A stretch of DNA of 64,000 nucleotides, from contig JAFUBX010000120.1 in assembly GCA_017459985.1 (NCBI GenBank), positions 22,776-86,775 on the forward strand, written 5' to 3'. Source of the stretch: Parasporobacterium sp. Its GTDB lineage: Bacteria > Bacillota > Clostridia > Lachnospirales > Lachnospiraceae. The position numbers and the translations under genes were made by a program. Positions 1 to 64,000 of the stretch are shown here, piece after piece (position 1 is the first letter of the stretch; each line of letters begins with the position of its first letter). The notes under the pieces are model-generated. The model saw only the letters and a list, made by a program, of their open reading frames with translations. It was not told the origin of the DNA and did not search any database.

Positions 1-1
1 G

Positions 2-1135
2 GGCGTTGTTCTGACCACTGCCGAGATGGAAGCCATGGACCGGCTCTCAACCATTACGGTGGGGGAGGACAATATCCTGGAGGGCGACATGGAAGAAGCT
101 TTGTACCGGGGCACTGTCCGGATCATCCGGGAACTACCGGTAAAACCCAGAGCCATGCTGATCTATACCAGTTGCATTCATCATTTCATGGCAGTGAATT
201 ATAAGCGGATCTACCGGCTTCTGGAAAAGGAATATCCGGAGATCGATTTTATCGACTGTTATATGGATCCGATCATGCGCAGGACAGCGCCGGCGGTTCC
301 GTCCCTCTGGAGGCAGATCCACCGGCTGCTGACTCCCTCCGAAAAGAACACCCGGCAGGTCAATTTGGTGGGAAACTGTTTCCCCTATGGTCCCTACAGC
401 GATCTGAACTATTTGCTGGAACGGGAAGGAATCCGGGTCATGGATCTGAATACCTGCAGAAGCTATGAGGAGTTTCTTCAGATGTCCCGCTCCGTGATGA
501 ATTTTGTCTTCCATAAGACAGGAATCCCGGCGGTGAAGGATATGAAGGTTCGTCTCGGGCAGGACTGGATGCTGGCAAGACCCGGATATAATTATGATGA
601 GATCGATGCGGATCTTGCGCAGGCTGCCTCCCTGCTGGAGATCCCTCCGTTTACCCGGGAGGAGATCGAAGAGGAGAGAAGACGGACCGATCAGTCCGCA
701 GCCGAGGCTCTGGAAGTCCTGCGAAAGACTCCTGTGTCGCTGGATTATACAGCTGTTGACCGGCCGCTGGAGCTGTGTCTGTATCTGGACAAACAGGGAT
801 TTCGTGTGGAATCGGTCTTTATCGATGTGTTTACCGAATCGGAAGAGATTTTTCAGGAACTGAAGAAACGGCTTCCGGATCTGAAGATTTACCAGTCCCT
901 GGGATGGAATATCCGGCAGATGAAACGGGGACATGAAGGAAAGGTTGTCTCGATCGGTCAGAAAAGCGCGTATTTCAATGATACGGACTATTTTGTAAAT
1001 ATCGTGGAAAATGACGGGATGTACGGGTACCGCGGGATCCGCAGACTGATGGAGCTTTTGAAGGAGGCGGCTCTCAGCCGGAAACCCATGAAGGAACTGG
1101 TGCAGATCAAAGGATGGGGGTGCAGCTGCGGATGA
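2..1135 (+). CDS. Nitrogenase component-1-like oxidoreductase subunit (5' partial)
   Basis: Resembles the NifD/NifK/NifE-type component-1 family, proteins that bind metal clusters and accept electrons from a NifH-like ATPase. The reading frame is open to the left edge: codons before the first ATG (base 26) read as family-like sequence (VVLTTAEMEAMDRL), so the true start and the N-terminal domain lie outside the window. The visible part has TSC (Cys50 counted from base 26), which sits where the third P-cluster cysteine of component 1 usually falls, and ends in a cysteine-rich tail, GWGCSCG. The next gene overlaps its stop as ATGA and encodes a second component-1-like protein, so the two probably form a heteromer. 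It is too divergent to call a true nitrogenase. Substrate unknown; a NifH-like partner would be expected just upstream. Confidence 0.75.
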   Translation, partial: GVVLTTAEMEAMDRLSTITVGEDNILEGDMEEALYRGTVRIIRELPVKPRAMLIYTSCIHHFMAVNYKRIYRLLEKEYPEIDFIDCYMDPIMRRTAPAVPSLWRQIHRLLTPSEKNTRQVNLVGNCFPYGPYSDLNYLLEREGIRVMDLNTCRSYEEFLQMSRSVMNFVFHKTGIPAVKDMKVRLGQDWMLARPGYNYDEIDADLAQAASLLEIPPFTREEIEEERRRTDQSAAEALEVLRKTPVSLDYTAVDRPLELCLYLDKQGFRVESVFIDVFTESEEIFQELKKRLPDLKIYQSLGWNIRQMKRGHEGKVVSIGQKSAYFNDTDYFVNIVENDGMYGYRGIRRLMELLKEAALSRKPMKELVQIKGWGCSCG

Positions 1136-2304
1136 AAAAGGATTATCAGACCCATGTATTTACATCTACCTACACAGCCGATGTCTCCGGCGTCTGTTCC
1201 GCCATGTATGAGCTGGGAGGAATGTCGGTTCTGCACGACCCCTCCGGCTGCAATTCCACTTATTCCACCCATGATGAGCCGAGATGGTATGATTCGGACA
1301 GTCTGATGTTTGTATCCGGACTGGATGAGATCACGGCAGTCATGGGAGATGATTCGGTGCTGATCCGGGATGTGGTAAAGGCGGTGGAGGATCTTCATCC
1401 GCGGTTTATTACCCTTTGTGGAGCTTCCATCCCGCATATCATTGCTTTCGATTACCGGGGCGTGGCGTATCTGATTGAAAAGGAATGTCACATTCCGGTT
1501 CTTCCGGTGCCGACAGATGGACTGAAATCCTACGTAAGCGGCGTGGATCTGGCCTTCCGGGCCTTTGTGGAACGGTTCTGTGATCCCCTGGAATATCAGG
1601 AAGATTTCCGTGACCGGATCAACCTGCTGGGAGTGACTCCGCTGGATTTTTCTGTCAATCAGAATGTTGCCATGATGAGAAAGACCTTTGAGGATGCCGG
1701 ATTTATCATCAACTGCTGCATGGCCATGGGGGATTCCTTTGAACAGATGACCCATGCCTATCGTGCGGGATGCAATGTGGTTGTTTCCTCTGCGGGACGG
1801 AAAACCGCCAGGTTCATGAACCGGACGGCAGGGATGCCCTATGTGGAGGGACTTCCGGTGGGTCCGCAGATTGCTTCGGCACTGATCTCTATGATCCGGG
1901 AAACCATCAGGGACCGGAAGGTCCGCAGAATCGAAGCAGATGCGGCGATGGATTCCGCAGAACTTTCACGGACCGGAGGGATCCTGGTGATCGGAGAAGA
2001 GATCTTCGCGAAATCCCTGACAGCTGCTGTGAACGGATTACCGCCAAAGCAGCGGGACGAAGCAGCGGCATATGCAATGTGGCCGGATCCGGAGGAGGGG
2101 ATTGCAGAGGAAGATCTGATTCCGGCGGTCCGAAAGGCGAAGATTGTTATTGCGGATCCATTGTACAAAGTGGTCTGCAGGGAAGGAGCGCCGGAACGGT
2201 TTATCGCTTTTCCCCATGAAGCTTACTCCGGGCGGATCTTCCGGAAGGAGATCCCTGTCTTTGCAGGGACAGAGTTTTCTGCAGCATCTATGCTGAACCG
2301 CTGA
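1132..2304 (+). CDS. Second nitrogenase component-1-like oxidoreductase subunit
   Basis: Second component-1-like protein, 390 residues when started at the ATG overlapping the upstream stop (ATGA at 1132); an in-frame ATG at 1114 would add six residues. Three cysteines are spaced as in the P-cluster region of component-1 proteins: Cys22 (SGVCSAM), Cys40 (PSGCNST) and Cys96 (TLCGAS). Length is short compared with NifD/NifK (about 480-520 residues), as in reduced nitrogenase-like groups. Tight coupling with the preceding gene suggests a two-subunit catalytic or scaffold complex. The following ABC importer of the iron-chelate class is probably in the same operon, so a link to metal or corrinoid uptake is an inference. 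Not assignable to NifEN, BchNB, CfbD or methylthio-alkane reductase by eye. Confidence 0.75.
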   Translation: MKKDYQTHVFTSTYTADVSGVCSAMYELGGMSVLHDPSGCNSTYSTHDEPRWYDSDSLMFVSGLDEITAVMGDDSVLIRDVVKAVEDLHPRFITLCGASIPHIIAFDYRGVAYLIEKECHIPVLPVPTDGLKSYVSGVDLAFRAFVERFCDPLEYQEDFRDRINLLGVTPLDFSVNQNVAMMRKTFEDAGFIINCCMAMGDSFEQMTHAYRAGCNVVVSSAGRKTARFMNRTAGMPYVEGLPVGPQIASALISMIRETIRDRKVRRIEADAAMDSAELSRTGGILVIGEEIFAKSLTAAVNGLPPKQRDEAAAYAMWPDPEEGIAEEDLIPAVRKAKIVIADPLYKVVCREGAPERFIAFPHEAYSGRIFRKEIPVFAGTEFSAASMLNR

Positions 2305-2348
2305 TCGGAAAGAGCAGCGATACAGTTAGATATAAATTATTTTACTGA

Positions 2349-2373
2349 CCCTCAGGACCTTACGGATCCGAGG
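2349..2373 (+). promoter_or_regulatory. Imperfect hairpin upstream of the binding-protein gene
   Basis: In the 87-base gap between the nitrogenase-like gene and the binding-protein gene, CCCTC at the left pairs with GAGGG at the right, with a partly paired middle and a TTAC loop. It sits about 8 bases before the GAAAGGAG ribosome binding site. It could separate expression of the enzyme genes from the transporter genes or stabilise the downstream transcript. No T-tract follows, so it is not a normal terminator. Confidence 0.3.
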
Positions 2374-2391
2374 GGGAAGAAAGGAGTTTTT

Positions 2392-3525
2392 ATGAATAAG
2401 ACAATGAAACAGAAGATACGGATCTGGATCACGCTGCTGTGTGCGATCTGTCTGATGGCGGGACTGGCCGTTCCGGCCATGGCGGAGGAAGCTGCCGGGA
2501 AATCCTTTGTGACGGTTACAGACCATGCGGACCGTACGGTGACGGTTCCGGTGAATCCGGAGCGTGTGGCGGTTCTGGATATTCTGCCGCTGCCATCGGT
2601 ACTGACGGTATTCCTGGGATCCGCCCAGAGCATCCTTGCCATGCAGCCGGCCAGCATGAATGCGGCAAAAAACGGGATCCTTTCGGAACTTTTTCCCGAG
2701 ATCCTGAATGTCAGCACCGACATTATGAACGGCGATGATGTCAGCGTGGAAGCGCTTATGGCACTGGATCCGCAGATCGTTTTTTATAATGCGGGCAACA
2801 AAACACTGTGTGAACGTCTGGAAAATGCGGGACTGACGGCGGTCGGCGTTTCCCCGACAAAATGGAACTATGACTGTATTGTCACCTATGATCAGTGGAT
2901 CGATCTGCTCAGTCAGATCTATCCGGATGTGGCGATCAATACGGAAGTGTCTGAATTCAGCACTTCCATGTATGACAGAATACAGGAACGGGTTTCCGGT
3001 CTTGAAGAATCGGAACGCAAAAACGTTCTGTTCCTGTTCCAGTATGATGAGAATACCATGATCACCTCCGGATCCAGTTTCTTCGGACAATGGTGGTGTG
3101 ACGCTTCCGGAGCCTTAAATGCGGCAAATTCTGTGGAGGCGGACAATTCCAATGCCGCGATCACCATGGAGCAGGTCTATGAATGGAACCCGGATGTGAT
3201 CGTGATCACGAATTTTACAAAGACCCAGCCGGAAGATCTTCTGAACAACGCCATCGGTGACGATGACTGGAGCAGTGTAAAGGCGGTTGTGAACGGGGAA
3301 GTCTACAAGATGCCACTGGGAACCTACCGGACTTATACCCCCGGGGTCGATACGCCGATGACTCTGGAATGGCTGGCGGGCCTTCTGTATCCGGACCTGT
3401 TTCCGGAGTTTGATCTCGCGGAAGATGTCAGATCCTACTATCAGGATCTGTATAGCGTGGAACTGACGGATGAGCAGATCGAAGCGATGTATCATCCTTC
3501 CAGCGCCGCGGGAAGCTGGAAATAA
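2392..3525 (+). CDS. ABC transporter substrate-binding protein, iron-chelate/corrinoid type
   Basis: Solute-binding protein of the FepB/BtuF class, 377 residues. Residues 1-31 form a signal peptide: basic start (MNKTMKQKIR), hydrophobic core and a type I signal peptidase site at AMA/EE. No lipobox cysteine is seen, which is unusual for a Gram-positive binding protein, since most are lipoproteins. The opening domain has the family pattern VTDHADRTVTVPVNPERVAVLD. Strong ribosome binding site GAAAGGAG. Followed 2 bases later by a FecCD permease and then an ATPase, completing an importer. The ligand could be a siderophore, haem, cobamide or another metal chelate; sequence alone does not decide. 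Confidence 0.85.
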   Translation: MNKTMKQKIRIWITLLCAICLMAGLAVPAMAEEAAGKSFVTVTDHADRTVTVPVNPERVAVLDILPLPSVLTVFLGSAQSILAMQPASMNAAKNGILSELFPEILNVSTDIMNGDDVSVEALMALDPQIVFYNAGNKTLCERLENAGLTAVGVSPTKWNYDCIVTYDQWIDLLSQIYPDVAINTEVSEFSTSMYDRIQERVSGLEESERKNVLFLFQYDENTMITSGSSFFGQWWCDASGALNAANSVEADNSNAAITMEQVYEWNPDVIVITNFTKTQPEDLLNNAIGDDDWSSVKAVVNGEVYKMPLGTYRTYTPGVDTPMTLEWLAGLLYPDLFPEFDLAEDVRSYYQDLYSVELTDEQIEAMYHPSSAAGSWK

Positions 3526-3527
3526 AT

Positions 3528-4541
3528 ATGAACGTAAGGCGCAGATTTTTCATCTGGATCCTGGTGATGGCGGGAGCGATCCTGGTGTGCTCCGTTGCCG
3601 CGTTGTGTCTCGGGCAGTTCCGCATCAGTCTGTCCGCAGTCATTCAGGAACTGTTTGGGCCCGGACCGGAGGGCGTGAAGGACAATGTCCATACGGTATT
3701 GTTCAACATCCGCATTCCCCGCATTCTCATGGCGCTGGCCGCAGGTGCGGGGCTGGCGTCTTCCGGTGCTGCGTTTCAGAGTCTGTTCGCCAATCCCCTG
3801 GCAACGCCTGATACTTTGGGGGTTGCCAACGGGGCTTCTTTTGGTGCTTCCCTCGGGATCCTCCTGGGGGGAGGATCTGTCACCGTACAGCTTCTGGCCC
3901 TGATCTTCGGTGCCTGCGCAGTGCTTCTGGTATTTCTGGTGACCCGGAGAATGGGTCAGCGGCAGGGATCAGTGCTGATGATTGTCCTTGCGGGGCTGGT
4001 GATCAGCTCCCTGTTCTCAGCCCTGGTCTCTCTGGTGAAATATATTGCAGATCCCCAGGATGTTCTGCCGGTCATCACGTTCTGGCTGCTGGGAAGGTTT
4101 TCTGGGATTACAAAAGCCTCCATGCTGTTCGGGATTCCATTGATCCTGCTGGGAACGTTGATCGTCTTTTTCCTGCGGTTCCGGCTGAATGTCCTGTCCC
4201 TTTCAGAGGACGAGGCCCGGTCCCTGGGCGTAAATCTGAAACTGATCCGGATCCTGGTGATCGCAGCTGCCTCCATGACGACAGCATCGGTGGTATCTGT
4301 CTGCGGCGTGATCGGATGGGTGGGACTTCTGATCCCGCATATCTCCCGGATGCTGTTCGGAAATGACAACCGGTATGTGGTGCCGTCTTCGATCCTTTCG
4401 GGCGCCTTGTTTATGGTGATCGTAGACACCCTTGCCCGGTGCGTGACCGCTTCCGAGATCCCGGTTTCCATTGTGACGGCGATCATCGGGGCTCCGGTGT
4501 TTATTTTGCTTCTACGGAAGACGGGAGGGATCCATCTATGA
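3528..4541 (+). CDS. FecCD-family ABC transporter permease
   Basis: Membrane-spanning permease of the BtuC/FecCD/FhuB family, 337 residues with about nine or ten hydrophobic segments across the whole length. It carries the family block near residues 80-110 (GAAFQSLFANPLATPDTLG followed by GASFGA) and the cytoplasmic coupling region near GVIGWVGLLIPHISRML. Starts 2 bases after the binding-protein stop and overlaps the ATPase gene by ATGA. It would form a homodimeric channel for the ligand delivered by the preceding binding protein. Family call is firm; the substrate is not known. Confidence 0.92.
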   Translation: MNVRRRFFIWILVMAGAILVCSVAALCLGQFRISLSAVIQELFGPGPEGVKDNVHTVLFNIRIPRILMALAAGAGLASSGAAFQSLFANPLATPDTLGVANGASFGASLGILLGGGSVTVQLLALIFGACAVLLVFLVTRRMGQRQGSVLMIVLAGLVISSLFSALVSLVKYIADPQDVLPVITFWLLGRFSGITKASMLFGIPLILLGTLIVFFLRFRLNVLSLSEDEARSLGVNLKLIRILVIAAASMTTASVVSVCGVIGWVGLLIPHISRMLFGNDNRYVVPSSILSGALFMVIVDTLARCVTASEIPVSIVTAIIGAPVFILLLRKTGGIHL

Positions 4542-5332
4542 GTCTGGAAGTCAATTCAGGAACCTTCTCCTATCAGAAAGGGCATCCGGTTCTGATGGAT
4601 GTCAGCTTCAGCGCAGAACCGGGAGAAGTGGTGGCGATCCTGGGACCGAACGGAGCCGGCAAGACCACATTGCTGAAATGCATGCTGGGATTTCTGCCCT
4701 GGGAAAAGGGATATACCAGTATCAACGGAAAAAAGCTGAAGGACTGGAAACGCAGTGATCTCTGGAAACATATTTCCTATGTTCCCCAGGCCAGAGAACC
4801 GGCTTTCTCCTACCGGACGGAAGATATGGTCCTTCTGGGACGGAGTCCCTATCTCGGCAATTTTGCCTCCCCCGGGAAGAAGGATCTGGAGATCGCCATG
4901 CGGGCGATGGAACTCGCCGGTATTTCCCATCTGAAAGGGAAAAGCTGTTCCCAGATCAGCGGAGGTGAGTTGCAGCTGGTGCTGATTGCCAGAGCCCTTG
5001 CGTCGGAACCGGGACTGATGGTCCTGGATGAACCGGAATCCGGGCTGGATTTCCGGAATCAACTGGTGGTTCTGGAGCTTTTGAAACGTTTGAGTCAGGA
5101 GGAAGGGCTTACGATTATTATCAATACCCATTATCCGGATCATGCGCTGCGGATCGCGGATCATTCCTTCCTTTTGTATGGCAGCAATATGCATTTATTC
5201 GGTAAGACGGAATACATTCTGACCTCGGATCATATGCAGTCCGCTTTTAAAGTGGATATCGCAGTTCAGAAGGAAGTGATCGAAGGACAGGAATATCCGA
5301 CGGTGATCCCGCTGAGACTGCTGGAAAAATAA
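4538..5332 (+). CDS. ABC transporter ATP-binding protein (iron-chelate/cobalamin class)
   Basis: ATPase subunit of the importer, 264 residues from the ATG at 4538; a longer frame is open upstream but lies inside the permease gene. Walker A GPNGAGKT at residues 36-43, Q-loop region (YVPQ), signature ISGGELQ near 141-147, Walker B LMVLDEPESGLD near 160-170, and a switch histidine in NTHYPDH. The start codon overlaps the permease stop (ATGA), so the two are translationally coupled. Powers import of the same ligand. Last gene of the visible nitrogenase-like/ABC operon. Confidence 0.92.
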   Translation: MSLEVNSGTFSYQKGHPVLMDVSFSAEPGEVVAILGPNGAGKTTLLKCMLGFLPWEKGYTSINGKKLKDWKRSDLWKHISYVPQAREPAFSYRTEDMVLLGRSPYLGNFASPGKKDLEIAMRAMELAGISHLKGKSCSQISGGELQLVLIARALASEPGLMVLDEPESGLDFRNQLVVLELLKRLSQEEGLTIIINTHYPDHALRIADHSFLLYGSNMHLFGKTEYILTSDHMQSAFKVDIAVQKEVIEGQEYPTVIPLRLLEK

Positions 5333-5367
5333 TCGCAGAAATGGCGGGCCCCTCATCCGGATATATA

Positions 5368-5420
5368 GTTAACGCAGATGGCGCCGAATACGCAAGTCTC
5401 AGTTCGGCCCGGCTGAAAGA
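5368..5420 (+). promoter_or_regulatory. Possible structured leader before the TM1266-like gene
   Basis: The 102-base gap after the ABC ATPase contains a perfect 6-base stem, GCCGAA pairing with TTCGGC around a 14-base loop, followed by an A/G-rich stretch and GAGAGG, the ribosome binding site. I compared it by eye with common riboswitch cores (SAM, c-di-GMP, glycine, cobalamin, THF, moco) and matched none. May simply be a mRNA hairpin. Confidence 0.25.
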
Positions 5421-5434
5421 AAGAGAGGTAGCAT

Positions 5435-5689
5435 ATGGAAGAGCAAAGCACCCGGCTGGCGGTGATTGCAATTGTTGTTGAGGATACGGAGAACGCAGTC
5501 TCGATCAATTCGCTTCTGCATGAATACGGATCCTATATCATTGGGCGCATGGGAGTTCCTTATCCTGCCAAAAATATTTCTCTGATCAGTGTCGCGATCG
5601 TAGCGCCTTCTGATACGATTTCCGCATTGACCGGAAAACTGGGAAAGATCAAAGGCGTAACGGTAAAAACGGCTTATTCCAAGGTGTAA
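5435..5689 (+). CDS. TM1266-family ACT-like putative regulator
   Basis: Small 84-residue protein of a single ACT/NikR-C-like fold. It matches the family annotated as putative iron-only hydrogenase system regulator (TM1266 type): features include RLAVIAIVVED, SINSLLHEYGSYIIGRMGVPY and the end block SALTGKLGKIKGVTVKTAYSK. In other clostridia this family often sits beside FeFe-hydrogenase maturation genes (hydE, hydF, hydG); none is visible here. Ribosome binding site GAGAGG. It is followed 7 bases later by a PfkB kinase and sits just after the nitrogenase-like/ABC genes, so a role in sensing metal or redox state is an inference only. Confidence 0.75.
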   Translation: MEEQSTRLAVIAIVVEDTENAVSINSLLHEYGSYIIGRMGVPYPAKNISLISVAIVAPSDTISALTGKLGKIKGVTVKTAYSKV

Positions 5690-5696
5690 ATCGGAT

Positions 5697-6626
5697 ATGA
5701 ACTGGCTGAACAGATTGAAAAAAAATAAGAAGATCGTCGTGATCGGAACGGTGTTTCTGGATATTAAGGGGTATCCGGAACCACCGTTTGAACCTACCGG
5801 ACGGAATATCGGAAGAATCGAATACCGGTATGGCGGAGTTGCCCGCAATGTCGCAGCGGATCTGGCGGAAATGGGACTTCATCCCCTGTTTGTCAGTATG
5901 ACAGATCCCAAAGGACAGGGAGAAGAGATCGCAGCGGATCTGGAACGCAAGGGAGTCGATCTTCAGTATCTGCTCCGGCAGGAGGACAGCATCGGAACCT
6001 GGATGGTGATCCTGGATCCGGAGGGAGAGGTTTGCGCCAATCTGTCAAAACGGCAGAATCTGGAACCTTTATGCAGTCTTCTTCTGGAGAAGGGGAAGGA
6101 GATCTTTCGGGATGCGGATGGGATCCTTCTGGAAATGGATGTGGATGAAAATCTGGCGGAGATGGTATTTTCTCTCGCAAAAGCCGCCCATACCAGAGTC
6201 TATGGTGTGATCTCCAATATTCACGTTGCGATGGAACGGATGCGGCATCTGGTGAAAACAGACTGTTTTGTGTGCAACCGGTCTGAGGCGGGAACATTAT
6301 TTGGAATTTCTACGGAACAGATGACTTCCGGGGAACTTCTGGAGCTGCTGGACAGGGAACGCCGCAGGATCGGAATGAATCAGATGATCGTGACGATGGA
6401 TAAGGATGGGGCCGTGTATTCGTCGGACCGGGAATCCGGATATTGTCCCGCGCAGCCGGTGAAACTCGTGGATTCCACCGGCGCCGGAGATTCTTTCTTC
6501 GCCGGAGTGTCCGCCGGTCTGATCAGCGGATTCTCCCTGTCAGAGGCGTGTCAGTTTGGAAGCCTGATCGCTGCTTCCGTGATCACTTCCACAGAAAATG
6601 TGTACTGTCGAAACGGCAGGGACTGA
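5697..6626 (+). CDS. PfkB-family carbohydrate or nucleoside kinase
   Basis: Ribokinase-like small-molecule kinase, 309 residues, the usual size for the family. N-terminal substrate region includes GGVARNVAADLAEMG near residues 42-56, and the C-terminal signature is DSTGAGDSFFAGVSAGL at about 257-273, with the catalytic Asp in AGD. The overall look (short beta lid, TGNIGRIEYRYGG-like substrate loop) is closest to pseudouridine kinase-type members, but ribokinase or adenosine kinase activity cannot be excluded. Seven bases after the TM1266-like gene, so probably co-transcribed. Its stop lies inside a small hairpin at 6616-6643 that faces the convergent gene. Confidence 0.8.
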   Translation: MNWLNRLKKNKKIVVIGTVFLDIKGYPEPPFEPTGRNIGRIEYRYGGVARNVAADLAEMGLHPLFVSMTDPKGQGEEIAADLERKGVDLQYLLRQEDSIGTWMVILDPEGEVCANLSKRQNLEPLCSLLLEKGKEIFRDADGILLEMDVDENLAEMVFSLAKAAHTRVYGVISNIHVAMERMRHLVKTDCFVCNRSEAGTLFGISTEQMTSGELLELLDRERRRIGMNQMIVTMDKDGAVYSSDRESGYCPAQPVKLVDSTGAGDSFFAGVSAGLISGFSLSEACQFGSLIAASVITSTENVYCRNGRD

Positions 6627-6676
6627 AGCATTGTCGTTCCTGCCCTGACCTGCTTCCGGACTCAGATTCAGCATTA

Positions 6677-6746
6677 TATTCGGGTCGGCTGCCGGCTCAG
6701 ATCTTGTGATGTATTCGGGTCGGCTGCCGGCTCAGATCTGGTGCCG
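6677..6746. repeat. 35-base direct duplication at the 3' end of the DUF6472-like gene
   Basis: Two copies of a 28-base identical core, starting at 6677 and 6712 (period 35), contain TCGGCTGCCGGCTCAGATCT. The second copy includes the stop codon of the minus-strand cysteine protein gene and its last codons (Gln-Ile-stop), so the first copy is a duplicated gene end lying beyond the stop. Looks like recent slippage or unequal exchange. Confidence 0.8.
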
Positions 6747-6905
6747 GACTGTATCATACTCGTCCCCGTTTCGCCAGAACGGGCATTGTCTGTAATGCCC
6801 GGACAGAAGTTTTGCGGTGTCATCTTCATCCATATCGGCATCACAGACATACTCGTCGTAATCTTCATCATAAATGTAATAGGCGCAGGACTCACACTGA
6901 TTCAT
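6732..6905 (-). CDS. Small cysteine-containing protein, DUF6472-like
   Basis: A 57-residue frame read from ATG at 6905 down to TGA at 6732. Four cysteines are placed as CxxC (Cys4, Cys7), Cys21 and Cys41, suggesting a small metal-binding (zinc ribbon-like) fold; the rest is acidic and rich in Tyr and Asp (IYDEDYDEYVCDADMDEDD). It resembles the short Lachnospiraceae family DUF6472 as I remember it, which shows the same MN-CESCA start and a CPFWR-GDEY end. Its ATG overlaps the stop codon of the PIN/NYN gene (ATGA at 6902-6905), so the pair is translationally coupled. Function unknown. Confidence 0.75.
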   Translation of the reverse strand: MNQCESCAYYIYDEDYDEYVCDADMDEDDTAKLLSGHYRQCPFWRNGDEYDTVRHQI

Positions 6906-8128
6906 GACTGAAAATCCCGAAAGATATCTTTGATCAGGTTGTATACTTCGCCGCCTTTGCTGCTGCCGAAGGTCTTCACCAGAAGATTGTTCAGCGCCAG
7001 TTTGTCATAACTGTTAATGATTGCTTTGTAAATCGAAGAGTAGTAGGCGGAAGGAATGTTTTTTCCTTTTAATGCGGTACGGACTCTCTTCCGGTAAGCC
7101 TCCGGAAGAGTATCGGGCTTAAGGATCACGGATACTTCTTCCTGCCGTTCATCTTCCGGATCCGGACCGGCAGCCGGTCTGGACTCAGGATCCTTCGCAG
7201 AATCTTCCTGCCTTGCCTTCTCATTCCCGAGCTGTTCCTGCTTTGTCTGTTCCTGCTTTCCCTGCTCCGGATTTACTTGTTCCGGCTTCCCTTGCTCCTG
7301 TTTCCGGGAATTATTCTTCCTGGAACGGGACCGATTATTGGAAGAGCGGGAGGGCTGCGGAGTATCTGCCGGAATCTCCATGATTTCCTGCGGAAGTGAT
7401 TCTTCAGCAGTCATTGATTCTGCTTCTGCTGCAGTTGCTCCTGCGGCTGCTGTATCAGCCTCTGCGTTTACTTCTGCCTTTTCGACTGATTCTGATTCAG
7501 TCCATTCCGGAATGTTTTGTTCATCTGCAGTCAGTTCGGATGACATCAGTTCAGAAGAGGATTGTGCTGCTGCGGTCTGATCCGGAACCAATGTATTTTC
7601 TGTATTTTCCGATCCGGTTTTTTCAGATGCATTGGAAAGTCCGCCGCCCCGGTCCGTTAAATATAATTCCACAACATTTGGTTTCGTGACCTGTGTTCCC
7701 TGACGGAATGTGACCTGTGCCGGCGGTGTCTTATGAGCCGGATTCTGTCCCGTGGATTTGCCAAGACTGCGGTTGTATCCGATTGCCGGCTGTCTCAATA
7801 CCGTAATCCCGTGATCCTTCCAGTAATCGATGGCACTGTCATATCCGGTATCTTTGCTGATAATGTAAAACGGACCTTCCATTCCGGCTCCGATGATATA
7901 TCCCAGATGGGTCACAAGCTGGAAATCCAGATAGTTTTTTGCAGACCGGCGCAGTTTGATGTATTTGACCTTCGCCAAAGACTTCATGATATTGACATGG
8001 GTATCAAAGGACATGTGCTCAGATTTCTCGCTGTAGAAAATGCAGAGTTCATCCTTTTCCGTAAGAGCTGTGACTCCGTTGATTCCGGAGTCATGGACAT
8101 TTTCAAAATCCAATAAATAAATCGCCAT
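6902..8128 (-). CDS. PIN/NYN-like domain protein with long repetitive linker
   Basis: 408 residues. Residues 1-125 look like a PIN-like (NYN) nuclease domain: LLDFENVHDSG gives the first acidic motif (Asp7, Asn10), and SKDTGYDSAIDYW near residue 95 gives the second. The middle (about 150-330) is low complexity: Ala/Glu/Ser-rich, then repeats of the type KQEQGKPEQ. Residues 330-408 form a second folded domain (PEAYRKRVRTALKGKNIPSAYYSSIYKAI and onward) with no family I can name. Ribosome binding site AGGAGG 8 bases before ATG. Coupled to a small cysteine protein downstream. Likely an RNA-directed nuclease or RNA-binding regulator, but activity is unproven. Confidence 0.7.
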   Translation of the reverse strand: MAIYLLDFENVHDSGINGVTALTEKDELCIFYSEKSEHMSFDTHVNIMKSLAKVKYIKLRRSAKNYLDFQLVTHLGYIIGAGMEGPFYIISKDTGYDSAIDYWKDHGITVLRQPAIGYNRSLGKSTGQNPAHKTPPAQVTFRQGTQVTKPNVVELYLTDRGGGLSNASEKTGSENTENTLVPDQTAAAQSSSELMSSELTADEQNIPEWTESESVEKAEVNAEADTAAAGATAAEAESMTAEESLPQEIMEIPADTPQPSRSSNNRSRSRKNNSRKQEQGKPEQVNPEQGKQEQTKQEQLGNEKARQEDSAKDPESRPAAGPDPEDERQEEVSVILKPDTLPEAYRKRVRTALKGKNIPSAYYSSIYKAIINSYDKLALNNLLVKTFGSSKGGEVYNLIKDIFRDFQS

Positions 8129-8800
8129 TCATGAACCTCCTGTAATAGTGATGGACAATACCCATGCATACAAAAACTAAGAATGCAGAGCATCCTTTCG
8201 TGTACAGCAGAAATTGAATGGAAATTCGATAAAAAGACAGGATGCAATTTACCGGGATGATTAGGGAAACACAAAAAGTCAGGATAATTAAGTAATCTGA
8301 AAACCACTCAGAAAATTTTGATTTTTCAAGAAGGATGGAAGGGTGATTTATGAATACCGTTTCATTCCTGTCATGAAAGATGAATCAAAAACTATCGCTG
8401 ATTGGAAATCGGAAAAGCTTAAGTCATGAAATGCTGCATTTTCAGATCATCATGTAAAGCAGGTTCTCCGTCTGTCTATGGAATTTTCATAGAACAATCT
8501 GCGTATTACGAACTGTACGAATGAGTATTACAGTTTCTGTATGTCACATTAATACAAGATGAAAGGAAATGCAACTAAAAAGTGGAAGAACACAGGTCAT
8601 GTGTTTGCTAAAGATCATGTATTCCACAAGATTTTTACCACAATACTCGACGTTTCTGACAATGGCTGCCGAAAAATTACCGCAATGCGTGAGATTTTTG
8701 GGGTCTTCTGCACCTTGGGTGGGTGTCTTCCTGCTGTCGAATGTGCCGTAAAGTCCATGCTGCCGTTGACTTCATCCATACTTGCTTCCATCCTGCCATT

Positions 8801-9098
8801 TGGACCATCCTGGAAATAATTGTCATTTACTATCCCTGTCATTTTTGCGAAAACAGGGATAAGATTTTCCAATAATTTCATATATAGTCCAGTTCAGACT
8901 CTCGCAGGACCTTCGTTTCGGACCATATTCTGAAAAATCGTCACTTTCTATCCCTGTTTTCCAAATCGAAACAGGGATAGGATCTTTCAATAATTTCATA
9001 TATAGTCCAGTTTAGGCTCTCTCAGGACCTTCATTTTGGACCATATTTTGAAAAATCGCTATTTTCTATCCCTGTTTTCCGGATCAGCGCAGGGATAG
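8801..9098. repeat. 118-base tandem repeat array with internal hairpins (2.5 copies)
   Basis: Landmarks repeat with an exact period of 118: GGACCAT at about 8802, 8920 and 9038; the hairpin arm TATCCCTGT at 8831, 8949 and 9067; AATAATTTCATATATAGTCC at 8871 and 8989. Each unit contains an inverted repeat CTATCCCTG ... CAGGGATAG with a 12-16 base spacer, and in copies 2 and 3 the arms are kept while the loop differs, which suggests the stem itself is selected or is a mobile repeat end. Not CRISPR-like: units are too long and there are no unique spacers. Function unknown. Confidence 0.85.
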
Positions 9099-9336
9099 TA
9101 ATTGGCAATTATTGCGCTGATCACCCAAAGACCTTTGGACTACGCAAATTCTTGTACGTATATTTCTGAAAAAAAGCATTATGAGATGTCTCGCGGCGAT
9201 CAAAAGAGATATCCGGCATTGATTGCGGTAGATCGCAGCAATGCGGAAGTGTCTGCAGAACTACATGCAAAATGGTCTGTCCTGAACCCGCTGCCTGCTG
9301 TCCCTGTTGTCCCTGCGCCTGAAAATGAAGGAACGT

Positions 9337-9365
9337 TTGACTTTCTGTTTTGCGGACAGTATATT
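9337..9365 (+). promoter_or_regulatory. Sigma-A promoter for the D,D-carboxypeptidase gene
   Basis: -35 TTGACT at 9337-9342, 17-base spacer, -10 TATATT at 9360-9365. Transcription would start near 9372, leaving a leader of about 44 bases before the ATG at 9416. Confidence 0.7.
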
Positions 9366-9415
9366 GATATTTATTAGAAAGAAATAGAACAAGATATACC
9401 TCAAGGATGTACCTC

Positions 9416-10843
9416 ATGAAGAAAGACAGAATGCAAAAAAGCCGGAAGTATCAGTATATTGCGGGATTGCTGATCCTGATTTTCATCGGGACAGTGTTTC
9501 CGTACCATAGTCATGCAGCCAAAATGGATCTGGTCAGTCTGCCGTTCAGCCTGGATGGAGGAGGATCGGTAATGGTTACGGCATATGAGTCGAATTATGC
9601 CAATAACTTTTTTGTTTCTCTGCGCAGTCTGTCGAAGCTGCTGACAGGGACCATCAGTCAGTTCGGGTTCTATAATGATGAGGAAGGCGCTTATCATGTG
9701 GATCTGGGCATGTCGTATGATCCGGCAAAGGAACCCAAACGCAAGGAAGAGGATTCGGAGGAAGAAAAGCCTGTGGATCTGACCCCTCCGGAATCAACCT
9801 GGCTGGAGTATGCTGCAAACTGGCTGCTGAAGGACGGAGAAAGTGTTGTGTATTATACGTACGCAGATTATTCGATTGAGGATCTGTATATGAGTCTGAT
9901 TGATATTCAGCTGCTTCTGGATCTCAATATTACATATGAAGACGGAATATATAAGATCACCACGGATCAGCATTTCGCGATCAATCTGGACAGGCTGAAT
10001 GAACAGGGATATTTTGATTATCTTCATGGGGTGCTTCTGGGTGATGCGTCGACAGGGGAGATCTTTATGGGCTGTCATGAAGACCTGCCGGTTCCGATCG
10101 CCAGCACTACAAAGCTCATGACTGCGATGATCGCAATGCGGATGATCGAAATCGGAAAGATCACTCCCGATGATCCGGTGACCGTTTCCGCCAATGCAGC
10201 CAGAATGTCTCTGGCGGATGATTCCGTGATCGGCATGTATGCCGGTGAAGTGACGACAGTCCGGGATCTTCTGTACGCCATGCTGGTGATGTCGAGCAAC
10301 GAATCCGCGGAAGTTCTTGCGGAATATATTGCCGGATCCCAGGAAGAATTTGTCAGCATGATGAATGCCATGGCCTTCAAACTGGGGATGGACACCGCTG
10401 TGTTTTACAATCCCCACGGCCTTCCGGAATATCTGAAGGGGGATGCTGTAGTCATGGTGGAAAACAGAGCAAGCGCGAAGGATATGTTCCTGCTGTCCAA
10501 GGCGATCCTGCAGAAGTATCCGGAGATCACGGAATATACCTCCGTCAGAAATATCTGGCTGGACTCTTTGTGGGTGGACCTTTATACGACAAATTCTCTG
10601 ATGTATAACATGCCGGATGTATTCGGACTGAAGACCGGAACGACAGATGCCGCCGGAAAATGCCTGATCTCTTCCCGTTCCGTAACAATCGACGGAAGAG
10701 AGCATATGATCGTGGCAGTGGTGTTGGGAGCTGAATTCAACAGTGACCGTATCCAGGTCTCCGAGCTCCTGCAGAAAGGCGTCCGGTATTATTTCAACAA
10801 AAAGGCGGCGGAAGCGGCAGCCGAAACATCAGAAGAGCAGTAA
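9416..10843 (+). CDS. D-alanyl-D-alanine carboxypeptidase (PBP5/DacA family)
   Basis: Serine-type penicillin-binding protein that trims D-Ala from peptidoglycan stems outside the membrane. 475 residues from ATG 9416, chosen because AAGGA lies 8 bases upstream; an ATG at 9407 overlaps that site. Residues 1-38 form a signal peptide or anchor (GLLILIFIGTVF). An extra N-terminal domain of about 190 residues, like a copper-amine-oxidase-N or similar beta domain, precedes the catalytic part. The active-site motifs are all present: SxxK as STTK (about residue 228), SxN as SSN (about 298) and KTGTT (about 406). Stands alone under its own promoter. Confidence 0.9.
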   Translation: MKKDRMQKSRKYQYIAGLLILIFIGTVFPYHSHAAKMDLVSLPFSLDGGGSVMVTAYESNYANNFFVSLRSLSKLLTGTISQFGFYNDEEGAYHVDLGMSYDPAKEPKRKEEDSEEEKPVDLTPPESTWLEYAANWLLKDGESVVYYTYADYSIEDLYMSLIDIQLLLDLNITYEDGIYKITTDQHFAINLDRLNEQGYFDYLHGVLLGDASTGEIFMGCHEDLPVPIASTTKLMTAMIAMRMIEIGKITPDDPVTVSANAARMSLADDSVIGMYAGEVTTVRDLLYAMLVMSSNESAEVLAEYIAGSQEEFVSMMNAMAFKLGMDTAVFYNPHGLPEYLKGDAVVMVENRASAKDMFLLSKAILQKYPEITEYTSVRNIWLDSLWVDLYTTNSLMYNMPDVFGLKTGTTDAAGKCLISSRSVTIDGREHMIVAVVLGAEFNSDRIQVSELLQKGVRYYFNKKAAEAAAETSEEQ

Positions 10844-10870
10844 AATTCCCGGAATTTCAGACGAAAACAG

Positions 10871-10899
10871 TTGCATTCCTATATCTTGTGTGTTATATT
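10871..10899 (+). promoter_or_regulatory. clpB promoter with a palindrome over the -10 box
   Basis: -35 TTGCAT at 10871-10876, 17-base spacer, -10 TATATT at 10894-10899. TGTGT and ACACA flank the -10 box as an inverted repeat, which could be an operator. I saw neither a CIRCE element nor a CtsR-type GGTCAAA repeat. The leader is about 60 bases. Confidence 0.6.
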
Positions 10900-10967
10900 A
10901 CACATAGAACAGATATATCAGTATCTGTCCTTATGATATTTGGAATTTTTCACAAGGTGGTGATGTT

Positions 10968-13553
<2,586 letters not shown>

Positions 13554-13606
13554 TCTGCGGATCGCGTAAAGATCATCACAACAGACAATCACCACAGACA
13601 ATCACA

Positions 13607-13650
13607 AAAGACAGCTGTCCTGCCGAAACTGCAGGCGGCTGTCTTTCCTG
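13607..13650 (+). terminator. Intrinsic terminator after clpB
   Basis: AAAGACAGC and GCTGTCTTT form the outer 9-base stem, with TCCTGC/GCAGG(C) extending it and a CGAAACT loop; a short T-rich stretch follows. Also ends transcription towards the convergent membrane-protein gene. Confidence 0.8.
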
Positions 13651-13676
13651 TAAGCAGAGACATTCCGGCAGGCAGA

Positions 13677-14075
13677 TCATTCGGTATAGCTTTTTTTAAT
13701 GGCGGAGAAGATAAAGATCCCGGGGATCAGGATGCCGATGCCGGCCTCGATCAGGAGGTTTCCGTAGAGGATTCCGTTAAAAAGAGAGAGGACAATGGAT
13801 GCCAGACACAGAAGGATCGAGATTTCCGGAAGGCGGATCACAACGGCGGAATTGGTGCGCCGGTTATAACTGCGCACGCCGCTGATCCCGGAAATGAAGT
13901 TCAGGATCGCGCTGATCAAAGCAGCCGCTGCGCAGATCAGCGTCAGTACGGGCAGTGCACCGGGAGAATCATATCGTTCCAGCGTCACGAGAACTGTCAG
14001 GAGGATCAGTCCTGCGCCTGAGAAGAGCATCAGGATACTGGAAACCGTAAAAAAGACACTTCTTGCAGTTCCCAT
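13677..14075 (-). CDS. Small four-helix membrane protein of unknown function
   Basis: 132 residues when started at the ATG at 14075, which has AAAGAGG about 6 bases upstream and a matching promoter at 14106-14134; the frame remains open further upstream but that would run through the promoter. Four hydrophobic segments: SVFFTVSSILMLFSGAG, ALPVLTLICAAAALISAILN, ISILLCLASIVLSLF and LIEAGIGILIPGIFIFSA. Ends in KKSYTE. No family recognised. Transcribed divergently from rarA and convergent with clpB, so it is its own transcription unit. Confidence 0.7.
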   Translation of the reverse strand: MGTARSVFFTVSSILMLFSGAGLILLTVLVTLERYDSPGALPVLTLICAAAALISAILNFISGISGVRSYNRRTNSAVVIRLPEISILLCLASIVLSLFNGILYGNLLIEAGIGILIPGIFIFSAIKKSYTE

Positions 14076-14084
14076 AAAAACCTC

Positions 14085-14113
14085 TTTAAAAAAAATGTTA
14101 AATCTATTATAGT
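14085..14113 (+). promoter_or_regulatory. rarA promoter
   Basis: -35-like TTTAAA at 14085-14090, 17-base spacer, -10 TATAGT at 14108-14113. It interleaves with the minus-strand promoter at 14106-14134. A start near 14120 favours translation from the ATG at 14150 over a GTG at 14126. Confidence 0.55.
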
Positions 14114-14134
14114 AAATGAGATATCGTGTGTAAA
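14106..14134 (-). promoter_or_regulatory. Promoter for the small membrane protein
   Basis: On the minus strand: -35 TTTACA (14134-14129), 17-base spacer, -10 TATAAT (14111-14106), a near-consensus sigma-A site. Its -10 box overlaps the -10 box of the rarA promoter, so the two genes probably compete for RNA polymerase. Confidence 0.7.
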
Positions 14135-14149
14135 GATTTGGATGAGGAA

Positions 14150-15469
14150 ATGGATCTTTTTGAGTATGCCCATCAGAACCGAATAAAGCAGGAAGCACCG
14201 CTGGCTTCCCGGATGCGGCCGGAGACCCTGGAGGAATTCCGTGGGCAGAAACATATCCTGTCCGAGGGCAGTCATTTATACAGATCCATCAAGGCGGACC
14301 GGTTATCCTCCGTTATTTTTTACGGTCCCAGCGGAACCGGAAAGACTACGCTGGCACGGGTGATCGCCAATGCGACTGCGGCGGATTTCCGGCAGATCAA
14401 CGCCACCATTGCCGGGAAAAAGGATATGGTGGAGATCGTGGAGCAGGCCAAACTCACCAGGGCGGGATACGGAAGGAAAACCATTCTGTTTATTGACGAG
14501 ATCCATCGGTTCAATAAGGCGCAGCAGGATTATCTGCTTCCCTTTGTAGAAGACGGAACCGTGACACTGATCGGTGCCACGACGGAGAATCCGTATTTTG
14601 AAGTCAACGGGGCGCTGATCTCCCGGTCCACGATCTATGAATTAAGACCCCTGGAACGGGAGGATATCAGGGAGATTATCCTCAAAGCCGTCCAGGATAA
14701 GGAAAAGGGAATGGGATCCTACCATGCGGTGATGGATGAGGACGCGGCGGATTTTCTGGCGGATTACTCCGGCGGAGATGCCCGGATCGCCCTGAACGCT
14801 GTGGAGCTGGCCGTTCTCACCACCCCTCCCGGTGTGGATGGGATCCGGATCACAACAGCTGTCATCGAGGAATGCGTACAGAAAAAGAACCTGCGGTATG
14901 ATAAAAACGGAGACAATCATTATGACACGATCTCCGCCTTTATCAAGAGCATGCGGGGATCCGACCCGGATGCAGCCGTATATTATCTGGCCAAGATGCT
15001 GTATGCCGGGGAGGATGTGAATTTTATCGCCCGGCGGATCATGATCTGCGCTGCGGAGGATGTGGGCTGCGCGGATCCCAGAGCCCTGCAGGTGGCCGTT
15101 GCCGCCCAGCAGGCGGTGCATGTGCTGGGCATGCCGGAAGCCAGGATTCCGCTGGCAGAGGCTGTCGTCTACGTAGCCGGTGCGCCAAAGAGCAATTCCG
15201 CGGTTATGGCGATTGACCGGGCCATGCAGATCGTAGAGACCACCGATATCCGGGATGTCCCGTCCCATCTGAAGGATGCGCATTACAAGGGAGCGAAGAA
15301 TCTGGATCACGGGACGAATTACCAGTATGCCCATGCATTTCCGGAACATTATGTGAAACAGCAGTATCTGCCGGATGAACTGGTGGGTACGGTGATCTAT
15401 GAACCCGGAACGCTTGGATATGAGAAGAATATGAAAGACAGACTGGAACGCTTAAGGAACCGGGAATGA
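14150..15469 (+). CDS. rarA: Replication-associated recombination protein A (RarA/MgsA)
   Basis: AAA+ clamp-loader-like ATPase acting at stalled replication forks. 439 residues from ATG 14150. Walker A GPSGTGKTTLA about residues 61-70, Walker [12 protein letters not shown] about 115-125 and the Ser-Arg-Ser sensor ALISRSTIYEL; C-terminal RarA tetramerisation domain ends YEPGTLGYEKNMKDRLERLRNRE. N-terminus starts MDLFEYAHQNRI, as usual for the family. Stop codon overlaps the ATG of the DUF5717 gene (ATGA at 15466), so this housekeeping gene heads a run that includes an uncharacterised set. Confidence 0.93.
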   Translation: MDLFEYAHQNRIKQEAPLASRMRPETLEEFRGQKHILSEGSHLYRSIKADRLSSVIFYGPSGTGKTTLARVIANATAADFRQINATIAGKKDMVEIVEQAKLTRAGYGRKTILFIDEIHRFNKAQQDYLLPFVEDGTVTLIGATTENPYFEVNGALISRSTIYELRPLEREDIREIILKAVQDKEKGMGSYHAVMDEDAADFLADYSGGDARIALNAVELAVLTTPPGVDGIRITTAVIEECVQKKNLRYDKNGDNHYDTISAFIKSMRGSDPDAAVYYLAKMLYAGEDVNFIARRIMICAAEDVGCADPRALQVAVAAQQAVHVLGMPEARIPLAEAVVYVAGAPKSNSAVMAIDRAMQIVETTDIRDVPSHLKDAHYKGAKNLDHGTNYQYAHAFPEHYVKQQYLPDELVGTVIYEPGTLGYEKNMKDRLERLRNRE

Positions 15470-18400
15470 GTGAATTGTTGTATGATGCCCTGATGCTGGG
15501 ACGCAATAAAAAGGTTGCGGCGGAAGAATACCAGGTGGCAACCGGCAGAAAGCAGAGCGCGGCATTTAGTACAAAAGAAGAGCAGATTAATATTTCCAAC
15601 GTCATCTCCGATGGCGAATTTTCTGTGCATTTGTTTCAGACGGTTCCGGGATATATTGAAATCGAAGTGTTCTGCGAGGACAATTTCCTGATCTTTGACC
15701 GGAAAGTGATCAATACCGATGAATTCCAGAATGGACAGTTTGAATTCAAGTTTATGCTGATCTCTGACCGGCTTCATAACGGACGCAACTGTACCGCCAT
15801 TTCCTTCCGCACTTCCAGTCAGACCATCGAAGTGCCGGTCAATATCGATAACCGGATCCGGGTTCGGATCGGAGAGGGCAACCCGAGAGAGCGGATCTTC
15901 CGGCTGATGAAGTCCCTTCTGAAATTGCAGATCGGCCAGAGTGAACAGTGGGAGTGGGCGAAGGAAAGTCAGGAACTGTTAAATGAGATCCCCGGCGAGG
16001 ATGAGGTCTCTTTATACCTGATGCTTTATAAGGCCCAGGTCTTTATTACCGGCGGAGATGATGTTCATGCCCGGAATTACATCGAGCATGTGGGAACCCA
16101 GATTCCCAAACTGGAAAAGAAAAACTACGATATCTACTGCTATTTTATTTATCTTGCAAGCCTTTATGAGGAACTGGAAGGAGTCGCCAACTTTGCGGCT
16201 CCCGGAAGCTGCGTCACAGAACTGAGGGCCAAGGGCAACCGCAAAAGCCGCCGCGTCCAGCCTGCGGCGAACGCTAATATTATGGATATGAGCGCCCTGC
16301 AGAAGGTTCAGTGGGTCTATGATCACAATCCGAGCTGGTGGATTCTCTGGATCCTGTTTTATATGGATCCGGATTACCGGTTTGATCCGGAAGCAAGACT
16401 TAGGAAAATGCAGGAAATGTTTTACGAATATTCCTGCACCAGTCCATTTCTGTATCTGGAGGCATTCCGGATCATCCGGGAGAATCCGCAGCTTGTGAAA
16501 GAGGCGGATGCGTTTCTGATCCATGTGCTTCATTTTGCGGCAAAGAATGAATGTTTGGACCGGGAGACTTCCGAACAGATGGCGGAGGTGCTGCTGTCTT
16601 CAAAGGAAAGCAGCCTGTCCCTGCCGGAAACGAAGATCGCCTGTGAGGTGTTCCGGAAGGCATACCAGCAGTTCAAAGGCGTCCGGGTTCTGAAGGAACT
16701 GTGCTATCTTCTGATCGATGCGGATGACAGGGATCTGAGTTCTCACACCTATTTTGAGCAGGTGATCCGGAACAAGGAAACGGACGAGCTTTTCTATGAT
16801 TATTACATTTATACCCTGGATCAGTCGGAGATGAATCAGATCGATCCTTCGGTCATGCAGTATTTTCTTGAGCATACAGAGCTGTTATATGAATACAAAG
16901 CCTATATGTATGCCAATATCATTGCGAATAAATACTATGACCAGGAAAGCTACAGGAAGGGGATCGAACAGATCCTGAGGTTTGCCGAACATGAAACTGC
17001 CCAGGGCCATAATAATGAAGTCCTTGCCGTGATCTACAAAGAGATCCTGGAAAACGGCCTGCTGACCCGCGTGATGAAGGACAATCTGTTCGATATTGTC
17101 TGCACCCGGGGAATCTGCTGTGAAAACGAGCGGATGCGGAGCGTCCTTGTCTTTCATAAGGAACTGCAGGTTTATCAGGAAAGCGGACTGAAAAACAAAA
17201 AAGCTTATATCCGGATCTATTCTTCCGATGCCCTGATCCTGTTTAAGGACGATACGGGGAATATTTACTATAATGTGGATTATACGGTAAATCAGCTGCT
17301 GGATACGAAGGAGTATATCGATCTTTGCATCAAAGACGTGCGGATCAATCAATACATGCTTCTGGGGGATACTTTCCCGATCCTGCGGGCATATAAACCC
17401 GCACCGGAGATCCTGGAGTATTTTACCTCCCACCGTATGGCAGGGCAGTTCCGCCGGGGATATGAACAGGAGCTCCTGGCAAAGGTGATCGCGTATTATG
17501 TGAAAAATTCCCGGGATGAGCAGGTACATGACGCGCTTTTGAAATTCAGGGAATTTGAATTGTCGCCGGAGAGCCGGGGACAGCTGATCCGGATCATGCT
17601 GGAACGCAATCTGTATGACGATGCCTTTGAAGAGATCCGGGAATACGGTTCCTGCGGACTGGAAAAGGAAGATTTCGCCAGACTGGCCAACGGATATATT
17701 TTCATGCATGGCATGATGGAGGATCCGTTGTTGACCCGTATCTGCGAGACCGGATACCAGGCCGACGGATTTGATGAAAAGATCTTCAACTACCTGTATC
17801 TGTATTATGACGGCGGTCTGGAGACTCTGATCGATCTGTACCGGTCCTGCCGGGCTTACCATAAGGATGCAGTTCCTGTGGCAGAACGGATCTTATGGAA
17901 ATCCATCAATACAGGTGAGCATCCGGCAGTGGTTTCCAGAATCATCCTGCAGTATTATGAGGAAGGACAGAACCGGAACCTGGTCAGAAAATATCTGGAA
18001 TTTCGCTCCGGCGTCTATCTGTACGGCCTGATGAAAGGCAGTGCTGACGAGGTCAGTCAGGACACGGAATTCTTCGAAATAATGGAAAAGGAACTGGCCA
18101 GAGGATACTCCTTTGCGGATGACGCGCTGGCGGCTTTTCTGCTCTGGAGAATGGAATCCCGGGAATTGGAGGAACGGCAGATCCGGGTGGCGGAGAAGGT
18201 CCTGAAGGATCTGGTCCGTCGGGGGAAGATGCTGGAGGAATTCAAATCCTTTGCCCGGTATTTTCCGTTGCCATCCACCCTCGCGAATAATATAATCATA
18301 TCTGCGTTTTCCGAGAACCCCGGAGAGAAGCCCATGATCGCCTACGAGATCACCGGCTCCGGGCATCGCAGAAACGGCGTAGAGGAGATGGAGGAAATCT

Positions 18401-18639
18401 TCCGGCGGTGCTATGTTAAGTACTTTACCTTGTTCTATGGAGAAAAGGTGGTGTTTTCCATGGACGGAAAGGAAAATACCGAGGTGCGTTATTCGGATCT
18501 GTATATCAGCAGGGACGGCTCCCGCTATGCCGCTCTGGATGATATCATCCGGCGGAAGGAACAGCAGGATATGGACGGATTCCGGGAATCCGCGAAGGAA
18601 TTTTTTATTAAGGAGAAACTGATCGAACGGTTATTGTAA
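15466..18639 (+). CDS. Large uncharacterised protein, DUF5717-like
   Basis: 1057 residues, no signal peptide and no membrane segment, so cytoplasmic. The first 130 residues look like a beta-rich domain (GEFSVHLFQTVPGYIEIEVF and RVRIGEGNPRERIF), and the rest is a long alpha-solenoid of degenerate helical pairs with many aromatic and acidic residues. A short beta-like C-terminal domain (VVFSMDGKENTEVRYSDLY) ends the chain. It resembles DUF5717, a family I associate with Lachnospiraceae. ATGA overlap with rarA; 2 bases before the Hsp70/actin-like DUF5716 gene. Likely a scaffold or co-factor for that ATPase-like protein; activity unknown. Confidence 0.75.
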   Translation: MSELLYDALMLGRNKKVAAEEYQVATGRKQSAAFSTKEEQINISNVISDGEFSVHLFQTVPGYIEIEVFCEDNFLIFDRKVINTDEFQNGQFEFKFMLISDRLHNGRNCTAISFRTSSQTIEVPVNIDNRIRVRIGEGNPRERIFRLMKSLLKLQIGQSEQWEWAKESQELLNEIPGEDEVSLYLMLYKAQVFITGGDDVHARNYIEHVGTQIPKLEKKNYDIYCYFIYLASLYEELEGVANFAAPGSCVTELRAKGNRKSRRVQPAANANIMDMSALQKVQWVYDHNPSWWILWILFYMDPDYRFDPEARLRKMQEMFYEYSCTSPFLYLEAFRIIRENPQLVKEADAFLIHVLHFAAKNECLDRETSEQMAEVLLSSKESSLSLPETKIACEVFRKAYQQFKGVRVLKELCYLLIDADDRDLSSHTYFEQVIRNKETDELFYDYYIYTLDQSEMNQIDPSVMQYFLEHTELLYEYKAYMYANIIANKYYDQESYRKGIEQILRFAEHETAQGHNNEVLAVIYKEILENGLLTRVMKDNLFDIVCTRGICCENERMRSVLVFHKELQVYQESGLKNKKAYIRIYSSDALILFKDDTGNIYYNVDYTVNQLLDTKEYIDLCIKDVRINQYMLLGDTFPILRAYKPAPEILEYFTSHRMAGQFRRGYEQELLAKVIAYYVKNSRDEQVHDALLKFREFELSPESRGQLIRIMLERNLYDDAFEEIREYGSCGLEKEDFARLANGYIFMHGMMEDPLLTRICETGYQADGFDEKIFNYLYLYYDGGLETLIDLYRSCRAYHKDAVPVAERILWKSINTGEHPAVVSRIILQYYEEGQNRNLVRKYLEFRSGVYLYGLMKGSADEVSQDTEFFEIMEKELARGYSFADDALAAFLLWRMESRELEERQIRVAEKVLKDLVRRGKMLEEFKSFARYFPLPSTLANNIIISAFSENPGEKPMIAYEITGSGHRRNGVEEMEEIFRRCYVKYFTLFYGEKVVFSMDGKENTEVRYSDLYISRDGSRYAALDDIIRRKEQQDMDGFRESAKEFFIKEKLIERLL

Positions 18640-18641
18640 CG

Positions 18642-19910
18642 ATGGCAGGCAAAGGATTGACGATTGGAATTGATTATAATGATCAGTATTGCCAGGCATG
18701 CTATTTCAGTGAACGGCATGGCAGGCCGGAGTCTGTTTCCGGAGGGACCGATGTGCTCAGATATCTGATCCCTTCGGTGCTATGCTATGATCCGGCAGCA
18801 CAGGAATGGACCATCGGCAACGCAGCCCTCAGGATTGCGGACAATCCGGGGATCCTGGTATTCCGGGAACTGTTTCAGCATGTGTTCTCCGGACAGACCG
18901 TAAGGGTGGAGGACCGGGAATACAACTATACACAGCTTCTGGCGGTCTATTTCGGAAAGCTCCTGGAGTTCATCCAGATCAGGACCTCTGTCATGGGTGT
19001 GGACAGCATCACAGTTACCATGAAATCCGTGAACCGCCAGATCAAGGAGACTCTCGAAGAAGTGTTTGAGATCCTTAAGGTTCCGGCCGGGAAGGTCCGG
19101 CTCCTGAGTGCCTCGGAAAGCTTCGGATATTATATCATGAGTGAGGATCCGAAACTGTGGCAGGACGGGGCGCTGATGTTTGACTTCAGCTCCGGGGGAT
19201 TCTTTGTCAAACAGCTGAATATCCGGTTTGATAAGGATCAGCCTCTGGTATATATCAATGAGTATGATTTTTCCGGAGACTTTTCCGTCGATCATCTTGC
19301 CAGTGAAGTCCTGAGAAATCAGATGGACCTGAAGATCTCCAATTTGTATCTGGACCTGATCGCCAAGGGAAACCAATCCAGCGTCTATTTCACAGGAGAG
19401 GGATTTGACGAGCAGTGGTTTACGGCGACTTTGAACAATATCTCCGGAAGCCGCAGGGCATTCAAGGGAAATAATATTTATGTCAAGGGGGCCTGCATTG
19501 CAGGGCATATGAATCCGGATGCCGGGGCATTCCCCATTATCTGCAAAGGGAGAACCCGGGCGGACATTTCGGTCCTGGCCTGGGACAATGGGGAGCAGAC
19601 ACAGATCCTGCTTTCGCCCGCGGCGGTGGAGTGGTATGATGCCGGGTATCTTGGGGATTTCATTCTGGAAAATGAGAAACAGATCCAGTTTCAGATCCAT
19701 TCCATTGTGTCCGGCGCGGATTCGAGCCTGGGGATGGATCTTTCCACCTTCCCGGAGCGGCCGCCCAAAACAACAAGGATACAGATCGAGATCCGCTACA
19801 GCAGTGAATATGAATGCGAGATCCTGATCACGGACAAGGGATTCGGGGATTTTTATCCGGACAGGGGAACCGTGGTTTCCCGGAAATTCAGTCTGGAAGG
19901 GTATATTTAA
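18642..19910 (+). CDS. Hsp70/actin-fold protein, DUF5716-like
   Basis: 422 residues. Looks like a diverged member of the sugar kinase/Hsp70/actin fold: N-terminal phosphate-1-like strand LTIGIDYNDQYCQACYF (residues 6-22), a second phosphate-like loop ALMFDFSSGGFFVKQL near 177-192, a stretch LLSASESFGYYIMSE like the Hsp70 EPTAAA region, and SVYFTGEGFDEQWF then YVKGACIAGHMN near 245-292 where Hsp70 has its adenosine motif and AxGAA. The final 110 residues are beta-rich, as a substrate domain might be. The second Gly of the adenosine motif (GG) is replaced by GEG, so nucleotide use is uncertain. Sits between DUF5717 and a TPR protein. Confidence 0.7.
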   Translation: MAGKGLTIGIDYNDQYCQACYFSERHGRPESVSGGTDVLRYLIPSVLCYDPAAQEWTIGNAALRIADNPGILVFRELFQHVFSGQTVRVEDREYNYTQLLAVYFGKLLEFIQIRTSVMGVDSITVTMKSVNRQIKETLEEVFEILKVPAGKVRLLSASESFGYYIMSEDPKLWQDGALMFDFSSGGFFVKQLNIRFDKDQPLVYINEYDFSGDFSVDHLASEVLRNQMDLKISNLYLDLIAKGNQSSVYFTGEGFDEQWFTATLNNISGSRRAFKGNNIYVKGACIAGHMNPDAGAFPIICKGRTRADISVLAWDNGEQTQILLSPAAVEWYDAGYLGDFILENEKQIQFQIHSIVSGADSSLGMDLSTFPERPPKTTRIQIEIRYSSEYECEILITDKGFGDFYPDRGTVVSRKFSLEGYI

Positions 19911-19913
19911 CAG

Positions 19914-20711
19914 ATGCTGACTGCAACCAAACAATCGATAACCGGATACTGGATCGAGCCTCTGAAGAAGAACATTTATTCTCTGGAGGAGATCAATTAT
20001 TTTCTGTACCATCACATTGATCTGGTTTACAGAGAGTTTTTCAATGAGCAGCTGTTCGACTATATAGAAAAGGAACTGCAGCAGCCTGTCATGGCGGACG
20101 ATCTGAGAAAGATTGCGGAACGAAAGGGAGACACCGGGGAATTTGTCCGATATCTTCTGAATGAGTCCTATTATTATAACAGCCGGGAGCTGGCGGAGAT
20201 CTCCGGTTTGGTTGCCGCCATCGATACTATGGGACAGGCAGAGCGGTTTAAGATCCAGGGGGATTCCTGGTATAAGTCCGGACAGCTTGAATCGGCGCTG
20301 CGGTGTTATCTTGAAGCCCTGAAATACCGTGGGACCGAAGATGTGGGAGATGCGTTTTATGCCAGAGTGTCCTATGCCATCGGAACAATTTACGCCATGC
20401 AGTTTATGTGCAAAAGCGCGAATACCTTCTTCTCCTATGCCTATGATCTGTCTCCGGATCCGGCGTTTGCCAGGGCGTGCCTGTATATGAGCATACTGGC
20501 CGGGGATGATGAGGAGCTGCTGTCTTCCATTGTGAAGTACAAGGTCAGTGACGACTATTTGGATACCATTAAGGAACGGGTCGCCGCCACACGGGCGGAG
20601 ATCGAAGCCTCGGATGAGATGCGGGACTTCTCCGGGAATCTGGAACACAGCGAATATGCGGAGGAACTTCTGCAATTGTGGAAAAACAAGTATTATACAA
20701 TGCTGAAATAA
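19914..20711 (+). CDS. Tetratricopeptide-repeat protein next to DUF5716/DUF5717
   Basis: 265 residues, cytoplasmic. First 95 residues contain an acidic helical region (KKNIYSLEEINYFLYHHIDLVYREFFNEQLFDYI, split in the family as a docking domain is possible). From about residue 110, TPR-like helices: GDSWYKSGQLESALRCYLEALK and ARVSYAIGTIYAMQF and YDLSPDPAFARACLYMS. Starts 3 bases after the DUF5716 stop, so it belongs to the same operon. TPR proteins are typical Hsp70 partners, which supports a chaperone-like complex, but that is inference. Confidence 0.75.
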   Translation: MLTATKQSITGYWIEPLKKNIYSLEEINYFLYHHIDLVYREFFNEQLFDYIEKELQQPVMADDLRKIAERKGDTGEFVRYLLNESYYYNSRELAEISGLVAAIDTMGQAERFKIQGDSWYKSGQLESALRCYLEALKYRGTEDVGDAFYARVSYAIGTIYAMQFMCKSANTFFSYAYDLSPDPAFARACLYMSILAGDDEELLSSIVKYKVSDDYLDTIKERVAATRAEIEASDEMRDFSGNLEHSEYAEELLQLWKNKYYTMLK

Positions 20712-20733
20712 ATGAAAAAGGAAATGAATTGTA

Positions 20734-23391
20734 ATGAAAGAACTTGCCAAAACCTATAATCCAAAGGAGATTGAACAGAAAATCTACGATAACTGGCTGG
20801 AACAGAAGTATTTTCATGCATCCTGCGATGAAAATAAAAAGCCATTTACCATCGTGATGCCGCCTCCGAATATCACAGGACAGCTGCATATGGGTCATGC
20901 GCTCAATAATACCCTGCAGGACATCGTGATCCGGCAGAAACGGATGCAGGGCTATGACGCCCTGTGGCAGCCGGGGTGTGATCACGCATCCATCGCGACG
21001 GAGGTCAAGATCATTGAAAGCCTGAAGAAGGAAGGCATTGACAAGCATGATCTGGGCAGAGAAAAATTTCTGGAAAAAGCCTGGCAGTGGAAGGAAGAAT
21101 ACGGCGGCCGGATAGTAAATCAGCTGAAGAAACTGGGATCCTCCGCGGACTGGGACCGGGAACGGTTTACCATGGATGAAGGCCTGTCCCGGGCAGTTCT
21201 GGAAGTCTTTATCAAAATGTATGAGAAGGGCCTGATCTACAAGGGAACGAAGATCATCAACTGGTGCCCGATGTGCCAGACGACGGTGTCCGACGCGGAA
21301 GTGGAACATAAAGATACGAAGGGCCATTTCTGGCATATCAATTATCCGATCAAAGGAGAGGACCGCTGTATCGAGATCGCGACGACCCGGCCGGAAACCA
21401 TGTTGGGAGATACGGCTGTTGTTGTACATCCGGATGATGACCGGTATAAGGATCTGATCGGCAAAACCGCCATTCTTCCCATCGTGAACCGGGAGCTTCC
21501 GATTATCGCGGATACTTATATCGATATGGAAGTGGGGACCGGAGCGATGAAAGTGACGCCGGCCCACGATCCCAATGACTTTGAACTGGGCAGACGATAT
21601 GGCCTGGAGGAGATCTGCGTCTTTACCGATGACGGATATATCAATGAACAGGGCGGCAAATATCAGGGAATGTCCACAATGGAATGCCGCAAGGCCATTG
21701 TAAAGGAACTGGAAGAGCTGGGGCTCCTGGTGAAAGTAAAGGAATACGAGCACAGCGTCGGTCATCACGACCGCTGCGGATGTATCATCGAACCCATGAT
21801 CAAACAGCAGTGGTTTGTCAAAATGGACGAACTGATCAAGCCGGCGATCAAAGCCGTTGATGAAGGGGAAGTCCGGCTGATCCCTGCCCGTATGAGCAAA
21901 CTGTATCACAACTGGACAGATAATATCCGTGACTGGTGTATTTCCAGACAGCTGTGGTGGGGACATCGGATTCCGGCCTATTACTGCGACAGCTGCGGAC
22001 ATATGGTGGTTGCCCGGGAATGCCCGGATCAGTGTCCGTCCTGTCAGGGCACATCCTTCCATCAGGATGAGGATTGCCTGGATACCTGGTTTTCTTCCGC
22101 ACTGTGGCCCTTCAGTACGTTGGGCTGGCCGGATGAGACTCCGGAGCTGAAGCATTTTTATCCGACCAATCTGCTGATCACCGGATACGATATTATCTTT
22201 TTCTGGGTGATCCGTATGATCTTTTCCGGCTACGAGCAGATGGGAGAACGGCCCTTTGACGCGGTGCTGTTCACCGGTCTTGTCCGGGATGATCAGGGAC
22301 GGAAGATGAGCAAGTCTCTCGGCAACGGCATTGATCCGCTGGAGGTCATCGATAAGTACGGCGCGGATGCGCTCCGGTTTACGCTGGTGACCGGAAACGC
22401 CCCTGGAAATGACATGCGTTTTTACTGGGAGCGGGTCGAGGCAAACCGCAACTTTGCCAATAAGATCTGGAACGCGTCCCGGTTTATCCTGATGAATATG
22501 CCGGAGGAAGGGGTATCCTTTACGAATACGGACGCCCTGACGGATGCGGATAAATGGATCCTGTCCAAAGCAAATCAGCTGATCCGTGTGGTTACGGAGA
22601 ACATGGACAAATATGAGATCGGCATGGCAGCAGACAAACTTTATGAGTTTATCTGGGATGAGCTGTGTGACTGGTACATCGAGATGGTAAAGCCAAGACT
22701 TCGGGGAGAGGACGAGGACAGCCGGCAGGCAGCGCTTTATACTCTGCAGACGGTGCTGATGATCTCTCTGAAACTGCTGCATCCGTATATGCCCTTCGTG
22801 ACGGAGGCGATTTACGGCTCCCTGCAGCCGCTGGCCAGCGACCGGTATCCGGAGGAATCTATTATGATTTCCACGTGGCCGGAGTATGATGCCTCCATGG
22901 ATTACGGGGCGGAACAGGCCCGGACAGAACTGATCAAGGAAGCCGTCCGCGGGATCCGGAATGTCCGGTCCGGTATGAATGTGCCACTGTCCCGCAAAGC
23001 CAAAGTGTATGTTGTGTCGGATTCCGAAACGATCCGGGATACCTTTGAAAAGGGCCGGGAGTTCTTTGCAACCCTTGCAAAAGCCAGCGAAGTTTCGGTT
23101 CAGGAAAGCCAGGAAGGAATTTCAAAAGATGCCTTGTCAGTTCAGTTAGCTGGTGCTACTATATACATTCCATTGGAAGATCTTGTGGATATTGACAAGG
23201 AGATCGAAAGACTGACCGCAGAGAAAGAGCGCCTGGAGGGGGAACTGAAGCGCGTGAACGGCATGCTTTCCAATGAACGGTTCCTGTCCAAAGCCCCCGA
23301 GTCCAAGGTACAGGAAGAACAGGCAAAGAAAGAGAAATACGAAAAGATGATGGAGCAGGTGGAAAGCCAGCTGGCATCACTGAGAAAATAA
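20734..23391 (+). CDS. valS: Valyl-tRNA synthetase
   Basis: Class I synthetase charging tRNA-Val, 885 residues as usual. HIGH signature region PPPNITGQLHMGHALNN at about 43-59 (HMGH), editing (CP1) domain with the TTRPETMLGDTAVVVHP motif, KMSKS signature [17 protein letters not shown] near 522, anticodon-binding domain, and a C-terminal coiled coil (about 810-885, heptad-rich Glu/Lys) that is specific to ValRS. Only 22 bases follow the TPR gene, so there is no room for a T-box leader; expression depends on the upstream run. Ribosome binding site AAAAGGAAATG. Confidence 0.98.
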   Translation: MKELAKTYNPKEIEQKIYDNWLEQKYFHASCDENKKPFTIVMPPPNITGQLHMGHALNNTLQDIVIRQKRMQGYDALWQPGCDHASIATEVKIIESLKKEGIDKHDLGREKFLEKAWQWKEEYGGRIVNQLKKLGSSADWDRERFTMDEGLSRAVLEVFIKMYEKGLIYKGTKIINWCPMCQTTVSDAEVEHKDTKGHFWHINYPIKGEDRCIEIATTRPETMLGDTAVVVHPDDDRYKDLIGKTAILPIVNRELPIIADTYIDMEVGTGAMKVTPAHDPNDFELGRRYGLEEICVFTDDGYINEQGGKYQGMSTMECRKAIVKELEELGLLVKVKEYEHSVGHHDRCGCIIEPMIKQQWFVKMDELIKPAIKAVDEGEVRLIPARMSKLYHNWTDNIRDWCISRQLWWGHRIPAYYCDSCGHMVVARECPDQCPSCQGTSFHQDEDCLDTWFSSALWPFSTLGWPDETPELKHFYPTNLLITGYDIIFFWVIRMIFSGYEQMGERPFDAVLFTGLVRDDQGRKMSKSLGNGIDPLEVIDKYGADALRFTLVTGNAPGNDMRFYWERVEANRNFANKIWNASRFILMNMPEEGVSFTNTDALTDADKWILSKANQLIRVVTENMDKYEIGMAADKLYEFIWDELCDWYIEMVKPRLRGEDEDSRQAALYTLQTVLMISLKLLHPYMPFVTEAIYGSLQPLASDRYPEESIMISTWPEYDASMDYGAEQARTELIKEAVRGIRNVRSGMNVPLSRKAKVYVVSDSETIRDTFEKGREFFATLAKASEVSVQESQEGISKDALSVQLAGATIYIPLEDLVDIDKEIERLTAEKERLEGELKRVNGMLSNERFLSKAPESKVQEEQAKKEKYEKMMEQVESQLASLRK

Positions 23392-23421
23392 GAGATATTC
23401 GTAAAAGATAAGAGGGATAAG

Positions 23422-23571
23422 ATGATTAATTTTGACGAGGCAATCAAACAGTTTCATCCGAGCCTGGAAATCAACGAGGTGGAACAGGCGGTAAAGAAGG
23501 AAAATGCAGTAGAAGACATCACGGATATCATGCTGGAGGTCATGAACCAGGCATCCAAGAAGGGCAAATAG
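23422..23571 (+). CDS. 49-residue hypothetical protein
   Basis: Short frame between valS and the zinc-ribbon/TPR gene, starting MINFDEAIKQFHPSLEI and ending NQASKKGK. It has a strong ribosome binding site (AGAGGGA, 7 bases before ATG) and ends 1 base before the next ATG. Acidic, helical, no cysteines, no membrane segment. Tight packing on both sides makes it credible as a real gene. No family recognised; placement suggests it may be a small partner of the following protein. Confidence 0.6.
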   Translation: MINFDEAIKQFHPSLEINEVEQAVKKENAVEDITDIMLEVMNQASKKGK

Positions 23572-23572
23572 G

Positions 23573-25015
23573 ATGAAGTGTTATAAGTGCGGAAGCTTTT
23601 TATATGATGGTGAGTTCTGCAGCACCTGCGGAGCGGATGTTACGGTTTACCGGGAGATCGTTCTGAAATCGAATGATTTCTATAACAGCGGACTGGAGTA
23701 TGCCAGGGACCGGAATCTCAGCAAGGCGATTGAACATCTGAATCTCAGCCTGAAGCTGTATAAGGGAAATATCAATTCCCACAATCTTCTGGGACTGGTC
23801 TATTTTGAGACCGGAGAATACACACTGGGATTTGCGCACTGGGTGATCAGCAAGAATATTCAGCCGGAGAATAATCTGGCCAATATGTTTTTGGATCTGG
23901 TGCAGGAAGATAAAGCCTATTTTGATTCCATTAATTCCAATATCAAAAAATACAACAAGGCCATCAGCTATGTAGAGCAGGAAAGCTATGATCTTGCGGA
24001 GATTCAGCTGAAGAAGATCCTCAATGACAATACGGTCCATATGGTGAAGGCTTACCAGCTCTCTGCTTTGCTGCGGATCCGGAAAAAGAAATATGCAGCG
24101 GCCAGGAAGATCCTGGAACGGGCGCAGGCCATTGACGCTGGGGATCCGACGACCATTGCCTATATGACAGCAGTCAACAGTCAGATTAAAAATGAAGAGA
24201 AGGATCTGACCCCCGGAGAACTGAAAACCAAGCATCTGCAGGAAAACGCGGAGGAAGACCTTCATTCTCCGTTATCCGGAGACGACGTAATCATTCCGAA
24301 GTCTTCCTATAAGGAATACAATCCGACAACCGTTGCGATCATTCAGATCCTGATTGGATTTATCGTCGGCGCGGCATTGATCTTTTTCGTCGTTGTTCCT
24401 GCCAAGACCAATTCGATCCGGAACGAAGCGGCTGCCACCCAGTCCGGACTGGAGGCGCAGATCGCTCAGCTGACGGAAGAAAATGCAAGACTCAGCACTC
24501 CTGCAGTTACGGAGCCGGAGTCACAGGCAGCACAGGATGAAGCTGCTTCCGGCAGTGCGGAGCCCCAGACAACCTCCGAAGAGGACGCTCGGAAAGAAGA
24601 AACCGCGAAGAAGGATGAAGCCCTTTTGCTGGAGGCCTATGCGGCTTATCAGGACGGCGATATCGAAACCAGCGGAAACAAGCTGCTGGAGATCACGGAT
24701 GCCAGTGTGTTTGATGCCGGTAATAAAGCGATCTATGACGCCATCAGTTATACGAAAGACGTCGTACCGGATTACTGGTATAACGGCGCTGTAAGACTGT
24801 TTGAAGAAAACAATTTCGAAGAGGCGCTGAAGGAATTTACCCGGGTTTATGAAGTGGCCAATACTACCGGAGAATCTCTGTATTACATGGGTCTGTGCCA
24901 TTACAACCTGGATCAGTATGAGGAAGCAACCGCCAGGTTTCAGGAATATCTGGATACCTTCCCGGAAGGACCCCATGTAAACGAATGTGAGTACCTGATC
25001 GTGCAGATGAGTTAG
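23573..25015 (+). CDS. Zinc-ribbon and TPR membrane protein
   Basis: 480 residues in clear sections. Residues 1-22 form a zinc ribbon (CYKC ... CSTC). Residues 30-210 are TPR helices (KAIEHLNLSLKLYKGNINSHNLLGLVYFETGEY). One membrane segment lies near 254-275 (IIQILIGFIVGAALIFFVVV). It is followed by a coiled coil (QSGLEAQIAQLTEENARL), a Glu/Ala-rich linker, and a second TPR set near 400-475 like YbgF (EEALKEFTRVYEVANTTGESLYYMGLCHY). The first TPR set would face the cytoplasm and the second the outside. Downstream of the DUF5717/DUF5716/TPR genes and valS; probably a membrane anchor for a related process. Confidence 0.75.
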   Translation: MKCYKCGSFLYDGEFCSTCGADVTVYREIVLKSNDFYNSGLEYARDRNLSKAIEHLNLSLKLYKGNINSHNLLGLVYFETGEYTLGFAHWVISKNIQPENNLANMFLDLVQEDKAYFDSINSNIKKYNKAISYVEQESYDLAEIQLKKILNDNTVHMVKAYQLSALLRIRKKKYAAARKILERAQAIDAGDPTTIAYMTAVNSQIKNEEKDLTPGELKTKHLQENAEEDLHSPLSGDDVIIPKSSYKEYNPTTVAIIQILIGFIVGAALIFFVVVPAKTNSIRNEAAATQSGLEAQIAQLTEENARLSTPAVTEPESQAAQDEAASGSAEPQTTSEEDARKEETAKKDEALLLEAYAAYQDGDIETSGNKLLEITDASVFDAGNKAIYDAISYTKDVVPDYWYNGAVRLFEENNFEEALKEFTRVYEVANTTGESLYYMGLCHYNLDQYEEATARFQEYLDTFPEGPHVNECEYLIVQMS

Positions 25016-25054
25016 GCGCCTGCGTCAAAGTAACAGCGCTGAAGGCTGTATGAA

Positions 25055-25723
25055 TCAGAAACAGTAGGGGACCGGGCAGCCCTCTTTGATGATATAGGCT
25101 GTCGGTTCAGAAAGTTCAAGATTCGCGGAGGCATTGGTTGCCTCCGTGATTTTTGTAATTACAGAATCCTTAAGAGCTTCCGGAATCGTAACATGAAATG
25201 TGACATCCGCATCATAAATGGTGTCAACGACCGGGATCTCCAGCTGATTTAGAAGGTACTGTATTTTGCCGGAAAACGAATAACTGCAGCCGATCCGGAC
25301 GGGAAACGCACAGAACACCCCGGAGGAATGGCCGGATATTTCCGCCTGCTTCAGACCTTCCTGCGCAGCCTCGGTGTATGCCCGGAGCAGGCCTCCGGTT
25401 CCCAGAAGTATTCCGCCGAAATACCGGGTCACCACAATCAGTGTATTGTGATATCCCTGCTTGCTGATCACTTCCAGAATCGGCTTTCCCGCCGTTCCCT
25501 GGGGTTCTTTGTCATCGGAGAACCGTTGGATTTCATTCCGTTCTCCCAGGACATAGGCGTAGCAATTATGCCTGGCATCATAATATTTTTTGCGGATTGA
25601 TTCCAGAATGGCAAGAGCCTCCGGCTCCGAATGGATTTCGAAGACATTTGCAATAAATCTTGACTTTTTCTCAGTGATCTCGCCCTGTGTCTGGCCGATC
25701 AGTACCCGGGTCTGTTCATTCAT
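25055..25723 (-). CDS. YigZ/IMPACT-family protein
   Basis: 222 residues, two domains: N-terminal IMPACT/UPF0029 domain (residues 15-120, with KKSRFIANVF, DARHNCYAYVLG, SDDKEPQGTAGKP and TRYFGGILLGTGGLLRAY) and a C-terminal EF-G-V-like domain (about 140-205). Orthologue of YigZ, which in bacteria is uncharacterised; the eukaryotic IMPACT binds the translation regulator GCN1. A promoter at 25730-25758 places the start of transcription at or next to the ATG, and no ribosome binding site is close to the ATG, so the mRNA may be leaderless. Confidence 0.9.
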   Translation of the reverse strand: MNEQTRVLIGQTQGEITEKKSRFIANVFEIHSEPEALAILESIRKKYYDARHNCYAYVLGERNEIQRFSDDKEPQGTAGKPILEVISKQGYHNTLIVVTRYFGGILLGTGGLLRAYTEAAQEGLKQAEISGHSSGVFCAFPVRIGCSYSFSGKIQYLLNQLEIPVVDTIYDADVTFHVTIPEALKDSVITKITEATNASANLELSEPTAYIIKEGCPVPYCF

Positions 25724-25729
25724 GCAGTT

Positions 25730-25758
25730 ATCATACCATCATCCTTCCTGCAGGTCAA
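25730..25758 (-). promoter_or_regulatory. Promoter for yigZ, possibly giving a leaderless transcript
   Basis: Minus strand: -35 TTGACC (25758-25753), 17-base spacer, -10 TATGAT (25735-25730). Only six bases (AACTGC) lie between the -10 box and the ATG at 25723, so transcription is expected to start within a base or two of the start codon. The nearest purine-rich run, AGGAAGGA, lies inside the promoter spacer and too far from the ATG. Confidence 0.55.
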
Positions 25759-25785
25759 AGTCCGGCGGAAGGTTTATAAAATTCA

Positions 25786-25814
25786 TTGAATCTAAAGCAA
25801 ATAAATAGTAAAAT
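25786..25814 (+). promoter_or_regulatory. Promoter for the ftsK operon
   Basis: -35 TTGAAT at 25786-25791, 17-base spacer, -10 TAAAAT at 25809-25814, about 36 bases before the TTG start codon at 25857. Probably drives the long run of coupled genes that begins with ftsK. Confidence 0.6.
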
Positions 25815-25856
25815 AATATTTCTGAATAAACCAATCAATCATTTCGGAGGAAGCAT

Positions 25857-28766
25857 TTGGCTGCCAGAAATACTAAAGAAAAATCAAATAAAAAGGATAC
25901 CGGAACAAAAAGCACAGGGGCAAAGGGAACTGCTGCAAAGCAGACGAAACAGCCTGTCAGTAAGAAAAGTGTGGTAAAGACAAAGCCGCCGGTGAAGGAG
26001 CCGGAGGTACAGGAGAAAGAAAAGAAGCATCTGAGTCTCGCCGCTGCAGTGGCGCTGGGAGTGCTGTTTGCTTTTGTGCTGGAACTGAGCAATTTTAATG
26101 TGTTCGGGACCTTCGGAGGATGGGTCAAATATGGCCAGTTCGGTCTGTTCGGCGTGATGGCTTATATTTTCCCGCTTCTTGTACTGCTGGTTTTTGTTGC
26201 ATCGACTTATGAGGAAAAAAAGACCCGGGTAATCCTGTGCTGTGTTGTCATGTTTCTGATGATGACGGTGCTGTCTCATCTCGTTTCTCCGATGTCTCTC
26301 AATAATCATAACGTGCTCTCCTACTTTAAAACCTGCGCGGAGAATCTTACGGGAGGCGGGATCATCGGAGGGGCGATCGCGCTGGGACTTTATCTGCTGC
26401 TTTCCAAAACAGGCGCGATCATCATAACGATCCTGGTGATCCTGATCTGTCTGTTTTTTGTATTTGAAGATCAGATCCGGAGTCTGTTTCATTATCTTTT
26501 CTCCGAGAGCCCGGAAGATGAGGATGAGGAGGATTATGAAGAATACGAAACAGCCTACCGGGAGTACAGAGCATCCGCAAGACAGCAGCGAAGCCGGCGG
26601 AACGGGGAACTGTATAGAGGCGATGAACTGCGAAGACGTGAAGAACAGCAAAGCTACGAGGAACCGGAATTTGTCCGTCGGGGAAGTGTGAGGGCCAGAA
26701 CCTATTATGAGGATCCGGTTATTATCACGGAAGACAGGGAAGGGACGGTTATCCGCCTGGTCAGATCCCGGAAAAAGCACGGGAGGACTCAGACCGCACC
26801 GCTTACAAGAACCAATAAAAAGGCACAGCCTTTAAGGGATGGCTCTACCGATATTGTGCGAAGCACCAACAAAGCCAAGGGAATCAGCAGTGAGCTGGAT
26901 ATGCTGCCCCATAACGCAAACGGAGATGAGATCCATGAGATCACCCGAAGATCAGCGTCTGCAAAAAGGAGAAGTTCCGGACAGCCTTCACGGGATATTT
27001 TTTCCGATACGCTGATCGTACCGGAAAAGGAAGATCAGATCGAATGGAATCTCGAAAATGCTGCTGCGGTCACAAATGTCACCCAAGCCGCGGTGAACCG
27101 GAAAGCCAGAGAGGAAAAACCGGTAAAGGTCAGGAGATCAGATCCCGCCGGAGCCGGACAAAGAGAAAATACACAAAGAGAAAACACGCAGAGAGAAGAA
27201 TCTGCGGGAAAGAAAGCCGGATCTTCCCAGACCGCCACGAAGCGGCAGACTTCCTCCGAGCCCGCGTATTTCGCTCCGCCCATGGAACTGCTGTCCCGGG
27301 TGAAGGGGAAAAACCGAACATCGGAAGCGGAACTGGAGAAGATTGCTTCCAATCTGGAGATGATCCTGGAGCAGTTCGGCGTCAACGCCACCGTAACCGA
27401 TATCCAGGCCGGCCCGTCCGTCACCCGGTTTGAATTGCAGCCGGAACTGGGAACCCGTGTCAACAAAATTACGGCGCTGGCGGATGATCTGAAGCTGAAC
27501 CTGGGCGTGACAGAGATCCGGATCGAAGCTCCGATTCCCGGCAGACAGGCGGTCGGAATTGAGATCCCGAACAAAAACCGGCAGACCGTTTATATGAGAG
27601 AACTTCTGGAGGAGCCGACGCTGATCGGACATTCCTCCAAGATCGCGTTTGCCGCAGGCAAGGATATTTCGGGAAATGTGATCGTGGCAGATATTGCCAA
27701 GATGCCCCATTTGCTGGTGGCAGGCACCACAGGCTCCGGAAAATCCGTGTTCCTGAATACGATCCTGATGACCATTCTGTACAGGGCCAAACCTTCAGAG
27801 GTGGGTCTGATCATTATCGACCCGAAAAAAGTGGAATTCGGTATTTATCAGGGAATCCCCCATCTGATGAAGGATGTGGTCACGGATCCGGGACAGGCGG
27901 TCAGCACCCTGAGATGGGCGGTAAATGAAATGACCAACCGGTATCAGCGGATGCAGATGTCCTCCGTCCGGGAATTTAAATCCTATAATGCAAAGGTCGC
28001 AAAGGGAACCGTTAACCCACAGGAAGAGAACCCCCGCATGATGAATCAGATCGTCATTATCATCGACGAGTTGGCTGACCTGATGATGGTTGCAAAAAAA
28101 GAAGCAGAGGCTCTGATCTGCCGTCTGGCCCAGCTGGCCCGAGCAGCCGGAATTCACCTGATCATCGCGACTCAGAGACCTTCTGTGGATGTGGTGACCG
28201 GTCTGATCAAGGCCAATGTGCCGGCCAGAGTCGCCCTTCTGGTTTCGTCCCAGATCGACTCCCGGACGATCATCGATATGCCCGGCGCGGAAAAACTGCT
28301 GGGAAATGGCGATATGCTGTTTTATCCTACCGGATATGTGAAACCTGTCCGGGTCCAGGGAGCCTTTGTTTCCGATGACGAGATCCAGGCGACGGTGGAT
28401 TATCTGATCGACAATAACCGAAATGATTATTTCGCGGCAGAATCACAGGAGATCGAAAAATTCCTGAATTCCCAGAACCAGGATGCCGCTTCCGGTGAGT
28501 CGGAACAGTCCCAGGAGGGAAGCTCCAAATATGATGAGTTCTTCTTCGAAGCCGGCAAGCTCTGCATCGAAATGGGAAAGGCGTCTTCCAGTATGCTGCA
28601 GCGCCGGTTCAATCTGGGATTTAACCGGGCGGCCCGGATCATCGACCAGCTGGAGGAATTCGGAGCGGTGGGACCGCAGAACGGGGCAAAACCAAGAGAG
28701 ATCCTGGTGGATACCATGACCTTTGAAGAAATGTATCAGGCACTTCAAAATGGAGATTCAGGATGA
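25857..28766 (+). CDS. DNA translocase FtsK/SpoIIIE
   Basis: Membrane-anchored DNA pump that moves chromosome ends through the division or sporulation septum. 969 residues from a TTG start, chosen for the GGAGGA site 6 bases upstream. Lys-rich start, four membrane segments (about residues 60-200), a charged linker of some 300 residues with RENTQRENTQRE repeats, then the motor: Walker A GTTGSGKS near 623-630 and Walker B IVIIIDELADLMM near 732-744. The C-terminal winged-helix gamma domain (about 890-960, SSMLQRRFNLGFNRAARIID) reads polar DNA motifs. Overlaps priA by ATGA. FtsK and SpoIIIE cannot be told apart by sequence here. Confidence 0.95.
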   Translation: MAARNTKEKSNKKDTGTKSTGAKGTAAKQTKQPVSKKSVVKTKPPVKEPEVQEKEKKHLSLAAAVALGVLFAFVLELSNFNVFGTFGGWVKYGQFGLFGVMAYIFPLLVLLVFVASTYEEKKTRVILCCVVMFLMMTVLSHLVSPMSLNNHNVLSYFKTCAENLTGGGIIGGAIALGLYLLLSKTGAIIITILVILICLFFVFEDQIRSLFHYLFSESPEDEDEEDYEEYETAYREYRASARQQRSRRNGELYRGDELRRREEQQSYEEPEFVRRGSVRARTYYEDPVIITEDREGTVIRLVRSRKKHGRTQTAPLTRTNKKAQPLRDGSTDIVRSTNKAKGISSELDMLPHNANGDEIHEITRRSASAKRRSSGQPSRDIFSDTLIVPEKEDQIEWNLENAAAVTNVTQAAVNRKAREEKPVKVRRSDPAGAGQRENTQRENTQREESAGKKAGSSQTATKRQTSSEPAYFAPPMELLSRVKGKNRTSEAELEKIASNLEMILEQFGVNATVTDIQAGPSVTRFELQPELGTRVNKITALADDLKLNLGVTEIRIEAPIPGRQAVGIEIPNKNRQTVYMRELLEEPTLIGHSSKIAFAAGKDISGNVIVADIAKMPHLLVAGTTGSGKSVFLNTILMTILYRAKPSEVGLIIIDPKKVEFGIYQGIPHLMKDVVTDPGQAVSTLRWAVNEMTNRYQRMQMSSVREFKSYNAKVAKGTVNPQEENPRMMNQIVIIIDELADLMMVAKKEAEALICRLAQLARAAGIHLIIATQRPSVDVVTGLIKANVPARVALLVSSQIDSRTIIDMPGAEKLLGNGDMLFYPTGYVKPVRVQGAFVSDDEIQATVDYLIDNNRNDYFAAESQEIEKFLNSQNQDAASGESEQSQEGSSKYDEFFFEAGKLCIEMGKASSSMLQRRFNLGFNRAARIIDQLEEFGAVGPQNGAKPREILVDTMTFEEMYQALQNGDSG

Positions 28767-30994
28767 AATATGCAGATGTGATCGTGGATATATCCCATGA
28801 AAATGTGGACCGGCCATTTGAATATATCGTTCCTTCTGAACTGGAAGCATCTCTTCGCTGCGGGTGCCAGGTCGTCATTCCCTTCGGGAAAGGGAATAAA
28901 CAGATCCAGGGATTTGTCATCAACATCAAGGAAGAACCCACCTTTGATGTGAACCGGCTGAAAGCCATCGAATCCATCCTTCCGGGAAGCCGGAGGATCG
29001 AGTCCCATATGATCGAGCTGGCGGCCTATATCCGGGAAAATTACGGATCCACCATGAACAAGGCATTGAAGATCGTACTGCCGGTTAGGAAGAAATCCTC
29101 TCCGATCGTGGAAAAATATATTTCCTGCAGTCCGGACAGACAGAAGGTGGAAGAAGCACTGGAACGATACCGCAGCGACAAACGTATGGTGGCCAGATGC
29201 CGTCTTCTGGAAGAAGCAGCTAAAGAGAAGGTCCTTCCCTACAACATTGTCAGGGATAAACTGAATATTTCCGTACAGACGATCCGGAGCCTGGAAAAAG
29301 AAGGACTGATCCGGATCGATATTATGGAGAATCTGCGGGACGCATTTCAAATCAAAGAGCAGCTTCCCTATACCATCCGGCTGAATCCGGATCAGCTGGG
29401 GATCGCAGATGACATCTGGGAAAGGTATCAGGCGCAGGATCTCCGGCCATCCCTGATCCGGGGCATTACGGGTTCCGGGAAGACAGAGATCTATATCGAA
29501 CTGATTGACCGGATGATCCGGCAGGGAAAACAGGCCATTGTACTGATTCCGGAGATCGCTCTGACCTATCAGACCGTACTTCGCTTTTATAAAAAATTCG
29601 GAGACCGGATCTCCGTAATCAATTCCAGACTGACCGCCGCACAGAAGCATGATCAGCTGGAAAAGGCACGGCGGCATGAAGTCGACATTATAATCGGCCC
29701 CCGGTCGGCGCTGTTTACTCCCTTTGATCATCTGGGAATCATCATTATCGATGAGGAACATGAAAGTACCTACAAAAATGAAAACGCGCCGAGATATCAT
29801 TCCCGGGAAGTGGCTGTAAAGCTGGCCCAGATGTCCGGCGGCATCGTGGTGCTGGGTTCTGCAACTCCTTCCGTAGAGTCCTATTATAAGGCGAAGAACG
29901 GGATCTATCAGCTCTACAGCCTGGACAAACGGGCAAAGGGAAAGGGACTTCCGGAAGTTTCGATCGTGGATCTGAGGCAGGAACTTGCTTCGGGGAACCG
30001 ATCGATCATCAGCCGGAAACTGGATGAACTGATCCGTGACAGACTGGAAAGAAAAGAACAGATCATCCTGTTTATCAACCGGAGAGCCTATCAGAGCTTT
30101 GTGTCCTGCAGAAGCTGCGGGGCACCGGTTCAGTGTCCCCACTGTGATGTTTCCCTGAAATATCACAGGAACGGAAAACTGATATGCCATTACTGCGGCT
30201 ATGAAATGCCGATGGTCCGGGTCTGTCCTTCCTGCGGCTCCAAATATATCGGAACCTTCGGGGCAGGGACCCAGAAGGTGGAAGAAGAAGTGAACCGTCT
30301 GTATCCGGAAGCCATGACGCTCCGGATGGACATGGATACCACCAGGGAAAAAGACGGGCATGAAAAGATATTGTCCGCCTTTGCCAATCGTGAAGCGGAT
30401 ATTCTGGTGGGAACCCAGATGATCGTAAAGGGACATGATTTTCCGGATGTCACTCTGGTTGGAATCCTGGCAGCGGACATATCGCTCTATTCCGGAAGCT
30501 ATCTGTCTGCGGAGCGGACATTCCAGCTGATCACCCAGGCATCCGGGAGGGCTGGGCGTGGTGCCCGGCAGGGAAATGTGATCATCCAGACCTATTCTCC
30601 GGAAAACTACGCAGTCCAGATGGGAGCTTCCCAGGATTATCCGCAGTTCTATGAGCACGAAATGTCCTACCGGAAGCTTCTGGGGTATCCGCCCTCCATG
30701 AATATGCTGGGGATATTTGCCGCATCGAAGGACGAGCGGCTGCTGCAGGAATCCATGGAACAGATCAGCCGGATGGTGGATCAGAAGATCCGGGAAGGCC
30801 TGAATGTGATCCGGATCGGTCCCTCTGCAGCGCCGATCGCCAGAATACAGGATCAGTACCGGAAAATCCTGTATATTAAGGCACCGGATTATGCGGATCT
30901 GACCCGGATCAAGGATCTGATGGAAGAGATGGCGGAACAGTTTCCCGATAAGGGACTCTCGCTGATCTATGACTTTTCATTAAATGCAAATTGA
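28763..30994 (+). CDS. priA: Primosomal protein N' (PriA helicase)
   Basis: Superfamily-2 helicase that restarts collapsed replication forks. 743 residues. N-terminal 3'-DNA-binding domain (FEYIVPSELEASLRCGCQVVIPFG), Walker A GITGSGKTE near residue 233-241, DEEH box IIIDEEHESTYK near 326-337, and eight cysteines in pairs within 448-498 (CRSCG, CPHCD, CHYCG, CPSCG), the zinc sites of PriA. Starts inside the ftsK stop (ATGA). Followed 15 bases later by def, the normal priA-def-fmt order. Confidence 0.97.
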   Translation: MKYADVIVDISHENVDRPFEYIVPSELEASLRCGCQVVIPFGKGNKQIQGFVINIKEEPTFDVNRLKAIESILPGSRRIESHMIELAAYIRENYGSTMNKALKIVLPVRKKSSPIVEKYISCSPDRQKVEEALERYRSDKRMVARCRLLEEAAKEKVLPYNIVRDKLNISVQTIRSLEKEGLIRIDIMENLRDAFQIKEQLPYTIRLNPDQLGIADDIWERYQAQDLRPSLIRGITGSGKTEIYIELIDRMIRQGKQAIVLIPEIALTYQTVLRFYKKFGDRISVINSRLTAAQKHDQLEKARRHEVDIIIGPRSALFTPFDHLGIIIIDEEHESTYKNENAPRYHSREVAVKLAQMSGGIVVLGSATPSVESYYKAKNGIYQLYSLDKRAKGKGLPEVSIVDLRQELASGNRSIISRKLDELIRDRLERKEQIILFINRRAYQSFVSCRSCGAPVQCPHCDVSLKYHRNGKLICHYCGYEMPMVRVCPSCGSKYIGTFGAGTQKVEEEVNRLYPEAMTLRMDMDTTREKDGHEKILSAFANREADILVGTQMIVKGHDFPDVTLVGILAADISLYSGSYLSAERTFQLITQASGRAGRGARQGNVIIQTYSPENYAVQMGASQDYPQFYEHEMSYRKLLGYPPSMNMLGIFAASKDERLLQESMEQISRMVDQKIREGLNVIRIGPSAAPIARIQDQYRKILYIKAPDYADLTRIKDLMEEMAEQFPDKGLSLIYDFSLNAN

Positions 30995-31009
30995 CAGAGG
31001 TAATTGAGT

Positions 31010-31594
31010 ATGGCACTTAGAACAATCAGAGAAACCGGGGATCCGATCCTCCGGAAAATATCCAAACCGGTCAAGGAGATCACTCCCAGAACAAAAGAAC
31101 TGATCGAGGATCTGATCGAAAACATGCATGCGGCGGACGGCGTCGGTCTGGCTGCGGTGCAGGTCGGCATCTTAAAACGGATCGCAGTCGTCTGGGTTCC
31201 GGCGCCTGAACCGGAAGACGGGGAAGAAACCGAAGAAACGGGAGCAGACGGAGAAGAGAACTTGCAGCCGGAGCCGGTCAATGAACTGACCCATTCGGGA
31301 GGAGAAGAGATCGTCATGGTCAATCCCGTGTGGGAAGCCATCGGAGAAGAGCTTCAGACTGACAATGAAGGATGCCTTTCCGTGCCCGGAAAATACGGAC
31401 AGGTGACAAGGCCTGAACATATTCTGCTGAAAGCCTTTGATGAAAATATGCAGCCCTATGAGCGGGAAGCCATGGGCCTGCTGGCCCGGGCTATCTGCCA
31501 CGAATGTGATCACATGGACGGGATCCTGTATACGGATAAGGTAGAAGGAGAACTGCACAGTGCCCGGGAAGAGGAAGAGGAGTACGAGGAATGA
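31010..31594 (+). CDS. def: Peptide deformylase with an acidic insertion
   Basis: Removes the N-formyl group from new proteins; metal-dependent. 194 residues from ATG 31010, with AGAGG about 9 bases upstream; a TTG at 31004 is less likely. The three family motifs are intact: GVGLAAVQVG (about 46-55), EGCLSVPG (about 120-127, metal Cys) and HECDHMDG (about 163-170, HExxH metal site). Between motifs 1 and 2 lies a stretch of about 35 extra residues, almost all Glu/Asp/Gly/Pro (EPEDGEETEETGADGEEN), which is why it is longer than the usual 150-170. Overlaps fmt by ATGA. Confidence 0.95.
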   Translation: MALRTIRETGDPILRKISKPVKEITPRTKELIEDLIENMHAADGVGLAAVQVGILKRIAVVWVPAPEPEDGEETEETGADGEENLQPEPVNELTHSGGEEIVMVNPVWEAIGEELQTDNEGCLSVPGKYGQVTRPEHILLKAFDENMQPYEREAMGLLARAICHECDHMDGILYTDKVEGELHSAREEEEEYEE

Positions 31595-32547
31595 AAATCG
31601 TTTTTATGGGAACTCCGAAAATCGCTGTTCCTGCTCTTCAGAAACTGATCGATTCCCGGCATGAAGTGATCGCGGTGATCACACAGCCGGATCAGAAAAG
31701 CGGAAGAGGGATGGAAGTCCGTTTCTCCCCGGTCAAACAGACCGCTCTTTCGAATGAGATTCCCTGCTATCAGCCGGAAAAGATCAGCGAGGAAGCATTT
31801 CTGGATTTTCTGGAAGAACTGCAGGCGGATGTATTTGCCGTGGCTGCCTATGCCCAGAAGATTCCGGACAGACTGCTGCAGATGGGGAGATTCGGATGCA
31901 TCAATATGCATCCGTCGCTTCTTCCGAAATACCGGGGATCCGGCCCCTTGCGGGGACCGATCCTGAATGGAGATGAGTTCTCCGGCGTTACCATCATGCA
32001 GCTGGTAAGCGCCTGGGATGCGGGAGACATTCTGATGCAGGAATCCTTTCCCATGGATCCGAAGGAAACACAGGAAACTCTGGAAAGAAAATCCTCCCTT
32101 CTGGGGGCGGATCTGATGTTGAAGACCATTGACGGCCTGGAAGCGGGAACGATCCATCCGGTTCCGCAGGATCCCGCCCAGGCGACCTATCTGAAACAGA
32201 TCACCAAAGAGGCAGGAAAGATCGATTTCAGCCAGGACGCGGTCTCCATTGAACGGCTGATCAGATCCTGTGTCCCCTGGCCCTCTGCGTTTACATATCT
32301 GGAAGGCCGGACCTTCAAGATCTGGGAAGCGGATGTGGTTCCGCAGCTTCCGCAGCAGACTGCCGCGCAAGATACGGAATCAGGTCCGTCGGGCACCGTG
32401 GCGTATGCGGACAAAAAACAGATTCTGATCAAAACAGGGGACGGATATCTGAGGCCGGTCTCTGTTCAGATTGAAGGAAAGAAACGAATGACAATGGAAG
32501 AATTCCTGCGGGGCAGGAAGATCGGACGGGGAGTTCAGTTTGGATAA
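31591..32547 (+). CDS. fmt: Methionyl-tRNA formyltransferase
   Basis: Formylates initiator Met-tRNA using 10-formyl-THF, the reverse partner of deformylase. 318 residues, normal size. Formyltransferase domain holds the active-site block NMHPSLLPKYRGSGP (about residues 107-121, usually HASLLP with RYRGAAP; here Pro replaces Ala after His) and the SAWDAGDIL loop. C-terminal OB-like domain from about 205. Begins in the def stop (ATGA) and overlaps rsmB by 8 bases. Confidence 0.97.
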   Translation: MKIVFMGTPKIAVPALQKLIDSRHEVIAVITQPDQKSGRGMEVRFSPVKQTALSNEIPCYQPEKISEEAFLDFLEELQADVFAVAAYAQKIPDRLLQMGRFGCINMHPSLLPKYRGSGPLRGPILNGDEFSGVTIMQLVSAWDAGDILMQESFPMDPKETQETLERKSSLLGADLMLKTIDGLEAGTIHPVPQDPAQATYLKQITKEAGKIDFSQDAVSIERLIRSCVPWPSAFTYLEGRTFKIWEADVVPQLPQQTAAQDTESGPSGTVAYADKKQILIKTGDGYLRPVSVQIEGKKRMTMEEFLRGRKIGRGVQFG

Positions 32548-33844
32548 TCAGACAAGATATCTGATCCTGAATATGCTGATCGATACGCTGGAAAAAGGGA
32601 AGCTGAGCCACCTGGTGCTTCAGGATGCCCTGAAACCGGATCCCTCCGGACAAACGGACCATCAGGAAAGGGCCTTTATTACCCGGGTGTTTTCCGGAAC
32701 CCTGGAACGGCTGGTTTATCTGGATTATCACATCGATGCCGTATCCAGTGTCAGGGTGAGGAAGATGAAGCCGGTGATCCGCAATCTGCTGCGGATGTCG
32801 CTGTACCAGATGTGGTTTATGGATTCGGTCCCATCCTATTCCTGTATCGATGAGGCGGTTAAACTGGCCAGAAAAAGGGGATTTTCGAATCTGACCGGGT
32901 TTGTGAACGCTGTCCTCAGAAATCTGGATCGGAGACAGGAACTTCCGGATCTTCCGGAATACGTAAAACTGTCGGTCCCTTTGTGGATCTATGAACTGAT
33001 GACAGAGCAGTATGGCAAGCAGACAACTCAGGACTTCTTCCGGGAGATCCGGAAGGAATCCAAAGAGACATTCATCCGGCTGTGCCGGATCAGCGCTTCG
33101 GAGGAAGAGATCCTGCAATCTCTGGAGGAAGAAGGCGTGAGTCTTAGATGCGTAGATTCCAGAACCCGGTGTTATGCGGTCTCGGGCTTTTCGGGGCTTA
33201 CGGAGCTGACCGCTTTCCGGAAAGGCTGGTTCGTTGTACAGGATCCTTCCTCCGCGCTGTGTGCGGAGACAGCCGTCAAAAACGCCGCAGAGATCCGTCT
33301 GGTACTGGATACCTGTGCAGCTCCCGGCGGTAAAAGCATGTATATTGCGGAGCATCTTCCGGACAGTCTGGTAATCGCCCGGGACCTTTCCGAATCGAAG
33401 ATCGCTCTGATCCGGGAAAATCTGAAACGGACCGGGATCCGCAATGTGACATTACAGACCTTTGACGCTTCGGTTTTTGATCCGGTCATGGAGGAAAAGG
33501 CAGATCTGGTGCTGGCGGATCTTCCCTGTTCCGGACTTGGAGTTATCCGCAAGAAGCCGGATATTCTGTACCGGCTGAAGAAAGAAGATCTGGATTCGCT
33601 GTGCGCTCTTCAGAAAAAGATCCTGACTGCGGCAAAACGATATGTAAAGCCCGGCGGAATATTGATGTACAGCACCTGTACGGTTAACCGGTCGGAGAAT
33701 CAGGACATGGCGCAGTGGATACTGCAGGATTCCGCATTCCGGCTGCTGGAAGAAAAGCAGTTCCTTCCGGGACGGGATCCCTTTGACGGGTTTTATTACG
33801 CGAAATTTCAGAAGATCCGGGAGACAGACCCGGTCAAGGTATGA
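32540..33844 (+). CDS. rsmB: 16S rRNA (cytosine-967-C5)-methyltransferase RsmB
   Basis: 434 residues from TTG at 32540, with GGGGAG about 8 bases upstream. N-terminal NusB-like RNA-binding domain (about 1-140, VRKMKPVIRNLLRMSLYQMWFM), a middle domain, and an SAM-dependent RNA m5C methyltransferase domain: DTCAAPGGKSMYIAE for SAM binding near 255-269, and two catalytic cysteines in DLPCSGLGVIRKKPDI and YSTCTVNRSEN. Overlaps fmt upstream and rlmN downstream by a few bases, so translation is coupled. Confidence 0.96.
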   Translation: MDNQTRYLILNMLIDTLEKGKLSHLVLQDALKPDPSGQTDHQERAFITRVFSGTLERLVYLDYHIDAVSSVRVRKMKPVIRNLLRMSLYQMWFMDSVPSYSCIDEAVKLARKRGFSNLTGFVNAVLRNLDRRQELPDLPEYVKLSVPLWIYELMTEQYGKQTTQDFFREIRKESKETFIRLCRISASEEEILQSLEEEGVSLRCVDSRTRCYAVSGFSGLTELTAFRKGWFVVQDPSSALCAETAVKNAAEIRLVLDTCAAPGGKSMYIAEHLPDSLVIARDLSESKIALIRENLKRTGIRNVTLQTFDASVFDPVMEEKADLVLADLPCSGLGVIRKKPDILYRLKKEDLDSLCALQKKILTAAKRYVKPGGILMYSTCTVNRSENQDMAQWILQDSAFRLLEEKQFLPGRDPFDGFYYAKFQKIRETDPVKV

Positions 33845-34881
33845 TGGAACAGAAAATCGATATCAAATCACTTTCCCTGCAGGAACTGACGAAGGTTACG
33901 CAGAAGTGCAAGGCTCCGGATTTCCGGGCCAGGCAGATCTTCGAATGGCTTCATGTTCATCTGGCAACCGGATTTGAGGAGATGACAAATCTTCCGAATT
34001 CCCTGAAGGAACAGATGAAGGAGTTCTGCGAGATCCGCAATGCATCGGCCCGGAAGGTTCAGGTTTCCGGGATCGACGGAACCAGAAAATATCTGTTTGA
34101 ACTCAATGACGGAAACCTGATCGAAAGTGTCATGATGCGTTACAGACACGGCAACAGTGTCTGTGTCTCCAGTCAGGTGGGATGTGCCATGGGATGCAGA
34201 TTCTGTGCTTCCACAATCGGAGGGCTGGTGCGGAATCTGACCGTGTCGGAGATGCTGTCCCAGGTGTATGAGATCCAGAGGGATACCGGAGAACGGGTCT
34301 CCAACATCGTGATTATGGGCATGGGAGAACCGCTGACAAATTATGACAATGTGACCGGTTTTATCAGACAGATCAGCAATGAAAACACCTTGCACATCAG
34401 TCAAAGAAATATTACAATATCCACATGCGGGATTGTTCCCGCAATTATAAGATTAAGCAAAGAATCCTTAAAGTGTACACTGGCGCTGTCCCTGCATGCT
34501 CCGAACGATGAGATCCGGCGAAGCATCATGCCGATTGCGGAAAAATACACCATTAAGGAGATTTTACATGCCTGCGACCGGTATTTCGAAAATACCGGAA
34601 GAAGGATCACTTTTGAGTACTGCCTGATTGACGGAGTGAATGACAGAAAAGAGCATGCGGTATTGCTTGCGGATCTCCTGAAGGGCAGAAATGCTCATGT
34701 AAATCTGATCCCCGTTAACCCTGTAAGAGAACGGGAAAATGGATTCGGCGCGGCAAAGGAACAGGATATCAGCGCATTCCGGAGTATTCTGGAGGATGCG
34801 GGGATCACGGTAACGAGACGTAGAGAAATGGGCCGGGATATCCAGGGCGCCTGCGGTCAGCTTGTCAGGAGGTCGGTTTGA
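33841..34881 (+). CDS. rlmN: 23S rRNA/tRNA adenine-C2 methyltransferase RlmN
   Basis: Radical SAM enzyme that methylates C2 of A2503 in 23S rRNA. 346 residues. The CxxxCxxC cluster motif CAMGCRFC is near residue 114-121, the GEPL motif is in IVIMGMGEPLTNYDN, and a C-terminal Cys (GACGQL) fits the methyl-carrying residue. RlmN rather than Cfr by context in the rsmB-prpC-prkC cluster. Two ATG codons in tandem at 33841 and 33844; either could start it. Confidence 0.96.
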   Translation: MMEQKIDIKSLSLQELTKVTQKCKAPDFRARQIFEWLHVHLATGFEEMTNLPNSLKEQMKEFCEIRNASARKVQVSGIDGTRKYLFELNDGNLIESVMMRYRHGNSVCVSSQVGCAMGCRFCASTIGGLVRNLTVSEMLSQVYEIQRDTGERVSNIVIMGMGEPLTNYDNVTGFIRQISNENTLHISQRNITISTCGIVPAIIRLSKESLKCTLALSLHAPNDEIRRSIMPIAEKYTIKEILHACDRYFENTGRRITFEYCLIDGVNDRKEHAVLLADLLKGRNAHVNLIPVNPVRERENGFGAAKEQDISAFRSILEDAGITVTRRREMGRDIQGACGQLVRRSV

Positions 34882-35597
34882 AATCATACGGAATAACAGA
34901 TATCGGTTTGTCAAGAAAATACAATCAGGATTATACCCTGGAATGTGATGAGCCCATCGGGAATCTGGACAATCTATACGTTGTCTGCGACGGACTCGGC
35001 GGGCACAATGCAGGGGAATACGCGTCTTCCATGGCGGCAGAGAATTTCTTTGATTTTGTGGAGTTTTCCGAATCCCGAATGCCGCTTTCCATTTTCAAGG
35101 AAGCGGTTCTGAAGACAAACCGGGTCGTTTATGACGCAGGCCAGGAGCCTGCCTACCAGGGAATGGCCACGACGCTGGTGGCGGTCACCGTGGCAGATCA
35201 GATTGCCTATGTTGTCAATGTGGGCGATTCCAGAGCCTATGTCATCGGGCCGGATGACATCACCCAGATCACATGGGATCATTCCTATGTGGCGGAGCTT
35301 GTCCGGGAAGGACAGATCACCAAGGACGAAGCAAGATTTCATAAGAAGAACAATGTAATCACAAGAGCGATCGGCGCCGAACTGTCGGTCAGACCGGATT
35401 TCTTCCAGGTGGTTCTGGAAGAGGATGAGACGCTGCTGCTTTGTACGGATGGTCTTTATAATATGGTCAGTGATATGACCATCCGGTCAGTCGTTAATTC
35501 TCATAATTCTTTAAAAGCCAAAGCGGAGCGGCTTGTGGACCTGGCCAATGAAGCCGGAGGGAAAGATAATATCGCTGTTGTACTGATTTCGAGATAA
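34878..35597 (+). CDS. prpC: PP2C-type serine/threonine phosphatase (Stp/PrpC)
   Basis: 239 residues from TTG at 34878, with AGGAGG 7 bases upstream, overlapping the rlmN stop. PP2C metal sites: DIGLSRKYNQD (RxxNQD), VCDGLGGHNAGEYAS (DGxGGHxxG), VNVGDSRAY, LLLCTDGLYNMV and GGKDNIAVV. Reverses the phosphorylation made by the adjacent PASTA kinase; the pair is conserved in Firmicutes. Intracellular, manganese-dependent. Confidence 0.95.
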   Translation: MKSYGITDIGLSRKYNQDYTLECDEPIGNLDNLYVVCDGLGGHNAGEYASSMAAENFFDFVEFSESRMPLSIFKEAVLKTNRVVYDAGQEPAYQGMATTLVAVTVADQIAYVVNVGDSRAYVIGPDDITQITWDHSYVAELVREGQITKDEARFHKKNNVITRAIGAELSVRPDFFQVVLEEDETLLLCTDGLYNMVSDMTIRSVVNSHNSLKAKAERLVDLANEAGGKDNIAVVLISR

Positions 35598-35612
35598 ACA
35601 TACGAGGATGAG

Positions 35613-37694
35613 ATGAATATCCAAAAAGGGATTTTTATAGAGAACAGATACGAGATTCTCGAGAAGATCGGATCCGGCGGAATGAGTGATGTATACAAGG
35701 CACACTGTCATAAACTGAACCGGTTTGTGGCGATCAAATTCCTGAAACCGGAATTCTGTGAGGACAAGAATTTCGTCAAAAATTTTCAGATCGAAGCACA
35801 GTCCGCCGCGGCGCTGCTGCATCCGAATGTGGTCAGTGTCTATGATGTAAATCAGACGGACGGGATCTATTATATCGTCATGGAATATGTTGACGGTATC
35901 ACGCTGAAGAAATACATCGACAGAAACGGAAGGCTTCCGGTGAAAGAAGCCACCAGCATTGCCATCCAGATCGCCCAGGGAATTGATGCGGCGCACAATG
36001 CGCATATTATTCACCGGGATATCAAACCGCAGAACGTGCTGATCTCCCGGGAGGGCAAGATCAAGGTTACGGATTTCGGGATCGCTAGAACCACGACAGC
36101 CAATACCATAAGTACGGATATTTTGGGTTCTGTGCAGTACATTTCTCCGGAGCAGGCCAGAGGCGGTCAGGTGGATAACCGGACCGATATTTACTCCTTC
36201 GGTATCGTCTATTATGAGATGGTGACCGGAATGCTTCCCTTTGACGGAGACTCCACCGTCTCCATCGCGCTGAAACATATCCAGGAAAATGTTCCGATGG
36301 CATCGGATGTCGTTGACGGAGTGCCGAACAGCGTTTCCAGAATCATTGAGAAATGTACCCAGAGAAAGCCGGACCGGAGATATCAGAAAATGTCCTCTCT
36401 GTTGGCGGACCTGAAAACATCTCTGATCACGCCGAATGAAGATTTCGTTGTATTGGAACCGGAACCGTCGGAATCCGCTACGATCATCATGTCGGAGGAA
36501 GATGCGGAGTTCCTTCGCCGGGAAGGAGAAAAGGTTTTCGGAAGATCCTCCAGGGCATCCTCTTCAGGAAGATCCAGACAATCCGTTGACCGGAGGCCCT
36601 ATAATGACCGGAACCGGAGACCTCAGAGCCGCAGCCAGTATCAGGATTACCGGAGAAGAGATCCGGATCCGAGATATGATTCCAGGTCCCGGACCCGGAG
36701 CAAAGCTGCCCAAAAACGCAGAAAACTGGATAAAGTACTGGTGATCTGCGGTGTCGTGGCAGGGATCGTGATCATCGGTCTGCTGGCAATTGTATGTTTT
36801 TCCACCTTCGGATCAAGTTGTGCCGGAAGCACTCCCCAGGCCCAGAGCGAGACACAGGTACCCACCACAGTGGTGGCTGCCGGAGTAGAGGTCCCGGGCG
36901 TGCTGGGAATGGAGGTAAGTCAGGCCCAGTCATCCCTGGAAAATCTGGGATTTTCCGTGAAAGTAAAATATGCCCACAGTGATTCCATTGCCAGGGATTA
37001 TGTGATCGAACAGTCCGTCAAAAGCGGGGTGAACCTGGAAACAGGACAGGAGATTACCCTGACTGTAAGCTCCGGAAAAGAGACTGTGCAGCTGGAAAAC
37101 TATACCGGCCAGGAAAAGGAACAGGTGATTGTTAAGCTGGAAAGTCTCGGCTTCCGGGTGAAAGAGTCGGAAGTCTATGATGAGAATATCGAAGCAGGGC
37201 TTGTTGTGGAGACCAATCCGGTGGCGGGTTCGGAAGTGCCGAAGGATGCGGAGATTGAGCTGAAGGTCAGTCAGGGCCCGGAGATCATTTATTCCTACGT
37301 CCCGGATGTACGTGGATATTCAGAGACCAACGCCATCGATCTTCTGTATATGAATTCCCTGAATGCCTGGGTCAGCTACGAAGAAGCAGAGGGTATGGGC
37401 GGTCTGGTGTTTTACCAGGATCCCGCTCCAGGGACCGAATTGGAACAGTGGTCCGGTGTCTCCATCGTCGTCGGAGTAGAACCCTACTATGAATACGAGG
37501 AACCGGTTTATGAAGAATATGAAGAACCTCAGACAGAGGAACCGGAAACCACGATTCAGGAAGAAATCATCCTGGATGAAACGCCTTCGGAGGAGATCGT
37601 ACCGGAAGAAACGGATCCGGAAGTGCCGATACAGGAAGATGCGGTGATCACAGATACCATCACAGAAGAAGCAGATACAGAGATTGAAGAGTGA
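35613..37694 (+). CDS. prkC: PASTA-domain serine/threonine protein kinase (PrkC/Stk type)
   Basis: Membrane kinase that links cell-wall state to growth. 693 residues. Kinase domain 1-270: GSGGMSDVYKA P-loop, catalytic HRDIKPQN, DFGIA and activation loop. Basic, Arg/Ser-rich juxtamembrane linker (300-375), one membrane segment near 373-395 (VLVICGVVAGIVIIGLLAIVCF). Three PASTA domains outside (about 423-483, 490-553, 555-620) that would bind peptidoglycan or beta-lactams. Then a Glu/Pro-rich tail of about 70 residues. Fifteen bases after the phosphatase gene. The tail is longer and more acidic than in the usual PrkC. Confidence 0.95.
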   Translation: MNIQKGIFIENRYEILEKIGSGGMSDVYKAHCHKLNRFVAIKFLKPEFCEDKNFVKNFQIEAQSAAALLHPNVVSVYDVNQTDGIYYIVMEYVDGITLKKYIDRNGRLPVKEATSIAIQIAQGIDAAHNAHIIHRDIKPQNVLISREGKIKVTDFGIARTTTANTISTDILGSVQYISPEQARGGQVDNRTDIYSFGIVYYEMVTGMLPFDGDSTVSIALKHIQENVPMASDVVDGVPNSVSRIIEKCTQRKPDRRYQKMSSLLADLKTSLITPNEDFVVLEPEPSESATIIMSEEDAEFLRREGEKVFGRSSRASSSGRSRQSVDRRPYNDRNRRPQSRSQYQDYRRRDPDPRYDSRSRTRSKAAQKRRKLDKVLVICGVVAGIVIIGLLAIVCFSTFGSSCAGSTPQAQSETQVPTTVVAAGVEVPGVLGMEVSQAQSSLENLGFSVKVKYAHSDSIARDYVIEQSVKSGVNLETGQEITLTVSSGKETVQLENYTGQEKEQVIVKLESLGFRVKESEVYDENIEAGLVVETNPVAGSEVPKDAEIELKVSQGPEIIYSYVPDVRGYSETNAIDLLYMNSLNAWVSYEEAEGMGGLVFYQDPAPGTELEQWSGVSIVVGVEPYYEYEEPVYEEYEEPQTEEPETTIQEEIILDETPSEEIVPEETDPEVPIQEDAVITDTITEEADTEIEE

Positions 37695-37698
37695 ATCT

Positions 37699-38595
37699 AT
37701 GAACGGAAGAATCATCAAAGCGTTATCAGGCTTTTATTATGTAAAAGCAGCAAATAAGAAACTATACGAATGCAAGGCAAAGGGTTCTTTCCGGAATGAA
37801 CATCTCACGCCGCTGGTGGGGGATCAGGTCCGGATCGAAGTCATTGATGAGAATGAAAGCACCGGAACCGTGGCGGAGATCCTTCCGCGAAAGAACAGTC
37901 TGATCCGGCCGGCGGTGGCAAATGTGGATCAGGCGATGGTGGTTTTCTCTGTAAGGAATCCGTATCCGAATTACAGTATTCTGGATCGGTTTCTCGTTCT
38001 GATGAAGAAACAGGGGATCGAGACTATCATTGTATTCAACAAAAAGGATCTTGCAAAATCGGATGATCTGAAAAATATCAAAGCTGCATACAAAAAATCG
38101 GGATGCAAGGTATATTTTATCAGCGCAGGCGGAGAGCGTCCGTCTTTGGGATCCCTGAAACTGCAATTACGAAATAAGATCACGGTCATGGCGGGGCCCT
38201 CCGGAGTCGGCAAATCCACGATCCTGAACTGTCTCTCCCGGGCGGGGAATGAGGAAGTTGCCCAGGTGGGTGCCATCAGCAGCAAAGTGGGACGCGGCAA
38301 ACATACCACGCGGCATAATGAGATCTATACCGTGGGAAGATCCTATCAGATCGTGGACACTCCCGGATTCACATCGCTCCTTGTGACGGAAGAAGATGTC
38401 TCCCGGGATGAACTGAAACAGTATTTTCCGGAGTTTGCCCCGTATGAAACCAAATGCCCCTTCAAGGACTGTTCCCATATCAAGGAACGGGATTGTGCGG
38501 TACGGAGCGCAGTGGATGAAGGAAAGATTGCCCAGAGCCGCTACAACAGCTACAAGGCGATCTACGAGGAATTAAAATCACAGAAGAAATTCTGA
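37699..38595 (+). CDS. rsgA: Ribosome small-subunit-dependent GTPase RsgA
   Basis: GTPase that helps the 30S subunit mature. 298 residues from ATG 37699; a TTG at 37684 overlapping the kinase gene would add five. OB fold at the N-terminus (1-75), circularly permuted G domain: G4 NKKD near 120, G1 GPSGVGKSTILN near 168-179, G3 DTPGF near 220-224; C-terminal zinc site CPFKDCSHIKERDCAV. The order kinase-rsgA-rpe is standard for this operon. Confidence 0.96.
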   Translation: MNGRIIKALSGFYYVKAANKKLYECKAKGSFRNEHLTPLVGDQVRIEVIDENESTGTVAEILPRKNSLIRPAVANVDQAMVVFSVRNPYPNYSILDRFLVLMKKQGIETIIVFNKKDLAKSDDLKNIKAAYKKSGCKVYFISAGGERPSLGSLKLQLRNKITVMAGPSGVGKSTILNCLSRAGNEEVAQVGAISSKVGRGKHTTRHNEIYTVGRSYQIVDTPGFTSLLVTEEDVSRDELKQYFPEFAPYETKCPFKDCSHIKERDCAVRSAVDEGKIAQSRYNSYKAIYEELKSQKKF

Positions 38596-38607
38596 TCCGG
38601 AGAATCT

Positions 38608-39273
38608 ATGAGAAAACGAATCCTTTCCCCGTCGATTCTCGCAGCCGATTTCGCCGGTCTGGGCAGTCAGATCCGGGAGATCCGGGAAGCGGGAGCGGAA
38701 TATGTGCATATTGATGTTATGGACGGGCTTTTTGTTCCATCGATTTCCTTTGGAATGCCCGTGATCAAGTCTCTGAGGCCGGTTTCGGATCTGGCATTTG
38801 ATGTCCATCTGATGATTCAGGAGCCGGTCCGTTACATTGAAGAATTCAGGGACTGCGGTGCGGATATTCTGACGGTGCATTATGAAGCCTGTGAAGATGT
38901 TGCAGGAACGCTGCGGGCAATCCGGGAAGCGGGTATGAGATCCGGGCTTTCCATCAAACCCAAAACGCCGACGACAGTCCTGAAAGACTATCTGAATCTC
39001 TGTGATATGGTGCTTCTGATGAGTGTGGAGCCGGGGTTCGGCGGTCAGAAACTGATCAGCAGTTCCTACGAACGGGCAAGAGAGATTGATCAGATGATCA
39101 GTGCATCAGATCTTCCCATTGATCTGGAGATCGACGGCGGGATCAATCTGGATAATGTGCAGCAGGTCCTGGACACCGGTGTGAATGTGATCGTTGCCGG
39201 CAGTGCTGTATTTAAAAATCCGGGATATAATACCCGGCAATTCATGAAAATCCTGAACCAATCACAGCTCTGA
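38608..39273 (+). CDS. rpe: Ribulose-phosphate 3-epimerase
   Basis: Pentose phosphate enzyme interconverting ribulose-5-P and xylulose-5-P. 221 residues, a TIM barrel with typical motifs: LSPSILAADFAGLG (residues 6-19), HIDVMDGLFVPSISFG (metal-binding), DVHLMIQEP, LLMSVEPGFGGQK (phosphate loop) and DGGINLDN. Twelve bases after rsgA. Many Firmicutes carry thiN (thiamine pyrophosphokinase) next; here a repeat array follows instead, and this is the last gene of the run. Confidence 0.97.
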   Translation: MRKRILSPSILAADFAGLGSQIREIREAGAEYVHIDVMDGLFVPSISFGMPVIKSLRPVSDLAFDVHLMIQEPVRYIEEFRDCGADILTVHYEACEDVAGTLRAIREAGMRSGLSIKPKTPTTVLKDYLNLCDMVLLMSVEPGFGGQKLISSSYERAREIDQMISASDLPIDLEIDGGINLDNVQQVLDTGVNVIVAGSAVFKNPGYNTRQFMKILNQSQL

Positions 39274-39353
39274 TTTCACAATACAGAACTCCTGCTCTCA
39301 TGTATGAAACGGGAGAACTCCAAGATTATTTCATGATTAAGACCACATAATAG

Positions 39354-39651
39354 AGCGGAAAATGAAAACTTCAAAAAATGCATGACATTTTGGCGAAGAA
39401 AGTCATGCGGAAAATGGAAACTTCGAAAAACGCATGACATTTTGTCGAAGAAAGTCATGCGAAAAATAAAAACTTCAAAAAATGCATGACATTTTGGCGA
39501 AGAAAGTCATGCGGAAAATGAAAACTTCGAAAAACGCATGACATTTTGGCGAAGAAAGTCATGCGAAAAATAAAAACTTCGAAAAACGCATGACATTTTG
39601 GCGAAGAAAGTCATGCAAAAAATAAAAACTTCGAAAAACGCATGACATTTC
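39354..39651. repeat. 52-base tandem hairpin repeat array, about six copies
   Basis: The segment GCATGACATTTTG recurs at 39380, 39432, 39484, 39536, 39588 and 39640, an exact period of 52. Each full unit contains GCATGAC ... GTCATGC (7-base arms around a 15-base loop ATTTTGGCGAAGAAA), then an A-rich spacer with AAAACTTC(G/A)AAAAA. Differences between copies are few (G/A and T/G changes). 52 is not a multiple of 3, so it is not coding. Lies between rpe and the amidase gene; the last copy reaches the amidase promoter. Confidence 0.9.
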
Positions 39652-39675
39652 AAAAATGGGAAGTGTTTGTATAGT
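39648..39675 (+). promoter_or_regulatory. Possible promoter for the cell-wall amidase gene
   Basis: -35-like TTTCAA at 39648-39653, at the very end of the last repeat copy, 16-base spacer, -10 TATAGT at 39670-39675. Start of translation is 30 bases downstream, with GGAGGAG as ribosome binding site. Confidence 0.4.
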
Positions 39676-39704
39676 ATCATTATCAACATGGAGGAGTATT
39701 CCTG

Positions 39705-42092
39705 ATGAAACAATTTTGGATTAAACTGTCCATGGCTTTTCTTGGACTGACCTTTGCAGCCTCATTCAGCGCATTTGCCGGTGAAACATCGGATGATGCA
39801 GATGTGTTTCCGGAATTTGTCTATTTGGAAGAGACTTTTTCCGATGCAGTGACTGCGGAGGATGTTCCGGTGGAAGTTCCGGAAGAGATTATTTCCGTAC
39901 AGGAGGAACTGCTGCCGGACGAAATACTTCCTGAAGAACCGGTTCTTCAGAATACAAATCAGGCAAACTGGCAGGAAGCAGATGAGGCAGTTCCGGGATC
40001 CTATCTGGAAGAAGCCTTGTTTGCAAAGATACTTTCTTTTTCCAGGAGTCTTGCAAATGGCGCCACCGGAGAAGATGTCCTTGATCTGCAAACGGTTCTT
40101 TCCGAACTGGGTTACAGTGTTGGCGCCCTTGACGGCTATTTCGGAAATATGACGGAAGCCGCAGTCCGCGCTTTCCAGACAGATCACGGACTGTATCTGG
40201 ATGGAATCGTCGGCAATCAGACCGTTTCCGCCCTCAACAGTCAGGATCTTCCGGATCCTCAGGCATCTGCCGGTCAGACTGGTAATACGGCAGTAAGCGT
40301 TTCTTTTTCAAGAACCTTATATAATGGAGTGAACGGCACAGATGTTCAGGCGCTTCAGCAGCAGCTTCAGAAATTGGGCTATCAGGTGGGCTCCATTGAC
40401 GGGATCTTCGGCAGCATGACGGAGGCCGCGGTCCGGGCATTTCAATCGGATCTGGGACTGATCACCGACGGAATCGCGGGAAATCAAACGTTTACCGCAC
40501 TCAGTCAGAAAAACACTTCCGGCAGCAATGGAAACACCTCGGGAAGTACCGGCAGCACCTCCGGCAATACCGGCGATACCTCCGGCAGCACGTCGAAATC
40601 GGCGGATTCCTCCGGCACCGCCGCTGCCGCTCCGACTCTGACCAGGACACTTTACAATGGAATGAACGGAGATGATGTCAGCTCCATTCAGACCAGACTG
40701 AAGGAACTCGGATTCGATGTCGGCGCCATTGACGGAATGTTCGGGAATCAGACCCTTCAGGCTGTTCTGGCCTTTCAGAATGCAAAAGGACTTGTGGCAG
40801 ACGGCGTGATCGGAAGTTATACCTTTACAGCTCTGATGACTCAGGAACCTCCGAAAACGGATTATTCCGACAAGCCCGCCTCCTCCGGCACAACAGGAAG
40901 CACGGGTACGACCGGGACATCCGGCAGCACAGGCTCCGCCGGATCTTCGGGCAGTTCCGGATCATCCGGAAGCTCCGGCTCCTCCGGTACGGATAGTTCC
41001 CAAAAGGTTCTGTCCAACGGAATGTCCGGCGATGATGTGAAGGAGATGCAGGAAACCCTGAAGGAACTGGGTTATCTGGATTCTGTCATTGACGGATATT
41101 TCGGAAATGTGACCGAAACCGCTTTAAAAGAATTCCAGAAGGCCAACGGATCTGTGACTCCCTCCGGAAAGCTGGATGAAAAAACAAAAGAGAAGCTGTA
41201 CAGCGATACCGCGATTGGAAAGGATGAAATTGAGTTTTCCACAGTCTTAAAGACGGCATCCGGGGAATACGTCCTTTCAAGATCTATGTCCTATGATATG
41301 GAGGGGGATGATATCCTGGAGATCCAGAAAAAACTGGACGCGCTGGGTTATCTCTATGCGATCCCGAAGGGATATTTCGGAAATATCACAGATGATGCCG
41401 TTAGAGCCTTCCAGAAGGATCAGGGAATGAAGGAAGCCACCGGGGTTGTGGATGAGGAAACAATCAACAAACTGAATGCTGCTGTATCCGGTGCGAAAAT
41501 CAATTCTCCGGAATACACCGTCAGCGCTCTGGCCTCCAATGAAGTGATCACCGATAAAAACTACGACCGGGAGGATTATTCGATCAAATACATTATCCCC
41601 CATCATATGGCCGGCCGTTCCACCGGAGTAAACTGCGCTACCTATTTTGTAAACAACGGACTCAGCAACAGCGCAAACTATTGCGTGGGATATAACGGGG
41701 ATATTGCCGCCGGAGTGCCGGAGGAATATGGGGCATGGACCTCCAGCTGGTGGGCTGCGGATGAACAGGGAATTACCATTGAAGTATCGGATGCGTCAAA
41801 TGACAGCGATGTGATTCCGGAGAAGGCGCAGGAGGCATTGATCGATCTTTGCGTGGATCTGATCCAGAGAAATCCCTCTCTTGGAGGAAAAATGGTCTAT
41901 GATCCGGAGGATGAGGAGATCGTAAAGGATGCGAAAAACACAAAGGATCCCTCTGCGTTAAGCAATGTGAAAGGAAATGTTCTTCTTCACAACTGGACCA
42001 GCGGCGGAAATACTGCCTGCCCGGGAGAGCATATGAAGGAGATCCTTCCCGAAATTGCCAAAAAAGTCAATGAAAAACTGCAGGTGAAATAA
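39705..42092 (+). CDS. Secreted N-acetylmuramoyl-L-alanine amidase with five peptidoglycan-binding domains
   Basis: 795 residues. Signal peptide 1-25 (KQFWIKLSMAFLGLTFAASFSAFA). Acidic stretch 30-105, then PG_binding_1 domains at about 112-178, 200-265, 305-375, 430-500 and 524-590, each with the G-DV--LQ--L--LGY-VG-(I/L)DG-FG--T--AV-AFQ pattern. The linkers between domains 2-4 are Ser/Gly/Thr-rich and were probably made by repeat expansion. C-terminal amidase_2-type domain 610-795: zinc-binding HH (PHHMAGRS), HNW and CPGEHM. Cleaves or remodels the cell wall. Stands alone: own promoter and terminator. Confidence 0.88.
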   Translation: MKQFWIKLSMAFLGLTFAASFSAFAGETSDDADVFPEFVYLEETFSDAVTAEDVPVEVPEEIISVQEELLPDEILPEEPVLQNTNQANWQEADEAVPGSYLEEALFAKILSFSRSLANGATGEDVLDLQTVLSELGYSVGALDGYFGNMTEAAVRAFQTDHGLYLDGIVGNQTVSALNSQDLPDPQASAGQTGNTAVSVSFSRTLYNGVNGTDVQALQQQLQKLGYQVGSIDGIFGSMTEAAVRAFQSDLGLITDGIAGNQTFTALSQKNTSGSNGNTSGSTGSTSGNTGDTSGSTSKSADSSGTAAAAPTLTRTLYNGMNGDDVSSIQTRLKELGFDVGAIDGMFGNQTLQAVLAFQNAKGLVADGVIGSYTFTALMTQEPPKTDYSDKPASSGTTGSTGTTGTSGSTGSAGSSGSSGSSGSSGSSGTDSSQKVLSNGMSGDDVKEMQETLKELGYLDSVIDGYFGNVTETALKEFQKANGSVTPSGKLDEKTKEKLYSDTAIGKDEIEFSTVLKTASGEYVLSRSMSYDMEGDDILEIQKKLDALGYLYAIPKGYFGNITDDAVRAFQKDQGMKEATGVVDEETINKLNAAVSGAKINSPEYTVSALASNEVITDKNYDREDYSIKYIIPHHMAGRSTGVNCATYFVNNGLSNSANYCVGYNGDIAAGVPEEYGAWTSSWWAADEQGITIEVSDASNDSDVIPEKAQEALIDLCVDLIQRNPSLGGKMVYDPEDEEIVKDAKNTKDPSALSNVKGNVLLHNWTSGGNTACPGEHMKEILPEIAKKVNEKLQVK

Positions 42093-42098
42093 AATACA

Positions 42099-42140
42099 AG
42101 GGGCTGCCGCGATTTAATTAGCGCGACAGCCCTTTAATTA
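42099..42140. terminator. Bidirectional terminator between the amidase gene and queA
   Basis: GGGCTG-CCGCG and CGCG-ACAGCCC pair around ATTTAATTAG; T-rich sequence follows on both strands. It serves the convergent amidase (+) and queA (-) genes. Confidence 0.8.
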
Positions 42141-42146
42141 TGATAC

Positions 42147-43199
42147 TTATTGAAAACTATCGGTGAGGAACATGGCGTCTCCGAAGCTGAAAAACCGGTA
42201 TCGCTCCCGGATCGCTTCCTCATAGGCATTTAATATGATTTCCCGGGAACTGATCGCGCTGACCAGCATCAGAAGGGTCGATTCCGGAAGATGAAAATTG
42301 GTGATCAGACAATCGGTGATCTTAAACCGGTATCCGGGGTAGATAAAAATATCCGTCCACATGGAACCGGGCTTCACAAATCCCTGATCATCTGCGATGC
42401 TCTCCAGCGTACGGCAGGAGGTGGTTCCGACACAGATGATGCGGCCGCCCTCCCTGCGGGTACGGTTGATCAGTTCCGCATTTTCTTCCGTCAGAATGCA
42501 GAATTCGGAATGCATCTTGTGATCCAGGATATTTTCCTCTTTGACCGGACGGAAGGTGCCGAGTCCGACATGCAGGGTCACGTGGGCAATCTGTGTTCCC
42601 TGTCTGCAGATTTTCTCCAGAAGTTCCGTCGTGAAATGAAGGCCGGCCGTCGGCGCGGCAGCGGAACCATCATGTTTTGCGTAGACGGTCTGGTATCGGT
42701 TTTTATCTTCCAGCTTATGGGTGATATAGGGTGGCAGAGGCATCTGTCCGAGCCTGTCCAGAATCTCTTCAAAAATCCCGTCGAAGAAGAACCTTATAAT
42801 CCGGTTTCCGTCGGGGAGCACCTGCAGGATCTCTCCCTTCAGTTCCGGTTCTGCCTGTTCCGTATTTCCAAAAACAAGCCTGCAGCCCTGGCGGGCTTTC
42901 TTCCCTGGCTTTACGAGGCACTCCCAGTCTGTATCGGATTTGCGGGTAAGAAGCAGCACTTCGATCACCGCTCCGGTATCAGGCCTTGTTCCAAACAGTC
43001 TGGCGGGGATCACCCGGGTATCGTTGATCACGAGACAGTCAGAAGGCTTCAGGTAATCGACGATGTTCCGGAAGATCTCATGACGGATCTCTCCGGTCTG
43101 CCGGTTCACCAGCATCAGCCTGGAAGCAGAACGGTCCTTCAGAGGATCCTGTGCGATTAATTCTTTTGGCAAGTCGTAATAAAAATCTTTCAATAGCAT
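42147..43199 (-). CDS. queA: S-adenosylmethionine:tRNA ribosyltransferase-isomerase (QueA)
   Basis: Penultimate queuosine step: transfers the ribosyl part of SAM to 7-aminomethyl-7-deazaguanine in tRNA. 350 residues, normal length. Family motifs: [13 protein letters not shown] at the start, [52 protein letters not shown] and [16 protein letters not shown]. The tgt gene, its usual partner, is not visible. Ribosome binding site is weak; an ATG at 43199 fits the family start [11 protein letters not shown]. Confidence 0.97.
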
Positions 43200-43280
43200 A
43201 GCTTACGAATCTTATCATATTTTTTTCCTTTTTCAAAATGTTTTTGTGAAGTCATGAGGAAAATGTAAAATGCATATCGG

Positions 43281-43309
43281 TTGCATCTGATTTTTTCCTA
43301 TGTTATATT
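43281..43309 (+). promoter_or_regulatory. Promoter for the HerA-like ATPase gene
   Basis: -35 TTGCAT at 43281-43286, 17-base spacer, -10 TATATT at 43304-43309: the same hexamers as the clpB promoter. It lies inside a longer open frame that begins at 43281, so the protein must start later, at 43350. Confidence 0.65.
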
Positions 43310-43349
43310 AAACGATGGCTTAAATTCAGAAAAAGAGGAGGGAATTCTA

Positions 43350-45317
43350 ATGTTTACGAATAATGCTTTATTGGTAGCAGCAAATGAACAGCCGGTATTT
43401 CTGCTGCCGCAGATGTCTGCAAGACATGGCTTGATCACCGGTGCGACAGGCACAGGAAAAACGGTAACTGTAAAAGTATTGGCGGAAGCATTTTCGGATG
43501 CGGGAGTTCCGGTCTTTCTTTCTGATATTAAAGGGGACCTGACCGGAATGAGCGCTCCCGGGCAGCATACGGAAGATCTCCAGAAACGGATCGACAACCT
43601 CGGGCTGGCTGCTTACGGATGGCAGTACAAACCGTTCCCGACGGTTTACTGGGATGTTTTTGCAAAGAAGGGGATCCCGGTACGGGCCACCATTTCCGAA
43701 ATGGGTCCTTTGCTTCTGTCAAGACTGATGGATCTGTCCTCTGCGCAGGAAGGAGTTCTGAATATTATCTTCCGGATCGCGGATGACCAGGGGCTTCTGC
43801 TTCTGGATCTGAAGGATCTCCGGGCAGTCGTTCAGGCAGTCGGCGATCATGCTGCTGATTACAAGACAGCTTACGGCAATATTGCATCCTCTTCCATCGG
43901 AGCCATCCAGAGAGGCCTGCTGAAGCTGGAGTCCCAGGGAGCCAATCTGTTCTTCGGGGAGCCTGCGCTGGATATCCATGACTGGATCCGCTGTGACAGC
44001 AATGGAAGAGGCGTGATCAATGTTCTGAACTGTGAAGAACTGTTCCAGAAGCCGGATCTGTATACCGCATATCTTCTGTGGATGCTTTCGGAACTGTATG
44101 AATCTCTTCCGGAGGTCGGAGATCTGGAGAAACCGAGAATGGTCTTTTTCTTCGATGAAGCCCATCTTCTGTTCAAACTGAAATCCAAAGAACTGATGGA
44201 TAAAGTAGAACAGGTGATCCGCCTGATCCGTTCCAAGGGCGTTGGCGTGTTCTTTATTACACAGAATCCGGCGGACGTTCCGGATACGATCTTGTCCCAG
44301 CTGGGAAATAAGATCCAGCATGCACTGCGTGCCTATACCCCGGCGGATCAGAAGGCCGTGAGGGCAGCCGCCCAGTCCTTCCCGATCAATCCGGCATTCA
44401 AGACGGAAGAGGCGATTCCGACCCTCGGAAAGGGCGAAGCTCTGGTTTCCTTCCTGGATGAGAAGGGCGTTCCGGGGATGGTGCAGAGAGCCTATATCCT
44501 ACCGCCCCAGTCGCTGATGGGGATCCTGGATGAGACATTGCTCAGCAATATGATACTGTCCTCCGATATGTATCCGAAGTATTCTCAGATGGTGGACAGA
44601 GAGTCTGCGTATGAGCTTCTGAATGGGATCGCGCCGGGCGGAACCACGCTTCAGTATGTCAATTCCGCTGCTCCGGGCCAGTATACCGGATCTTTCTATG
44701 CAGGATCCGTGCAGCCGGAAACGGTGCAGCCGGGAGCTGTACAGCCTGCGTTCCAGACAGCGCCTTCAGGGGATTGGATCTGCCCGGTATGCGGAGCATC
44801 CAATGCCGGGAATTTCTGCGGAAACTGCGGAGCCGCAAAACCGGAAGCCGCAGCAGTCCAGACGGAGAGTCCCTTCGTGCAGCAGCCGGTTTCTCAGGAA
44901 AATCCCTTTGTTTCCCAGGCACCTTCCTATACGAATTATCAACAGGGAAGCGGCCAGAATATGACGCAGCAGTTTATCCAGCAGACTTACGGACAGCAGG
45001 GACAGCCTGTACAGCCCGTACAGACAGGGTATATGCAGCCGGCTTCCGGAACGACCTATAACGGGCCGTCATTAGTGGCCTCAGTTCAGGCACAGCAGAT
45101 GGCGCAGGCTGCCCAGACCCAGACCTATACCCAGGCTCAACTGGAGAAGATGCAGAAGGAAGCTGTGAAACAGGCAAAAGCAGAATTAAAAGCGGAACAG
45201 GAAGCCAATAAAGAGTCTGATTTGGCAAAATCAGCCAAGAGTATTGCAACCAGCGGGGCGAGAACCGCCGTAAACTATCTGGTTAGAGGCGCACTAGGCA
45301 CCTTATTAAAGAAATAA
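43350..45317 (+). CDS. HerA-like ATPase, DUF853 family, with C-terminal zinc ribbon
   Basis: 655 residues from ATG 43350 (GAGGAGGG site upstream, promoter at 43281). ATPase of the HerA/FtsK superfamily, DUF853/YjgR type: Walker A GATGTGKT near 31-38, [10 protein letters not shown], Walker [14 protein letters not shown] and an arginine-finger-type end. The core ends near residue 420. The tail has an added zinc ribbon (CPVCG ... CGNCG, about 472-488) and a Gln/Ala/Lys-rich stretch of about 160 residues ending in a hydrophobic helix ([15 protein letters not shown]). HerA relatives work in DNA processing or on membranes; the role of this group is unknown. Possibly co-transcribed with leuS. Confidence 0.85.
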
Positions 45318-45354
45318 AGCCTGTATTAGACGGGCCGGTTTGTTGGAGGAATCT

Positions 45355-47787
45355 ATGAAAGTAACTTACAATCACACAGAGATTGAGAAAAAATGGGATG
45401 GAGCCTGGAAGGCCAATCCGATCAACGTGGATGACGGGAAGAAGGACAAGTATTATTGTCTGGATATGTTTCCGTATCCATCCGGACACGGTCTGCATGT
45501 CGGGCATTGGAGAGGATACGTGATCAGCGATGTCTGGAGCAGATATAAACTGATGCAGGGATATTATCTCATTCATCCTATGGGGTGGGATGCTTTCGGT
45601 CTTCCGGCAGAGAACTATGCAATCCAGCACGGTATCCATCCCAGTATTTCGACTGCGGAGAATATCGCAAATATCAAGAAGCAGATCAAGGAGATCGCGG
45701 CCATCTATGACTGGGACCGGGAAGTCAATACGACAGATCCGGATTTCTACAAATGGACCCAGTGGATCTTTGTAAAAATGTTTAAGGCGGGGCTTGCCTA
45801 TGAAAAGGAAATGCCCATTAACTGGTGCCCTTCCTGTAAGACAGGCCTCGCAAATGAGGAAGTTGTGGACGGCAAATGTGAACGCTGCCACAGTGAAGTA
45901 ACCAAGAAGAATCTCCGGCAGTGGATGCTGAAGATCACGGCTTATGCAGACCGTCTTCTGGACGATCTGGATGGTCTGGACTGGCCGGAGAAGGTCAAAA
46001 AGATGCAGACAGAATGGATCGGGCGCTCCTATGGCGCGGAGATTGATTTCTGCGTCGATGGACAGGAAGACAAGATCCGGGTATATACCACCCGGCCGGA
46101 TACCCTGTACGGCGCCACCTTCATGGTGCTGGCACCGGAGCATCCGTTGTCCGCAAAACTTGCCACAGCAGATACGAAAGACGCTGTGGATCGTTATATC
46201 TACGAAGCCAGCATGAAATCCAACGTGGATCGTATGGCAGATAAGGAAAAGACGGGCGTCTTTACCGGAAGCTATGCAGTCAATCCGTTAAACGGAGCCA
46301 GGATTCCGATCTGGATCTCCGATTATGTACTGGCGGATTACGGAACTGGAGCCATTATGTGCGTTCCCGCCCATGACGACAGAGACTTTGCCTTTGCCAG
46401 AAAATTCGATCTTCCCATTATTCCTGTCATTTCCCCGGACGGAAGCGATATCAGGGATATGGAAGAGGCCTATACCGGAACGGGTATCGTGATCAATTCC
46501 GGCGAATGGAACGGAAGGGACAGCCAGGAGCTGAAACTGTCCGCACCGGAGGAGATCGAGAAGAAAGGTCTCGGAACCAAAAAAGTCAATTATAAGCTGA
46601 GGGACTGGGTCTTCTCCAGACAGCGGTATTGGGGCGAACCGATCCCGATCATTCATTGTCCGAAGTGCGGAAATGTGCCGGTTCCGGAAGAGGAGCTTCC
46701 GCTGGTTCTGCCGGATGTGCAGAGCTATCAGCCTACCGGTACGGGAGAATCCCCGCTGGCGGCCATTGAGGAGTGGGTCAATACCACCTGTCCGTGCTGT
46801 AAGGGACCGGCAAAGAGAGAAACCAATACCATGCCGCAATGGGCCGGGTCCTCCTGGTATTTCCTGCGGTATGTGGATCCGAAGAATCCGGATGCCCTTG
46901 TGGACCGGGAAAAGGCAGATAAATATCTTCCGGTAGATATGTATATCGGAGGGGTAGAGCATGCGGTTCTTCATCTGCTGTACTCCAGATTTTACACCAA
47001 GTTCCTGTATGATATCGGAGTCGTCGGATTCAATGAGCCCTTTAAGAAGCTTTTCAATCAGGGCATGGTCTGCGGACGTGACCGGGAAACCGGAGCGGCC
47101 ACAAAGATGAGCAAATCCCTCGGAAATATTGTTTCTCCCGATGATATGGTGCGCGATTACGGGTGTGATTCCCTGCGGCTTTATGAACTGTTCATCGGAC
47201 CTCCGGAACTGGATTCGATCTGGGATGAAAGAGGGATTGACGGTGTATACCGGTTCCTTTGCAGATTGTATTCTCTGGTTATGTCCAATGCGGAGACCTC
47301 CGTACAGGCCACTCCGGAGATGATTAAGCTCAGAAACAAGCTGGTCTATGATATTACAAGAAGACTGGAATCCTTCAGCCTGAATACCGTCGTCAGCGGA
47401 TTTATGGAATATACAAACAAACTGAATGAGTTGAACAAATCCGCAGGCGGTATCGATAAGGAGACTATGGAAGTTCTGATCCGGCTTCTGGCTCCCTTTG
47501 CCCCGCATATTTCTGAAGAAATGTGGCAGGCATACGGACACACGGAGTCCGTCTTCGATTCCCGTTTCGGATGGCCTTCCTATGAGGAAGATCTGATCCG
47601 GGATGATGAGATCGAGATCGGCGTTCAGGTCAACGGGAAGGTCCGGTGTACGATCACGATTCCGGCGGATCTGGAGGCAAAGGAAGCCATTGCCAGAGCA
47701 AAGGAAGCACTGGGCGACAAGCTGCAGGGCGAGATCCGGAAGGAGATCTATGTACCCGGAAGGATTATCAATATTGTTGCAAAATGA
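45355..47787 (+). CDS. leuS: Leucyl-tRNA synthetase
   Basis: Class I synthetase, 810 residues from ATG 45355 with GGAGGAA just upstream (a TTG at 45340 is less likely). HIGH-type signature [16 protein letters not shown] at 42-57, zinc-finger-like insertion CPSCK ... CERCH, editing domain with [20 protein letters not shown] near 584 ([16 protein letters not shown]), anticodon-binding domain, and C-terminal domain [16 protein letters not shown]. Only 37 bases follow the HerA-like gene; no T-box is possible in that gap. A perfect terminator follows. Confidence 0.98.
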
Positions 47788-47818
47788 GTTTGATATCCTT
47801 TACAATCTGTCATCGAGA

Positions 47819-47864
47819 AGTCTCATACCTTGAATCTGCAGGGTATGAGACTCTTTGTTAAATC
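47819..47864 (+). terminator. Intrinsic terminator after leuS
   Basis: AGTCTCATACC and GGTATGAGACT form a perfect 11-base stem (47819-47829 with 47842-47852) and are followed by CTTTGTTAAAT. Confidence 0.85.
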
Positions 47865-47885
47865 AACGGAACAACGTTAATTGAA

Positions 47886-49193
47886 ATGTTTACTATCATT
47901 GTAGAAATCCTCATCATTGTGATACTGATCCTGCTGTCCGCTTTTTTCTCTTCTTCGGAAACGGCCCTTACGACGATCAGTCCCCACAGGCTGCGGACCA
48001 TGGTTGAGGAAAATTACAAAAACGCGAAGGTCCTGGAACAGGTCCTCTCAGAGAAAGAGAAGATGCTGAGTGTGATCCTGATCTGCAATAATATTGTCAA
48101 TATTGCGGTGTCAGCGCTGTGTACGGTGCTGGTACAGCGGGTATTCGGAAACTGGGCTGTCAGTATCGGAACCGGCGTTCTGACGGTGATCATTCTGGTC
48201 TTTGGAGAGATCTCCCCGAAGACGATTGCGACCTACCGGTCTGAAAAGCTTGCATTGTCTTTCGCGCCGGTGATCCGTTTTCTGATGATCCTGTTTACCC
48301 CGATCGCAGCAGCGGTGAATTTTCTGGCCTCCGGAGTGCTGAAGCTTTCTGGAGTCAGAAAATCTGACCGGTCCGAAAGCTATACGGAAAATGAGATCCG
48401 CTCCATCGTGGAAGTGTCGACGGAGGAGGGGGTGATCGAGGACGAAGAAAAGGAGATCATCAACAATGTCTTCGATTTTACCGATACGATCGCCAGGGAA
48501 GTGATGGTACCCCGGGTGAATATTGTGTCAATCCGGGTGGACTCCGGGATCGATGAGATCCGAAAACTTTATATCGACAATATGTATACCCGTCTCCCGG
48601 TGTTTGATGCCGAAGAAACATCCTTCGTGGGGATGTTGAATTTCAAGGACTTTATTTTCCTGACGGATCAGGAAAAGGCGGAGTTTTCTGTCCGGAATTA
48701 TATGCGGGAGCTTCCTTATACCTTTGAGAACAAACATCTTTCCGAGCTGTTTATGGAAATGAAAAGGGAACGACTGAACATGATGGCGGTCATGGATGAA
48801 TACGGCACCACCGTCGGCATTATCACCATGGAAGATCTGCTGGAGGAACTGGTGGGAGAGATCCGGGATGAATATGATGCGGATGAAGAGGAAGAACTAA
48901 CAGAGGTGTCTGACTCGGAATATCTTGTCCCCGGTTCCATGGGAATTTCTGATATCAATGACCGGATCGGAACGGATCTGGAATCAGAATCCTACGACTC
49001 CATCGGCGGACTGATAATGGAACAGCTGGAACGGCTTCCGGAGGAAGGGGACCGGATCTCGGTGGGGAATGTCACGATCACAGCAGAGAAACTGGACGGA
49101 ACCAGAATCGAAAGTGTCAGGATCAGGAAGGAGCCTGTGTCGGAAGAAGAATGGAAGAACAGCGGGAAAACCGAAAAATCCATATCGGATTAA
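47886..49193 (+). CDS. CNNM/CorC-family membrane protein (hemolysin C-like)
   Basis: 435 residues: DUF21 membrane domain with three or four helices (residues 1-190; SAFFSSSETALTTISPHRL is the family motif), two CBS domains (about 205-325, with VMVPRVNIVSIRVD and AVMDEYGTTVGIITMEDLLEELVGEI), and a C-terminal CorC/HlyC domain (about 345-425). Members act in magnesium or cobalt efflux or in divalent cation homeostasis. No clear ribosome binding site precedes the ATG, which is unusual here. The P-type ATPase gene starts inside its last 43 bases. Confidence 0.92.
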   Translation: MFTIIVEILIIVILILLSAFFSSSETALTTISPHRLRTMVEENYKNAKVLEQVLSEKEKMLSVILICNNIVNIAVSALCTVLVQRVFGNWAVSIGTGVLTVIILVFGEISPKTIATYRSEKLALSFAPVIRFLMILFTPIAAAVNFLASGVLKLSGVRKSDRSESYTENEIRSIVEVSTEEGVIEDEEKEIINNVFDFTDTIAREVMVPRVNIVSIRVDSGIDEIRKLYIDNMYTRLPVFDAEETSFVGMLNFKDFIFLTDQEKAEFSVRNYMRELPYTFENKHLSELFMEMKRERLNMMAVMDEYGTTVGIITMEDLLEELVGEIRDEYDADEEEELTEVSDSEYLVPGSMGISDINDRIGTDLESESYDSIGGLIMEQLERLPEEGDRISVGNVTITAEKLDGTRIESVRIRKEPVSEEEWKNSGKTEKSISD

Positions 49194-51580
49194 CAAAAGA
49201 GCAGGTACAGGCTCAAATCAAGGCAGGGTTCGTAAACGGAGAGCTGGAAACAAAGACGAAATCCTATTTGCAGATTCTGAAGGATAATCTGTTTTCTTTG
49301 TTTAATCTGGTCAACCTGATCCTGGTTCTGTGTATCCTGATCTCCGGATCGATAAAAAACGCGCTGTTTTTTCTGGTGGTGATCTGGAATTTCCTGATCG
49401 GAACGATTCAGGAGATCCGCGCCAAAAAGACGATTGAGAAACTGTCCCTGCTTTCCGCTCCGAAGGTAACGGTTCTCCGGGATGGAACGATTCAGGAAAT
49501 CCAGACATCCGGAATCGTTCTCGGTGAGATTATGCAGCTGAAAAACGGAAATCAGGTCTGCGCCGATGCGGTGGTGATCGATGGCAGCTGTCAGGTAAAT
49601 GAAAGCCTGATCACCGGAGAAAGCGAACCGATCGATAAGAGAACAGGAGATCATCTGATTTCCGGTTCTTTTCTGGTTTCCGGAAGAGTCCTTGCGGAAG
49701 CAGAGCATATCGGGAAAGACAATTATGTCAGCAAGATCACGCTTGGCGCGAAATACTTCAAAAAATCCGAATCCGTGATCATGCATTCGGTCAAATCCAT
49801 CGTCCGGGTGGTAGCCCTGCTTCTGATCCCGCTGGCAGCGCTTCTTGTATGGAATAATTTCTTCCGGATCGCCCTTCCGTTTACCGATGCTATGGTAAAA
49901 ACAGTGGCTTCCGTCTCATCCATGATCCCAGGCGGACTGGTACTGCTGGTGAGTATCATGCTGGCGGTCAGTGTCGTCAGGCTGTCGGTGCATCATACCC
50001 TGGTGCAGGATCTGTACTGTGTGGAAAATCTTGCCCGTGTGGATATGCTGCTGCTGGATAAGACAGGAACGATCACGGAGGGACTCCTGACAGTGTATGA
50101 TCTGATTTTGCTCTGTGACGAACCGGGTCCATTGATTTCATCCCGGGATTTACTGTCCCGGTTTCCCGGAGAGACACTGCCTGCGAAGCTCCGACATGCA
50201 TTGCGATTTTATTTTGATCACAGTACAGATGAAAATTCCACAGCAGAAGCGATCCGGAACTATCTGGCGGGATATAAGGATCCGGAAACCAGGACCTCAC
50301 TGCTTCCGGAAAAGGAAAACGTGACGTTTGTGCCATTTTCTTCGGAACGGAAATACAGCCTTCTGAAAATTCCGGGAAAGGGTTCCTTACTGCTCGGAGC
50401 ACCGGAATATCTGCTCGGAGACCGGATACGGGTATATCAGGAGCAGTTGACAGAATTTACTGATGCCGGAAAACGGGCGCTTTTGTTTGCCTTCTCCGGA
50501 GAGATCTCGGAACGTCCGGATTATGAATCCGTGAACCCCCTGGCATTTCTGGTTCTTTCCGACAGGATCCGGGAGAGCGCGCCGGAAACCTTTGACTTTT
50601 TTGAGAAGGAAGGAGTCACGATTAAGGTGATCTCCGGAGATCATCCACTCACCGTTTCCCGAACGGCAGCCGATGCGGGTCTGCCGGACGCCCGGAACTG
50701 GGTCGATGCTTCCCTGATCCGGGAGGAGGAACTGGACAAAGCGGCAGAGACCTATACGGTGTTTGGAAGGGTCAGCCCGATGCAGAAGCTCCGGATCGTA
50801 AAAGCGTTAAAAAAGAGCGGGCATACCGTGGCAATGACAGGAGACGGGGCGAATGATGTCCTGGCACTGAAAGAAGCGGATTGCTCCATCGCAATGCAGG
50901 CCGGATCTGATGCAGCCAGAACCGCCGCCAATATTGTCCTGCTGAATTCGGATTTTTCTTCATTGCCGCTGGTGCTGGCGGAGGGACGCAAATCCATCAA
51001 TAACCTTCAGAGGTCCGCAGGGCTTTATCTCACAAAGACCGTGTATTCCCTGATTCTGGCTGTGGTATTTCTGGTTACAACACAGATCCTGTATCCCTTT
51101 GAAAATATTCAGATCACGCTGATCGGGGCGGTTACCATCGGGATTCCTTCCTTTTTCCTTGCCTTGGAGCCCAACCATGAGCGGGTGAAAACACAGTTCC
51201 TGAAAAATGTATTCCGGATTTCTCTGCCGACGGGGTTTTTAGAAGCCGTCTCATTGGTTGTACTATTGTCTGTGCTGAATCGGACCCCGGAAGTAACTGC
51301 CTTGCAGTGTGCTTCCGCTGCAACCTGTCTGATGCTGATCAACGGGATCCTGGCGGTTTTTAATATCTGTGGAAAACTGAATCTGTGGAAAGCCTGTCTG
51401 ATTTTCCTCCTGGCAGCCGTGGCAGCCGGCGCAGCCCTCCTTCTTCCCGGTGTATTTTCCCTGGTATCTTTGACGTTTGATATCTGGAAAATCCTTCTGA
51501 TCACAGCAGCCGCATTCCTGATTCTCCACGGCATCTGGTTCCGGGTGATTCTGCCTTTGATCAACCGCCGCCACAGTTGA
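49151..51580 (+). CDS. Cation-transporting P-type ATPase
   Basis: 809 residues. P-type ATPase with actuator motif TGES (LITGESEPIDK), phosphorylation site LLLDKTGTITEG (about 296-307), and hinge motif MTGDGANDVLALKEADCSIAM. Helices in pairs at the start, around 220-275, and six near the C-terminus. The nucleotide domain lacks the long insert of SERCA. Closest to the P-type group annotated as cation-translocating (CtpE/YloB-like, calcium or magnesium); the ion is not decided. Begins inside the CNNM gene by 43 bases, so the two cation proteins are probably made together. Start chosen because the family starts with the motif GLTKEQVQAQIKAG. Confidence 0.92.
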   Translation: MEEQRENRKIHIGLTKEQVQAQIKAGFVNGELETKTKSYLQILKDNLFSLFNLVNLILVLCILISGSIKNALFFLVVIWNFLIGTIQEIRAKKTIEKLSLLSAPKVTVLRDGTIQEIQTSGIVLGEIMQLKNGNQVCADAVVIDGSCQVNESLITGESEPIDKRTGDHLISGSFLVSGRVLAEAEHIGKDNYVSKITLGAKYFKKSESVIMHSVKSIVRVVALLLIPLAALLVWNNFFRIALPFTDAMVKTVASVSSMIPGGLVLLVSIMLAVSVVRLSVHHTLVQDLYCVENLARVDMLLLDKTGTITEGLLTVYDLILLCDEPGPLISSRDLLSRFPGETLPAKLRHALRFYFDHSTDENSTAEAIRNYLAGYKDPETRTSLLPEKENVTFVPFSSERKYSLLKIPGKGSLLLGAPEYLLGDRIRVYQEQLTEFTDAGKRALLFAFSGEISERPDYESVNPLAFLVLSDRIRESAPETFDFFEKEGVTIKVISGDHPLTVSRTAADAGLPDARNWVDASLIREEELDKAAETYTVFGRVSPMQKLRIVKALKKSGHTVAMTGDGANDVLALKEADCSIAMQAGSDAARTAANIVLLNSDFSSLPLVLAEGRKSINNLQRSAGLYLTKTVYSLILAVVFLVTTQILYPFENIQITLIGAVTIGIPSFFLALEPNHERVKTQFLKNVFRISLPTGFLEAVSLVVLLSVLNRTPEVTALQCASAATCLMLINGILAVFNICGKLNLWKACLIFLLAAVAAGAALLLPGVFSLVSLTFDIWKILLITAAAFLILHGIWFRVILPLINRRHS

Positions 51581-51600
51581 GGTTTTCTGATCTCCTAACA

Positions 51601-51635
51601 TATAAAAAAGAGGAAGTACATTCAGCACTTCCTCT
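51601..51635 (-). terminator. Intrinsic terminator for tRNA-Pro
   Basis: On the minus strand AGAGGAAGT pairs with ACTTCCTCT (stem 51609-51635), followed by a run of six T (complement of the A-run at 51603-51608). It lies just downstream of the tRNA and faces the end of the P-type ATPase gene. Confidence 0.8.
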
Positions 51636-51641
51636 GATCCG

Positions 51642-51715
51642 TCGGTGTGACAGGATTTGAACCTGCGACCTCTGCGTCCCGAACGCAGCGCTCTACCAAA
51701 CTGAGCCACACACCG
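51642..51715 (-). tRNA. tRNA-Pro, anticodon CGG
   Basis: 74-base cloverleaf read on the minus strand. Acceptor stem CGGTGTG (5') with CACACCG (3') and discriminator A, D arm GCTCAGTTTGGTAGAGC, anticodon stem CTGCG/CGCAG with loop TTCGGGA giving anticodon CGG (codon CCG), and TPsiC arm GCAGGTTCAAATCCTGT. CCA is not encoded. Single gene with its own extended -10 promoter and terminator. Confidence 0.97.
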
Positions 51716-51727
51716 ATAGCGAAAGTT

Positions 51728-51736
51728 ATTATACCA
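51728..51736 (-). promoter_or_regulatory. Extended -10 promoter of tRNA-Pro
   Basis: Minus strand TGGTATAAT (TG-N-TATAAT) 12 bases before the tRNA 5' end. The -35 region is A-rich with no good hexamer. Confidence 0.6.
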
Positions 51737-51772
51737 CATTTTTTTATTTTGGCTACTATTATTTTTTATTTT

Positions 51773-51801
51773 TTGCTATTTTTTTCATATAGTGTTATGC
51801 T
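51773..51801 (+). promoter_or_regulatory. Promoter for the hydroxyacid dehydrogenase gene
   Basis: -35-like TTGCTA at 51773-51778, 17-base spacer, -10 TATGCT at 51796-51801. A leader of about 165 bases follows, holding a 48-codon frame. Confidence 0.45.
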
Positions 51802-51829
51802 GTACGCAGCATCGGTTCCGGGAAGGAGT

Positions 51830-51976
51830 ATGCCGCCAGGTGTATTGCCGGTGTCCAGAGCAACCGAAAATGAATTCCTGGGAGCACACGGCAGCCGATG
51901 CAGCTTTATAAAAGCATCTGTTCCGAAGAAAGAGAATCGACGGAAACGGATGGAACGAAGAAGAGGACAGGCATGA
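51830..51976 (+). CDS. Possible upstream peptide, coupled to the dehydrogenase gene
   Basis: A 48-codon frame starting MPPGVLPVSRATEN and ending RRKRMERRRGQA; the end is very basic. The stop TGA overlaps the start codon of the dehydrogenase (ATGA at 51973-51976), which suggests translational coupling. AAGGAG sits only one base before the ATG, a spacing too short for good initiation, so this may be a chance frame. Listed as a weak candidate. Confidence 0.25.
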   Translation: MPPGVLPVSRATENEFLGAHGSRCSFIKASVPKKENRRKRMERRRGQA

Positions 51977-52926
51977 AGATCGTTGTACTTGATACAAATA
52001 CTCTGACCAGGAATGATATGGATTTTTCCTGTATCGACCGGTTGGGAGAGACAGCTTATTATAATATTCTGACGCCGGAGGAAATCAAAGACAGATGCCG
52101 GGATGCGGAAGTACTTCTGATCAACAAGGCGTTCATGTCGGAGGATGTGATTGATGCGCTTCCGAAACTGAGATATATCGGGCTTTTTGCAACAGGATAC
52201 AACAATGTGGATCTGGATGCGGCGAACCGCCGGGGGATTGCGGTCGTCAATGTTCCCGGATACAGTACAGACTCGGTCGCTCAGCATGTGTTTGCTTTTA
52301 TTCTGACCTTTGCTTCAAATCTTCCGGATTATAATGCAGCTGTCCATCGGGGAGAGTGGATCAATTCGGATACGTTCTCCTTCTTTCCCTATCCGATCAT
52401 GGAGCTGGCGGGGAAGACTCTTGGAATCGTGGGATACGGAAATATCGGCCGGAAGGTTGCGTCTATCGCAGACGCATTCGGGATGAAGGTCCTGGTTTCG
52501 GGAAGACGAATGCATACGGATTGTCCCTATGACCAGGTGGATCCGGAGCAGCTCTTCCGGGAATCGGATTTTCTGACACTGCATTGTCCGTTAAATGCGG
52601 ATTCAGAGAGACTGGTAAATGAAACGACCCTGAAGCGGATGAAACCGACCGCATATCTGATCAATACCTCCAGAGGCGGTGTGGTGGATTCGAAGGCTCT
52701 GGCCGATGCCCTGCAACGGCATCAGATCGCAGGAGCAGGGATCGATGTGCTGCCGATCGAACCGATGCCTGCAGATGATCCGCTGCTGAAAGCGCCGAAC
52801 TGTCTGATTACGCCCCACATCGGATGGGCATCCCTGGAATCCAGAACCAGATGCATCCGGATTGTCGGGGAGAATCTGCGATCCTGGATGGAAGGACATC
52901 CGGTTAATCTGGTGAAAGGGAAATGA
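51973..52926 (+). CDS. D-2-hydroxyacid dehydrogenase (NAD-dependent)
   Basis: 317 residues from ATG 51973, with AGAGGA upstream. Two-domain D-isomer 2-hydroxyacid dehydrogenase: NAD-binding motif LGIVGYGNIGRKVA (GxGxxG near 146-154), catalytic Arg in NTSRGGVVD, Glu in the DVLPIEPMP region and His in NCLITPHIGWAS. Family members reduce glyoxylate, hydroxypyruvate, phenylpyruvate or other 2-oxo acids. Being next to a phenylacetate-CoA-ligase-like gene, an aryl 2-oxo acid substrate is possible but not shown. Confidence 0.9.
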   Translation: MKIVVLDTNTLTRNDMDFSCIDRLGETAYYNILTPEEIKDRCRDAEVLLINKAFMSEDVIDALPKLRYIGLFATGYNNVDLDAANRRGIAVVNVPGYSTDSVAQHVFAFILTFASNLPDYNAAVHRGEWINSDTFSFFPYPIMELAGKTLGIVGYGNIGRKVASIADAFGMKVLVSGRRMHTDCPYDQVDPEQLFRESDFLTLHCPLNADSERLVNETTLKRMKPTAYLINTSRGGVVDSKALADALQRHQIAGAGIDVLPIEPMPADDPLLKAPNCLITPHIGWASLESRTRCIRIVGENLRSWMEGHPVNLVKGK

Positions 52927-53021
52927 AAAATATGAAAATAGCTATTCCATTTTTCCTGCATATCCATTAAAATAATTTAATCAATTAGCATACTAAAATC
53001 ATCGAAAGGAAATCGACACCT

Positions 53022-54329
53022 ATGGGCAACTATTATCAGCCGGAAATCGAAACGGCGTCTTATGATGAAATAAGAAAAATCCAGAATGAAAAAATCGTAA
53101 AACAGATCCGTCATGTTTACGACAATGTCGCATACTACAGGAAGCTTATGGATGAGAAAAACGTGAAACCTGAAGATATCAGGAGCGTGGACGATATTCA
53201 GAAGCTTCCGTTTCTTTCCAAAGCAGATCTCAGGGAGGCGTATCCTTATGGACTTCTGGGAACCGATCTGAAGAACTGTGTCCGCATCCAGTCCACCTCA
53301 GGAACCACAGGAAAACGTGTGGTTGCATTCTATACCCAGGGAGACGTGGATATCTGGGAAGAGTGCTGTGCCCGTGCCATCGTGGCAGCCGGCGGATCCG
53401 AAGAAGATGTCTGCCAGGTCTCTTACGGATACGGACTGTTCACCGGAGGTCCCGGCCTGAACGGAGGCTCTCATAAGGTCGGATGTCTGACCCTTCCGAT
53501 GTCCTCCGGAAATACAGACCGTCAGATCCAGTTCCTTATGGATCTGGGCGCCACGATTCTGTGCTGCACCCCTTCCTACGCTGCCTTTATCGGAGAATCC
53601 CTGGCAGAAAAAGGGTATAAACCGGAAGACAACAAGCTGAAGGCCGGTATCTTCGGCGCGGAGCCCTGGACAGAGGAAATGCGCAGAAGCATCGAGAAGA
53701 GCCTTGGAATCAAAGCCTATGACATTTATGGTCTGACCGAGATCAGCGGCCCCGGAGTGTCCTTCGAATGCGAGGCACAGACGGGTATGCACATCAATGA
53801 GGATCATTTCTATGCCGAGATTATCAATCCGGAAACCGGAGAGGTCCTTCCGGAGGGAGAAGAAGGAGAACTGGTATTCACATCTCTGGATAAGGAAGCC
53901 TTCCCTCTGATGAGATACCGCACCCGGGATCTGTGTGTTCTGAAACGGGAAAAATGCGCCTGCGGAAGAACTCACGTGAAGATGTGCAAGCCGAAAGGAA
54001 GATCCGATGATATGCTGATCATCCGCGGCGTCAATGTATTCCCGAGCCAGATCGAGACCGTTCTTCTGAACGAAGGCTATACACCGAACTATCAGATCGT
54101 AGTTGACAGAGAGAATAATACCGATACCCTGGATATTTATGTGGAAATGCAGCCGGATCAGTTCTCGGATGTAATCAGCGAACTGCAGGAGAGAGAACGT
54201 GCTCTGGCAGCCGCAATGCGTACCATGCTGGGAATCGGACCGAAGATGCATCTGGTTGCACCGAAATCCGTGACCAGAAGTGAAGGCAAGGCAGTCCGTG
54301 TCATTGATAACCGGAAACTGCATGACTGA
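53022..54329 (+). CDS. Phenylacetate-CoA ligase-like enzyme (PaaK family)
   Basis: 435 residues, adenylate-forming ligase that activates phenylacetate or related aryl acids to CoA thioesters. Contains the AMP-binding stretch STSGTTGKRVVAFY near 89-102, YGLTEISGPGVSFEC near 233-247 and YRTRDLC with the C-terminal AMP-binding domain (GRSDDMLIIRGVNVFPSQIE). Partner gene encodes a tandem ACT protein. In other anaerobes the pair is found with indolepyruvate ferredoxin oxidoreductase genes; none is visible here. Ribosome binding site AAAGGA about 11 bases before ATG. Confidence 0.9.
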   Translation: MGNYYQPEIETASYDEIRKIQNEKIVKQIRHVYDNVAYYRKLMDEKNVKPEDIRSVDDIQKLPFLSKADLREAYPYGLLGTDLKNCVRIQSTSGTTGKRVVAFYTQGDVDIWEECCARAIVAAGGSEEDVCQVSYGYGLFTGGPGLNGGSHKVGCLTLPMSSGNTDRQIQFLMDLGATILCCTPSYAAFIGESLAEKGYKPEDNKLKAGIFGAEPWTEEMRRSIEKSLGIKAYDIYGLTEISGPGVSFECEAQTGMHINEDHFYAEIINPETGEVLPEGEEGELVFTSLDKEAFPLMRYRTRDLCVLKREKCACGRTHVKMCKPKGRSDDMLIIRGVNVFPSQIETVLLNEGYTPNYQIVVDRENNTDTLDIYVEMQPDQFSDVISELQERERALAAAMRTMLGIGPKMHLVAPKSVTRSEGKAVRVIDNRKLHD

Positions 54330-54349
54330 GAAGAAAGGAGGATCGGACA

Positions 54350-54777
54350 TGTCGATCAAACAGATTTCCGCATTTGTGGAAAATAAGCCGGGTAAAGTGT
54401 TTGAACTTTTTAAAACGATTGCGGATGCCGGGATCAATATCCGTGCTATGAATATCGCAGACACCAAGGAATTCGGAGTCCTGCGTCTGATCGTGGAAAA
54501 TACAGAAAAGACAAAAGAGGTTCTCGGAGAGGATACCATCGTGATCACCACGGAAGTGATCGCTGTGGAAATGGAGGATAAGAGCGGTGCGTTATGCGGC
54601 ATTCTGCAGGTTCTTGCGGATGCCGGAATCAATATCGAATATGCCTATGCGTTTACTTCTCCGACTGCCCGCGGCGCCTATACTGTTCTGCGGGTAGACA
54701 AGGTGCAGGAGGCAGAGACGGCACTTTCCCAAAAGGGATATGTGCTGTTGAAACAGGAGGATCTGGCCGAACTGTAA
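54350..54777 (+). CDS. Tandem ACT-domain protein
   Basis: 142 residues from ATG 54350, with AAAGGAGGATC just upstream; the longer frame from 54280 lies in the ligase gene and is not used. Two ACT domains: residues 3-70 (KQISAFVENKPGKVFELFKTIADAGINI) and 70-140 (EMEDKSGALCGILQVLADAGINIEYAYAF). ACT domains bind amino acids. This type follows phenylacetate-CoA ligase genes in many clostridia, so it probably senses an aromatic amino acid or its product and modulates the ligase. Confidence 0.9.
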
Positions 54778-54823
54778 AAAACACATCACAGCCTTTTGTG
54801 TCACAGCCATTTATGTAAATGAT

Positions 54824-54857
54824 AAGCCGGAAGCAGCAGATGCCTCCGGCTTTCTTT
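54824..54857 (+). terminator. Intrinsic terminator after the ACT gene
   Basis: AAGCCGGA pairs with TCCGGCTT around GCAGCAGATGCC, then TTCTTTT. The minus-strand side (AAGCCGGAG ... followed by ATCATTTACAT) would also serve the convergent aminotransferase gene. Confidence 0.8.
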
Positions 54858-54883
54858 TGGAATTTGCAGATCCGTATCCGGGG

Positions 54884-56059
54884 TTACGACTGCTTCAGAA
54901 TGCCGCTTTCATCAATTACCCGGATCATTTCCCGTAATTCTTCCACTGGAAGCACCAGGGCAAACCGGACATAGCCCTCTCCGCAGCTTCCGAAGGCACT
55001 TCCCGGAGTACACAGAACTCCGGTCTTTTCCAGCAGTTTCATACAGAACTCTTCCGAAGAAGCAAATCCGTCCGGGATCCGGACCCAGGCGAACATGGTT
55101 CCCTGGCTGTCGGCGACATTCCAGCCGATGCTGCGCAGTCCCTGACAAAGAACGTCCCGCCGCTCCTGGTATCTGCGGCACTGATCTTTCACCTCCTCCA
55201 GGGATCCTGTAAGGGCTGCGACTGCCGCTTTCTGGATCGGATAGAACATTCCGAAATCATACTGGGAACGAAGCAGCTTCATCGCGTCGATGATCTTCTT
55301 GTTGCCGATCACAAAAGAAATCCGGGCGCCTGTCAGATTGAAGGACTTGGAAAGGGAGAAGAATTCGACCCCGCTTTCCTTTGCCCCGGGGAACCGAAGG
55401 AAAGATCCGCCATAGGCGCCGTCATAAATGATATCTGAATAGGCGTTATCGTGAACGATCAGGATCTGATAACGGTTGGCATATTCGATCAGTTCCCGGT
55501 AGAAACTGTCCGGAGCGATTGCACAAACCGGATTATACGGATAGGAAACCATGATATATTTGGCTCTCCGGGAGATATCTTCCGGGATTGCGGAAAAGTC
55601 CGGGAGAAATCCGTTTTCTTCCTTCAGATCATAGAAATAGAGTTCCGCACCTCCCAGATAGGCACCGACTTCAAAGACGGGATATCCGGGATTCGGAAGA
55701 AGCACCACATCTCCGGGATCACAAAGCGCGAGGCCCAGATGGGAGATCCCTTCCTGGGAACCGCTGACGGACATGATCTCGTCGGTGGAGATTGCCACCT
55801 GGAATCTGCGGGCATAATAATCCTTCACCGCCTCCAGAAGCTCCTTTGTATCCCCGAGGGAATAATGCCAGCTGGCCGGATCCTTTGCAGACTCGATCAG
55901 AGCGCTGCGGATATGCTCGGAAACCGGAAAATCCGGGGTTCCGATGAAGAGGTTGTACATTTTTCTTCCGGTTTTCAGAAATTCTTCTTTTTTCTCATTC
56001 AGCGCCGTAAAAATCCCGGTCTGAAAATGGTCTAATCGTTTCGCGGTGTTGATCTGCAT
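54884..56059 (-). CDS. Class I/II pyridoxal-phosphate aminotransferase
   Basis: 391 residues. PLP lysine in SLSKSFNLTGARISFVIGN (about residue 235), NPGYPVFEVG for substrate, SYPYNPVCAIA for the PLP ring and HDNAYSDIIYDG. Resembles LL-diaminopimelate or alanine-type aminotransferases of clostridia (DapL-like group), but substrate specificity is not resolvable. GAGGAG site precedes the ATG at 56059. Transcribed away from glyA, sharing the divergent promoter region 56060-56194. Confidence 0.88.
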   Translation of the reverse strand: MQINTAKRLDHFQTGIFTALNEKKEEFLKTGRKMYNLFIGTPDFPVSEHIRSALIESAKDPASWHYSLGDTKELLEAVKDYYARRFQVAISTDEIMSVSGSQEGISHLGLALCDPGDVVLLPNPGYPVFEVGAYLGGAELYFYDLKEENGFLPDFSAIPEDISRRAKYIMVSYPYNPVCAIAPDSFYRELIEYANRYQILIVHDNAYSDIIYDGAYGGSFLRFPGAKESGVEFFSLSKSFNLTGARISFVIGNKKIIDAMKLLRSQYDFGMFYPIQKAAVAALTGSLEEVKDQCRRYQERRDVLCQGLRSIGWNVADSQGTMFAWVRIPDGFASSEEFCMKLLEKTGVLCTPGSAFGSCGEGYVRFALVLPVEELREMIRVIDESGILKQS

Positions 56060-56095
56060 ATGAAATACTCCTCAAATTGTATGGTTGATTCCTAT

Positions 56096-56124
56096 ACTTT
56101 AGTCTTCTTTTTTCAAAGTGTAAA
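56096..56124 (-). promoter_or_regulatory. Promoter for the aminotransferase gene
   Basis: Minus strand -35 TTTACA (56124-56119), 17-base spacer, -10 TAAAGT (56101-56096). The 5' leader is about 30 bases. Confidence 0.5.
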
Positions 56125-56134
56125 GCAATTTATA

Positions 56135-56163
56135 TTGACTTTGTGAATTTGAATTTGTAGAAT
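56135..56163 (+). promoter_or_regulatory. Promoter for glyA
   Basis: -35 TTGACT at 56135-56140, 17-base spacer, -10 TAGAAT at 56158-56163. A start near 56170 leaves a leader of about 58 bases before ATG 56228, with GAAAGGAAC as ribosome binding site. Confidence 0.75.
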
Positions 56164-56227
56164 AACTTTCTGGAGACTTTATTGTAGTAAAGAATTGAAC
56201 GGTTATGATAGAAAGGAACTTTGGCCT

Positions 56228-57481
56228 ATGTATTCATATGAGACACTGTTTGCTCAGGATCCGGAAGTCGCACTTGCCATCCGCGGGGAAAGAGACCGCC
56301 AGCATTCCCATCTGGAGCTGATTGCTTCTGAAAACTTTGTCAGTCCTGCGGTTATGGCTGCCATGGGAAGCTATTTTACCAACAAATATGCGGAAGGATA
56401 TCCCGGGAAACGGTATTACGGCGGATGCCAGTATACGGATATTGTGGAGGATCTCGCCCGGGACAGAGCCAAAGAACTGTTTCAGTGTGAATATGCCAAT
56501 GTTCAGCCCCACGCCGGATCCCAGGCCAATACCGCGATCCAGATCGCAGTCATGAAGCCGGGGGATACCCTGCTGGGAATGGACCTGAACAGCGGAGGGC
56601 ATTTAAGCCATGGAAGCAAGGCCAACATCTCCGGCCTGCTCTATAACGTCCAGTCCTATGGAGTGGAAGAAGACGGCTACATTGATTATGATCACGTTAT
56701 GCGGATCGCGAAGGAGACCTCTCCGAAACTGATCATTTGCGGTGCCAGCGCTTATCCCCGGGCCATTGATTTCAAAAAGTTCCGGGAGATCGCCGATGAA
56801 GTGGGAGCAGTCCTTCTGGCGGATATCGCTCATATTTCCGGTCTTGTCTGCACCGGAGAGCATATGAGTCCGATTCCCTATGCCCATGTTACGACCAGCA
56901 CCACCCATAAGACCCTGAGAGGCCCCCGGGGCGGTATGATCATGTCCAGTGAGAAAGTGGCAGAGGAGCTGAAGCTGAACAAAGCCGTGTTCCCGGGACT
57001 GCAGGGCGGCCCGCTGGTCCATGTGATCGCAGCGAAAGCCGTTTGCTACAAAGAAGCGCTGCAGCCGGAATTTAAAACATATGCAAAACAGATCCGGAAG
57101 AATGCGTCCGCGCTGGCATCTGCCATGATGGACCGGGGATTTACGATCTTCACCAATGGTACCGACAATCATCTGCTTCTGGTGGACCTGCGTCCGATCG
57201 GGGTAACCGGAAAAGAAGCCGAAGACAGTCTGGATCTGGCAGGCATTACCTGCAATAAAAATGCGATCCCCCATGATACCACCTCCAAGAGCGTGACCGG
57301 AGGAATCCGTCTGGGGACGGCAGCCCTTACCACCCGGGGAATGGATGAACGGGATATGGAAACCGTAGCGGAAGCCATTAAACTGGTCCTGATCGACAAG
57401 ACTCCGGCAGCCATCGAAGAAGCATCGAAGATGGTAAATAAGCTGACCGCATCCCATCCGCTGTATCAGGACGGTATCTGA
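56228..57481 (+). CDS. glyA: Serine hydroxymethyltransferase
   Basis: PLP enzyme converting serine and THF to glycine and 5,10-methylene-THF. 417 residues from ATG 56228, placed after the GAAAGGAAC site; an in-frame ATG at 56195 is less likely. Key motifs: [16 protein letters not shown] near 24-39, the [14 protein letters not shown] substrate loop, DIAHISGLV and the PLP lysine in [15 protein letters not shown] near residue 227. Feeds one-carbon units to purine synthesis, formylation of Met-tRNA and queuosine/methyl transfer. Confidence 0.98.
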
Positions 57482-57508
57482 TCCGTCCGGAAAAACATAC
57501 AGAACCTG

Positions 57509-57558
57509 ACCTTCCGGAAGAGCCTGAAAAGCCTTCTTTCGGAAGGTTTTTTATGAAA
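57509..57558 (+). terminator. Intrinsic terminator after glyA
   Basis: ACCTTCCG pairs with CGGAAGGT (57509-57516 with 57540-57547); the inner part is partly paired, and TTTTTTA follows directly. Confidence 0.85.
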
Positions 57559-57647
57559 ATCTCTTTTAAAGTTCTGCAGGGATGTGATATAGTATATCGG
57601 TTGATATTCAAATAAGCCGGTTCGGCATAAAATGGAGATGAGTTTTT

Positions 57648-59435
57648 ATGAAGATTATTTACAATGACGGTCATGTTGCGGAATGTCCGGAGGATCTGGA
57701 ACTGGAGGTGCTCCGGCACTCGGGTGCGCATATCATGGCACAGGCTGTGAAACGGTTATATCCGGATGCTCATTTTGCTTATGGTCCCGCAACGGAAAAG
57801 GGCTTTTATTATGATGTGGATCTCGGTGATACGAAGATCGGTGATGAGGATCTGGCTGCCATTGAGAAGGAAATGCAGAAGATCGTAAAGGAGAACCTTC
57901 CCTTCAAGGTGTATCCGCTTCCCAGGGAAGAAGCGGTAAAGCTGATGAGCGAGAGGGGAGAGCTCTATAAGGTGGAGCATATCGGAGATCTTCCGGAGGA
58001 TGCGGTCATTACCTTCTATCAGCAGGGAGATTATATTGATATGTGTGTCGGCCCTCATCTGACCTACACCAAAGCGCTGAAAGCATTCCATCTGACCGGC
58101 GTTTCCGGCGCTTACTGGAAAAACGACAGCAAGAATAAAATGCTGACCAGGCTGAATGGAGTGGCGTTCCGTACCCAGGAAGAGCTGAAGCAGTATGAGG
58201 AACGGGTCAAAGAAGCCAAAGCCCGGGATCATCGCCGGATCGGCAAGGACATGATGCTGTTCATGACGGATGATCTGGTCGGAAAGGGACTTCCTATGTT
58301 CCTGCCCAAAGGATATACGATCTGGCAGCAGCTGGAAGATTATATTAAAGAAAAGGAACGGATGCTGGGCTATCAGCATGTCATGACTCCCTGCGTGGGA
58401 ACCGTGGCCCTGTATCAGACCAGCGGTCACTGGGATCATTACAAAGAAAATATGTTCCCGGTCATGGAACTGGAGGATGAGAAATTTGTCCTGCGTCCCA
58501 TGAACTGCCCGCATCATATGATGATTTATGCAAATCAGCTGCATTCTTACCGGGATCTTCCGATCCGGATCGGTGAGATCGCCCATGATTTCCGGTATGA
58601 ACCCAGCGGAACTCTGAAGGGAATCGAACGGGGCCGTCACTTCTGCCAGAATGACGCCCATCTGTTCGTGACTCCGGAACAGATCAAGGACGAGGTCAGC
58701 AGCGTTGTGGACCTGATCTTTGACGTATACAAAGACTTTGGTATTACCGAATACCGCTGCGTGCTTTCCCTGCGGGATCCGGAGGACAAAGTCAAATACC
58801 ATCAGGATGATGCGATGTGGGATCATGCGGAAAGCGCTCTCAGGGATGTTCTGACGGAACTGGGCATTCAGTTCACGGAGGAGATCGGGGAAGCCGCCTT
58901 CTACGGACCGAAGCTGGATGTTAATGTACAGCCGGCGGTAGGTGCGGAATATACGCTGTCCACCTGTCAGCTGGATTTCTGCCTCCCGGCCAAATTCGAT
59001 CTGAAATATGTGGATAAGGACGGAACCGAAAAGACGCCTGTGGTGCTGCACCGTGCAATCCTGGGCAGCCTGGACCGTTTTATGGCATACCTGATCGAAG
59101 AAACCAAGGGAATCTTCCCGGTATGGCTGGCACCGGTACAGGTGAAGGTGCTTCCGGTTTCGGAAAAGAGTATGGATTATGCAGAGCAGGTCTACGTGCA
59201 GCTGAAGAAGGAGGGCATCCGGGCGGAACTGGATGACAGGAATGAGAAGATCGGATACAAGATCCGCAGCGCCCGTCAGATTGATAAAGTGCCTTATATG
59301 ATCATTATCGGAGAAAAGGAAACTGCGGAGGGCAATATTTCTGTCAGAGACCGGGCTACCGATCAGACAAAGGAATACAGTGTGGAAGAGTTCCTCGGAA
59401 AACTGAAAGAGGAGATCAGAGAACACCGCAGATAA
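57648..59435 (+). CDS. thrS: Threonyl-tRNA synthetase lacking the TGS domain
   Basis: Class II synthetase. 595 residues, about 45-50 shorter at the N-terminus than standard ThrRS (about 640), because the TGS domain is missing: the editing motif HSGAH sits near residue 24-28 instead of about 73. The editing domain is otherwise intact (HSGAHIMAQAV, CVGPHLTYTK), and the catalytic core has MNCPHHMMIY, RYEPSGTLKG-ERGRHFCQNDAHLF and the class II motif 3 RAILGSLDRF, followed by the anticodon domain. No coding sequence for a TGS domain lies upstream, since a terminator and promoter-like region precede the start. Zinc-binding residues appear present. Confidence 0.95.
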   Translation: MKIIYNDGHVAECPEDLELEVLRHSGAHIMAQAVKRLYPDAHFAYGPATEKGFYYDVDLGDTKIGDEDLAAIEKEMQKIVKENLPFKVYPLPREEAVKLMSERGELYKVEHIGDLPEDAVITFYQQGDYIDMCVGPHLTYTKALKAFHLTGVSGAYWKNDSKNKMLTRLNGVAFRTQEELKQYEERVKEAKARDHRRIGKDMMLFMTDDLVGKGLPMFLPKGYTIWQQLEDYIKEKERMLGYQHVMTPCVGTVALYQTSGHWDHYKENMFPVMELEDEKFVLRPMNCPHHMMIYANQLHSYRDLPIRIGEIAHDFRYEPSGTLKGIERGRHFCQNDAHLFVTPEQIKDEVSSVVDLIFDVYKDFGITEYRCVLSLRDPEDKVKYHQDDAMWDHAESALRDVLTELGIQFTEEIGEAAFYGPKLDVNVQPAVGAEYTLSTCQLDFCLPAKFDLKYVDKDGTEKTPVVLHRAILGSLDRFMAYLIEETKGIFPVWLAPVQVKVLPVSEKSMDYAEQVYVQLKKEGIRAELDDRNEKIGYKIRSARQIDKVPYMIIIGEKETAEGNISVRDRATDQTKEYSVEEFLGKLKEEIREHRR

Positions 59436-59463
59436 AAAACGCAGGAAAGTGTGAACAATCAGA

Positions 59464-59503
59464 AAGGGCCGTCGTATGGATCATGATACGACGGCCCTTG
59501 TGT
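59464..59503. terminator. Bidirectional terminator between thrS and purC
   Basis: A long perfect stem: AAGGGCCGTCGTAT pairs with ATACGACGGCCCTT around GGATCATG, T-rich on the plus side (TGTGTTT) and on the minus side after AAGGGCC (TTTCTG). Serves convergent thrS (+) and purC (-). Confidence 0.85.
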
Positions 59504-60373
59504 TTACAGTTCCTTTCCGGTGATCTGGCGGTATGCCTGAAGATATTTCTCGATAGTTTTATCCACGATCTCCTGAGGAAGTGTCCAGTCATTGTCCGGA
59601 TTGGCTTTGAGCCAGTCCCTGGCAAACTGCTTGTCGAAGGAGGGCTGACTATGGCCCGGTTCATAGGTATCAGCCGGCCAGAACCGGGAACTGTCCGGAG
59701 TCAGCATTTCATCTCCCAGGATGATATTGCCATTTTCGTCCAGACCAAATTCAAATTTCGTGTCCGCAATAATAATGCCGCAGTTCAGAGCATGTTCCGC
59801 ACATTTCTTGTATAAAGCAATGGTGTAATCCCTGAGTTTTTCCGCATATTCCTGTCCCTTTTCGGGGAAGGCCTTTTCCAGATACTCAATGCTTTGCTCA
59901 AAGGAGATATTTTCATCATGGTCTCCGATCTCCGCCTTTGTGGATGGCGTATAGATAGGCTCCGGAAGCTTGTCAGATTCTTTTAATCCTTCCGGAAGGC
60001 GGATCCCGCATACGGTGCCGGTCTTCTGGTAGCTTGCCCAGCCGCTGCCGGTGATATATCCCCGGACGATGCATTCCACCGGAAGCATGGTCAGCTTTCT
60101 GCAGAGCATGCTGTTGCCGTCAAATGCGCTCTGATGGAAGAATTCCGGCATATCATTCACGTCCGTTGAGATCATATGGTTCGGGAGAATATCACTGGTA
60201 TAATCGAACCAGAATTTTGACATCTGAGTTAAGACGGTTCCTTTCTTCTTCACCTGATTGTTCAGGATTACATCAAAACAGCTGATCCGGTCAGTGGCCA
60301 CCATGATCAAGGTATCGCCGTTGTCATAGATCTCCCGGACTTTTCCTTCTTTTACGGGTTTTAATTCTGTCAT
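59504..60373 (-). CDS. purC: Phosphoribosylaminoimidazolesuccinocarboxamide synthase
   Basis: SAICAR synthetase, joining aspartate to CAIR in purine synthesis. 289 residues. Motifs: [26 protein letters not shown] (residues 10-35), [20 protein letters not shown] and [28 protein letters not shown] for nucleotide and Mg2+ binding, and [16 protein letters not shown] precedes the ATG. The other pur genes are not in the window. Reads convergent to thrS. Confidence 0.97.
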
Positions 60374-60414
60374 TTTCGATCTCCTTTGTGATACTGTGAT
60401 TTCGGTTTTGCAGA

Positions 60415-60423
60415 ATTATAACA
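60415..60423 (-). promoter_or_regulatory. Extended -10 promoter of purC
   Basis: Minus-strand TGTTATAAT (TG-N-TATAAT), about 41 bases before the ATG at 60373. The -35 region is poor. Confidence 0.5.
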
Positions 60424-60497
60424 TAAATACTCCGGAATGCACACTGGATTCTTCCTTCCGGATGCGGTAAGATAACACAAAAGGGGAGTAGACAGAG

Positions 60498-61238
60498 TTG
60501 CCAAACGAACGATTAGATAAGATCATTGCTTCCATGGGAGAATATTCCAGAAAAGATGTGAAGAAACTGATCCGGGAAAAACAGATCCTTGTTTCCGGGA
60601 AGCCTGCAGTGTCTTCCGATCTGAAATGTGATCCGGATAAGGATGAGATCACAGTTTGCGGAAAACCGTTTTCCTATGCCAGGTTTGTTTATCTGATGAT
60701 GAACAAGCCGGCAGGGGTCGTGTCCGCAACCAGGGATGGGGCAGACCGGACTGTGCTGGATCTGCTGCCTGCAAAATACAGAAAACGGGAAGTGTTTCCT
60801 GTTGGCCGGCTGGACAAGGATACAGAGGGACTTCTTCTGATCACCGATGACGGAGTCCTGGCTCATAAGCTTCTGGCGCCGAAGAATCATATCGATAAGG
60901 AATATTTTGTGCGGGTAGAAGGAAGGCTGGAAGAAGAGCATATTGTGGCCTTCCGGGAAGGTCTGGTTCTTTCTGACGGTTATCAGTGTATGGACGCGGA
61001 ACTGAAGATCCTTTCCTTAAATGAGCACACGGAACCTGTCAGTTCAGAGGCACTGGTTGTGATCCGGGAAGGGAAGTTCCATCAGATCAAAAAAATGTTT
61101 GGCGTTCTGGGAAAACCGGTTCTTTATCTGAAGCGGATCCGTATGGGAGATCTGAACCTGGACCGGGAACTGGAGTGTGGAGACAGCAGACCCTTGACGG
61201 AAGAGGAACTGAAAGGATTATCAGATTTAGTCGGATAA
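60498..61238 (+). CDS. 16S rRNA pseudouridine synthase (RsuA/RluE type)
   Basis: 246 residues from TTG 60498 with AGGGGAG 8 bases upstream. N-terminal S4 RNA-binding domain (ERLDKIIASMGEYSRKDVKKLI, residues 4-25), then pseudouridine synthase domain with the catalytic Asp in GRLDKDTEGLLLITDDG near 97-113. Closest to the RsuA/RluB/RluE group, which modifies 16S U516 or 23S positions; the exact site is uncertain. Followed after a few bases by a YitT gene. Confidence 0.92.
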   Translation: MPNERLDKIIASMGEYSRKDVKKLIREKQILVSGKPAVSSDLKCDPDKDEITVCGKPFSYARFVYLMMNKPAGVVSATRDGADRTVLDLLPAKYRKREVFPVGRLDKDTEGLLLITDDGVLAHKLLAPKNHIDKEYFVRVEGRLEEEHIVAFREGLVLSDGYQCMDAELKILSLNEHTEPVSSEALVVIREGKFHQIKKMFGVLGKPVLYLKRIRMGDLNLDRELECGDSRPLTEEELKGLSDLVG

Positions 61239-61248
61239 AGGGTTGGTA

Positions 61249-62121
61249 ATGATGAAAAACATGAAATTATCCGGCCTGATCAGAGATTATGGGATCATAG
61301 TGATCAGCGCTTTTATTTATGCCGTTTCTTTCAACTGGTTTTTCGACCTGAATGAGATCTCGATGGGAGGGTTCACCGGAATTGCCCAGATTATAAATCA
61401 TTATCTGCCGCAGATCCCGGTCGGCGTAATGGTCGTGGTTCTGAACATCCCGCTGTTTATACTTGGCGTTCGGTTTCAGGGCTTTCATGTATTGTGGTCC
61501 TCGATTTTCGCAATGGTGATCAGTTCTGTGTTTATGGATGTGATTCCTTTATTTATCACATTCCGGCCGATGGAGGACCATCTGGTGGCCTGTATTTTCG
61601 GAGGGGCCATGCTGGGTCTTTCCCTGGGGATGATGCTTTGGGTCGGCGCGACTACCGGCGGAACGGAACTGGCAGCCAGTCTTCTGAAACGAAAATTTGT
61701 CCATATCCAGATCGGCCGGATCTGCCTGATCATCGATGTAGTCGTCATTGTTCTGTATGCTCTGGTATTTCAGGATCTGGATAATGCATTGTATGCCGGA
61801 ATCGCCCTGTTTATCAGCTCTGTGGCCATGGATGCGGTGATATACGGACGCCGGAGCTCCAAAACCGCATTTATTATCTGCAGCGAAGGGGAGAAGATTC
61901 TAAAGGCTTTGCTGGAGGAGGACATGGGAGTGACCCGGATCGAAGCCCGGGGCGGGTACAGCAACGAGAAAAGGGAAGTTCTGATCTGCGCTTTCAAACC
62001 AAGCAGAATCGCCCGTATCCGGAGTATTGTTGCCGAGATCGATCCGAAGGCTTTTGTGATCATCTGCGATGCCAAAGATGTGTTCGGCGAAGGATTCCTG
62101 CGCTACGACATGAATTTATAG
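61249..62121 (+). CDS. YitT-family membrane protein (DUF161/DUF2179)
   Basis: 290 residues from ATG 61249 (ATG at 61252 equally possible). About five hydrophobic segments in residues 10-195 (DYGIIVISAFIYAVSFNWFF, VGVMVVVLNIPLFILGV, MVISSVFMDVIPLFI, GAMLGLSLGMMLWVGATTGG, LALVFQDLDNALYAGIALFI). A cytoplasmic DUF2179 domain of about 90 residues ends the chain (SNEKREVLICAFKPSRIARI). The TTGGTELAA turn is typical for the family. Function unknown; some members respond to stress. Near the pseudouridine synthase gene. Confidence 0.9.
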   Translation: MMKNMKLSGLIRDYGIIVISAFIYAVSFNWFFDLNEISMGGFTGIAQIINHYLPQIPVGVMVVVLNIPLFILGVRFQGFHVLWSSIFAMVISSVFMDVIPLFITFRPMEDHLVACIFGGAMLGLSLGMMLWVGATTGGTELAASLLKRKFVHIQIGRICLIIDVVVIVLYALVFQDLDNALYAGIALFISSVAMDAVIYGRRSSKTAFIICSEGEKILKALLEEDMGVTRIEARGGYSNEKREVLICAFKPSRIARIRSIVAEIDPKAFVIICDAKDVFGEGFLRYDMNL

Positions 62122-62313
62122 GCCGCCCGTGGTCATCTCCGAAGAATCATTTTCGGATGAATAGTAATACATTCGTTTTAGCCTGTGAATAATTGATGCT
62201 TTTAAACAGACGTAGTTGTACAGAGTTATGTCATTTCGTGCAGTTTTAAAACCGGAATCAATTATCAACGCATGACATTCCGACAGGAAATGTTAATGAA
62301 ACAGCTATTATTC

Positions 62314-62395
62314 CCCCAGCGGTAGCTGGGGAGACTTACAGATGCTGGAGGCGGCGTTTGGAGTAGCAAAACCCCAGTGCTAAACTTTGAGTAGT
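62314..62395. other. Structured element of unknown identity
   Basis: Hairpin CCCCAGC/GCTGGGG with GGTA loop, then a stretch with a second CCCCAG, and a stem from CAAAAC and GTTTTG. Compact and G/C-rich in an A/T-rich setting, which suggests a small RNA or the end of a decayed mobile element. I could not match it to a known RNA family by eye. Confidence 0.4.
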
Positions 62396-62408
62396 TTTGG
62401 ATAATTTT

Positions 62409-62504
62409 ACTTTTCTCACGGAAGAGGCGTTTCGGAGGCCTTTTGTGAGAAAAGTATCTGGATTTCTCGCAGAATCAGCATTTTTAAGGCATTTTGTGAG
62501 AAAT
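62409..62504. repeat. Two tandem palindromic repeats
   Basis: First: ACTTTTCTCAC (62409-62419) with GTGAGAAAAGT (62445-62455), perfect 11-base arms. Second: ATTTCTCGCA with TGTGAGAAAT (62462-62504), 10-base arms with one mismatch. Inner segments also match in part (AGGCATTTTGTGAGAA type ends). Read as two copies of one hairpin unit of about 50 bases. Confidence 0.8.
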
Positions 62505-62915
62505 GCTCCTGGTTTTCTTATGAATTAGCAACAAAAAATAGAATATTGAAAATTATTGAATATTCAACATTTGTAATACATAAAAGTACTGAAAAATGAG
62601 AAATAAGAAAATGATAAAAATACTATTCGTCTGCCACGGCAGCATCTGACTTTTTTGAAAAAACGTTGAAAAATCAAGCTTTAGAAGGTATGGGACGGAA
62701 TTTATATTACTTGTATACTACTTTTGAAGTAGTGACTGATTGACGTGAAAGAGTCATGCACAAAATATTGATAGAATTTATAAAGTGAAATAAGCAAGGA
62801 TCGAACGAATGAAAAAGATAGTTCATGTATACATTATATTAACGCTTTGTCCGGGAATGATATTTACATTAAGATGTGAATAATTCTTGAATTTGACCCG
62901 TTGCTATGGACATCC

Positions 62916-62943
62916 TTGGGACAGCGTGTGATAAGATTATAAA
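62916..62943 (+). promoter_or_regulatory. Possible promoter for the right-end secreted protein
   Basis: -35-like TTGGGA at 62916-62921, 16-base spacer, -10 TATAAA at 62938-62943; AGGAGA follows about 10 bases later as ribosome binding site. Confidence 0.4.
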
Positions 62944-62965
62944 AAATTTTTTAGGAGAATATACA

Positions 62966-64000
62966 ATGAAAAGATTTTTATTATTAGTCTTATCAGTAAT
63001 TTTGGTAATGGCCATGGCAGTTCCCTCTTTTGCTGCTGAGGAGACAACAGAAAAAATGTTTCCGGTCGTTGGCTCATGGATACTTAATGCCGTGTACGAA
63101 TCCAAAGATGGCCAGACAGTATTATTAGAAAAATCAGAAAACCAGTCCTATTATGGCTCCGGAATCACGGTCTTCACTTTTGATGACGACGGATATGCGC
63201 ACGAAATCACCTTTGATGGGGAAGACAGTATGGATCTGGCGGCACAGTGGAAAACTACGAAGCCGGATGTTTATGTTTTTACAGAAGAAGCCGGACTGGA
63301 GCTTTCATTTAACTACGATGAAAAAGAAGATGCGCTGCATAGAAGCGTTTCTGAAAATCCGAATCTGGACTTTGTTTACAACAGAGCCGTTACAGGTTCC
63401 TGGCAGCTGGACAAAGTTCTGAAGATCAACGATGGCGATGCTCCTGAAGAACTGAAACCGGAAGGTGCAGCTTCTTTGTATGCAGAAAAAGATAACATCA
63501 TTACAATTTATGCAGATGGAACCGTGGTTACGGTTGTAAAGGACGGCGAAGATACTGCAGAAGTGAAAGGCACATGGAAGGTCAATGCCGCGGATACGAT
63601 CGTTTATACGGAAGGTACGGATACGGTAGAAGATACCTATAGCTATTTCCGTGTCGAAGACACACTTATCAGAGAAGTAACAGATGACGCTCCGGATGCA
63701 CAGTATCCGCATCTTCAGTTTATATACAAACGAGTAATTGCTGAAGAAAAAACAGAGCCAGCAGGGTCCGGTTCACCGAGTACCAGCCCGAAGGCAGGTC
63801 AGCCTGAAAATGGACAAAAAGATGAGAAAGAAACCGCAAAATCTGTAGAAGAAGAGAATGAACTGATCGCAGACGGCCAGATTTTTACCGGATTTGTACA
63901 GTCTGCATATGATCCTGATACACTTGAAACTTATGAACTGAAGGAATTGAATCAGGGCGGATATGCCAATGAAGCTACCGGCGTTATCTATACACCGGAA
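62966..64000 (+). CDS. Secreted protein with repeated lipocalin-like beta modules (3' partial)
   Basis: Open frame from ATG 62966 to the right edge (345 codons, no stop). Signal peptide 1-24 (KRFLLLVLSVILVMAMAVPSFA) with cleavage before AEE. Two related beta modules follow: VVGSWILNAVY (about 34) and VTGSWQLDKVL (about 142), each with ITVFTFDDDGYAHEI or IITIYADGTVVTV, a KTTKPDVYVF or KVNAADTIVY strand, and a closing FNYDEKEDALHRSV or YFRVEDTLIREV. Then a Pro/Ser/Glu linker and a third domain start (ELIADGQIFTGF). Extracellular, function unknown; a probable lipocalin-like or DUF5640-type repeat protein. Confidence 0.75.
   Translation, partial: MKRFLLLVLSVILVMAMAVPSFAAEETTEKMFPVVGSWILNAVYESKDGQTVLLEKSENQSYYGSGITVFTFDDDGYAHEITFDGEDSMDLAAQWKTTKPDVYVFTEEAGLELSFNYDEKEDALHRSVSENPNLDFVYNRAVTGSWQLDKVLKINDGDAPEELKPEGAASLYAEKDNIITIYADGTVVTVVKDGEDTAEVKGTWKVNAADTIVYTEGTDTVEDTYSYFRVEDTLIREVTDDAPDAQYPHLQFIYKRVIAEEKTEPAGSGSPSTSPKAGQPENGQKDEKETAKSVEEENELIADGQIFTGFVQSAYDPDTLETYELKELNQGGYANEATGVIYTPE

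Follow-up and report, generated by a model that had tools for sequence, protein, structure and literature searches.

The window, a 64,000-nucleotide stretch of a Parasporobacterium sp. contig, carries the genes of interest on its plus strand. The first encodes a DUF5717 protein of 1057 aa (15466-18639, +; Pfam PF18984, 9.2e-144, and PF18983, 3e-44), followed by the gene for a DUF5716 protein of 422 aa (18642-19910, +; PF18980, 5e-73), referred to below as the short form of Hsp70-B (short B), and by the gene for a 265-aa TPR protein (19914-20711, +), whose TPR_2 match of 1.9e-4 is sub-threshold in Pfam. Next come valS (20734-23391, +), which we count outside the machine proposed below, and the gene for a 480-aa zinc-ribbon/TPR/TM protein (23573-25015, +), in which TPRs were recognised by Pfam and the zinc-ribbon cysteines and TM stretch were assigned by eye. 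All four unnamed genes that a preliminary description had placed around valS in one direction are present and co-directional. It had also coupled the DUF5716 gene to rarA by ATGA; the overlap is real (15466-15469, +), but the start codon that shares it with the rarA stop is that of the DUF5717 gene, not of DUF5716. The window proteins are ordinary members of DUF5716 (PF18980) and DUF5717 (PF18983 and PF18984), and the Pfam titles of these families give no function. A promoter scan gave 18 hits against a shuffle mean of 14.4, and terminator-like sites numbered 23 against a mean of 11.5.

The conservation of this gene order was examined in 15 short-form neighbourhoods, comprising the window and 14 fetched out of 22 short-form relatives, with similarity-weighted gene calling used on the fetched ones. 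DUF5717, DUF5716 and the TPR gene, third in the block, were contiguous and on one strand in all 15, which exceeds chance; the preliminary description had proposed conservation of the order as a check. Thirteen of the 14 fetched neighbourhoods belong to the window's family; the remaining one (L040, genome G167, 86% complete with 5% contamination) belongs to family f8 and was counted among the 15, and its short form may be a contaminant or the result of transfer. DUF5716 is present in 39/40 sampled genomes of the window's family. In the class sample, DUF5717_N was matched in 17/391 genomes, 16 in the window's family and 1 below the cut-off.

The genes on either side are less constant. rarA lies directly upstream of DUF5717 in 2/15 short-form neighbourhoods (the window and L043; the L040 contig begins inside DUF5717, leaving its upstream gene unseen in this count), and the rarA coupling is accordingly weak as a functional link. 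valS is also downstream in L033, L038, L045, L053, L069, L087, L093 and L138. The zinc-ribbon/TPR protein occurs in 38/40 genomes of the family, and its gene was found within 15 kb of DUF5716 in at least 7 of the 37 family genomes holding both, a lower bound because many assemblies are fragmented. This gene follows valS also in L087, L093, G007, G003 and G123, some of the genomes concerned having the full form of the locus described below. It showed no similarity to the coiled-coil TM gene of that operon in 40 neighbourhoods, so that homology between the two was rejected. The zinc-ribbon/TPR gene is a separate, loosely linked neighbour, and its membership of the system, as first suggested, is weakly backed by the linkage found.

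The DUF5717 protein had been described as an alpha-solenoid, and the AlphaFold2 model and the solenoids matched by Foldseek agree with this. In the model, of middling confidence (mean pLDDT 72.2, pTM 0.43), an alpha-solenoid at residues ~140-545 is followed by a small beta domain (547-610), a second solenoid (615-940) and a C-terminal beta domain (942-1008), and the N-terminal beta region is of low confidence. The best Foldseek matches were the solenoids of IFT-A, Ctr9 and Ski3, with low TM-scores, and the DUF5717 family profile matched consensus TPR/PPR proteins. No convincing PDB relative was found for the N-terminal part, and a search of viral contigs with DUF5717 gave no relative. As modelled, DUF5717 combines TPR-like solenoid and beta domains, and we propose that it may act as a scaffold.

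Profile matches, intermediate relatives and the predicted fold all identify the DUF5716 protein as an Hsp70 homologue. DnaK was the first match of the short-form DUF5716 profile (2.6e-5), at positions 9-190 only, and was matched by the long-form profile at 5.8e-24 over positions 21-501, which span the NBD and SBD-beta. The B protein of L063 matches both PF18980 (2e-21) and PF00012 (4.6e-9). The AlphaFold2 model of the window protein (pLDDT 81.2, pTM 0.82) matched DnaK in Foldseek with an E-value of 1.5e-19, and its best 50 matches, judged from titles and chain names, were Hsp70-class. Query TM-scores against Hsp70s were only 0.44-0.51 with large rmsd, from which the domain placement differs or is unreliable. 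A C-terminal beta domain at residues 307-417 (19560-19892, +) resembles SBD-beta in the predicted secondary structure. Of the Hsp70/actin-like fold marks noted earlier, the Hsp70 part is retained by profile and Foldseek, and an actin- or ROK-type protein was rejected because it is Hsp70 with SBD-beta that profile and fold searches match.

The nucleotide site of this protein is extensively damaged. The phosphate-1 loop remnant reads GIDYNDQYC (18666-18692, +) in place of GID[LF]GTTNS, the phosphate-2 loop remnant reads DFSSGGFF (19182-19205, +) in place of D[LF]GGGTFD, and the adenosine motif is reduced to TGEGF with its GG lost (19392-19406, +). The change of GG to GEG had been recognised in the preliminary description; the damage is wider, and the phosphate-1, phosphate-2, K70 and E171 positions are lost as well. 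Each of five features (phosphate-1 TT, K70, E171, phosphate-2 GG and adenosine GG) was kept in 0/15 short forms, that is, the window and the 14 fetched neighbourhoods. The NBD is also shortened between phosphate-2 and the adenosine motif (19206-19391, +), where the window protein has 71 residues versus 143 in the DnaK of the same genome; we take this stretch to correspond to subdomain IIB of DnaK. The median spacing is 71 (60-77) in short B, 144 in the B of full loci, 146 in Hsp70-C and 143 in DnaK, which leaves the IIB stretch of short B ~70 residues too short. The window protein has 122 residues after the linker position, and the 15 short forms have a median of 118, versus 268 in this genome's DnaK; by this spacing and the AlphaFold2 secondary structure the alpha-helical SBD lid is absent. 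The sequence comparisons point to DUF5716 very likely being a degenerate, lidless pseudo-ATPase, the second of the two possibilities originally offered for it.

In other families of the order, for example in Defluviitalea, Ca. Epulonipiscium MAGs and Petrocella, the corresponding locus is a full operon in the order DUF5717, Hsp70-A, a GrpE-like gene, DUF5716/Hsp70-B, Hsp70-C, Hsp70-D/VWA and TPR, followed in some loci by the gene for a coiled-coil membrane protein with two TM-like stretches and then by valS. The TPR protein of the window falls into one cluster with that of this operon, which is 380-390 aa long. Pfam scores to PF00012 were 216 bits for A, 183 for C and 301 for D, and the ATP features are intact in 43/43 A, 76/76 C and 63-64 of 65 D proteins, where the misses in D are gaps and the set includes both pieces of a split gene (L045). 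Neither A, C and D nor B has an alpha-helical lid; in D, a VWA domain (VWA_4, 1.8e-10) forms the C-terminal end, where the lid would be. The GrpE-like protein matches PF01025 at its C-terminus (4e-8), and its family profile matches GrpE 4ani (6.2e-5). No J-domain was found in the 10 operon proteins scanned (for the TPR protein, among the best 25 of 30 matches). Among 43 named loci whose flanks were long enough, 28 have the complete order and 15 have subsets of it in the same order, and median gaps between successive core genes were 13-37 bases. The gene content is not fixed, for B was absent beside C in 13/65 named loci with enough sequence and D was absent in 17/70. The presence of the complete operon in related families strongly supports the link to a chaperone machine that had been suggested for the window.

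The distribution of the two forms was then compared. Hsp70-C was found in 65/196 genomes of the order and in 0/22 of those from the window's family, and searches of 40 family genomes gave no true copy of Hsp70-C or of the GrpE-like gene. Class-wide, the same Hsp70-C profile gave 0/391 at E <= 1e-75, a figure that bears only on other orders and the window's family because none of the genomes in the sample was known to carry the complete locus. Hsp70-A and -D were looked for with PF00012 in two family genomes; in one of them, the single-contig G193, this profile found nothing beyond DnaK except weak matches to two frames, of 295 and 363 aa. Flanks are common to both forms, with valS downstream and, in some of each, a divergent aminotransferase upstream, and the coiled-coil membrane protein is kept in fewer than half of the window-family genomes. 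Given that the full locus is present elsewhere in the order and that the family, as sampled, has DUF5716 without Hsp70-C and the GrpE-like gene, the most likely reading of the window locus, to which we give about an even chance, is that of a multi-Hsp70 machine of other families in reduced form, without its ATPases.

The opposite direction, with the three-gene form ancestral and A, GrpE, C and D inserted later to give the four-Hsp70 operon, would accord with the near-universal presence of the short form in the window's family (39/40) and with the B tree if it is left unrooted. When the tree is rooted on A, C and DnaK, however, short B forms one clade (100/100) inside full-operon B, as sister to the B of G003 (100/99), although branches are long, the window row is flagged and G003 is the single close full-form relative. 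The G003 contig holds the full gene set, but its D and TPR genes are split and its GrpE-like gene is short. Full B is also less degenerate, keeping the adenosine GG in 52/60 proteins and the IIB-length spacing, which would be hard to regain. We consider an ancestral short form unlikely, and infer that the direction of change was loss.

Considering the gene content, we propose that in the complete form the ATPases A, C and D, the GrpE-like factor, the pseudo-Hsp70 B, the TPR protein and DUF5717 would make up one machine, joined in some genomes by the coiled-coil protein with two TM-like stretches. Such a machine would probably carry out ATP-driven client handling or assembly at the membrane. 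The window's family would have lost the ATPases along with the exchange factor, leaving DUF5717, B and the TPR protein. With its phosphate loops lost and its SBD-beta fold kept, B would need no nucleotide, and it would also have lost the subdomain on which GrpE acts in ordinary Hsp70s. Its most likely mode would be that of an adaptor working constitutively and independently of ATP; the surfaces that B and the TPR protein could bind, peptide-like ones or those of domains, would be held on the DUF5717 solenoid. Both the complex of these three proteins and the adaptor function of B are suggested by the genes and their sequences. Tentatively, and with somewhat less than an even chance, we extend this to a membrane-linked machine of four lidless Hsp70s in Lachnospirales, one of them VWA-tailed, with an exchange factor of its own; one large family may have shed the ATPases and exchange factor while the pseudo-Hsp70, the solenoid and the TPR protein stayed as a near-universal core complex with an adaptor role.

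It might instead be supposed that DUF5716 is still a nucleotide-regulated Hsp70 chaperone, through weak ATP binding or with the help of DnaK, GrpE and DnaJ, and that it has co-chaperones in DUF5717 and the TPR protein. The fold does keep the NBD and SBD-beta, and an ordinary DnaK is present in the genome alongside DUF5716. The loss of all five site features throughout the short forms and the missing ~70 residues of the IIB stretch make this quite improbable. The same losses, the lack of Hsp70-C and GrpE-like genes in the family and the PF00012 result for G193 likewise tell against the Hsp70-like ATPase that the preliminary description had supposed to act in the window.

The locus resembles known systems in part. 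As in the Hsp70/DnaK-GrpE system (PF00012, PF01025), NBD and SBD-beta are found in B, ATP motifs are intact in A, C and D, and a neighbouring gene of the full operon has a GrpE-type C-terminal domain. Unlike that system, the full operon has four lidless paralogues, one fused to VWA, and its own DUF5717/TPR scaffold, lacks a J-domain among the proteins scanned, and is represented in the window by the pseudo-Hsp70 only. Ssz1 of the ribosome-associated complex and Hsp110/Sse1 are atypical or regulatory Hsp70s that act in complex with a partner. Entries of both kinds are among the Foldseek matches of DUF5716, but with an identity of only 8-12%, and Ssz1 retains its nucleotide site, whereas short B is without all five features tested. 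The relation of DUF5716 to Hsp70, the full operon and its reduction were not found described in the open-licence literature searched.

A closer parts list comes from the GAP1-N2 GTPase systems. According to Kaur et al. (2020, PMC7159879), a subset of these systems contains HSP70, GrpE and a second HSP70 without the peptide-binding domain, together with an FNIII/beta-repeat protein fused to DnaJ or TPR, and related themes include VWA and membrane links. This likeness could suggest a conflict or immunity system. In contrast to these systems, no GTPase/GAP1 gene was found in the 10 operon and 10 flanking proteins scanned, the flanks being covered in part, and the locus here has four Hsp70s, with VWA fused to an Hsp70. 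DUF5716 belongs to the core genes of the window's family and lies among housekeeping genes, which makes an immunity role very improbable. Nine proteins were also compared with PADLOC for a known anti-phage system, which was rejected: the matches were weak only, of PDC-M61B to C (28.6 bits) and D (24.6 bits) and of a TPR model to the TPR protein (18.9 bits). That B polymerises into an actin-like or scaffold filament instead of binding clients is the least credible reading, since the weaker MreB/Mbl profile matches of A, C and D reflect the common fold of Hsp70 and actin, and B has Hsp70-class structural matches, keeps an SBD-beta domain, which actin-like proteins are not known to have, and in its short form has lost the nucleotide site required for polymerisation cycles.

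Recognition of a near-universal family protein as a pseudo-Hsp70, and of its locus as a likely relic of a four-Hsp70 operon, gives DUF5716 a testable role with named partners. The full operon is itself unusual: it combines three lidless Hsp70s whose ATP motifs are intact with a single pseudo-Hsp70, has a GrpE-like factor of its own and carries a VWA domain at the place of the lid in D. With both forms at one locus, an Hsp70-type machine that has its ATPases could be compared directly with one that lacks them. If the reduction is true, the Hsp70 fold, once that of an ATP-driven chaperone, would now serve as a permanent structural adaptor, with the full ancestor surviving in sister families.

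All four genes of the candidate chaperone system lie on the forward strand, where the preliminary description had placed them: DUF5717 (15466-18639, 1057 aa), DUF5716 (18642-19910, 422 aa), a TPR gene (19914-20711, 265 aa) and, beyond valS (20734-23391), a zinc-ribbon/TPR gene (23573-25015, 480 aa). The spacings from DUF5717 through DUF5716 and the TPR gene to valS are 2, 3 and 22 bases, and 181 bases separate valS from the zinc-ribbon gene. The ATGA overlap with rarA, mentioned earlier in connection with the Hsp70-like gene, is present, and the gene it joins to rarA is DUF5717. The Pfam assignments of DUF5717 and DUF5716 are far above cut-off; TPR profiles matched the 265-aa protein below cut-off only and the 480-aa protein above it. 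The latter also has zinc-ribbon cysteines and one TM-like stretch, both recognized by eye. Elsewhere in the window, inspection by eye revealed a nitrogenase-like component pair followed by the binding protein and permease of an iron-type ABC transporter (2-4541), and a protein with an NYN/PIN-like N-terminus (MAIYLLDFENVH...) and a long low-complexity middle (6902-8128).

The Hsp70-like nature proposed for DUF5716 was borne out as chaperone ancestry. A profile built from the window protein plus 14 relatives, all from loci of the DUF5717-DUF5716-TPR type (short form), had DnaK as its top match (2v7y, 2.6e-5), and 11 of the 11 matches listed up to E 10 were Hsp70s. With 21 longer relatives the match to DnaK reached 5.8e-24 and spanned the NBD and SBD-beta, and one longer relative (L063) matched both PF18980 (2e-21) and PF00012 (4.6e-9). 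For the window protein, AF2 with 54 relatives gave a model with a mean pLDDT of 81.2 and a pTM of 0.82; the model's best 50 Foldseek matches were Hsp70-class by titles and chain names, with DnaK at the top (1.5e-19) and Hsp110 and RAC/Ssz1 entries included. The query TM-scores were low (0.44-0.51) and the rmsd large, indicating that the relative domain placement differs or is unreliable.

Genomes from other families of Lachnospirales carry a longer operon with four Hsp70s (full form). Full-form neighbourhoods were retrieved from 26 genomes, and a scan of genome contigs with the C-terminal domain of Hsp70-C gave 78 loci, with one weak match (L148) set aside. These were mostly from Defluviitaleaceae, Clostridiales and Ca. 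Epulonipiscium MAGs; the named isolates were Defluviitalea phaphyphila Alg1 and Petrocella sp. FN5, both genera being placed in Lachnospirales by the NCBI taxonomy. The gene order is DUF5717 (as a single gene or split in two), Hsp70-A (about 559 aa), a GrpE-like gene (mostly 560-645 aa, PF01025 at the C-terminus), Hsp70-B, which is DUF5716 (about 470-545 aa), Hsp70-C (about 545 aa), Hsp70-D with a VWA domain (about 692 aa) and TPR (about 388 aa). In some operons the next genes are valS and, before it, one for a coiled-coil protein in which two TM-like stretches were recognized by eye. The order was complete in 28 of the 43 loci whose sequence extends 7 kb or more upstream of C and 3.6 kb or more downstream of it; the remaining 15 held subsets in the same order. 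Median gaps between successive core genes were 13-37 bases. Where the sequence allowed, B adjoined C in 52 of 65 loci and D adjoined C in 53 of 70, so that some loci have rearranged or split sets.

Five nucleotide-site features were scored in alignment with the DnaK of the window's genome: phosphate-1 D..TT, K70, E171 (E. coli numbering), phosphate-2 D.GG and adenosine GG. Each was present in 43/43 Hsp70-A and 76/76 Hsp70-C proteins and in 64/65 Hsp70-D proteins (63/65 for phosphate-2), the D misses being gaps and the set including both pieces of one split gene (L045). Long-form B retained phosphate-1 in 0/60, K70 in 0/60, E171 in 10/60, phosphate-2 in 7/60 and adenosine GG in 52/60, and short-form B had none of the five in any of 15 proteins, the window's included. 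The earlier suggestion of a pseudo-ATPase is thereby upheld, and that of an active Hsp70 machine in this window is not. The distance from the phosphate-2 to the adenosine motif, the stretch corresponding to subdomain IIB, has a median of 71 residues (range 60-77) in short B. DnaK has 143, and the figures for the full-form proteins are 144 (long B), 146 (C), 153 (D) and 180 (A). Subdomain IIB is a main GrpE contact in DnaK. Beyond the linker position the medians are 118-141 residues for A, B and C, versus 268 in DnaK, so these three lack the alpha-helical lid. In Hsp70-D, the VWA domain comes after SBD-beta; its DTTGS motif has D, T, T and S invariant in 17/17 aligned rows and G in at least 90%. 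VWA domains bind proteins via a metal site.

Of 196 genomes from the order, 89 contained DUF5716, including 22 from the window's family; a second sample of that family, with one genome per genus, had it in 39 of 40. The family is Lachnospiraceae according to the preliminary description, which agrees with the order. Hsp70-C occurred in 65 of the 196, with a best match of at least 667 bits in each, and in 0 of the 22 family genomes at E <= 1e-75; in the 40 family genomes its best match was 198.6 bits, in a DnaK-length frame. The GrpE-like profile had three matches in these 40, in frames of 206-226 aa, consistent with ordinary GrpE. A single-contig family genome (G193) had, by PF00012, DnaK and two weak matches (295- and 363-aa frames) and nothing else; the window's genome had DnaK, a second Hsp70 and one weak match (343-aa frame). 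This second Hsp70 (L150, contig C92; about 590 aa) has an intact phosphate-1 motif. All five full-operon genomes examined with PF00012 also have a separate DnaK. The coiled-coil TM gene was present in 17 of the 40 family genomes, leaving out four weak partial matches, always about 1 kb downstream of DUF5716; it was not found in the window's genome. A short-form block was also seen at L040, in a genome of another family (86% complete, 5% contaminated), as either a contaminant or a transfer.

The two forms share their flanks. Downstream valS is common to short (window, L033, L038) and full loci (L045, L053, L069, L087, L093, L138), and some loci of each form have a divergent aminotransferase-type gene immediately upstream of DUF5717 (L034, L035, L038; L067, L069; also L151, L152), as checked by Pfam for L034 (short form), for G038 and G123 (full form) and at L151 and L152. 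In two full loci (L087, L093) the order TPR, coiled-coil TM, valS, zinc-ribbon protein, with extra ORFs between in L093, matches that of the window except for the genes lost there. A folC-like Mur-ligase gene lies between valS and the zinc-ribbon/TPR gene at L158 (directly) and L161 (with further genes between), which suggests that the zinc-ribbon protein belongs to the valS-folC neighbourhood. In a B tree built without Hsp70-D, in which long branches, the window's among them, call for caution, the short forms made up one clade (100/100), sister to the B of G003 (100/99); when A, C and DnaK served as the outgroup, short B fell within the full-form B rows. The contig of G003, the closest full-form relative, has all full-set genes (L045; 4860-7384 and 10514-11353 are the affected stretches); Hsp70-D and the TPR gene are split into two frames each and the GrpE-like gene encodes only 279 aa, through an assembly fault or a decaying locus.

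The AF2 model of DUF5717 (28 sequences; pLDDT 72.2, pTM 0.43) has two alpha-solenoid stretches, with a small beta domain between them and another after. Foldseek returned the long TPR-type scaffolds IFT-A, Ctr9 and Ski3 at low TM-scores, and the sequence profile matched designed TPR and PPR proteins. Many full operons encode the N-terminal beta part as a gene of its own; no convincing PDB relative of this part was found.

The full form would be an Hsp70 machine driven by ATP and equipped with an exchange factor and a scaffold of its own, probably tied to the membrane in those loci that have the coiled-coil TM gene. For the window we infer an ATP-independent adaptor, in which the pseudo-Hsp70 and the TPR protein would assemble on the DUF5717 solenoid as a putative complex; that the IIB stretch and the GrpE-like gene were lost in parallel agrees with this role. 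The preliminary description is confirmed in its observation and half right in its interpretation. A description of this operon was not found in searches of the open-licence literature. The nearest published parallel is a theme with HSP70 and GrpE in GAP1-N2 GTPase systems (PMC7159879); scans of 10 operon proteins and 10 flanking proteins revealed no GTPase. What had not been expected is that a four-Hsp70 operon occupies the same locus in sister families.
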